In this document: in pieces, positions 1 to 34,417 of the stretch
Position numbering within the stretch: position 1 is the stretch's first letter
Layout of the letters: each line of letters begins with the position of its first letter
Source of the DNA: Bacteroidota bacterium
GTDB taxonomy: Bacteria > Bacteroidota > Bacteroidia > Bacteroidales > VadinHA17
DNA length: 34,417 bases
NCBI GenBank assembly: GCA_011049175.1
Contig: DSCJ01000118.1
Coordinates: 80,392 to 114,808, forward strand
Direction: 5' to 3'
The notes under the pieces: generated by a model
The model's input: the letters and a program-made list of their open reading frames with translations, nothing else
Databases searched by the model: none
Told to the model about the DNA's origin: nothing
Program-made: the position numbers and the translations under genes

Positions 1-473
1 AGACGGTCAAATACATTCCCGGCAGCAGCAGAGGCACCGGCCAGAATTTCCATAAAGGCAAAATCCATGGGCTCGGTAGATATGAGGTTGCTGGGAAGAG
101 CCGGTTTGGGAACAGAGTCTTTCATGGAAATATCCAGAGTAAACATCGAGGCTTCCGGATCATCCTGCTTGAAATAATAATAATATTTTCTGTTGATTTC
201 ACCCGAGGCCCACCTCAGAAAATCCTCTGAAAGAGCCAGCTCAGTCATTTCTTCCACACTGTACCCCGAGGCATACAAAGCACCGATAATAGCCCCCATG
301 GAGGTTCCTGTAATGTAATCAATGGGTATTTCATTTTCTTCCAGTGCCTTTATCACTCCGATATGCGCCAGCCCCTTTGCACCACCCCCGCTCAGTACCA
401 GACCAATTTCCTGTCCGGTTAAAGTACTCCACCCAAAGAACAACACAATAATAAAGATGATTTTCCGAACCAT
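1..473 (-). CDS. Patatin-like phospholipase, 3' part cut off by window edge
   Basis: This is the N-terminal 157 residues of a predicted patatin-family serine lipase/acyl hydrolase, running off the left end of the window. The ATG at 471-473 gives a short hydrophobic leader ([14 protein letters not shown]) that looks like a signal peptide. It is followed by the patatin oxyanion loop GGGAKG and the nucleophile elbow GTSMG (GxSxG). The catalytic Asp lies beyond the window. Family members hydrolyse acyl esters of phospholipids; many Bacteroidota versions carry a C-terminal outer-membrane barrel, which cannot be tested here. The gene is transcribed divergently from the cyclophilin gene. The family call is firm; substrate and full length are unknown. 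Confidence 0.85.
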
Positions 474-501
474 GAAAACCCCGTTATTTTTTGATTTTCT
501 C

Positions 502-509
502 CAAAATTA
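502..509 (-). promoter_or_regulatory. Candidate -7 element for the patatin gene
   Basis: On the minus strand this reads TAATTTTG, a full match to the Bacteroidota -7 consensus TAnnTTTG, 28 bp upstream of the patatin ATG. I see no clear TTTG -33 element at the expected distance, so confidence is limited. Confidence 0.35.
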
Positions 510-553
510 GGCTTTTCAGCGGTATTTATCGGCTGGTTTCCGTTGAATTTCTT

Positions 554-561
554 TATTTTTG
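554..561 (+). promoter_or_regulatory. Candidate -7 element for the cyclophilin/pheS genes
   Basis: TATTTTTG matches TAnnTTTG and lies 42 bp upstream of the ATG at 604. A convincing TTTG -33 element is not visible. With the element at 502-509 it would make a compact divergent promoter region. Confidence 0.35.
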
Positions 562-603
562 TATCGCGATGACTGAATTCGTATCTCTCAAGTAAATATT
601 TTC

Positions 604-1422
604 ATGATACACTTTCGTTATTATCTTATTCTTCTCTTTACAGTCAGTATTTCTTTTTTTTCCTCCTGCACCGAGCGGCAGTCAACCGGGACCCTGGTCG
701 TGATCAACACCAATGTCGGAGAAATCCATGTCAGGCTTTACAATGATACCCCGCTTCACCGGGACAATTTTGTTCAACTGGCCAGAGAAGGTTTTTACAA
801 TAACACCCTTTTTCACCGGGTGATCCACGAATTCATGATCCAGGGAGGCGATCCGGATTCCCGTCATGCCGCTCCCCATGACATGCTGGGAAACGGAGGT
901 CCTGGATATACTGTACCCGCAGAGATACGTTCTCATCTTTTCCACAAAAAAGGAGCCCTGGCAGCAGCCAGGCTCGGTGACCGGGACAATCCGGAGCAAG
1001 CTTCTTCCGGATCACAGTTCTATATTGTTCACGGCAGGTTATGGACCGATCCGGAGCTGGATGAAATGGAAACAAGAATCAATGAAATGCTCAGGCAATC
1101 TCTTTTTTACAAGGAACTATATCACCAGAAGCAACTTAATGCCGAACGCGAAAGCCCTTTGAACGATGAGCAACTGCAGGAACTGGCCATGATCGAGGCC
1201 CAGCAACAATGGCTTGAAAAGGAACCTTACCGTATCTCTGAAGAACACAGGGAAGTGTATCGCACAATTGGCGGTACACCCCACCTCGACGGCAATTATA
1301 CAGTATTCGGTGAAGTGGTTAAAGGACTCGATGTGGTGGATAAGATTGCCGCTACTCCCACAGCACCAAACGACCGCCCGCTTAACGATATTCGCATTTT
1401 AACCATGAAAGTATCCAAATAA
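604..1422 (+). CDS. Cyclophilin-type peptidyl-prolyl isomerase, predicted lipoprotein
   Basis: A 272-residue peptidyl-prolyl cis-trans isomerase expected to help fold exported proteins. A hydrophobic N-terminus ends in a lipobox-like FFSSC (Cys22), so the mature protein is probably a lipid-anchored envelope protein. The cyclophilin fold is seen in FHRVIHEFMIQGGDP (residues 70-84), GNGGPGYTVPAE (96-107) and GSQFYIV (136-142). About 75 mostly charged, helical residues (146-219) are inserted before the last strand motif TVFGEVVKGLDVVDKI. The ATG at 604 was chosen because it gives the complete leader. pheS begins 9 bp after the stop, so the two are probably co-transcribed. The family call is sure; client proteins are unknown. 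Confidence 0.93.
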   Translation: MIHFRYYLILLFTVSISFFSSCTERQSTGTLVVINTNVGEIHVRLYNDTPLHRDNFVQLAREGFYNNTLFHRVIHEFMIQGGDPDSRHAAPHDMLGNGGPGYTVPAEIRSHLFHKKGALAAARLGDRDNPEQASSGSQFYIVHGRLWTDPELDEMETRINEMLRQSLFYKELYHQKQLNAERESPLNDEQLQELAMIEAQQQWLEKEPYRISEEHREVYRTIGGTPHLDGNYTVFGEVVKGLDVVDKIAATPTAPNDRPLNDIRILTMKVSK

Positions 1423-1431
1423 CTTATTGCT

Positions 1432-2451
1432 ATGAAAGAATTGATCCGGAAATATTTGCAGGAAGCATCCCGTTTTGAGGCTACCGGTCCCGATGAGCTG
1501 GAGGCATACCGTATCAAATATCTGGGGAAAAAAGGCATTATTCCCGAATTGTTTTCCCGTTTCAGGAATCTGGATCCTTCCGAAAAGAAAGAAACGGGTA
1601 AATTGATCAACGAACTGAAAGAGCTTGTATCGAACAGAGTGCGTGAACAAAAGGAAAAACTTGAAACCACCCATAGCCAATCTTCTGCTATAGACCTGAG
1701 CCTTCCCGGAGAACCATATCAACTGGGTTCCAGGCATCCTGTATCCATCGTAAAAAATGAAATGATCGGTATCCTTCAGCGCATGGGCTTTACCATAGCA
1801 GAAGGCCCCGATATTGAGGACGACTGGCACAATTTTACCGCCCTAAACTTTCCTCTGGAACATCCGGCCAGGGATATGCAGGATACTTTTTTTATTGAGA
1901 AGAATCCTGATATTCTTCTCAGAACACATACCTCCGGGGTACAGGTGAGGGTAATGGAGCAAAACGAACCTCCCATCCGTATCATAGCTCCCGGAAGGGT
2001 TTTCAGGAATGAAGCCATATCGGCCCGCGCACACTGCATATTTCACCAGATAGAAGGTCTGTATATCGACCGTGATGTATCGTGGGCTGATCTACGCCAA
2101 GCCCTGCTGTATTTTTCAAAAGAAATGTTCGGAAAAGACACGCAGATCAGGTTAAGACCCTCTTTTTTCCCGTTTACCGAACCCTCTGCCGAACTGGATA
2201 TTTCCTGTATGATTTGCGGAGGAAAGGGCTGCCCGGTATGCAAATACAGCGGATGGGTTGAAATTCTCGGATGCGGTATGGTCGACCCCAACGTGCTGGC
2301 CAGCTGTCATATCGATCCGAAAATGTATTCAGGATATGCTTTTGGAATGGGCATTGAACGAACAGCCCTCAATATTTATCAGATCCATGACCTCAGGTTA
2401 TTTTTCGAAAACGATATCCGTTTCCTGAACCAGTTTAAATCAGCCATTTAG
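1432..2451 (+). CDS. pheS: Phenylalanine--tRNA ligase alpha subunit
   Basis: PheS is the catalytic alpha subunit of the (alpha-beta)2 enzyme that charges tRNA-Phe. The 339-residue length is normal. The N-terminal coiled-coil region (about 1-90) precedes the class II catalytic core: motif 2 around HTSGVQVRVM and GRVFRNEAISARAHCIFHQIEG, the cysteine-rich segment CMICGGKGCPVCKYSGWVEILGCGM split over about 30 residues, and motif 3 GMGIERTALNIYQI near the C-terminus. The ATG at 1432 sits 9 bp after the cyclophilin stop. pheT is not adjacent, since the next gene (osmC-like) is convergent; unlinked pheS and pheT are common outside Proteobacteria. Confidence 0.97.
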   Translation: MKELIRKYLQEASRFEATGPDELEAYRIKYLGKKGIIPELFSRFRNLDPSEKKETGKLINELKELVSNRVREQKEKLETTHSQSSAIDLSLPGEPYQLGSRHPVSIVKNEMIGILQRMGFTIAEGPDIEDDWHNFTALNFPLEHPARDMQDTFFIEKNPDILLRTHTSGVQVRVMEQNEPPIRIIAPGRVFRNEAISARAHCIFHQIEGLYIDRDVSWADLRQALLYFSKEMFGKDTQIRLRPSFFPFTEPSAELDISCMICGGKGCPVCKYSGWVEILGCGMVDPNVLASCHIDPKMYSGYAFGMGIERTALNIYQIHDLRLFFENDIRFLNQFKSAI

Positions 2452-2471
2452 CAACCACTGTGCCTTCACAA

Positions 2472-2900
2472 TCACTTTAATTCCTTCCCGTTGATCAGAA
2501 TCCGGGTTGACAGTTCCATGGCTTTTCTGTACGTCACGCTGACTCCACAATACCTTTCTTCCGACAGGCTGACGGCTTTTTTAATTTTATCTTCAGGAAG
2601 ATCTTTTCCTGTGAATTCAAAAATAACTTCCATTTTGTAATAATGTTTCGGATGCTCTTCTGTAAGATATCCTTCTACTCTGATATTCAGGCTCTCAATG
2701 TCAACGCGCATTTTTTTCAGAATAGAAACTACATCCATTCCCGTGCATCCGCCCAGGGCAGCCATCATCAGTGGTTTTGGCTTTGGGCCCCGGTTGTTTC
2801 CACCCACTTCAGGATCAGCATCGATAGGGAACCTGTGACCGTTCATTTGCACTTCGAACCCCAGGTGATCTAACCAGGTCACATTTACCAATTCTTTCAT
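2472..2900 (-). CDS. OsmC/Ohr-family protein
   Basis: A 142-residue OsmC-like protein; the family includes thiol-dependent (hydro)peroxide reductases. The conserved first Cys lies in MAALGGCTGMDV, with the preceding GGNNRGPKPKPLM loop, and the second Cys is in ERYCGVSVTYRKA, so both redox Cys positions are filled. The ATG at 2898-2900 (MKELVNVTW) is preferred over the upstream in-frame ATG at 2945 for two reasons: it gives the normal family length, and a good promoter -7 element (2926-2933) lies between the two, so the upstream ATG would not be transcribed. The gene is convergent with pheS and divergent from the Crp/Fnr gene. The physiological substrate cannot be told. Confidence 0.9.
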   Translation of the reverse strand: MKELVNVTWLDHLGFEVQMNGHRFPIDADPEVGGNNRGPKPKPLMMAALGGCTGMDVVSILKKMRVDIESLNIRVEGYLTEEHPKHYYKMEVIFEFTGKDLPEDKIKKAVSLSEERYCGVSVTYRKAMELSTRILINGKELK

Positions 2901-2925
2901 ATCTTTACGTTTAAATTTGCAGGCG

Positions 2926-2957
2926 TAAATATACTTGGTTTTCATCTGTTCTGCAAA
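2926..2957 (-). promoter_or_regulatory. Bacteroidota-type promoter of the OsmC-family gene
   Basis: Read on the minus strand: a TTTG -33 box (2957-2954), a 20-bp spacer, then TATATTTA (2933-2926), matching TAnnTTTG in seven of eight positions. The start codon lies 25 bp downstream. Spacing and both boxes fit the Bacteroides sigma-ABfr promoter, and the position decides the OsmC start. Confidence 0.55.
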
Positions 2958-3000
2958 CCGGTTTAAATTTTATATAAGCCTGTTATTTAGGCCGTTAAAT

Positions 3001-3708
3001 ATGAAAAATTTTCAGCACATTCCTCAGTGTGAAACCTGTTCTCTTGAAAACAATTCTCTTTTCAGGCATCTATCTCAGGAAGAGTTTGATCATCTTAATT
3101 ACCATAAAACTTGCTATTTCCATAAAAGAGGAGAAATCATCTATCATGAAGGAAGCCGCATCAGCGGTTCTTATTGCATCAACAGGGGCATTATTAAAAT
3201 TTACAAAACGGGTATCGACGGGAAAGAACAGATTATTCTTTTTGCCAAACCAGGTGATATCATCGGTTACCGGTCCATTCTCAGTAATGAACTGGCCTGT
3301 ACCTCATCAAAAGTAATTGAGGACACCACCCTTTGTTTCATACCGGCCGACACACTCATTTCGCTGGTGAAATCGAATCCCAATTTTTCCATGGAACTGA
3401 TGAAGCTTGCCTGCAAAGAATTGGGAGAAGCCAATGCCTATATCACCGATATTGCCCAGAAAACAGTTCGTGAAAGACTGGCGGAGATACTGATTCATCT
3501 GAAAGATAATTTCGGTCTTGACCAGGATAATGTCCTTCAGATTTCCCTTACCCGCGAAGAACTGGCAAATATTGTCGGAACAGCCACCGAATCGGTTATA
3601 CGACTTCTTTCAGAATTTAAAACAGACGGATTAATCGACCTGAACGGAAGAAAAATCAAGATTCAGGATGTGCAGGGCCTTACAAAAATTGGAAATATGT
3701 TTCGATGA
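3001..3708 (+). CDS. Crp/Fnr-family transcriptional regulator
   Basis: A 235-residue regulator with an N-terminal cyclic-nucleotide-binding (cupin) domain, about 20-135 (GEIIYHEGS, FAKPGDIIGYRSIL), a dimer helix, and a C-terminal winged helix (LTREELANIVGTATESVIRL, about 185-205). ATG 3001 gives the usual family start. An in-frame TTG at 2935 was rejected because its extension is not protein-like. Cys10 and Cys13 form a CxxC just before the sensor domain, with more Cys at 38, 59, 100, 112 and 138. FNR uses N-terminal cysteines plus one in the cupin to hold an iron-sulfur cluster, so redox or O2/NO sensing is possible but not shown. The residues needed to bind cAMP are not obvious. It is divergent from the OsmC gene, which it could plausibly regulate. 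Confidence 0.92.
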   Translation: MKNFQHIPQCETCSLENNSLFRHLSQEEFDHLNYHKTCYFHKRGEIIYHEGSRISGSYCINRGIIKIYKTGIDGKEQIILFAKPGDIIGYRSILSNELACTSSKVIEDTTLCFIPADTLISLVKSNPNFSMELMKLACKELGEANAYITDIAQKTVRERLAEILIHLKDNFGLDQDNVLQISLTREELANIVGTATESVIRLLSEFKTDGLIDLNGRKIKIQDVQGLTKIGNMFR

Positions 3709-3746
3709 CAACGGGCATTTACCGTTCGAATGTCATCCGTTCTGTA

Positions 3747-3917
3747 TCAGTCGAGAATATTATTGAAGATAACATAAAACATGAATCCCAGCAATATCAG
3801 TCCCCCACTGATCATTAGCATCACATTGCTTTCCATTCTGTTAAATTCTGCGTAGGCCAGCACAACGACACCGGCAAAAATGAATATAATGCCGAAACGT
3901 TTTAGAAATTCTTTCAT
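3747..3917 (-). CDS. Small two-helix membrane protein, 56 residues
   Basis: A short ORF below usual gene-finder cut-offs. It begins MKEFLKRFGIIFIFAG and ends FNNILD. It has two hydrophobic stretches (about residues 8-22 and 33-51) separated by a short polar turn (YAEFNRMESN), with a positively charged N-terminus, so a small inner-membrane hairpin with both ends in the cytoplasm is likely. It lies 65 bp downstream of ruvB on the same strand and has its own candidate promoter. I know no specific family; small proteins of this shape are common between Bacteroidota housekeeping genes. The clear start and stop and membrane-like composition favour a real gene. Confidence 0.6.
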   Translation of the reverse strand: MKEFLKRFGIIFIFAGVVVLAYAEFNRMESNVMLMISGGLILLGFMFYVIFNNILD

Positions 3918-3953
3918 TTTCCTGTCAATTAATCTTGGTTTGTTTTCAGGTGC

Positions 3954-3983
3954 TAAATTTAACTATTTTTGTTTCAACTCAAT
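3954..3983 (-). promoter_or_regulatory. Candidate promoter of the 56-residue protein
   Basis: On the minus strand an ATTG box (3983-3980), an 18-bp spacer and TAAATTTA (3961-3954) resemble TTTG/TAnnTTTG. The ATG follows 36 bp downstream. The -33 box overlaps the ruvB stop codon. Confidence 0.35.
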
Positions 3984-5020
3984 CAATCAAACAAGCTTTT
4001 TAAATGTCCCGGCAACTTTTTTCCCAGATGCCGGTATGCCCTTTCAGTAACCACTCTTCCCCTGGGCGTTCGTTTGATGTATCCTTCTTTTATCAAAAAC
4101 GGCTCATACACTTCTTCCAGAGTGTCGGCGTCTTCTCCCACAGATGTTGCAATATTTCCTATACCGACTGGCCCGCCATTAAATTTTTCCAGAATGGTTG
4201 TAAGGATCTTGTTATCCATCTGATCCAGACCGTGTTTATCAATTTTTAGTGCATCAAGTGCCATTCTGGAAATTTCCAGATCGATCGTACCATCTCCTTT
4301 TACCATGGCAAAATCCCTGATCCTTCGCAACAGGGCATTGGCTATCCTGGGGGTTCCCCTGCTTCTTCCGGCAATTTCAGCAGCCGCCTTATCGCTGACC
4401 CTTATTTTCAGAATTCCTGCCGATCGTTTTACAATTCCCTCCATGACGGAGACATCATAATATTCCAGGTGTGAAGTGATACCGAACCGCGAACGTAATG
4501 GTCCGGTAAGCAACCCCGATCGGGTAGTAGCACCAATCAGGGTAAACGGATGCAGGTTTAATTGAACCGAGCGGGCCCCGGGTCCCTTATCAATCATAAT
4601 ATCGATCCTGAAATCTTCCATGGCAGAATAAAGGTATTCTTCCACCACGGGCGATAAACGGTGAATTTCATCAATAAACAGTACATCGAACGGTTCCAGG
4701 CCGGTCAATAACCCGGCCAGGTCTCCGGGCTTGTCCACAACCGGACCGGATGTAACCCGGATATTCACATTCATTTCATGAGCTATAATATAAGCTAGCG
4801 TAGTTTTACCCAGTCCGGGCGGACCATGAATCAGTACATGATCCAGTGCTTCTTCCCTCATTCGGGCAGCCTGGACAAAGATTTTCAGGTTTTCGACCGT
4901 TTCTTTTTGACCCCTGAATTCATCAAATATGGGGGGTCTTAATTTTTTCTCCAGCTCCTGGTCTTTGTCATCAAGTGCCCCGCCGTGAATGTCGTAATAT
5001 TTATTCTCCTCTTTTTCCAT
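3983..5020 (-). CDS. ruvB: Holliday junction branch migration helicase RuvB
   Basis: RuvB is the hexameric AAA+ motor that, with RuvA, drives branch migration of Holliday junctions in recombinational repair. The 345-residue protein has the N-terminal [12 protein letters not shown] segment, Walker [10 protein letters not shown] (66-74), Walker B DEIH (117-120), sensor 1 and arginine-finger region GATTRSG and GPLRSRFG, and the C-terminal winged helix ending in [12 protein letters not shown]. The length is normal and all key residues are present. ruvA and ruvC are not in the window. The MORN-repeat gene ends 19 bp upstream on the same strand, so ruvB may be the distal gene of a nadA-MORN-ruvB transcript. 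Confidence 0.98.
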
Positions 5021-5039
5021 TTTGTTAAAACCAGCGGTA

Positions 5040-6635
5040 CTACCTAATTAAAATGACTTCGCTTTCAGGTAATTTAGTTCTGATGCCGTTAATCCTGTAT
5101 TCCTGATTGTTCCTATATGTAACGGTCAATATCAAATGACCCGTTTCATCGTATTTTTTCCAGTTTCTTTCCTTGATCCCCTTTACATAATACTGTTCTT
5201 CCATCAGGGTCCCGTCAGGATAATAAAAATAATGCCATCCGTCAGGATTTCCCTGTACATAGTTTCCCCTGAATTTCACCGTGCCGTCTTCATAAAAATG
5301 TTTCCATTCTCCTTCACGTAATCCAACAAGGTATCTTCCTTTTTCCTTGTGGTCGCCAGCAACATATGTCCATTCTCCTTCCTTTTCGCCCTCCACATAG
5401 TCGCCCATTGCGATAATGCTTCCATCCTTGGCGTATTCCGTTGCCATTCCGTCTTCTTTCCCGTTAAAATATTCTTCCTCCCTCCACAGGGAACCGTCGG
5501 GATAATACCATTTCCAGGTTCCGTTTTCCAGCCCGTTTCTGTACTCCCCTTCCTGTTCAGTCCTTCCGGTTTCCGCATAAAATACCCATTTTCCGGACCT
5601 CCTGTTGTTCCGGTATTCCCCCTCTGCCTTTTTCATTCCTCCACGATAATAATTCACCCATGAACCATTTCTTTCACCCTGTTCATTAACAATGCCTCTA
5701 CTAACCAGTTCTCCAGTTTCGTTATATATTTCCGAACCAATGATCTCACCATTTTCGTTGTATGTACGATGAATTCCCACAGGTATGTTATTCCGGTAGG
5801 CTCCGCTTGTGTTAATCATGCCGTTTTCGTGAAAAGTTTGCCTGATTTCCACCGGCTGCCCTTCGGTAACGACATCTTCTTTTATTCTTCCATCTTTGTA
5901 ATGTAGTATCATCACCAGATTACCCTCCCTGTCATATTCCCGGTATATTCCGTCCATCACATTATCGGTATAATTAATCTCTCTTCGTACGTTTCCGTCT
6001 TCATAAAATTCTATCCATGTTCCCTGTTTGTTTCCTTTTTCATCCCTTCGATTGATCCGTTGCCTTTCCACAAGCCGGTCGTTTCGGTATTCAATTAGTG
6101 TTATTACATTACCATCCCTGTCGTATTCCATCGAGATCCCTTCACGCAAACCATTGACATATTGAACCGTTTCTCGGAGTTCACCTGTGGGATAATAATA
6201 ATTGGATTTTCCTTCCCTTTTATCATTGATATAAAGTTCCTTGGCTATAATATTTCCGTTTTTTGATCTGGCACGGTCCTCGGGTTTTCCATAATTATAG
6301 GAGTATCCGTTTTTTTTACCGTACATATAACTGATTTTCTCCAGCGTATCCCCTGTAGATGTATAAAATATCCAGATACTGTCAAGCAGAAAGTTTTTTC
6401 TGTTTCCTTCCGATTTCAGCACTCCCGTAACATAATATGTTTTCCAGTATCCATCGGGTTTTCCGTTAACCATCATGCCCTCACTCGCAACCTGCCCGTT
6501 TGGATAGTAAAACCGGTTGAATCCATTTTCTTGAATTACATTCTCCTGGGCATTGATATTAATCAGACATAACGTAGCCATAATGAAAATAACCCATATC
6601 CCTGTTTTTTTCCGTTTTATTGATCTAAATACCAT
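5040..6635 (-). CDS. Exported MORN/YwqK-type repeat protein
   Basis: A 531-residue protein made almost entirely of about 17-18 tandem repeats of roughly 24 residues with the pattern YY.(D/N)G.l..E..Y.NG...G.W, the MORN-2/YwqK antitoxin-repeat type. A basic, hydrophobic N-terminus ([20 protein letters not shown], then ININAQ) is a likely signal peptide, so the repeats probably lie in the periplasm or on the cell surface. I chose the ATG at 6633-6635 rather than one 51 bp upstream because it opens directly before the basic signal-peptide region. This start overlaps the 3' end of nadA by 11 bp, suggesting translational coupling. MORN-2 repeats form elongated beta structures; the function is unknown. 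The link to nadA is probably only transcriptional. Confidence 0.85.
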
Positions 6636-7623
6636 ATTTTTCAGATATCTCAAGCATTCTATGAATGGGTCTGGCAGCTTTTTCAATTGTTTCCTCTTCC
6701 AGTGTTATTTCAGGCAATTCATAGGTAAGGGAAAGATATAATTTTTTCAGATCAACCATCTTCATGTATTCACAAATACTGGAATCTTTTGAGCGATCTT
6801 CAGGAGGTGCCGGAATATAGGTTTTTTCCGGTTTGCTTTTCTTCATCTGGTGAATAATTCCGGGCTCAGTAGCAATAATATATATGTTTCCGTCATCTTC
6901 CTGAACGAATCTTAGCATTTGGGATGTAGAACCAATATAGACCGCCATTTCCTGTATTTCCTGATTGCATTCCGGATGAGCGACGATTCTTGCTGCAGGA
7001 TATTTTTTAACGATTCCTTGTATTCTTTCTACTGAAAATTGTTGATGAACATGGCAATGTCCATTCCATATCACCATGTCTCTTCCTGTTTTTTTTCTGA
7101 TATATTCTCCCAGGTTTTTGTCAGGACCGAACAAAATCTTTTCTTTTTCAGGAAGTGATTGTACAATTTTCATTGCATTTGATGAAGTGCAGGCAATATC
7201 TGTAACAGTTTTTATATCAGCTGTCGTATTAATATAGCTGATAATGGTATGTCCGGCATGTCTTTCTATGAACTTTTTGAATTCGTTGAATGGGCAGGAA
7301 TCAGCCAGTGAACATCCGGCTTTCAGGTGTGGGAGAATGACTTTTTTCTTTGGACTTAGTATTTTAGCTGTTTCAGCCATAAAATGAACACCTGCAAAAA
7401 CAATGATTTGTGCATTGGTTTCTGCTGCTTTTCTTGATAAATCCAGGCTATCTCCAACATAGTCCGCAATGTCCTGTACCGCAGCATCCTCATAATAATG
7501 AGCCAGGATTACCGCATTCTTTTTCCTTTTCAGTTTTTTTATTTCTTCCCTAAGATCCAGTAGCTGTTCCACAGGCATATCGATGTATCCATTTTCCAAT
7601 ATTTTACTCTTATCAACACCCAT
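6625..7623 (-). CDS. nadA: Quinolinate synthase NadA
   Basis: NadA condenses iminoaspartate with dihydroxyacetone phosphate to give quinolinate in de novo NAD synthesis, using a [4Fe-4S] cluster. The 332-residue protein shows AHYYEDAAVQDIADYVGDS (41-59), KAGCSLADSCPF (101-112), the CTSSNA segment, NGHCHVH, HPECN and CEYMKM. By spacing with characterised NadA proteins, Cys104, Cys190 and Cys284 are the likely cluster ligands. nadB and nadC are not in the window. The ATG at 7621-7623 has an AT-rich upstream region with no clear consensus promoter. The downstream MORN gene overlaps its stop. Confidence 0.97.
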   Translation of the reverse strand: MGVDKSKILENGYIDMPVEQLLDLREEIKKLKRKKNAVILAHYYEDAAVQDIADYVGDSLDLSRKAAETNAQIIVFAGVHFMAETAKILSPKKKVILPHLKAGCSLADSCPFNEFKKFIERHAGHTIISYINTTADIKTVTDIACTSSNAMKIVQSLPEKEKILFGPDKNLGEYIRKKTGRDMVIWNGHCHVHQQFSVERIQGIVKKYPAARIVAHPECNQEIQEMAVYIGSTSQMLRFVQEDDGNIYIIATEPGIIHQMKKSKPEKTYIPAPPEDRSKDSSICEYMKMVDLKKLYLSLTYELPEITLEEETIEKAARPIHRMLEISEKYGI

Positions 7624-8096
7624 AGATTTATAAAATGAAATTTAAAGTTAAATAAAGATGATAATAATGGCTGTTTGAAACTGTTAAAAATATTTTACAC
7701 ATATCATTGTAAAATTCGATATCTTCATTTTAATAACAGAAAATAAACACAAATAATACGTAAATCTCTATGAAAAACAATGATTTATCACAGAATTAAC
7801 AGATTGTTCATTTCAATTGTAATAAATACTGAAGGAAGAATTTTCTTTTGATCATGTTCATATCCATGTTTGTTTTTATTCGAATGAAAAAGAAAATTAA
7901 GTATTGATAATATGACAAATTATTTTAAGGAGATCATTAACTGAAAATGTCAAGGGAAATTTGGAAAAAATATTCACGGATATTAATATGGAAATGAACA
8001 AGGAATAACACGTTTTCGGAAAGAAAAATGAATGAAAAAGGTTTAAATAGATATTAATGTGAAACTGTTTTAATTACATTTGAAAGAAAAAGAGGG
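7624..8096 (+). other. AT-rich intergenic region between divergent nadA and rpiB
   Basis: This 473-bp stretch lies between two divergent genes and is clearly more AT-rich than its neighbours. I find no ORF longer than about 13 codons, no tRNA-like fold and no strong hairpin. An imperfect direct repeat starting GATATTAAT occurs at 7979 and again at 8050. It must hold the promoters of both genes; only the rpiB -7 element is recognisable. Confidence 0.6.
8075..8082 (+). promoter_or_regulatory. Candidate -7 element of rpiB
   Basis: TACATTTG is a full match to TAnnTTTG, 14 bp before the rpiB ATG. No clear TTTG is found 19-21 bp upstream. The implied 5' leader would be very short. Confidence 0.4.
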
Positions 8097-8540
8097 ATGA
8101 AAATTGCCATTGCCAATGATCATGCCGGGTTTTTATTAAAGAAATACCTGGTGGATTATCTTCTGAAAGCGGGATATGAAGTAAAAGACATGGGATCTGA
8201 TAGTCAGGAAAGTTCAGATTATCCTGATTATGCGCATCCGCTGGCTATAGCGGTGGAAAAGGGAAGTTTTGATATCGGAATCAGCATTTGCGGAAGCGGA
8301 AACGGAATTAATATAACTGCCAACAAACATCAGGGAATCCGTTCGGCTTTATGCTGGAATGAGGAAATTGCCATACTGGCTCGTAAACATAATAATGCAA
8401 ATATCTGTGCCTTACCCGGAAGGTTTATCAACAGAGAGGAAGCTGTGGTTATCGTGAGGGCATTTCTAAATACCCGATTTGAGGGTGGAAGGCATGAAAG
8501 AAGAATAAAAAAAATACCAATGAAGACGTTTGATCAGTGA
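8097..8540 (+). CDS. rpiB: Ribose-5-phosphate isomerase B (RpiB/LacAB family)
   Basis: A 147-residue sugar-phosphate isomerase interconverting ribose 5-phosphate and ribulose 5-phosphate in the pentose phosphate pathway. It starts MKIAIANDHAGF (the Asp-His substrate loop), carries YPDYAHPLA and the active-site Cys loop CGSGNGI (about 66-72), and ends with NTRFEGGRHERR, the phosphate-binding C-terminus typical of RpiB. Length is normal. The Rrf2 gene follows after 4 bp, so the pair is an operon. RpiB-fold enzymes also include allose-6-P and galactose-6-P isomerases; in this context ribose 5-phosphate is most likely. Confidence 0.95.
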   Translation: MKIAIANDHAGFLLKKYLVDYLLKAGYEVKDMGSDSQESSDYPDYAHPLAIAVEKGSFDIGISICGSGNGINITANKHQGIRSALCWNEEIAILARKHNNANICALPGRFINREEAVVIVRAFLNTRFEGGRHERRIKKIPMKTFDQ

Positions 8541-8544
8541 TCTG

Positions 8545-8988
8545 ATGATGTTATCCAATACATGCAAATATGGGATCAGGGCGGTTATTTACCTGGCATG
8601 GAGGGCTGGTGAAGACAAAAGGATCGGGATCAAAACCATTTCAAATGACCTGGGTATTCCCACACCTTTTCTGGGGAAAATTATGCAAACGCTGGTCCGG
8701 CATAAAATATTGAAATCAAGCAAGGGTCCTCATGGAGGTTTTTCACTGGGAAAACCTGCAGGTGAAATCAGTATGCTGGATATCATTTTAATAATAGATG
8801 GTTCCGATTTGTTTGACATGTGTTTGGTTGACGTAAAATCATGTGCCGAGATTCAGAAAAAAAACAGTCCATGTACCCTGCATGAGGCATTTGAACCTGT
8901 TCGCAAGGAAATTTACCGTCTCTTCAGGGATATCACCATTGAAAACCTGGTAAACGATCTGGAGAAGCATCGGCATTTAAAGATCTGA
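8545..8988 (+). CDS. Rrf2-family transcriptional regulator with three conserved Cys
   Basis: A 147-residue Rrf2/IscR/NsrR-type repressor. The winged helix covers about residues 1-80 (LSNTCKYGIRAVIYLAW, GIPTPFLGKIMQTLVR, SSKGPHGGFSLGKP). Three cysteines follow with spacing C-x6-C-x9-C (CLVDVKSC, then SPC), the region that holds a [2Fe-2S] or [4Fe-4S] cluster in IscR and NsrR, and the protein ends after the usual EPVRKEIYRLF helix. ATG 8545 (or 8548) is preferred to an in-frame TTG at 8530 that overlaps rpiB. It is likely co-transcribed with rpiB. Targets are unknown; the signal could be iron-sulfur status, redox or NO. Confidence 0.9.
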   Translation: MMLSNTCKYGIRAVIYLAWRAGEDKRIGIKTISNDLGIPTPFLGKIMQTLVRHKILKSSKGPHGGFSLGKPAGEISMLDIILIIDGSDLFDMCLVDVKSCAEIQKKNSPCTLHEAFEPVRKEIYRLFRDITIENLVNDLEKHRHLKI

Positions 8989-9024
8989 TAATCAATCAGG
9001 GGATCATTAATCGGTCAATTTTCT

Positions 9025-9044
9025 GACAAATTTTGTAAATTGTC
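9025..9044. repeat. Dyad-symmetric site upstream of the glycosyltransferase fusion
   Basis: GACAA at 9025-9029 and TTGTC at 9040-9044 form an inverted repeat. Inside it ACAAATTTTGT (9026-9036) is itself a perfect 11-bp palindrome. It lies 24 bp before the ATG at 9068 and 36 bp after the Rrf2 gene, so it could be an operator for Rrf2 or another regulator. This is inferred from position only. Confidence 0.35.
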
Positions 9045-9067
9045 TTAATAAACCGATTTACACCCTG

Positions 9068-12000
9068 ATGATCAATTTAAATTCAGCTGAGAAACTTCTG
9101 GAATGGTTGAACGGGGAAACGATTGAAACCTGGTTTGATCTGGGTCTTTTTGTTGATCGGTTCCGCGAAGAAAGAGATACCCGATCACCCAGGTTTTATG
9201 AAGATTATGAAGCATTTGCCGAATACCTGAAATCCGGAGGAATAGCGTTTGTTACATTTTCTTTTTCAGTAGACGGAGTAAGTATTGAGATTGAAAAATA
9301 TGCTTCCGCTTTAAGAAATCTTTTTCCGGGTATCCCTATTCACTACGTTGCCGGGCAATTTCATCCGGAGTCATATAAAATGATCCACCCCGAAACCAGG
9401 AAAAAAACCATTACTGAAGCCGCAGGCTTCGACAGCTGGCCTCTGTACCGTGATTATTTTTTTAAGAAACTGGAACGTGGATCGGTTTTGTACAACGAAC
9501 TCATAGGAAAATTATGGAAAGAAGTAAAGACCATTGTGGCTCAGCTGGCAGAATATGCGTTGGAACAGAAAATATCCCTTTTTTTTCCGGTCAATGTGTG
9601 CTCAAATCCGGGTAATGTTTCACTGGCCATTGCACTGGTGCTTGTTTCAGAATATATGAATATCCCGGTGATTAATAATGCCCATGATTATTACTGGGAA
9701 GGGGGTAACCGGCCTGAGGATATTAAAAAACACCGCCTGAGAAAAGGTCCGAGGGATTTCTTTTTTACCAATGCACATCTGGGAGAAGTGTTTTCTCCCA
9801 TGGAAGTATTTTATCCCTGGGAATCAAGAACATGGATCACGGTAAATATCAACAGGAGGCAGTCAGATCATGTAATACGATTGAGCGGGCACAATCCGGC
9901 CAATGTGTTGGAAGTAGGAACAGCGGTGGATATGAATCAGTATACAACCACCAACAAAAGGATTAAGATCAATACATTTTACCAGTTCGAGCAGGTCCTT
10001 AGCCGGTACAGACAGATTCTGGTAAGTTATTCGGTGGATGATGCATTTTCCAACCGGCTGGTGGAGGAAAAAGATCCACGTCCGATCCTGATTAACGGAT
10101 ATCAAACACGTCCACTAAAAAATTTTCTCGCCGAGAATATCATTTTCTTGCAACCCACCCGCATTATTTCAAGAAAAAAAATAGAAGTTTCATTTCGGTT
10201 GATAAGGAAATTATTTGAATTTCATGAATTTACAGAAAAATTTTCCGAGACGGAAAATCTGAAACTGACACTGCTGGTAACGGGACCCATTGCCAGCGGT
10301 CATTTTGATTATTTTGAGAAGCTTCTGCAACGGTTTGACAGGTTGGTCAATGAACTGCCGGAACCATTCCGTCAGAAAATCTATCTGGCGTTTCTTTTCA
10401 GCGAACTGGACAAGGAACATTTCAAACGCAGGTTTGAAAAACCGGTAGGAATCCCGGAACTTTACAATATTGCTTCACTGGTACTGTTACCCAGTGAAAC
10501 AGAGGGAAGAGGTCTGCCCATTATAGAGGCAGCTGCCTGCGGGGTTCCCATATTCTGCAGGAAATATGAACCACAGAATGTTTATGAGGAAGTGATTGGT
10601 TTGCACCTGCCAGAAAAAGACCGTTTGCAGGTGATTGAATTTGACGGTCTGAACATTACACGCACCCACATCAAAAAGATACTGAACAGGGTTTTCTTTC
10701 CACATCTTTTTCAGGCCGAGGTATTTCATAACCAGATGGCCGTGAAAAAAAGATACAGCCTGGATTCTCTCGAAAAGTGTATGGATTGGATTTGCCGAAG
10801 ACTGTATCACCGGCTGCAAGATGAAAGCGGTGCGTCTGAGGATACAGTAGCCCGTATACAACGGTACAGACAGAAAATATTGTTCCGGAATGATACCCTG
10901 CGGGAGATCATACCTGAAGCTCGCAGGCAATATTTACCGGGTTTCGGTAAAATGGGCTTCATGATCTTTCTGAAATCATTGATCGATCCGAGTTATTTCA
11001 GGGTGGAAGAACAATATTTACGGGGAACAGCCATGCAGTTTGCAAGGGAAATGGTGAAGGATGAACAGGAAAAGGTGAAAATTCCTGAAGAGAAAATCAC
11101 TTCATTTTACAATGCGGTAGATGCGGTTTTCCGGTATTGCGAAGGGAACTATAAAATAATGCATGATCATTCCTTCGCATACCGTTACAGAGGTAGGAAA
11201 CGTTTTGCCTGGCATGATTTTACCATTCAGGAAATGACCGGATTGATCAATATGATTTTTATTGAGATTGTGCAGCCTGATAAAACCACCCGTGTACTGG
11301 AAACGAGTCATTTTTTCACCGACTGGAACCTGGCGCTGAGTCAGCTGACAGGGAGTTCGCATATTGCCCTTGACGACAGAAAATGGTTATTCGAAAGGAT
11401 GAAGGCCAATGTCCCCATAGTAATATTTGCCGGGAGGTATGTCAGTCACGAGCTGGAATTTTTCGCGCTGCAATCGATCCGGTCCAGAATGAAGCTTGAT
11501 CTGCAGGAGGAGCTGACGCGGGAAGTACTGCAGGAAAGTGCTTCGGCCATTGCACCGGTTTATGTTTTTGCCCAGAAGTTTACCGTAAGGAACTGGCCGG
11601 AAGTGAGTGAAATAGAGAAGTTCATTAAAAGCGGCCGGTCGGGGGAACTTAAATTGCTGTATGATTACAAACTGGTTCGGATCGTACCGGTAAAACAATG
11701 GTGTGTGGGTATTCATCTGCCGCAGCTGGGAGAAAAGGCCATTGCGATTCTGAAAGAAATAAGAGACCGGAACGGACTGATCATAACCCACCGAAAAGAC
11801 TCGGTGATCATGTCAGATATCATGGATATTGACCGGGTACATATTGGCAAGGTGGAGGATCCGTTAACCGAAGGATTCATGGGAATACCCATGGGAAGCG
11901 GTTTTATTATCCACATTCCGGCAGGTCTCCGGGTTTGCCTGTCGTATCCGGTCCCGATACAAACGGCCAGGCAGTTCCACGAGGCCTTGCATGGGGAAAC

Positions 12001-13249
12001 GTTTAGAAAAATGTGTGAGCGATACGGAACAACCAACGTATTGAAAGAGCTAAAAAAAGATGCGGAAAATAATGGTTCCCCGGTGGCTCATGTGCTGAGA
12101 AAATTGGCGGCAGGACCCGCATCACAACAACAAAAAATAGACTATCAGTATGTGAATGGTTTGTATGAAGATGGGATGCCATGGAACGGCGTACTGGCAA
12201 GGCTGAAAACGGGTACGGAAAGAAAATGGAAGTTTGTTGCCATTCGTGCCAATGCATCGCCGAAAAAAGTAACGCAGTTAGTCATGGATTTTGAGTTGCA
12301 AACAGGACATAAGACCCATGTGGCCTGGAACGGAGGCTATATTCTGAATGCCGAGCTGGTTGGAAAGCTCGGGCTTCCGGAATCGTATATTGGTTCTCCC
12401 CTAGGTATGATCATCACCGGTGGAAAAATACTGTCTGCCCCGCTGTTTTCAAAACCCGCCTTTCTGGTAGACCGTGAAGGTAACATGACCATCCGGCGGA
12501 TCAGTCTTTCTGAAGGGATTACTCTTTTCGACGAACAGGATGAAATACAAATGACAGGTGGACAGAGAAATCCTGTTCGGATACCTGACGACCGCCCGTG
12601 TTTCTATGACCTGATGTATGCCGGCAAGACTGTTCCGGCCAGGGGAAGAACTATTGTCAGGATGGCGGGTGATCGGATTATGGAAATAATACGAAAACCG
12701 GCAAGTGGCAGGGTGAAAATCATCCCGGTGGGTATTACCCTTTCTTTTCCGGAAGGACAGATGCCTGGTGGGTGGATGTATGAAGGAAAAGTACTGCAAA
12801 TTCGCATACCCGGATTTGAAAACATTCAGGATGCCATTGAAGCAGGTCCGTTGCTGGTGAAAAACGGGGAAAAATGCATTGATATGGAATTGGAAGGATG
12901 GAAAACGGCCTTTTCGATCGCAACGCAGGCTGCCAGGCTCGATTACACCGATATGCGGGGCCCGAAAATTGCGGCGGGAACGGATGGGCAAGGTAATCTT
13001 ATCCTTCTTGCGGTAAATGGTCGGATTCGGGAGTCGGTGGGGGCTACTCACGGGGATATGGCCGATATCATGCTCCGGTACGGAGCACACGATGCTATGG
13101 GATTCGACCCGGGAGGAAGCAGCACCCTGATGGTGGAAGGGAAAACGCTCAATATTTCGCCCTACAACAGCCGGTATCAGGAAAATGTGTTTTCTTTGCC
13201 CCCGGAACCCAGGGCTGTGTCGAATGCCGTGATCGGGTTCCTCGAGTAA
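9068..13249 (+). CDS. Giant fusion: GT4-like glycosyltransferase + unknown middle region + phosphodiester glycosidase
   Basis: A 1393-residue protein with no signal peptide. Residues about 58-575 form a two-Rossmann GT-B glycosyltransferase: SVDGVSIEIEKY (67-78), HDYYWEGGNR (206-215), the LVTGPIASG strand-loop (403-411) and the GT4 EX7E motif E479-E487 in ETEGRGLPIIEAAACG. Residues about 600-1040 form a region I cannot assign. Residues about 1050-1393 match the NAGPA/DUF2233 phosphodiester glycosidase domain: WNGGY (1087-1091), AGTDGQGNL (1303-1311) and the hallmark DPGGSSTL (1347-1354). Such domains in characterised members cleave sugar-1-phosphodiesters. One chain thus carries a sugar-transfer and a sugar-phosphodiester-cleaving module, expected in the cytoplasm as no export signal is seen. 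hemW follows 10 bp later. Substrates are unknown. Confidence 0.85.
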   Translation: MINLNSAEKLLEWLNGETIETWFDLGLFVDRFREERDTRSPRFYEDYEAFAEYLKSGGIAFVTFSFSVDGVSIEIEKYASALRNLFPGIPIHYVAGQFHPESYKMIHPETRKKTITEAAGFDSWPLYRDYFFKKLERGSVLYNELIGKLWKEVKTIVAQLAEYALEQKISLFFPVNVCSNPGNVSLAIALVLVSEYMNIPVINNAHDYYWEGGNRPEDIKKHRLRKGPRDFFFTNAHLGEVFSPMEVFYPWESRTWITVNINRRQSDHVIRLSGHNPANVLEVGTAVDMNQYTTTNKRIKINTFYQFEQVLSRYRQILVSYSVDDAFSNRLVEEKDPRPILINGYQTRPLKNFLAENIIFLQPTRIISRKKIEVSFRLIRKLFEFHEFTEKFSETENLKLTLLVTGPIASGHFDYFEKLLQRFDRLVNELPEPFRQKIYLAFLFSELDKEHFKRRFEKPVGIPELYNIASLVLLPSETEGRGLPIIEAAACGVPIFCRKYEPQNVYEEVIGLHLPEKDRLQVIEFDGLNITRTHIKKILNRVFFPHLFQAEVFHNQMAVKKRYSLDSLEKCMDWICRRLYHRLQDESGASEDTVARIQRYRQKILFRNDTLREIIPEARRQYLPGFGKMGFMIFLKSLIDPSYFRVEEQYLRGTAMQFAREMVKDEQEKVKIPEEKITSFYNAVDAVFRYCEGNYKIMHDHSFAYRYRGRKRFAWHDFTIQEMTGLINMIFIEIVQPDKTTRVLETSHFFTDWNLALSQLTGSSHIALDDRKWLFERMKANVPIVIFAGRYVSHELEFFALQSIRSRMKLDLQEELTREVLQESASAIAPVYVFAQKFTVRNWPEVSEIEKFIKSGRSGELKLLYDYKLVRIVPVKQWCVGIHLPQLGEKAIAILKEIRDRNGLIITHRKDSVIMSDIMDIDRVHIGKVEDPLTEGFMGIPMGSGFIIHIPAGLRVCLSYPVPIQTARQFHEALHGETFRKMCERYGTTNVLKELKKDAENNGSPVAHVLRKLAAGPASQQQKIDYQYVNGLYEDGMPWNGVLARLKTGTERKWKFVAIRANASPKKVTQLVMDFELQTGHKTHVAWNGGYILNAELVGKLGLPESYIGSPLGMIITGGKILSAPLFSKPAFLVDREGNMTIRRISLSEGITLFDEQDEIQMTGGQRNPVRIPDDRPCFYDLMYAGKTVPARGRTIVRMAGDRIMEIIRKPASGRVKIIPVGITLSFPEGQMPGGWMYEGKVLQIRIPGFENIQDAIEAGPLLVKNGEKCIDMELEGWKTAFSIATQAARLDYTDMRGPKIAAGTDGQGNLILLAVNGRIRESVGATHGDMADIMLRYGAHDAMGFDPGGSSTLMVEGKTLNISPYNSRYQENVFSLPPEPRAVSNAVIGFLE

Positions 13250-13259
13250 TGGTACGGGT

Positions 13260-14384
13260 ATGGCAGGTGTTTATATACACATTCCGTTTTGCAGGCAATT
13301 GTGCCACTATTGTGATTTTCATAAAACGGTTTCTCTGGCCCGGATAGGAAAAATGACAAATTGCCTTTGCCATGAATTGATCCTTCAGCGGGAATATCTC
13401 GATCAGCCGGTAGAAACCATTTATTTCGGAGGAGGAACACCCACCGTTCTGGAACCCGGTCAGCTCAAAGGATTACTGCACATAGTACAGGATATTTTTA
13501 AGGGAACCGGAAAACAGGAAATTACCGTGGAAGCAAATCCGGACGATCTGGATCGTGGTTTCTGTGAATCATTGCTTCATGCCGGATTCAACAGGATCAG
13601 CATCGGGATACAGTCGTTTCATGAGGCAGATCTGACACTGATGAACCGGCGACATACGGTGGAGCAATCTGTTCGTTCGGTGCAGGCTGCACAGGATGCC
13701 GGCTTTGATAATATTTCCGTTGATCTGATATACGGACTGCCCGGAATGACTACAGAAACCTGGAAAAGGAATGTAGAAAAAGCCCTTACACTGAATGTAC
13801 AGCATATCTCATCCTATTATCTCACCATTGAGAAGGGAACCATATTTTACCGCTGGAAGAAGAAGGGTATCCTGCAGGAACAGGATGACAAAGAGGGATT
13901 TGAGCAGTTCAGGGTTTTGAACAGGCTGGCTGCCAGCGCAGGCTTTCTGCAGTATGAAATATCCAATTATGCCTTACCCGGATGTCAATCCAAACATAAT
14001 TCTGCTTACTGGAAAGGCATTCCGTATCTGGGGATAGGTCCTTCGGCGCATTCGTTCAACGGAAAGGAAAGGCAATGGAATGTATCACACAATGCAAAAT
14101 ACATTCGGGCCATTGAGGAGGGAACCATCCCTGCAGAAAAGGAGAAGCTGACCGAAAAAATGCTTTTCAATGAAGCGGTAATGACAGGACTTCGCACGTC
14201 GGGCGGTGTGGATCTTGAGGAAATATGCATGAGATTTGGTAATGATGCCCGGCAGTATTTCCTGAACCAGGCGGGTAAATACCTGAAGAGCGGATGGATG
14301 ATCAACCGCGGGGGGAAACTGATTCTTACGGAGGAAGGAATGTTCCTTTCAGACACCGTGATATCCGATCTGTTCAGGGAATAG
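13260..14384 (+). CDS. hemW: Radical SAM heme chaperone HemW
   Basis: A 374-residue radical SAM protein of the HemN/HemW family. The cluster motif is CRQLCHYC (Cys11, Cys15, Cys18), followed by FGGGTPT (56-62), EANPDDL, RISIGIQSF, VDLIYGLPG and HNSAYW with GIGPSAHSF. The short N-terminus before the first Cys and the CxxxCxxC form without the fourth HemN Cys fit HemW, which hands heme to client proteins, rather than the coproporphyrinogen oxidase HemN. The ATG at 13260 lies 10 bp after the fusion gene, so both are probably on one transcript; the link is likely not functional. The gene is convergent with the glycosyltransferase that follows. Confidence 0.93.
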   Translation: MAGVYIHIPFCRQLCHYCDFHKTVSLARIGKMTNCLCHELILQREYLDQPVETIYFGGGTPTVLEPGQLKGLLHIVQDIFKGTGKQEITVEANPDDLDRGFCESLLHAGFNRISIGIQSFHEADLTLMNRRHTVEQSVRSVQAAQDAGFDNISVDLIYGLPGMTTETWKRNVEKALTLNVQHISSYYLTIEKGTIFYRWKKKGILQEQDDKEGFEQFRVLNRLAASAGFLQYEISNYALPGCQSKHNSAYWKGIPYLGIGPSAHSFNGKERQWNVSHNAKYIRAIEEGTIPAEKEKLTEKMLFNEAVMTGLRTSGGVDLEEICMRFGNDARQYFLNQAGKYLKSGWMINRGGKLILTEEGMFLSDTVISDLFRE

Positions 14385-14411
14385 GGTTGATGAGCGGCAT
14401 ACAGGATATTT

Positions 14412-15698
14412 TCAGGCAAGGCCTGTGTGGCGGATCAGCTCATGCAGCTTTTGCTCCAGCACATCGTAAGAAAAATACTTTTTACCCAGCTGAAAATTGT
14501 ATTCACCAATTTCCCGGTTCAATTCATCATTGTAAATTATTTCGGCCATTTCGCGCACCTTTTCACCGGTCAGCCGGTTGTTTTCCAGCATCACGGTTTT
14601 GAAACCCTTGCTTCCGATATCGGGCCAGAAAACCGGCTTGTAATTGTTTACAAATATGGGAGTCCTGGCCAGTACCGCTTCTACAAAGGCATTGCCAAAG
14701 CCCTCGTAGGTGCTGAAATAGGTACATGCCCGGGCATGGGCGTAGGCGTCGGAAAGGGAGTAATTGATCTCTCTGTTCTGACCATGCAAACCACGGTTAT
14801 GAAAATTATCGCTGGCAAAACGAACCTGCGACCCCAGTTTCAGATCATGGATCAGATCGACCAGCTTCTGGTAATATCTGTTTCCTTCGTCGTCTGCCTG
14901 GCTCCCGGTGATGATCAATTTCAACCGGGGATCATCCAGCCGGTGTACCAGTTCTATGGCTACCTCAATGGCTTTCCGGCTGACAATACGAGTGATCTGG
15001 AACAGCAGGATATCGTTTTTGTCAAACCCAAGGTTTTCCCTCAGGTTTTTGTTTTTTTCTGTAATCTCACCGAAAGGCTGGTCAAAATTCATCACGTTGG
15101 GTACCACCACCGCATCACGGCCATATTTTTCCAGCAGGGTTCTCTGGGCATTTGTATTGATTACGGCGTGATAACTGTTTGGCAGGCGCAGTGGAAAATT
15201 TTCGGCAATAAAACGGTTGATATCCTCATGCGGAGAGAGGTAACGGTCGCCGCGTTCCCATGCAAAATCGTGATCATGGGTGATAATCGGAATATCCAGT
15301 TGTTGAGCCGCTTTACGAATCCCGAAGCCCATTTCGAGGTGGGAGGGAAGGGAAGAAGCATTTTCTGAGATCAGGAGCTGCAGCTTTTTATCCTTTACCC
15401 AGGCTTTGATTTTGTTTGCAATGATGTTGGAATAAAGGAAAATGTGGGCTTTCAATTCATCCAGGTCGGTATCGGGGTGAAAAAAGGCCTTTTTCTGGCT
15501 CCAGAAACTTTCCGGACTGAAAAACGACATTTCAGGAACCAGCGTTTCGAACTCATGATTCATGGGTCTTTCCTGATACTGGCCTGACAGGATATATACT
15601 TCATGGCCCATTCTTCTCAGCACATGGATCCATTTTTCTGCCTCCAGGGCCACTCCGTCAATCCCGCCGATCCTGCCAATGATCATACCAATTGTCAT
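14412..15698 (-). CDS. GT4-family glycosyltransferase, paralogous to the fusion's N-terminal part
   Basis: A 428-residue GT-B glycosyltransferase, cytoplasmic or peripheral. It has the N-terminal donor/acceptor loop GRIGGIDGVALEAEKW, the HDHDFAWERGDRY segment, QITRIVSRKAIEVAI at the start of the C-terminal Rossmann domain, LIITGSQADDEG, and the GT4 EX7E in STYEGFGNAFVEA. The order and wording of these motifs parallel the 1393-residue fusion (SVDGVSIEIEKY; HDYYWEGGNR; PTRIISRKKIEV), so the two share ancestry. It is the last gene of the long minus-strand run, 28 bp behind the coiled-coil gene. Donor and acceptor are unknown; a link to envelope glycan or to the upstream cluster is an inference from position. 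Confidence 0.9.
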   Translation of the reverse strand: MTIGMIIGRIGGIDGVALEAEKWIHVLRRMGHEVYILSGQYQERPMNHEFETLVPEMSFFSPESFWSQKKAFFHPDTDLDELKAHIFLYSNIIANKIKAWVKDKKLQLLISENASSLPSHLEMGFGIRKAAQQLDIPIITHDHDFAWERGDRYLSPHEDINRFIAENFPLRLPNSYHAVINTNAQRTLLEKYGRDAVVVPNVMNFDQPFGEITEKNKNLRENLGFDKNDILLFQITRIVSRKAIEVAIELVHRLDDPRLKLIITGSQADDEGNRYYQKLVDLIHDLKLGSQVRFASDNFHNRGLHGQNREINYSLSDAYAHARACTYFSTYEGFGNAFVEAVLARTPIFVNNYKPVFWPDIGSKGFKTVMLENNRLTGEKVREMAEIIYNDELNREIGEYNFQLGKKYFSYDVLEQKLHELIRHTGLA

Positions 15699-15726
15699 GG
15701 TACATCAGGTTGCTACATTGAAATGA

Positions 15727-16647
15727 TTATTTCAACAGGAATTCGGTAGACCCGATCATGTGCCCGTCGGCGTAGAGGGTGGCGGTATATTCGCCGGGAA
15801 TGAATTGCCCGTCGTTCGGATAATAGATACACATTTCCACATCCTGATTCATATATTCCACTTCTCTTCTGGCCGAGTAAACAATGATGTTGTCCTGGTA
15901 TTCGAAAAGGTTGTCAACCGAAAGGGTAAGTACCAGCTCATCTGGCCTGACCAGACGCAGGTAAACGTATCGTTTGCCGGCAGGAGCGATAGGATTTTCA
16001 CGCAGGGTAAAACATACTACGATCTGTTCCATACGGTTGATCCTGTCTCTTTCCTTTCCCCGGCTGTTAATGGGGGTTACTGTAATGTCAGTGGCCTTGA
16101 TTACCGATGCCTTTTGCACTTTTGATGACAGCTCTTCCCTTATCTGGGAAAGCTCTTCCTTTTCAGTCTGCGCCTGCTCCAGCTGTGTTTTGACCTGGAG
16201 GTTTTCTTCTACCAGGAGTTTGTTGCGGGTATTCAGTGAGTCGATCTGGATAATGTACGACCGCATCACATCTCTCAGAGTTGACAGTTCTTTTTTATAT
16301 AACTGGATCTTTTCCACGTTGGAAGCCTGAATGGCCAGCAGTTGCCTGATCTTGTCCTGTTCGCGCTCCAGTTGCACATTGAGACTGTCGTTGTTGGTTT
16401 TGAGAGTGTCGTATCCATGGATCATGGCATTCAGCTCTTTTGTAAGAGAATCCTTTTCTTCCGTAAGTACCCTTTCCATGACCACCATCTCCTTTTTGGT
16501 GGTGATTTGCAGATAGGCCAGCACCCCAATGCCAACGAGTAATATTATGCTGGCAATAATCCATCCGGTGGCTTTTTTCCCTCCGGAGGCAGGCGGTGCC
16601 TGAATCTTTTCCGCCTCTTTTCCCTGTGGATTGTTTTTTGTTTCCAT
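15727..16647 (-). CDS. Membrane-anchored coiled-coil protein of unknown function
   Basis: A 306-residue protein of no family I recognise. A polar N-terminus is followed by one transmembrane helix (about 28-47, ending GVLAYLQI), then a long coiled coil (about 50-190) rich in Glu, Lys, Leu and Asp-Ser-Leu repeats, and a C-terminal beta-rich region (about 205-306) that ends GSTEFLLK and includes the YYPNDGQFIPGEYTATLYAD segment. The topology suggests a short cytoplasmic tail and a periplasmic rod ending in a globular domain. The ATG at 16645-16647 was chosen over a GTG at 16680, whose extension adds nothing protein-like. It lies between the TPR gene (65 bp) and the glycosyltransferase (28 bp). 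It may be a structural part of the envelope assembly suggested by its neighbours. Confidence 0.75.
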   Translation of the reverse strand: METKNNPQGKEAEKIQAPPASGGKKATGWIIASIILLVGIGVLAYLQITTKKEMVVMERVLTEEKDSLTKELNAMIHGYDTLKTNNDSLNVQLEREQDKIRQLLAIQASNVEKIQLYKKELSTLRDVMRSYIIQIDSLNTRNKLLVEENLQVKTQLEQAQTEKEELSQIREELSSKVQKASVIKATDITVTPINSRGKERDRINRMEQIVVCFTLRENPIAPAGKRYVYLRLVRPDELVLTLSVDNLFEYQDNIIVYSARREVEYMNQDVEMCIYYPNDGQFIPGEYTATLYADGHMIGSTEFLLK

Positions 16648-16712
16648 AAATGCCTGGTGCGTGTGTGTAAAGAACGTCACAAAGTTAGGGATATTTTCCT
16701 CATCTGCTTATG

Positions 16713-17348
16713 TTATTTTATCTGTTCCAGTCCCTCCAGGGCTGAAGATCCTCCGGGAGTATGCATCAGGGCCTTCTGGAAAAGAACGCTGGCCTCGTTA
16801 ATCCGGTTCAGTTTCAATTTGGTCCAACCCAGCATGATCAGTGCATCATAATCAAATGGATACAGGTTCACCACCTTTTCGAAATAGGGGAGAGCCCGGT
16901 GGTAGTCTTCTCTTCCATAATAGATCAGTCCCAGGCGGTGAAGGGCGACCGATTGATTGGGACAGATCTCGAGGATTTTTTCATACTGGGCTATTACCAC
17001 GTTCCAGTTTCCCATGGCTGAGGCTGGATATACCAGCCCGAAGCGGGGTTCCACTGCGTAAGGCATGAGGGAAACGGCTTTGTTGTAATAGGCAATGGAT
17101 TCAGTAAACAGCCCTCGCTGATAAGTAAGCCATCCAAGCCGTAGGTTGAGCTCGTATGATTTTTCATCATATACTTCCTTCAGGGCATCGATGGCTTTCT
17201 GATAATCCCCCGATGCTTCTTCCAGATAACTTTGCTGGAACTGACTGATCACTTTGTTCATATTTTGGGTCTGACCCGTCATTTGTTGCGGGGGCCATAA
17301 CCACAGGGTCATCATGACCGTCCAGATGATTTTCTTTAGAAATTCCAT
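16713..17348 (-). CDS. Exported tetratricopeptide-repeat protein
   Basis: A 211-residue TPR protein. A signal peptide (MEFLKKIIWTVMMTLWLWPP, then QQMTGQ) is followed by about four to five TPR units (GDYQKAIDALKEVY, GLFTESIAYYNKAVSLMP, NQSVALHRLGLIYYGREDYH, DALIMLGWTKLKLNRINEAS), so it is probably a periplasmic protein-interaction module. Its ATG (17346-17348) lies inside the end of the TPR/beta-barrel gene, with a 13-bp overlap, pointing to translational coupling and a shared complex. No enzymatic motif is present. Confidence 0.88.
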   Translation of the reverse strand: MEFLKKIIWTVMMTLWLWPPQQMTGQTQNMNKVISQFQQSYLEEASGDYQKAIDALKEVYDEKSYELNLRLGWLTYQRGLFTESIAYYNKAVSLMPYAVEPRFGLVYPASAMGNWNVVIAQYEKILEICPNQSVALHRLGLIYYGREDYHRALPYFEKVVNLYPFDYDALIMLGWTKLKLNRINEASVLFQKALMHTPGGSSALEGLEQIK

Positions 17349-18670
17349 TGTATTCCTCCGTTTAAGGTATGTACGTTATAGTTAACATGATTTGTGCCCA
17401 CCGGTGCATCGGCAGGATAGGTATTGTATGTACTGTGAAGTTTTGAAAGGGTATAACTCAATGTTAATTGTGCATTGTTTTTCAGTAAAAAGATGAGGTT
17501 TCCTCCCGCCATAAATTCGATATAATCCAGTGAATTAAAAACGGATGCTCCCAGGTTGTCTGAAAAATTTTGAAGATTACCCGTGTATCCAAACAACTCC
17601 ATCCAAAGTGATCCTGTCACTTTCCATCCCAGCTTTTCTCTGAATACGTATCTTTCATCTACGGTGCTGTTCCCGAAATGCTCGGTAATTCTTGAAATTC
17701 CGGTAACCGAATAAAGATTCAGATTTCCGAGGGGGTAACAGGTAAGTTGCAGGTTCTGTTGCCAGTGACGGAGCTGGTTGATATAGGTATAGGTACCCGA
17801 TATATCCAGATTGAAAGGACCGGCCTCCTGGTTATACGACAGGTGCAGAACCACATCATTTGAAATAAATTCGGGTGCCAGCTGGATAACATTACCGAAG
17901 CCCTGTCGCTGATAAAGAGCGGGGCTTTTGGTATATAAATAGTGAAAGGAGGTAATGAACGAAGCTCCCCGGAAGGCTCTGATCATGGCCTGAAGATAGT
18001 ACTGGTGCTGGGAAGTGTTTCTTTCAGGAACCATATATGCATAATCAGGACCATGGTAATAAAACAGATCGTTCTTATGGATGTAGGTATACATGTGTTG
18101 CAGGTGTATACGCGAAGACAGGGTGTGACCCAGGGAGGCGCTGAAGTAATGAAAATGCCGGGTAAGGAACTGCATGCCATCCGATGTGTCGGAGGGTATG
18201 GTATAATGGCTGAAGACATCCTGGTCGTTGTTGAATGAATATTGATAATTCAAACCGAACCGGGTTATATGCGATGATCTGTCAAGAAGGTTTTTTACAC
18301 GGAACGACATGGGAAGCCTGGGTATCAGTGCCTGTAGATCGGCATAACGGCTGGAATACAGGTAGCAATAATATAAATATTCCAGGGCTGTTTTATCGCC
18401 TGAATTGAAATCCTGTGCTGCCCGAAAATGAGGGATAGCCCCCCGGTAGTTGGCTGTTTCGTAAAAGGCTATGCCCAGTCTCATCCTGAGATAATAGTAA
18501 TCATGTCCCTTCCCGAGGGCCTCTTTCCCCGCTTTCTTCAGTGCGTCCCAGTCGTTGATAAGGTATAGCCGGTACGTTAACGTATCGTAATGGATAAAAT
18601 CATCATTCTCCTGTGCCGGGGTGCCACGGAAATTCAGTAAAATCAGCGGTATGATCAGAAAACGGTACAT
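17336..18670 (-). CDS. TPR plus outer-membrane beta-barrel protein
   Basis: A 444-residue exported protein. The signal peptide MYRFLIIPLILLNFRGTPAQ is followed by TPR-like helices (about 28-135: YYYLRMRLGIAFYETANYRG, ALEYLYYCYLYSSRYADLQ) and then about 300 residues of alternating polar/hydrophobic strands rich in aromatic residues, ending in ...GGIQWNF with the terminal Phe typical of outer-membrane barrels. The barrel probably sits in the outer membrane with the TPR domain in the periplasm. The ATG at 18668-18670 overlaps the end of the UT/M23 gene by 16 bp and its own stop overlaps the next TPR gene by 13 bp, so all three are tightly coupled. The family is not one I can name. Confidence 0.85.
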   Translation of the reverse strand: MYRFLIIPLILLNFRGTPAQENDDFIHYDTLTYRLYLINDWDALKKAGKEALGKGHDYYYLRMRLGIAFYETANYRGAIPHFRAAQDFNSGDKTALEYLYYCYLYSSRYADLQALIPRLPMSFRVKNLLDRSSHITRFGLNYQYSFNNDQDVFSHYTIPSDTSDGMQFLTRHFHYFSASLGHTLSSRIHLQHMYTYIHKNDLFYYHGPDYAYMVPERNTSQHQYYLQAMIRAFRGASFITSFHYLYTKSPALYQRQGFGNVIQLAPEFISNDVVLHLSYNQEAGPFNLDISGTYTYINQLRHWQQNLQLTCYPLGNLNLYSVTGISRITEHFGNSTVDERYVFREKLGWKVTGSLWMELFGYTGNLQNFSDNLGASVFNSLDYIEFMAGGNLIFLLKNNAQLTLSYTLSKLHSTYNTYPADAPVGTNHVNYNVHTLNGGIQWNF

Positions 18671-20853
18671 GTTGCACGGATTTTATCTTTCTTCGCTTTG
18701 ATCTCAAGTCGGTAAACACCCCCGGTTTCCAGCGTGATATCCACGGGGATGCGCTTCAATGGTTGGCGCAGAAATCGGGTGGTGATCAGTGCTTTCAGTG
18801 AAATGCTCCCGGGTGACATGTCATCGTCCTGTTCAAGGTATTCCAGTGTGTACCGGGTTCCCAGGAACATAAAGAACGGGGCCAGGAAATCCTGCAGGAA
18901 CAGCTGGGTCCGGCTGAAAAGAAAATGCACCGGGTAACTGTCATCAATTTTCAGGTTCTTGTAAAATCCCAGAGGAATTTTGTAAAATGAAAGATAGATA
19001 TAATATAAAAGACCGCTTCTTTTTCCCTGATAATGGGTAAAATAAAACAAACTTCCGTCGTTGTGAAAATAGGCCTTGGCCCCGGTTTCCCGGCAATGGA
19101 TATAACTTTTGTTATAGGCATCGGCGTTGATTTCCCATTCTTCTGAATGTGGTAAATGGTTGTGTGTATATTCACAACGGATATGCTGGCCGGGTATCAG
19201 GCGGAAGGATTTCTGAAGCAGGGGGTTCAGTTGAATGTTTGAAACCTGCCAGTCCCTGGCGGGTTTCTGATGCATGCAGAAACAATATCCGTTCCCGGTA
19301 TTCCTGATGAAATAGCTTATGGGATAATCCAGGGTGGCCGATCCGATATAGGGAGTGGTTTGCAGCTGGAAATGCAAATGCGGGTATGGTGAACGGCCTG
19401 AATTTCCCACGCGGGCAATTACCTGTCCTTCTTTAACCCTGTCGCCGGGCTTTACGGTAGCCGATTCTTTTTTCAGGTGGCTCAGCTTGGAATAAAGCCC
19501 GTCTTTATGTCTGATCACGATCGTATTGCCCCAATTTTGTTTCAGATTGACTTCTCCTACCGGGTTATCATGCACATCGTCCACTACCTCTTCCACCACC
19601 CCTTCGCCCGGTGCGGTTACCGATTTGTTGAAACAGTGGTAATCTTCCAGGTTTTCGCCTTCTTTTTTATAGGTTTTTCCGTCGTTCCCCTGGATAACAA
19701 AATCCCACGCGTGCTTCCATTCGTCTTTGTGGGTATATTCCCCGTCATGTCCCTGTGAAACGGTCCATTCTCCCCAGAAGGGCAGCTTGAAAGGAAAATA
19801 CTGAAGATACCGGAAACGGTCTGATTCATTTATGAAGGTATACAGGTTCTTTTCGGGCTGGTTGTACTGGACCCATACCTCACGGAGACCTTCGGATACA
19901 CGGGTTCTGAATTTCAGGACATAAAGAAACAAAAGAACGATGAGATTAAAAGGCAGCGCATAGATCGACAGGCCGAATACCAGAAAGATCTTGTTCAGGC
20001 TAATGGTGATAATGGCTACCAGGGGAATCAGAAACAGGGTCCACAGGTAACTGGCACGGGACGGGATCAGAAAAAATCCTCCGATAGCAATGGAAGTCAG
20101 GATATAATTGAAGCCGATATAACTGTAGTTGAAGCTGTTCAGGTCGGCGCCGATAATGTGGTAGAAAAGGTATGCAGCATAAAATCCTAACAAGGAAAGT
20201 GAAAAGGCGATCCTGGAAAAATAAAGCAATCCCATGGCGATCATGATACCTGAAAGTACGCTGTACTGAAAGAATATGGCGCCCAGGCTGATAAAATAAG
20301 TGCGCAGTGATTCGGGAATAGCCAGCGAATTCCACCATTCGTACAGGGCCACCAGACGGTTCCCTCCTATCAGGTACAGGTCGTTCAGGGTGTAAATGCC
20401 CCGGTCGCTGATTCCCAGCGCCGTGAAATCTCTCGTGGCGAGAAAAACCAGCCAGAGCGACAGAATAAACGGCATACTCAGGGCCGGTAAACCGTATTTT
20501 CCGATTACTCCCTGAAGGCTCATGGAAATAAACAGGGTGAACACGGAAGCCAGTACCAGGATCAGAAAAAACAACCACCCCGGACCGAAATAAATACCCA
20601 GGCCCAGTCCTACCAGAAGGCTGTTAAAGCCCAGCAATCCTTTTCTGATAGTTTCCGGGTGAAAATGCAGTGCACGGGCCAGCAGGTTGGTGATCAAAAC
20701 CGACAACAACCCGCAGAATCCTGCAAAAGCGTCGAAAAAAGTAACCATGATCAGCAGAACGGCAAACACCAGGTTATCGGAAAAGAAAACCTGCGAATAG
20801 CTGTTGGCCGTACACCTCAGGAACAGCAAGGTTTCTGCTTTCAGTTTTTTCAT
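18655..20853 (-). CDS. Fusion of a urea-transporter-like channel and an M23 peptidase-like domain
   Basis: A 732-residue protein in three parts. Residues about 20-315 are hydrophobic, with around ten membrane helices, and resemble the urea transporter (UT) family, including the motif GLLGFNSLLVGLGLG (72-86) and a second-repeat counterpart near IGFNYILTSIAIGGFF (246-261). Residues about 355-510 are an M23/LytM-type domain: YTHKDEW (373-379) and HAWDF (381-385) supply the first-motif His/Asp, LSHL contributes His459, and HLHFQL gives His492/His494, so a zinc site looks intact. Residues 510-732 are a beta-rich tail of unknown type. UT proteins conduct urea and related small solutes; M23 enzymes usually cut peptidoglycan cross-bridges. 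The start lies 1 bp after the PLP-enzyme stop and the end overlaps the barrel gene. Confidence 0.82.
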   Translation of the reverse strand: MKKLKAETLLFLRCTANSYSQVFFSDNLVFAVLLIMVTFFDAFAGFCGLLSVLITNLLARALHFHPETIRKGLLGFNSLLVGLGLGIYFGPGWLFFLILVLASVFTLFISMSLQGVIGKYGLPALSMPFILSLWLVFLATRDFTALGISDRGIYTLNDLYLIGGNRLVALYEWWNSLAIPESLRTYFISLGAIFFQYSVLSGIMIAMGLLYFSRIAFSLSLLGFYAAYLFYHIIGADLNSFNYSYIGFNYILTSIAIGGFFLIPSRASYLWTLFLIPLVAIITISLNKIFLVFGLSIYALPFNLIVLLFLYVLKFRTRVSEGLREVWVQYNQPEKNLYTFINESDRFRYLQYFPFKLPFWGEWTVSQGHDGEYTHKDEWKHAWDFVIQGNDGKTYKKEGENLEDYHCFNKSVTAPGEGVVEEVVDDVHDNPVGEVNLKQNWGNTIVIRHKDGLYSKLSHLKKESATVKPGDRVKEGQVIARVGNSGRSPYPHLHFQLQTTPYIGSATLDYPISYFIRNTGNGYCFCMHQKPARDWQVSNIQLNPLLQKSFRLIPGQHIRCEYTHNHLPHSEEWEINADAYNKSYIHCRETGAKAYFHNDGSLFYFTHYQGKRSGLLYYIYLSFYKIPLGFYKNLKIDDSYPVHFLFSRTQLFLQDFLAPFFMFLGTRYTLEYLEQDDDMSPGSISLKALITTRFLRQPLKRIPVDITLETGGVYRLEIKAKKDKIRATCTVF

Positions 20854-20854
20854 A

Positions 20855-22213
20855 CTATTGCTTTTTTGCTTGCAGATGGCCGGGAATCCTTTCCTGCTGG
20901 CGAATGGTTTCCAGGCTTTCCTTTTCTCTGATCAGATGTACTTTACTTTCGGGATCGATCATCACCACGTTGGGCCGCAGGGTGATGAACTGCATCCACT
21001 GTGTCATATTGTATGCCCCGATACGGCTGATCACGAAGCGGTCGCCTGTTTTCAGCAAGGGGAAAACCATGCTCTCCCTGATCACATCGATGTTCATGCA
21101 CAGGGGGCCGAACACGGCGGTTTCTTCCGTATGCTGGGTGGTCGGCCTGGCCGGCGATATCTGGTGTTCATACCAGAAAGAAGTGAACAACAGGTTGACA
21201 CCCACATCTACAATAGTGGAGCGGTACCCGCTGGACAGGCGCTTATTGGCAATGACCGTTCCCAGCAGGTAGCCGGCATCGTCAATCAGGGCCCTTCCCG
21301 TTTCCAGAATCAGCATGGGAAGGTTTTCGGGTTTGATGCCCGAATTAATCAGAGCGGAGGTAATGGCTTCGGCATATTCATCGAATGAAGGAGCCGTGTC
21401 TGTTCCAGGCAGATAAGCTCCTTTCAGTGTGTTTTTCGAAGCGAACCCACCTCCCATATCGATATATTTTATCACATGGCCGTATTTTCTTTCCAGACCG
21501 GTTGCCAGATCGGCCAGTTTGGCTGCGGCAATGCCGTATGCTTCCGTGGTCATCATATAGGTTCCGATGTGCGCATGCAGTCCTTCCAGCTCAAACGATT
21601 CGCTGATCATAATGCGGTTGAGGGCATCCCAGGCTTCCCCGTTTTCATAATTGAACCCGAAACGGTCCCATTTCGGGTAAATTCCCACATCCATATTCAC
21701 CCTGATGGCCACCCTGGGTCTGGTTTTCAAGGTAGCGGCCAGTTGTTTGAGTGTATACAACTCGTCGAAATGGTCAATGTGAATATAGGCTTTCTGCTCA
21801 ATGGCTTTTTTCAGGTATTCTTCCGGTTTGTCGGGCCCGTTGAACAGGATCTTGTTTCCGGGAATTCCGTTTGCCAGGGCTTTGTCGAATTCGAATCCCG
21901 AAACCACTTCAGCCCAGGAGCCCTCCTGGTGGAATACCCTGCATACAGCGTCGAGGTAATTGGTTTTGTACGACCAGGCGAACTGCACTTTCGGATAGCG
22001 GGTGGAAAATGCCCGATAAGCTTCCTGGTAGGTTTCGCGCATGGTTTTTTCCGAAATGACGAACAGGGGAGAACCATACTTCTGGATGAGTTCTTCCACG
22101 GCAACGTCGTCAATATGGGTAACGGGTTTGATTTCTGTTTTCATGCCGAATTTGCTTGGCATTCCGGCACTGAGCTTTTTGATAAAGGGACGTTCAAAGG
22201 CAATTTTTTCCAT
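20855..22213 (-). CDS. Fold-III PLP-dependent decarboxylase-like enzyme (LysA/DapDC relative)
   Basis: A 452-residue enzyme with the alanine-racemase-like barrel of group IV decarboxylases. Visible are the PLP Lys83 in SYKTNY, HAHIGTY (213-219), the PLP phosphate loop DMGGGF (252-257), ETGRAL (304-309, in place of the usual EPGR), the catalytic Cys region GPLCMNID (369-376) and GAYNMTQW (399-406). All catalytic positions look filled, so it is probably active on an amino acid. The ETGR and NMTQW variants and an extended N-terminus argue against housekeeping LysA. It may decarboxylate diaminopimelate, ornithine, arginine or another carboxylated amine. The ATP-grasp gene lies 25 bp upstream and the UT/M23 gene 1 bp downstream. 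Confidence 0.85.
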   Translation of the reverse strand: MEKIAFERPFIKKLSAGMPSKFGMKTEIKPVTHIDDVAVEELIQKYGSPLFVISEKTMRETYQEAYRAFSTRYPKVQFAWSYKTNYLDAVCRVFHQEGSWAEVVSGFEFDKALANGIPGNKILFNGPDKPEEYLKKAIEQKAYIHIDHFDELYTLKQLAATLKTRPRVAIRVNMDVGIYPKWDRFGFNYENGEAWDALNRIMISESFELEGLHAHIGTYMMTTEAYGIAAAKLADLATGLERKYGHVIKYIDMGGGFASKNTLKGAYLPGTDTAPSFDEYAEAITSALINSGIKPENLPMLILETGRALIDDAGYLLGTVIANKRLSSGYRSTIVDVGVNLLFTSFWYEHQISPARPTTQHTEETAVFGPLCMNIDVIRESMVFPLLKTGDRFVISRIGAYNMTQWMQFITLRPNVVMIDPESKVHLIREKESLETIRQQERIPGHLQAKKQ

Positions 22214-22238
22214 AACGGCTTATTTCTTGTAAAGGATT

Positions 22239-23312
22239 CTAGATCGATTTGAATGATTTTTCCGGTTCCACTTCGCCCAGGGTGGAGAGCTGTTCGAACC
22301 TGGGCAGATCCACGATCATGTCGTAAGAATACCTCACGAACATTTTTCCCACATCATAACGCCTGAAGGGTTTCACTTCCATTCCCAGGGCCAGTTTCAC
22401 CAGGGCTTCGGGTAGGTTTTGTCCGGCCCCCACCGCCAGGTATACCCAGGCTGGGATACGTGGATTGATCTCGATCACATACAGTTCGTTCCGGGTGGTC
22501 TTGATCAGTTCCAGTTCCATGCCTCCCCGCCAGTGTGTTTTTGAAATGATGTGACGTGTCAGCTCCATCATGGCCGGATCGTCGAGGGTAATGCCGCCCC
22601 ATGCCTTTCCCTTGTCGGTAATGTACTGCTTGCGCATGGGAACGGCTCCCACGGTTTGTCCCGTTCCGTCACCCAGGGCTACCACATTTACCTCGGTTCC
22701 GCGGATGAATTCCTGAATGATCACCGGCAGGCCCCACTTGGCGGATATCTTATTATAATGCATTCTTACCTGCTCTTCATTGTATGCCAGGTAGGCGTCG
22801 TAGAACTTTCCCTTGACCATGAGGGGGTACTCAAATTCCTCCCGGAGTTTCTCAATGTCCTGGTATGATAAAATGTCCTTGCTCTTTGGCACCAGAACAT
22901 CGTATTTTTTCCCGAAGCGGGGCAGGTTTGATTTGTGCCTTTCCTCAAGCTGTGACAGGGTGGGGAGAAAAGTGCGGACACCCATTTTTTCAAGGCGGTC
23001 TGACGATTTCATAAAGGTATACAGCTCTGCATCGAAATTAGGGATCAGTACATCGATCTTTTCTTTCGACTGGATGTATTCCAGTCTTTCCAGCAGGGCT
23101 TCCACTCCGTCGGAAGGATAGGGGATCATATAGGTACGGTCGGTAATTCCCGGCATATAAATTCCCGGCTCAAGGGTCTCGTAAGCCAGGCCTACCACTT
23201 CCATGGAAAAGGTTCCCGATTCCCGGATGCTTCTGATCACCGGAACACCCGGGCCGGGGTTGTCGGTGTTGTTCAGGCCGGTGGCAGCCAGTTTGAGCTT
23301 GATTTTTGACAT
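22239..23312 (-). CDS. ATP-grasp ligase, carbamoyl-phosphate-synthase-like
   Basis: A 357-residue ATP-grasp enzyme. The N-terminal pre-ATP domain begins with the unusual signature TGLNNTDNPGPG (11-22); the ATP-grasp core shows YPLMVKGKFYDA (162-173), IIQEFIRGTEVNV (198-210) and the metal-binding EINPR (281-285). Enzymes of this fold activate a carboxylate with ATP and join it to an amine or other nucleophile. The sequence looks closest to the CPSase large-subunit type, but it has one ATP-grasp unit only and no oligomerisation or allosteric domain, so it is not CarB. It sits between the PqqD-like gene (44 bp) and the PLP enzyme (25 bp), suggesting a joint pathway. Substrate unknown. Confidence 0.87.
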   Translation of the reverse strand: MSKIKLKLAATGLNNTDNPGPGVPVIRSIRESGTFSMEVVGLAYETLEPGIYMPGITDRTYMIPYPSDGVEALLERLEYIQSKEKIDVLIPNFDAELYTFMKSSDRLEKMGVRTFLPTLSQLEERHKSNLPRFGKKYDVLVPKSKDILSYQDIEKLREEFEYPLMVKGKFYDAYLAYNEEQVRMHYNKISAKWGLPVIIQEFIRGTEVNVVALGDGTGQTVGAVPMRKQYITDKGKAWGGITLDDPAMMELTRHIISKTHWRGGMELELIKTTRNELYVIEINPRIPAWVYLAVGAGQNLPEALVKLALGMEVKPFRRYDVGKMFVRYSYDMIVDLPRFEQLSTLGEVEPEKSFKSI

Positions 23313-23356
23313 ATGATTTTGATAGGTCGTTTCAATAAATAACTGAAAAGCGGAAA

Positions 23357-23605
23357 TTATTCCCCGTTTTCCAACAGGTTGAATTGTTTCAGCATCCCGA
23401 TAAAATCGTAATAATACCTTTCCAGTGTGGCATCGTCCACATCGTATTTCCCGGTAAGGTCCCTGATGATATCCTCATTACTCCTGCCCTGCTGCAACAG
23501 TTTTACGATTTCCGTTCCAATGGGATTCAGTGAGTAGGATTCACCTGACGAGGGATCGAATACAAATCCGGAATCACTGACAGCAATGTTTTTTCTAAGA
23601 CTCAT
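23357..23605 (-). CDS. PqqD-like small protein (RiPP-recognition fold)
   Basis: An 82-residue PqqD-family protein: NIAVSDSGFVFDPSSGESY, SLNPIGTEIVKLLQQG and a C-terminal helical part with DLTGKYDVDDATLERYYYDF. PqqD and its relatives are winged-helix domains that bind leader peptides and present them to modifying enzymes. The ATG at 23603-23605 gives the normal length; a TTG at 23641 was rejected. It is the first gene of the enzyme trio with ATP-grasp and PLP genes. No precursor peptide was found next to it, so it may instead bind another protein or carry a different role. Family confident, function open. Confidence 0.88.
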   Translation of the reverse strand: MSLRKNIAVSDSGFVFDPSSGESYSLNPIGTEIVKLLQQGRSNEDIIRDLTGKYDVDDATLERYYYDFIGMLKQFNLLENGE

Positions 23606-23659
23606 AATGACGGTTTTTTCCAAAGTAATTGATTCTGCCAAGATATTAAAGACAATGGT

Positions 23660-24295
23660 TTATCCTTCCATGATCCGATGAAATTCTTCGGCGGAAAGGA
23701 TAACCGGTGAATATGTTTCGTTGCGCCATTCCAGCAGCCTGACAAAGGTTCGCAGGTGGTTTTTCGAGGCTCTGAGCAGGTTGGCATAAACCCGAATAAC
23801 ATCCGGGTTCTCAGCAAATCCATCCAGCGCTTCCTGCAGGTCGGCAATATCGGTTTCTTCGATCAGGGCTGCTGCCCGGAGGGCTTCCAGCGGATCGTCT
23901 TTTCCCCTGGCAGTCAGCTCCATGTAAAGGGTTTTCCATTGTCTGTTTATAAACTCACCTTCGCTGGTATGGGCAGCCGGATCCTCCAGGTCATACCTTT
24001 CCAGAAGATACAGAATGGCATCCATATGGGCCTGTTCACTCCCGGCAATGTTGGCGAAGGGCCTCCATGAATGCCTTGAGTGGAAAAAGCGGTATACATC
24101 ACGGGCCAGTTTTTCTTCTTCTCTGAGAAGGATCAGGCTCCGGGCTTCCTCCCGGCTCAGGCTGGCTGTTTGCCCGGTGTTTTGGGGCTGCAGGCAGGGA
24201 GGTACAGCGGCTTGGTTTTTTGTTGTTTGTTTCTCCTGGCCGTTTGCCGAAAACAGGGTCCCGGCCAGCAGCAGGGGTATAATCAGGTGTTTCAT
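23660..24295 (-). CDS. Exported DUF2202 protein, ferritin-like
   Basis: A 211-residue protein with signal peptide MKHLIIPLLLAGTLFSANGQ and a DUF2202 domain (about 45-205). The domain is all helical with ferritin-like residues: EEEKLARD (59-66), the metal-type pair GSEQAHMDAI (85-94; Glu87, His90) and later EETDIADLQ and ASKNHLRTF. A di-metal site on a four-helix bundle is likely, in the periplasm. The length is normal. The ATG at 24293-24295 gives a complete signal peptide. It lies 54 bp upstream of the PqqD gene on the same strand and has a candidate promoter, so it may head the long transcript or simply be its neighbour. Function is unknown. Confidence 0.87.
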   Translation of the reverse strand: MKHLIIPLLLAGTLFSANGQEKQTTKNQAAVPPCLQPQNTGQTASLSREEARSLILLREEEKLARDVYRFFHSRHSWRPFANIAGSEQAHMDAILYLLERYDLEDPAAHTSEGEFINRQWKTLYMELTARGKDDPLEALRAAALIEETDIADLQEALDGFAENPDVIRVYANLLRASKNHLRTFVRLLEWRNETYSPVILSAEEFHRIMEG

Positions 24296-24320
24296 TACAG
24301 ATGCTTTTTATTTTACGATA

Positions 24321-24328
24321 CAAAACTA
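24321..24328 (-). promoter_or_regulatory. Candidate -7 element of the DUF2202 gene and following cluster
   Basis: Minus-strand TAGTTTTG matches TAnnTTTG and lies 25 bp before the DUF2202 start. No good TTTG box is visible 19-21 bp upstream of it. If real it could drive the whole minus-strand run down to 14.4 kb. Confidence 0.35.
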
Positions 24329-24419
24329 GGCACAGAGGGGCTGATTTCTGTTACACTATTTTGATAAAATGGTGCAATATTCCGGTAAAAAATTAATACC
24401 AAACTGATAATCAGGTGTT

Positions 24420-25016
24420 TCAATAAAGCTGGTCGATGGGTTTCCGGGATGCGCCTTTGCCCTGCTTGTATTCGCTTACCGTTACCCCGGTCACAGCATG
24501 AAATTGCCGGGAAAGATATTGTACACTGCTGTAATCCATCATGTAGGCAATTTCACTAAGGGAAAATTCGCCTTGGTCAACCAGTTCTTTGATCCGTTCG
24601 ATCTTCTGCAGGATAATGTACCGTTCCAGCGTTACAGGCTCATTGGCGGAAAATAATCTGGAAAGATACGGGTAGCTCAGACCCAGCTTTTCCACCAGGT
24701 AATCTGACTTGCGGGCGATGGAATCGACGTTGTTCATCTGATGGATCAGTTCGATGACCGCATGCTTAATCTGTTCCACCAGCCCCTTTTCGCGGTTTCT
24801 GATCAGTTCGAACCCCAGTTTTTCAATGGATTTTTCGATGTCTTCCCGGGTGTACAGGGAGGAATCCATGGAAACGGTCACTTTTCCCAGTTCGATTCCT
24901 TTGATACGGTATCCTTCACGCGTCAGTTTTTCGTGCAGATACCAGATGCAGCAGCGGCACACCATGTTTTTCACAAGGAAAGTTTCCGTTGGCCGTTGCG
25001 GTTTTGTTTTTTCCAT
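24420..25016 (-). CDS. AraC-family regulator with N-terminal HMA-like metal-binding domain
   Basis: A 198-residue protein joining two domains. Residues about 10-80 look like a heavy-metal-associated (HMA, CopZ-like) domain with the loop MVCRCC, which supplies the MxCxxC motif (Cys20, Cys23, plus Cys22), and the following GKVTVSMD strand and EDIEKSIEKLGFEL helix. Residues about 95-190 are an AraC helix-turn-helix pair (SLSEIAYMMDYSSVQYLSR and a weaker first one). Such HMA-AraC proteins often sit beside copper or other soft-metal export genes in Bacteroidota; none is present here. A good Shine-Dalgarno (GGGGAG) precedes the ATG, unusual for this window. lgt lies 62 bp upstream on the same strand. 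Confidence 0.85.
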   Translation of the reverse strand: MEKTKPQRPTETFLVKNMVCRCCIWYLHEKLTREGYRIKGIELGKVTVSMDSSLYTREDIEKSIEKLGFELIRNREKGLVEQIKHAVIELIHQMNNVDSIARKSDYLVEKLGLSYPYLSRLFSANEPVTLERYIILQKIERIKELVDQGEFSLSEIAYMMDYSSVQYLSRQFHAVTGVTVSEYKQGKGASRKPIDQLY

Positions 25017-25078
25017 GTCTTACTCCCCGGGTATGAATAAATGCATGAAACAAATATTCCGGAGCAGGAAGGGAACGA

Positions 25079-26164
25079 TCAGCCGGAACGACCTTTTTTG
25101 GCATAGATATATATCAGAATGCCTATACCGGCGGCAATAAAGGGAAGACTAAGCCACTGGCCCATATTCAGGGTCAGTTGATCTTCAAAAGGCACCTGGT
25201 TTTCTTTGATAAATTCAATGATGAACCGGGCTCCGAATAGTATGATCAGGAACACACCAAATATCAGAGCGGGCCGGGGATTTCCCTTCCGGCGAAGATA
25301 TATTCCCAGCAGGAAAAAAAAGATGAACAGGTATGCCAGGGCTTCGTAAATATGGGTAGGGTGCCTGGGCAGTGCTTCTACCTGTATGGTGGCAGTAAAA
25401 TAGCGGTCTTCATCCTGTGATATCTGAAACTCGGGCTGGCTTGCCGGAGGCAGGTAAACATTTCTTTCCTTTTGATGATAAGCCCTTTTGAGTATATCCA
25501 CTACCTGCATCTGCATAACAGCTTGCAGTTCTTCCGGATTTCTTGCAGTACGTTTGAACCGGATGTTCATTTCTAGGGGAACGGCCTGAGAATCTTTTAC
25601 CGGTAAGGTATCTGCCGGTTTTTTGTATTGCACCCGGTCGACCTGAGGCAGGGCCTTGACAGGCTCGCTCACATAGCGCGCATAGACAAAACCGGCCCGG
25701 GAACCGGTAGGATGCCCGTATATTTCTGAATTCATCAGGTTTCCCGAGCGAATAAACAGTCCTGCCAGAGCCACTACAATAACCACCCGATCGAGCAGCC
25801 ACCAGTAGGATTTGCCTGTTTTCCGGGCAAAAAGGTACAGGGCAAGCAGAATGCCGATGGCTGCACCATGGCTGGCCAGCCCTCCTTTCCAGATCATCAG
25901 GATTTCAACCGGATGCTTCAGAAAATATTCGGGCTCATAAAAGAAACAGTGACCGAGCCTTGCGCCCACAATGGTTGCTACAGCCATGTAAATGGTCAGC
26001 TTGTCCAGCAGTTCGTTCGGAACGCCTTCCATTCTGAAAAAACGGGCCATGATAAGGTACCCGAAGAAAAAAGCGGAGGCAAACAGCAATCCGTAATACC
26101 TTACGGCAAAATGGCCGATGCTGAATATTTCAGGATCCACATTCCAGATCACGAAGTTTATCAT
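25079..26164 (-). CDS. lgt: Prolipoprotein diacylglyceryl transferase with internal insertion
   Basis: Lgt transfers diacylglycerol from phosphatidylglycerol to the lipobox Cys of prolipoproteins in the inner membrane. The 361-residue protein has the family's membrane helices and motifs SHGAAIG (98-104), RSGNLMNSE (139-147, the Lgt signature region), HPTHIYEA (268-275) and GARFIIEFIKENQ (311-323). About 95 polar residues (165-260) are inserted between the signature and the HPTHIYE motif, in what should be a periplasmic loop, explaining a length some 70 residues above E. coli Lgt. The ATG at 26162-26164 (MINFVIWNVDPEIF) is preferred to a TTG at 26188. The window contains probable Lgt substrates, including the cyclophilin and Ig-like lipoproteins. 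Confidence 0.95.
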   Translation of the reverse strand: MINFVIWNVDPEIFSIGHFAVRYYGLLFASAFFFGYLIMARFFRMEGVPNELLDKLTIYMAVATIVGARLGHCFFYEPEYFLKHPVEILMIWKGGLASHGAAIGILLALYLFARKTGKSYWWLLDRVVIVVALAGLFIRSGNLMNSEIYGHPTGSRAGFVYARYVSEPVKALPQVDRVQYKKPADTLPVKDSQAVPLEMNIRFKRTARNPEELQAVMQMQVVDILKRAYHQKERNVYLPPASQPEFQISQDEDRYFTATIQVEALPRHPTHIYEALAYLFIFFFLLGIYLRRKGNPRPALIFGVFLIILFGARFIIEFIKENQVPFEDQLTLNMGQWLSLPFIAAGIGILIYIYAKKGRSG

Positions 26165-26209
26165 GATGAACGGGGCTTTGTTGGCCAAAACTACTAAAAT
26201 AATGTTACA

Positions 26210-26242
26210 TTGTCGTTAATCGCTCCAAACTTTGTAAGTTTG
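26210..26242 (+). promoter_or_regulatory. Candidate promoter of the Ig-like lipoprotein gene
   Basis: TTG at 26210-26212 and TAAGTTTG at 26235-26242, a full match to TAnnTTTG, are separated by 22 bp. The -7 box lies only 5 bp from the ATG at 26248, so that ATG would be nearly leaderless; a GTG at 26263 would leave a short leader. Confidence 0.4.
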
Positions 26243-26247
26243 CATCC

Positions 26248-28056
26248 ATGCAGGAATGTTTCGTGAAACCGGTTATACGGCAGCTGATGTTGTTGCTATG
26301 CCTGCTCCCTTTGGTTATAAATTTCAATCGGTGTGCCAAAGTGGTGGCTCCTACCGGAGGGGATAAAGACACCATCCCTCCCGTGGTCACATCCTGTTCG
26401 CCACCCAACTATTCTACTGAGTTCAGCAGCCAGGTGATCGATATTGGCTTTGACGAGTTTATCCAGCTGAGGGATGTAAACCAGAAGCTCATCGTTTCTC
26501 CTCCCATGAAACAAAAACCCGACGTGCAGATCCGGGGAAAAGGGATCCGGATCAGGATACACGACGAACTATTGCCGAATTCCACCTATACGCTTAATTT
26601 CAATGATGCCATTGTGGATAACAACGAGGGCAATCCCCTGGAAGGTTTCGAATATGTGTTTTCTACCGGCCGGGAACTGGATTCCCTGCAGATAAGAGGC
26701 ACCCTGGTCAATGCCCTGACCCTTCAGCCCGAGGAAGGAGTCTATGCCATGCTGTACATGAACCTTCGTGATTCGGCTCCGTACCTGCAGGTACCTTATT
26801 ATGTGGGGAAAACCAATAAAAACGGGGAATTCACCATCAGTCATATCCGGGCCGATACATTCCGCCTGTTTGCCCTGAAGGACATGAACATGAACTATTT
26901 ATTCGATCAGGCCAATGAAGCCATTGGTTTTCTTGACAGCCTGATCGTTCTCCCGGCAGAAGGAGATATACGGCCCGATACGCTGGCTTCTGATTTGGGA
27001 ATGATTGGCGGGGCCGGCATCCGGGTTCCGTTCTTCAGGCTGAAAATGTTCACGGAGGAAAGGGAGACGGGACAGTACATATCTTCCTCTTCCCGTGACA
27101 TCAAAAACCGGCTGATGATTGTTTTTGGTGCTCCGTCAGACTCCCTGCCGCGGTGGGGCGAGGTGCCCGGATACATAGCTCCGGGCGATTTCCTGGCCGA
27201 ATGGAATCCCCGGAAAGACACCCTGTTTCTGTGGATACGCGACAGCCTGCTGATGAACAGCGAAATGATCAGGCTGCCGCTGGAATATCTGGCCACTGAT
27301 TCCACCGGGGAAAATCTGTGGGTAACCGATACCCTCAGTTTCAGATATGCATCGCCGGGACGGGCGGGGAGGGATAACCTGCCGGATGAAGGAAGCGGTC
27401 TGCCGGCATTCGCACTGACACCCGTTACAAGAAACAAATCCCAGCTTGATCTGAACAGGCCCGTGGTTCTGGAAGGAAATTTTCCCGTAACCGCTACAGA
27501 TACCTCCCGCATCAGCCTGAAAATGGAAATCGACAGCCTCCAGCAGGATGTTCCCTATACATTGACCCGGGACTCCCTGCGAACGAGGAGATTTCTGGTT
27601 ACCGCCGCCTGGGAACCCGAAACGAAATACAGATTGAACGTTCTGCCCGGAGCGTTTACCGGATACCTTGGGAATAGTCACGATACGCTCAAACTGGAGT
27701 ACACTACCCGTAAAGCCGATTATTACGGGAACCTGTATCTGAATGTAACGGGTGTGGAGGGTCAGGTCATTGTGCAGATGCTTGGGTCCTCCGAAGAGGT
27801 GTTGCAGGAAAAAGCCATTGCATCGGATACTTATCTGGAATTTGAATATCTGCACCCGGGTAAGGTCATATTCAGGGCGATCGATGACCGGAACGGTAAC
27901 GGGGAATGGGATACCGGTCATTATCTGCAGAAGATACAACCCGAAAGGGTGCATTATTACCCCGAGGAAGTCAATGTGAGGGCGAACTGGGATATTGAAC
28001 TGAACTGGGACATCGATTTCGAAGTGGAAACGGTGCCTGCTCAGGCTGTGCGATAA
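26248..28056 (+). CDS. Ig-like (SbsA-type) surface or periplasmic lipoprotein
   Basis: A 602-residue predicted lipoprotein. The leader ends in NFNRC (Cys29) followed by AKVVAPTGGDKDTIPP, the hallmark opening of Bacteroidota SbsA Ig-like proteins. An Ig-like domain covers about 42-135 (IDIGFDEFIQL, LPNSTYTLNFNDAIVDNNEG), followed by carboxypeptidase-regulatory-like beta repeats (about 140-235; TLVNALTLQPEEGVYAML, ISHIRADTFRLFALKD) and more beta domains ending with a DDRNGNGEWDTGHYL segment that may bind calcium. The role is probably structural or adhesive on the outer membrane. The start is uncertain: the ATG at 26248 lies very close to a candidate -7 box, and a GTG at 26263 would begin a more typical leader (KPVIRQLMLLLCLLP). 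Confidence 0.85.
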   Translation: MQECFVKPVIRQLMLLLCLLPLVINFNRCAKVVAPTGGDKDTIPPVVTSCSPPNYSTEFSSQVIDIGFDEFIQLRDVNQKLIVSPPMKQKPDVQIRGKGIRIRIHDELLPNSTYTLNFNDAIVDNNEGNPLEGFEYVFSTGRELDSLQIRGTLVNALTLQPEEGVYAMLYMNLRDSAPYLQVPYYVGKTNKNGEFTISHIRADTFRLFALKDMNMNYLFDQANEAIGFLDSLIVLPAEGDIRPDTLASDLGMIGGAGIRVPFFRLKMFTEERETGQYISSSSRDIKNRLMIVFGAPSDSLPRWGEVPGYIAPGDFLAEWNPRKDTLFLWIRDSLLMNSEMIRLPLEYLATDSTGENLWVTDTLSFRYASPGRAGRDNLPDEGSGLPAFALTPVTRNKSQLDLNRPVVLEGNFPVTATDTSRISLKMEIDSLQQDVPYTLTRDSLRTRRFLVTAAWEPETKYRLNVLPGAFTGYLGNSHDTLKLEYTTRKADYYGNLYLNVTGVEGQVIVQMLGSSEEVLQEKAIASDTYLEFEYLHPGKVIFRAIDDRNGNGEWDTGHYLQKIQPERVHYYPEEVNVRANWDIELNWDIDFEVETVPAQAVR

Positions 28057-28137
28057 AGCCGTTTTCCCGGCATGCATTTTTTTTCCGGTGGGAATGTATT
28101 ATCTTTTCAGCTTGTTCTGAAAGGAATCAAAGCAATC

Positions 28138-28554
28138 ATGAGCCAGTTCCTGCTGTTTCTCTTTAAAGTGCTGGTGGCTATTGGATTCATCAGTATATTC
28201 GTGATATCGGTGGTTTTCATACGGCCTCTGCGCATCAACAAGTTGTGGCCTCGTTCCACCATGTTTCTGAAATTTAGTTATCTTTCTTATTTGCTGGTGA
28301 TCCTCGTGTTTTTTTATTATCTTATTTTTCAGGAAAAGGAACTGGTGGATGTGATCGATAACCGGCGGTTTTTTATGTTGCTGGGATGCCTTTTTATTCC
28401 CAATGCGGGGATGCTCGTCAGGCGGAAAATGAAAAAATGGAGAAGCCGGTATAATTACCTGCTGGGCGTCATTCAACTGCTGGTGATCTATTATCTTGCC
28501 TGCCTTTTTGTGATAATCGAAAGTTATACCGGCCCGGTCGCTTATCCTTTATGA
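28138..28554 (+). CDS. Small four-helix membrane protein of unknown function
   Basis: A 138-residue protein with four predicted membrane helices (about 4-28, 42-62, 78-92 and 108-132) joined by basic loops (RPLRINKLW; VRRKMKKWRSRYN). I do not recognise a family or any catalytic residue. The ATG at 28138 (MSQFLLFLFK) is preferred over one at 28072 because the 22 added residues are not membrane-like or conserved-looking and an AGGAA lies upstream. It follows the Ig-like gene by 81 bp and precedes the acyl-CoA synthetase by 61 bp. Confidence 0.65.
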   Translation: MSQFLLFLFKVLVAIGFISIFVISVVFIRPLRINKLWPRSTMFLKFSYLSYLLVILVFFYYLIFQEKELVDVIDNRRFFMLLGCLFIPNAGMLVRRKMKKWRSRYNYLLGVIQLLVIYYLACLFVIIESYTGPVAYPL

Positions 28555-28560
28555 GACAGG

Positions 28561-28593
28561 TTTGTGAAATTTGAAACGCATTGTTTACATTTA
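28561..28593 (+). promoter_or_regulatory. Candidate promoter of the acyl-CoA synthetase/ispD pair
   Basis: TTTG at 28561-28564, a 21-bp spacer and TACATTTA at 28586-28593 (seven of eight matches to TAnnTTTG). The ATG at 28616 follows 22 bp downstream. Confidence 0.45.
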
Positions 28594-28615
28594 ACGTCAC
28601 AAATACAGACACATT

Positions 28616-30265
28616 ATGCTGAAAGAAAACTTTATCGAATACCTGGAGAAGGCGATCAAAAACACCTGGGACGGGAAAGCCTTTTCCGATTATAAAGGCA
28701 AAACCATGACCTACCGGGAAGTGGCCGAACAGATTCTGAAGTTTCATCTTTTCTTTGAAAAGGCAGGCATCAAAAAAGGGGATAAGATTGCCCTGCTGGG
28801 GAAAAATTCGGCCAACTGGGGAGTAACCTATCTTTCCGTTATTACTTACGGAACGGTGATTGTTCCCGTTCTTCCCGATTTCAGGCCCGACGATGTACAC
28901 CACATCGTCAACCATTCCGATTCGGTTTTTCATCTTGCAGCCGACTACCTGTTTGAAAACCTGGATCCTGAAAAAATGCCTGAGGTAAGGGGGATCATGG
29001 CCATTTCCGATTACCGGTTTCTGTTTACGCGCGACAAATCGCTGGAAGAAGCCTGGTCGCGGGTAGACGAAATGTACAGTGAAAAATATCCCGAAGGCAT
29101 TACTGCCGAAACATTCCGGCTGCCGGCCATTTCAAATGCAGAGCTGGGGGTGATCAACTATACTTCGGGGACAACCGGTTTTTCCAAAGGGGTAATGCTC
29201 GACCTGAACACCCTGGCGGCCAATATCCGTTTTGCCCACCGGCACATGGACCTGGATCCGGGCGATACCATAGTGTCTTTTCTTCCCCTGGCGCATACCT
29301 ACGGCTGTGCTTTCGAATTTTTGTTCCCTTTTACCAGGGGATGCCATACCACATTTCTGACCAAAACCCCCTCGCCACAGATCATTACCCAGGCGTTCAG
29401 GGAGATACGCCCGAGGCTGATTTTGTCGGTGCCTCTGGTGGTAGAAAAAATATACAAGAAAAACCTGTTGCCGGTCATCAGCAAGCCCCACATGAAACTA
29501 CTGCTGGCTATTCCCGGCATTAACCGGATCCTTCTGAATAAGATAAAACATAAACTTTCGGAAGTTTTCGGAGGTAACTTCAGGGAACTGGTGATAGGCG
29601 GAGCCGCTTTCAATCACGATGCCGAGAAATTTTTCAGAAAAATGAAATTCCCGTTTACGGTTGGGTACGGCATGACCGAGTGCGGCCCCCTGATCAGCTA
29701 TTCCAGCTGGCAAACCACCAGGCTGGGCTCGTGCGGCAAACCGGTAGATACCCTGGAAGTGACCATTGATTCGGACGATCCTTCGCGGGAAGTGGGTGAG
29801 ATCATTCTGCGTGGAGAGAATGTGATGCTGGGTTACTATAAAAATGAAGAAGCTACCCGGGAGATCATCGACGAGGAAGGGTGGCTGCATACCGGCGACC
29901 TGGGATTAATGGATGAGGATAAGAACCTGTTTATCAAAGGACGCAGCAAAAGCATGCTTCTGGGTCCCAGCGGGCATAACATCTATCCCGAAGAAATTGA
30001 ATCGGTGATTAACAACAAACCGGGGATCAGTGAATCGCTGGTGGTTGATCGCGACGGGAAGATGGTTGCCCTGATATATCCCGACAAGGATTTTATGAAA
30101 GAAAGGGGACTGACCCCGGAAGCCATGCAGTCTCTGCTCGATCAGTACCGGAAAGAAGTAAACGAGGAATTGCCGGGGTTTATGAGGGTGCACCGTTTTG
30201 AACTTCACATGGACGATTTCGAAAAAACCCCCAAGCAAAGCATTAAGAGGTTCCTGTATCAATAA
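28616..30265 (+). CDS. AMP-binding acyl-CoA synthetase-like enzyme
   Basis: A 549-residue member of the acyl/aryl adenylate-forming superfamily, most like long-chain fatty acid-CoA ligases. The ATP-binding P-loop is YTSGTTGFSKG; further motifs are LPLAHTYG, the A5 motif YGMTECGPL, the A7 GWLHTGDLG and the C-terminal hinge region KGRSKSMLLGPSGHNIYPEEIE, with the late catalytic Lys in TPKQSIKRF. It would activate a fatty or other carboxylic acid to an acyl adenylate and then a CoA thioester, in the cytoplasm or at the membrane. ispD follows after 11 bp, so the two are co-transcribed. The true substrate cannot be read from sequence. Confidence 0.92.
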   Translation: MLKENFIEYLEKAIKNTWDGKAFSDYKGKTMTYREVAEQILKFHLFFEKAGIKKGDKIALLGKNSANWGVTYLSVITYGTVIVPVLPDFRPDDVHHIVNHSDSVFHLAADYLFENLDPEKMPEVRGIMAISDYRFLFTRDKSLEEAWSRVDEMYSEKYPEGITAETFRLPAISNAELGVINYTSGTTGFSKGVMLDLNTLAANIRFAHRHMDLDPGDTIVSFLPLAHTYGCAFEFLFPFTRGCHTTFLTKTPSPQIITQAFREIRPRLILSVPLVVEKIYKKNLLPVISKPHMKLLLAIPGINRILLNKIKHKLSEVFGGNFRELVIGGAAFNHDAEKFFRKMKFPFTVGYGMTECGPLISYSSWQTTRLGSCGKPVDTLEVTIDSDDPSREVGEIILRGENVMLGYYKNEEATREIIDEEGWLHTGDLGLMDEDKNLFIKGRSKSMLLGPSGHNIYPEEIESVINNKPGISESLVVDRDGKMVALIYPDKDFMKERGLTPEAMQSLLDQYRKEVNEELPGFMRVHRFELHMDDFEKTPKQSIKRFLYQ

Positions 30266-30276
30266 ACGGAACACCG

Positions 30277-30963
30277 ATGGAAAAAGCGGCGCTGATCGTT
30301 GGTGGCGGAAGCGGTGTCCGCATGGGGAACACCCTCCCAAAGCAATTCATGGAACTGGAAGGAATGCCCATGATCATGCGTTCGGCCCGGGCGTTTGCAG
30401 ATACCTACCCCGACATCCGGCTGATCGTGGTGCTTCCTGCCGGACAGCTGGCGCTGTGGGAAGAACTGATACACCGGTACCGTTTTACTCATCCCGTGGA
30501 ACTGGTGGTGGGCGGATATACCCGCTTTCATAGTGTGAAGAACGGTGTTGGCCTGGTCAGACGCCATGAGGTAGTGGCCGTGCATGATGCAGCCCGGCCT
30601 GTGATCAGCCGCGAATTGATCAGGCGATGTTTCAGGCTGGCCGAAGAGAAAGGAAGTGCCGTACCGGTAATGGAGCCGGTAGATTCGATCAGGGAGATCA
30701 TTCCGGATGGTCATATCCCGGTAAACCGTGAGAACTACCGGCTGGTTCAAACCCCCCAGGTATTCAGGGGCGATTTTCTGATCGAGGCTTACGATACGGA
30801 ATACCAGCCTTTTTATACCGATGATGCGGTGGTGGTGGAAGAGGCCGGATTTGCCATATACCTGACAACCGGTGAGCGTACCAATATCAAGGTAACCTAT
30901 CCGGAAGATTTCCGGCTGGCAGCCTGGATGATCAAACAGGCAGGAAAGGGGAAAAAACCATGA
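30277..30963 (+). CDS. ispD: 2-C-methyl-D-erythritol 4-phosphate cytidylyltransferase
   Basis: IspD couples CTP with methylerythritol 4-phosphate in the non-mevalonate isoprenoid pathway. The 228-residue protein starts with the nucleotide loop LIVGGGSGVRMGNTLPKQF and shows VVGGYTRFHSVKNG, VHDAARPVIS (the metal-binding Asp) and QTPQVFRGDFLIEAY, followed by TDDAVVVEEAG and the GERTNIKVTYPEDF end segment. All core IspD motifs are present and length is normal. A related ribitol-phosphate cytidylyltransferase (TarI) cannot be excluded by eye, but the motifs fit IspD. It is probably co-transcribed with the acyl-CoA synthetase and converges with the ABC transporter gene. Confidence 0.94.
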   Translation: MEKAALIVGGGSGVRMGNTLPKQFMELEGMPMIMRSARAFADTYPDIRLIVVLPAGQLALWEELIHRYRFTHPVELVVGGYTRFHSVKNGVGLVRRHEVVAVHDAARPVISRELIRRCFRLAEEKGSAVPVMEPVDSIREIIPDGHIPVNRENYRLVQTPQVFRGDFLIEAYDTEYQPFYTDDAVVVEEAGFAIYLTTGERTNIKVTYPEDFRLAAWMIKQAGKGKKP

Positions 30964-30994
30964 GACAGAAACCGGTTTCGGGTTTCCGCTATTG

Positions 30995-33900
30995 TCAGGT
31001 TTGCTGCAAAAACCGGACAAGCTTCCGCAGGCTGTCCAGGTAAAGGGTGAGATACAGCAGGCTGGTGGTGAACCAGATAAATATGACATTGAACCAGGGG
31101 GTATGAATCAGCCGGCCGTTGATCATTTTATATGGGGCATAAAAATGTGCCCGCCCGAAATCAGATACAGGCATCATAAAAACGGGATCCATTTTCTGAA
31201 CAAACTCTCCCTGGGTTTGGATGATCTTTGTGGTTTGACGGGTATTTCTGAGAAGATCGGAAAGATAGGTGTTATGGTGTTTCAGCCTGAGGGTGTCGAA
31301 CCCTTCCCGGCCGTATATATGCGTAAGACTGTCGTATTTCTGGTTCCTCACGTTGTTGGCTTTCCGGTATAATTGTTCATAATGACTTTTGGTGTTGTAC
31401 AGGTAGTCCATTACCCGTTCGCTCAGCGACGCATCGAACAGGTCAGGTTGGAGGTATTCTTCCTGTACGAAGGGTTCCAGTCCGGTTCGCCGTGAAAGTT
31501 TGAACAGTTCATTCCTGAGCAGATTGATGTCTTCCCTGATCCATTCTTCATTGGTTTCATGAAATTCCTGATACATAAGAATTTCTTTTACCAGGTTTTC
31601 CAGCCGTGGGAGCAGAAAGGCCGTGTGGTAATTGCTCTCGCTGATCTGCTGATCGGCCTCGTAAAAGATTGATTCGAAGCGGTTATTCCGGAACTGTTCC
31701 ACGGCCATGGCTTCATAAGCCCACCGGGTGGTCATCAGGTCACCGATCACGGGTACGTATTTCCGGTTGGTAATGGCAGGGTGAAGGTCGTCAAAGTGGA
31801 TCATGGCTCCTCCGAAAAGGATCTGGGGAACCATGATCAGGGGAATGAGAATGTAAATGGTTATTACCGAATCGAAAGCCGATGAAATGTTCAATCCCAG
31901 CATGTTGGCAAAGCAGGAAGTGGTGAACAGGATCACCCAGAAGGATAGCCACATATCGTGTATGCCCAGGATCAAATGAGCCGGAATAACAAAGGACAGG
32001 GTTTGAATACCCGAAACGATAAAAAGATAACCGATTTTGGCATTCAGATAAGAGAACCGGCTCAGATTAAGGAATGATTCTCTCTGCAGGATCTTGCGGT
32101 CGCGTATGATTTCTTCCGCACTGACCGTAAGCCCCAGGAAAAGAGCCACTACCACCGACATGAAAAAGAAAACAGGAATATTTTTGTTGCTTCCGAAAAG
32201 GTAAATATCCGTTTCAATGAATTTGGTGAAGTATCCCAGGATGATGGCCAGGAGGGGGGCTTCCAGGAAATTGATCAGCAGGTATTGCCGGTCGGCCAGC
32301 TTGGTGCGAAGGTTTCTGTTGAAAAATATACGGAACTGTTCCAGAAGTCCGGGTATGGAAAACGGACTTTCCGGAAGGGGAGCCTCGGTGGGTTTGGGCA
32401 GGGAGGCTTTCGGCTCTATCCTTTCCTGATATTCCCGGTACCATTCGTGGGGCTTTGTCTTGCGTTCCTGTGTTTCATTTCCGTAATCGTCAATTGTCCT
32501 CGACTCGATAATCTGCAGAATCTGTTCGGGGTTTATGGTTCCGCAGGTGGGGCATTCTCCTTCAGCGGCATTTACCTGGCTGCTGATCTTTTTGAAATAG
32601 TTCACCGCATCCACCGGATTGCCCACGTAAACGGGATAACCCCCTGTGTCGAGAATGATAAGCTGGTCGAACATTTTGAAAATGCCTGAAGAAGGCTGGT
32701 GAATATTCACAAGGACCAGTTTGCCTTTGCGGGCCTGATTTTTCAGCAGCGACATGACCTTGTCGGAATCCATGGAAGAAAGTCCCGAGGTCGGTTCGTC
32801 CACAAACAAAACCGAAGGTTCTCTCATAAGCTCCAGCCCGATGTTCAGTCTTTTTCTCTGTCCTCCGCTGATGAACTTCTTCAGCGGATTCCCTACTTTC
32901 AGATGGGCCACTTCCACCAGGTTCAGATCTTTCAGCATGCTTCTGGTGATGCGGTTAATGTTTTTTTCGCTGAAATCCCTGAAACACAGGCGGGCATTGT
33001 AATAAAGATTTTCGTAAACGGTTAGTTCTTCCACCAGCAGGTCTTCCTGGGGGATATACCCGATAATTCCCTCCAGGGTTTTCCGGTGCCCGTATACATC
33101 GTATCCGTTAATCAGTATCCTGCCTTCATCAGGGGGCAGTGTTCCGTTGAGGATGTTCAGCAAAGTGGATTTTCCGGTACCGCTTCCTCCCATAATACCC
33201 ACCATCTCGCCGGAACCGGCGGTAAAGCTAAACGGATGTATACCGTTTTCACTGTTTTTGAACCGGAAGGAAATGTTTTCCACTGTCAGTCTAACAGGGG
33301 TTTTCAGGCGGTCCTCCATGAAGCGGGAGGCAATTTCGGTAAAATACAGGGAACGAATATTGGGCCCCTTGATAATGGCGCCCCGTTTCATAAAATAACT
33401 GTGCCCGGGAACAATCTTCTGGTTTTCAAGATACAGGTTCAGTTGACCGGTATATTTGAATATGAAGGCATCGATGCTGGATACATACAATAACAGGATC
33501 TGGCCGTAAAGATTTTCCACATACATATGTTTCATCTCCTCTTTCGATGAGGATTTCCTGTTGCGGGTCATGAACCAGGCCAGTTCCTGCGACCATTCCT
33601 TCAACTGGTTGTCAATAGCCAGCAGTTTGTCTTTTTCGATGTGTTCGGTTCCTTTGCCGACAATGAAATGATAGATGTTGTTGTATTCCGATTCTCCGAT
33701 GTTGAAAACCCGTGCCACCGTCCGTGCAAATTCTTCTTCCTCGCGGGTGACTTTTCCGTCTTCATTCACAAATTCCAGCAGGTAAAGGAAAACTTCCATG
33801 CGTTCGTTCCTCAGCAGGCCGTGCTTGATCTGCCTGCATACATTGGTTACCTGAAATGACAGGAGGGATTGCTGGCCGGGATAGGAAGCGGGATCGGCAT

Positions 33901-34093
33901 CACGAAGCTCACGGGTATAAAAATCGATATAATTGTTGTATACTTTCAGGTATTCAATCAGCAGTTCGGTGGTCAGATATCTTTTCAGGAAGGTAGCTAC
34001 GATCTGCCTGCCGCTTTCCGAATCTATCCTCCGGCTGATAACGGCTACCAGGGCAAACAAATGGATCAGGGCATTGAGGACGGATTCATTCAT
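30995..34093 (-). CDS. ABC-2 type exporter with TerB-like N-terminus, single-chain ATPase/permease
   Basis: A 1032-residue transporter. Residues about 1-250 are mostly helical with a TerB-like acidic segment (FVNEDGKVTREEEEFA, 108-123). The ATPase (about 265-500) has Walker A GGSGTGKST (302-310), a Q-loop GYIPQEDL, signature ISGGQRKR (408-415) and Walker B VLFVDEPTSGL (428-438). A linker carries CPTC (514-517). The permease (about 585-1032) has ABC-2/ABCG-type helices around 608-625, 640-658, 690-710, 717-740, 745-765 and 1002-1020, with a large soluble loop at 800-1000. The ABCG-like order (ATPase before permease) suggests dimeric export of a lipid or small hydrophobic compound. ATG 34091-34093 is preferred over a TTG at 34114. 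Confidence 0.92.
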   Translation of the reverse strand: MNESVLNALIHLFALVAVISRRIDSESGRQIVATFLKRYLTTELLIEYLKVYNNYIDFYTRELRDADPASYPGQQSLLSFQVTNVCRQIKHGLLRNERMEVFLYLLEFVNEDGKVTREEEEFARTVARVFNIGESEYNNIYHFIVGKGTEHIEKDKLLAIDNQLKEWSQELAWFMTRNRKSSSKEEMKHMYVENLYGQILLLYVSSIDAFIFKYTGQLNLYLENQKIVPGHSYFMKRGAIIKGPNIRSLYFTEIASRFMEDRLKTPVRLTVENISFRFKNSENGIHPFSFTAGSGEMVGIMGGSGTGKSTLLNILNGTLPPDEGRILINGYDVYGHRKTLEGIIGYIPQEDLLVEELTVYENLYYNARLCFRDFSEKNINRITRSMLKDLNLVEVAHLKVGNPLKKFISGGQRKRLNIGLELMREPSVLFVDEPTSGLSSMDSDKVMSLLKNQARKGKLVLVNIHQPSSGIFKMFDQLIILDTGGYPVYVGNPVDAVNYFKKISSQVNAAEGECPTCGTINPEQILQIIESRTIDDYGNETQERKTKPHEWYREYQERIEPKASLPKPTEAPLPESPFSIPGLLEQFRIFFNRNLRTKLADRQYLLINFLEAPLLAIILGYFTKFIETDIYLFGSNKNIPVFFFMSVVVALFLGLTVSAEEIIRDRKILQRESFLNLSRFSYLNAKIGYLFIVSGIQTLSFVIPAHLILGIHDMWLSFWVILFTTSCFANMLGLNISSAFDSVITIYILIPLIMVPQILFGGAMIHFDDLHPAITNRKYVPVIGDLMTTRWAYEAMAVEQFRNNRFESIFYEADQQISESNYHTAFLLPRLENLVKEILMYQEFHETNEEWIREDINLLRNELFKLSRRTGLEPFVQEEYLQPDLFDASLSERVMDYLYNTKSHYEQLYRKANNVRNQKYDSLTHIYGREGFDTLRLKHHNTYLSDLLRNTRQTTKIIQTQGEFVQKMDPVFMMPVSDFGRAHFYAPYKMINGRLIHTPWFNVIFIWFTTSLLYLTLYLDSLRKLVRFLQQT

Positions 34094-34178
34094 AGGTTGT
34101 ACCCGTTTGCTCAACGAAATTAATAAAATAATCAGGTTCTGCGCGATCTTTATCCTCAGGTAAGCATAAAATGCAGGG

Positions 34179-34209
34179 AAAGGCGGTTTGATTGCCGGAA
34201 CCGCCCTTT
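34179..34209. repeat. Inverted repeat, 10-bp stem with one bulge
   Basis: AAAGGCGGTT (34179-34188) pairs with AACCGCCCTTT (34199-34209) if one C is bulged; the loop is 10 bases. The stem is GC-rich with A/T flanks, the shape of an intrinsic terminator, but no gene reads into it on either strand within the window. Confidence 0.55.
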
Positions 34210-34235
34210 CAATACAACGAACTGTAATGCACCGT

Positions 34236-34263
34236 GGTTTGAAACAAAGAATTTTTTCAAACC
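34236..34263. repeat. Inverted repeat, perfect 9-bp arms
   Basis: GGTTTGAAA (34236-34244) and TTTCAAACC (34255-34263) are perfect complements with a 10-base spacer. It lies about 67 bp upstream of the candidate -7 box of the downstream gene and could be an operator or RNA hairpin. Confidence 0.5.
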
Positions 34264-34329
34264 CATATCCCGTATTGACTGTCCTACGTAGGTTTCTGGC
34301 TTTGTTATGATATAATCAGCAATTATTTG

Positions 34330-34337
34330 TATATTTG
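34330..34337 (+). promoter_or_regulatory. Candidate -7 element of the 3'-edge gene
   Basis: TATATTTG is a full match to TAnnTTTG, 14 bp before the ATG at 34352. A TTTG occurs upstream at 34301-34304, but the spacer of 25 bp is longer than usual. Confidence 0.4.
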
Positions 34338-34351
34338 AAAAAAATGCTGTT

Positions 34352-34417
34352 ATGGAATTGTCAGAAATTAAACAGGCTATTGAAAAACTCAGTGAAGAGG
34401 AGCGTCAACAGCTACTC
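34352..34417 (+). CDS. Start of a gene cut by the window edge, possibly an antitoxin-like small protein
   Basis: Only 22 codons are visible: MELSEIKQAIEKLSEEERQQ and then LL. The charged helix with an I..AI.KLS.EER pattern resembles the opening of addiction-module (antitoxin-type) components, but many other small proteins begin this way. The good -7 element 14 bp upstream supports a real start. No function should be assigned from this fragment. Confidence 0.5.
   Translation, partial: MELSEIKQAIEKLSEEERQQLL

Follow-up and report, generated by a model that had tools for sequence, protein, structure and literature searches.

The locus poses the question of whether an enzyme trio (a PqqD-like protein, an ATP-grasp ligase, and a fold-III PLP decarboxylase) belongs to one system with the predicted envelope proteins encoded beside it, and of what such a system would do. 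Coordinates refer to positions within the window, the whole 34,417-nt stretch of DNA that was analyzed, and all genes listed are on the minus strand. The seven consecutive minus-strand ORFs reported in the first-pass annotation were all recovered at the same positions. Among 392 Bacteroidota genomes, the ATP-grasp ligase, the decarboxylase, and the full-length UT/M23 fusion protein occurred in an identical set of 35 genomes (approximately 1 in 11 of those sampled), spanning 28 genera and 16 families; the repeated co-occurrence of at least four members, which the first-pass annotation had proposed to look for, was observed. When the ATP-grasp ligase was used as the seed, 58 of the 80 loci recovered had the core gene order, and most of the remaining loci were cut by contig ends. 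Pairwise divergence was correlated among the ligase, the PLP enzyme, and UT/M23 (Spearman, 0.83 to 0.89), the UT/M23 and barrel genes overlapped by 12 to 15 nt, and the barrel and TPR genes overlapped by approximately 12 nt in the window copy and in most relatives. In four other genomes, the enzyme genes and the envelope genes lay at two separate places, yet both modules were present. Because of this exact genome co-occurrence, kept order, correlated divergence, gene overlap, and split-but-complete modules, six genes (PqqD-like protein, ATP-grasp ligase, PLP decarboxylase, UT/M23, TPR/outer-membrane barrel, and exported TPR protein) almost certainly form one functional system. A chance neighborhood of unrelated genes is scarcely credible against identical presence and absence of three members in the 392 genomes and co-occurrence kept after physical separation.

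The proposal of a single system held for these six genes but not for the seventh, which encodes a membrane-anchored coiled-coil protein of 317 amino acids (positions 15727 to 16680; weak coiled-coil matches only). This gene was present in only 8 of the 80 loci, in several of them next to glycosyltransferase and HemW genes, and is a neighbor in one lineage rather than a core member. An ORF encoding a DUF2202 ferritin-like exported protein (24295 to 23660; PF09968, E = 9e-48) was a frequent accessory neighbor, found in 23 of 80 loci. The gene for an HMA-like/AraC protein (25016 to 24420; PF12833), a candidate regulator, was another frequent neighbor, present at approximately half of the 80 loci in a collinear upstream or a divergent position. 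Its HMA-like MxCxxC motif was lost in many relatives, and therefore no claim of metal sensing is made. Promoter and terminator scans gave signal at chance level. Several other assignments were rejected: the seven proteins had no match at 1e-5 to the PADLOC models of anti-phage defense; a distant Bacteroidota ATP-grasp protein (27% identity) belongs to a locus for sugar modification rather than to the system; and the single match bearing on plasmid spread was a Streptomyces protein, 25% identical and of different architecture.

The decarboxylase (core gene 3; 20855 to 22213) matched PF02784 (E = 8e-31) and PF00278 (E = 4e-12), and residues K83, R171, H215, G254 to G256, E304, R307, and C372 were invariant or nearly so in its family. 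Judged from these conserved residues and from profile scores, the putative decarboxylase falls with the AR-fold clade (FigC, SbnH, AcsE, MccE, and BtrK) and nearer to FigC than to LysA; the family profile scored FslC at 301 bits, compared with 226 for the best LysA and 146 for BtrK. A LysA identity was rejected, with operon copies scoring 213 to 248 bits, always below the TIGR01048 cutoff of 297.9 bits. In LysA, an Arg and a Glu read the far end of DAP, and the corresponding R and E positions of a solved LysA are T344 and M373 in the window protein, as in FslC. A moonlighting LysA was ruled out by the subcutoff scores together with a separate LysA above the cutoff in 31 of the 35 carriers. The nearest solved relative is FslC/FigC, an N-citrylornithine decarboxylase, although the window protein scored 233.7 bits with the FslC model against a cutoff of 500 bits. 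The FslC/FigC substrate is an amino acid with an already acylated side chain. FigC, SbnH, AcsE, MccE, and BtrK have been grouped as modified-amino-acid decarboxylases with no role in polyamine synthesis (PMC7857480). The Francisella rhizoferrin pathway (FslA/FigA NIS synthetase, FslB/FigB MFS exporter, and FslC/FigC) likewise combines inner-membrane transport with a ligase and, acting after it, a PLP decarboxylase of the FslC type. It differs in having an NIS synthetase in place of the ATP-grasp ligase and an MFS exporter in place of UT/M23, while the PqqD-like protein and TPR-barrel are additional here and the citrate contacts R387 and N389 of FigC are replaced by Q405 and M407 (FigC numbering as in PMC7857480).

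The ligase partner (core gene 2; 22239 to 23312) matched PF15632 (E = 7e-10) and PF02655 (E = 2.5e-7), as well as CPS-like profiles. The ATP-grasp active-site residues K127, K167, E268, E281, and N283 were retained, and an alignment of 40 diverse sequences contained approximately 47 invariant columns. The ligase was of the ATP-grasp type in all core loci, and no NIS synthetase (IucA/IucC) was found in the conserved set. The small protein (core gene 1; 23357 to 23605; about 82 amino acids) matched PF05402 (E = 7.2e-13; 49.1 bits versus a gathering score of 23.4). Its start at 23605 agrees with homologue starts and is likelier than the mechanical TTG at 23641, from which residue numbers are counted here; G25, F26, F28, G33, and N39 were nearly invariant in 98 sequences. 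Profile searches with this protein matched PqqD-type models only and not acyl carrier protein. The trio that makes the butirosin side chain (BtrI, BtrJ, and BtrK) likewise joins a small protein and a ligase to a PLP decarboxylase from this clade; BtrJ is an ATP-grasp ligase. There the small protein, BtrI, is an acyl carrier protein rather than PqqD-like, the decarboxylase is more distant from that of the window than FslC is, and no counterpart of the envelope module exists.

PqqD proteins act as peptide chaperones or handles in known RiPP systems, and the core gene 1 product shares its family with the PqqD/RRE chaperones of those systems. In a RiPP-like reading, the PqqD-like protein would bind a ribosomal peptide or protein tail, the ATP-grasp ligase and decarboxylase would modify it, and the three envelope proteins would export or display it. 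Among related decarboxylases, the target is a peptide for MccE and a carrier protein for BtrK (PMC7857480). However, no conserved short ORF that could encode a precursor peptide was found up to 1.5 kb from the core across approximately 100 loci, and short-ORF clusters considered as precursors were frame shadows of adjacent genes. The conserved set also contained no radical SAM protein, protease, or ABC exporter. A peptide would, moreover, have to pass a urea-channel pore too narrow for it, and peptide modification is decidedly improbable as the function of the locus.

UT/M23 (core gene 4; 18655 to 20853; 732 amino acids) fuses a UT domain (PF03253, E = 6e-62) to Peptidase_M23 (PF01551, E = 7e-18). 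In its AlphaFold model (mean pLDDT, 91.7), residues 1 to 345 (19819 to 20853) are predicted to adopt the urea-channel fold, with a fold-search match to urea transporters (dvUT, SLC14) at Z 36 and 2.4 to 2.9 Å over 306 to 318 residues. An M23 domain (residues 349 to 515; 19309 to 19809) matched LytM-type peptidases at Z of about 14. Its zinc ligands and catalytic His (H375, D384, H459, H492, and H494) were invariant in 50 of 50 sequences, with the first His (H375) 9 rather than 4 residues before the Asp; with the residue set complete, the domain is a putative zinc metallopeptidase. The M23 domain is followed by a large C-terminal domain (residues 530 to 732; 18658 to 19266) that is conserved and confidently modeled as beta-rich.

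The Pfam match and fold of the UT domain would suit a locus for urea or nitrogen assimilation, but the domain scored 128.5 bits against a cutoff of 274.6 bits for bacterial urea transporters of the Yut type (TIGR03441), and urease alpha was scarce, being present in 1 of 35 carriers and 1 of 20 noncarriers. Q24 and E187 are the filter residues of these transporters. The filter Q was retained in 42 of 50 sequences, whereas the position equivalent to dvUT E187 is A192 in the window copy and alanine in 41 of 50. The low score, the scarcity of urease alpha, and the alanine at the E187 position make urea assimilation a very remote prospect. The protein also differs from dvUT and SLC14 in its fusion to M23 and a further domain. 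Since the filter glutamate is replaced, the UT domain may not conduct at all. The channel pore is narrow in known relatives, and therefore only a small product could pass.

The core gene 5 product (17336 to 18670) had no Pfam match in the window copy, although 25 of 49 homologues matched TPR_2. Its AlphaFold model (mean pLDDT, 90) comprises a TPR array (residues 22 to 131) and then an outer-membrane beta-barrel of approximately 14 strands (residues 133 to 444), with fold matches to FadL/TodX, CymA, and OmpG at Z 19 to 20; the protein is predicted to be a TPR-linked outer-membrane pore. The adjacent core gene 6 (16713 to 17348) encodes an exported TPR protein (PF07719 [TPR_2], E = 5e-22). The TPR-barrel exporters PgaA, BcsC, and AlgK/AlgE likewise combine an outer-membrane barrel with a preceding TPR array. 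Polysaccharide exporters were defined by a synthase in the operon and a 16-strand barrel; here the barrel has approximately 14 strands, its best fold matches come from other barrel families, and the conserved set contains no polysaccharide synthase.

Transport through UT channels and 14-strand barrels is passive and suits uptake as well as export. The barrel and UT domain could thus import a small amide-like solute that the trio would conjugate, store, or use, including metallophore-like recovery, and both the resemblance of the barrel to uptake channels and the retained filter Q agree with such a role. The conserved set, on the other hand, contains no catabolic enzyme and no TonB-type receptor, and the pairing of ligase and decarboxylase looks biosynthetic; uptake is accordingly considered rather unlikely, if somewhat less so than peptide modification.

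The reading preferred here, held tentatively and at a little under even chances, is that the trio makes a side-chain-acylated small amine that crosses the inner membrane via the UT domain and the outer membrane via the barrel, with M23 acting at the wall. The ATP-grasp ligase would join a carboxylate to an amino-acid side chain or, where the side chain itself bears the carboxylate, attach an amine to it, with the PqqD-like protein serving as a handle for the substrate or a partner. The PLP enzyme would then remove the alpha-carboxyl, so that the resulting small conjugate has a free primary amine. The conjugate, or a piece of it, would cross the inner membrane by way of the UT channel, beneath which the M23 domain would act on peptidoglycan; farther out, the route would continue through the periplasm and outer membrane with the TPR protein and the TPR-barrel. 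Support for an amine conjugate as the product is indirect and comes from the FslC/FigC-like decarboxylase and its ligase partner, and the predicted folds are compatible with the route across both membranes. PqqD proteins usually serve as peptide handles, a role that sits poorly with a free small-molecule product, and simple export explains neither M23 nor the conserved domain C-terminal to it.

In a rival reading, the trio would make an amine-bearing group that is put on peptidoglycan or another envelope part, with UT/M23 and the TPR/barrel proteins remodeling or coupling the wall and outer membrane and no free product being exported. The invariant M23 catalytic set, the large conserved domain after it, and the tight coupling of the TPR proteins and barrel to UT/M23 through gene overlaps argue for such a role. 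There is also a precedent in Selenomonas, where anchoring of peptidoglycan to the outer membrane needs lysine decarboxylase (mentioned in PMC8503589). Nevertheless, a purely periplasmic job would not need a channel-fold protein, and no transferase or lipid-carrier gene was found in the conserved set; envelope modification is unlikely, though less so than uptake.

No papers on this gene set were found in the open-licence part of PubMed Central, consistent with the first-pass statement that no named system has this set. The system and its envelope module are apparently new, while every single part comes from a known family, and the enzyme trio is small and strongly conserved. Conveyance of the trio's amine conjugate by a phylum-wide trans-envelope pathway, in which fusion to a wall peptidase and pairing with a TPR-linked outer-membrane pore gave the urea-channel fold a new use, is put forward slightly more tentatively than the route itself. 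If true, it would represent a new kind of small-molecule route across both Gram-negative membranes; the urea-channel fold would then serve a purpose unrelated to urea, and FslC-like decarboxylases would yield a new class of product.

Seven consecutive minus-strand ORFs, which the first-pass annotation had read as one possible undescribed trans-envelope system, were all found at positions 15727 to 23605. Pfam matches among them were to PqqD, ATP-grasp, fold-III PLP decarboxylase, a urea-transporter (UT) domain fused to Peptidase_M23, and TPR repeats; the TPR/barrel protein had no Pfam match. Seeding with the ATP-grasp ligase in a genome collection that represents each species once yielded 80 loci (49 to 94% identity to the seed), across which the order PqqD (23357 to 23605), ATP-grasp (22239 to 23312), PLP decarboxylase (20855 to 22213), UT/M23 (18655 to 20853), TPR/barrel (17336 to 18670), and exported TPR protein (16713 to 17348) was maintained. 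The proposed linkage recurred for these six genes, with 58 of the 80 loci complete and the majority of the remainder running into a contig edge. The seventh, the coiled-coil gene (15727 to 16680), fell outside the conserved unit, as just 8 of the 80 loci carried it; glycosyltransferase and HemW genes adjoined it in several of these. In deeper branches, the order may switch to UT/M23, TPR, barrel, the barrel then being a separate protein of 270 to 300 aa without its own TPR part.

Among 392 evenly sampled Bacteroidota genomes, full-length UT/M23, operon-type decarboxylase, and ATP-grasp each occurred in 35, and these were the same 35 genomes (28 genera, 16 families), with the genes adjacent; the one extra ATP-grasp match was an unrelated ligase (27% identical). 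The sample's five other members from the order to which the window belongs all lacked the core, whose distribution is therefore patchy. Pairwise divergences of the three proteins were correlated (Spearman, 0.83 to 0.89). The enzyme trio lacked an adjacent UT/M23 gene in four loci (L036, L042, L048, and L077). All four genomes encoded UT/M23 elsewhere, each time with the barrel gene downstream; three also had the TPR gene there, and in the fourth the contig ended. Because both halves were present in every genome with a split locus, the system divides into an enzyme module in the cytoplasm and an envelope module, each of three genes, retained together even when unlinked. No finding argues more strongly for a joint function than this retention. 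Within the envelope trio, overlaps of 12 to 15 nt (UT/M23-barrel) and about 12 nt (barrel-TPR) in most loci suggest coupled translation.

The ATP-grasp ligase retained its nucleotide and metal residues and was 40 to 72% identical among sampled relatives; its nearest solved relative, a CPS-like protein, was uninformative on substrate. The PLP machinery of the decarboxylase was complete (K83, R171, H215, G254 to G256, E304, R307, and C372; roles from PMC7857480). Its family profile scored 301 bits for FslC/FigC versus 226 bits for the best LysA. Identity as LysA was rejected, as operon copies scored 213 to 248 bits on the LysA model, below the cutoff of 297.9; a separate LysA above the cutoff was present in 31 of 35 carrier genomes. 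Thr344 and Met373 replaced the Arg and Glu of a solved LysA, as in FslC. The citrate-contacting R387 and N389 of FigC, however, correspond to Q405 and M407, and Q405 and Q408 were invariant across the family, so the group bound probably differs from that of FigC. FigC, SbnH, AcsE, MccE, and BtrK have been grouped as decarboxylases of modified amino acids, outside polyamine metabolism (PMC7857480).

The 732-aa UT/M23 fusion was modeled with AlphaFold from 50 sequences (pLDDT, 92) as a urea-channel fold (residues 1 to 345; Z, 36), an M23 domain (residues 349 to 515; Z, ~14), and a confidently modeled, beta-rich C-terminal domain (residues 530 to 732; 18658 to 19266). In L121, a related locus, the protein is only 532 aa long and lacks the C-terminal domain, and a 661-aa ORF sits between PqqD and ATP-grasp. 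The M23 domain is probably an active peptidase, given that H375, D384, H459, H492, and H494 were invariant in all 50 sequences; its first His lies 9 residues ahead of the Asp, versus the usual 4. Two positions of the urea filter were compared in the UT domain: the glutamine was retained in 42 of 50 sequences, and the position of dvUT E187 was alanine in 41 of 50. With this loss of the filter glutamate and urease in 1 of 35 carriers, the channel probably serves something other than urea. The TPR/barrel model (49 sequences; pLDDT, 90) comprised a TPR array followed by a barrel of about 14 strands matching FadL/TodX, CymA, and OmpG (Z, 19 to 20).

An AraC-type regulator (about half of the 80 loci) and a DUF2202 protein (23 of 80) are accessory rather than core. 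In some loci the regulator gene lies ahead of PqqD in divergent orientation, consistent with a regulatory role; the window's copy (24420 to 25016, minus strand) carries an HMA-like domain at its N terminus, and the metal-binding cysteines of that domain are retained here and lost in many relatives. A DUF4405 cytochrome-b-like membrane protein lay between PqqD and ATP-grasp in six loci (L010, L019, L021 [9142 to 10005], L025, L027, and L030). Several Prolixibacteraceae-type loci carried, 3' of the TPR gene, a T9SS sorting-tail protein (Por_Secre_tail) and a membrane acyltransferase (Acyl_transf_3/HGSNAT; in L062, 16773 to 17570 and 17567 to 18589), the Por_Secre_tail cluster being present in 17 loci. 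A sensor-kinase and LytTR-like response-regulator pair adjoined the core in several loci (L057, L065, L067, L071, and L083). Elsewhere in the window were a 1,393-aa protein (9068 to 13249, plus strand) with a glycosyltransferase-like stretch (residues ~460 to 500) and, at its C terminus, a NAGPA phosphodiester glycosidase domain (residues 1249 to 1387), its gene adjoining those for an Rrf2 regulator and for a HemN/HemW-like radical SAM protein; a glycosyltransferase (14412 to 15698, minus strand) with full-length resemblance to mannosylglucosylglycerate synthase, at 223 bits far below the model cutoff of 640; and a 1,039-aa ABC-2 type transporter (30995 to 34114, minus strand) that joins ATPase and membrane parts in a single chain and has a weak TerB-like match close to the N terminus. 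A conserved precursor gene was not found within 1.5 kb of the core in about 100 loci, which weakens a RiPP version of the pathway and leaves it improbable.

The gene set was not described in the literature searched, in agreement with the first-pass statement that no named system has it; that search covered few subscription papers, and earlier mention, for example in surveys of ATP-grasp neighborhoods, is possible. Each protein family is already known; as far as could be seen, the gene set and the UT-M23-barrel module are new. We infer the product, the direction of passage, and the role of PqqD alike. A system that modifies the envelope is unlikely, if less so than the RiPP version. The most economical reading, held tentatively, is that the trio makes a small amine conjugate, ligation coming first and decarboxylation second, which parallels rhizoferrin synthesis with a different set of enzymes. 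The conjugate would pass through the UT channel and then the outer membrane barrel, and the M23 domain would work at the cell wall.
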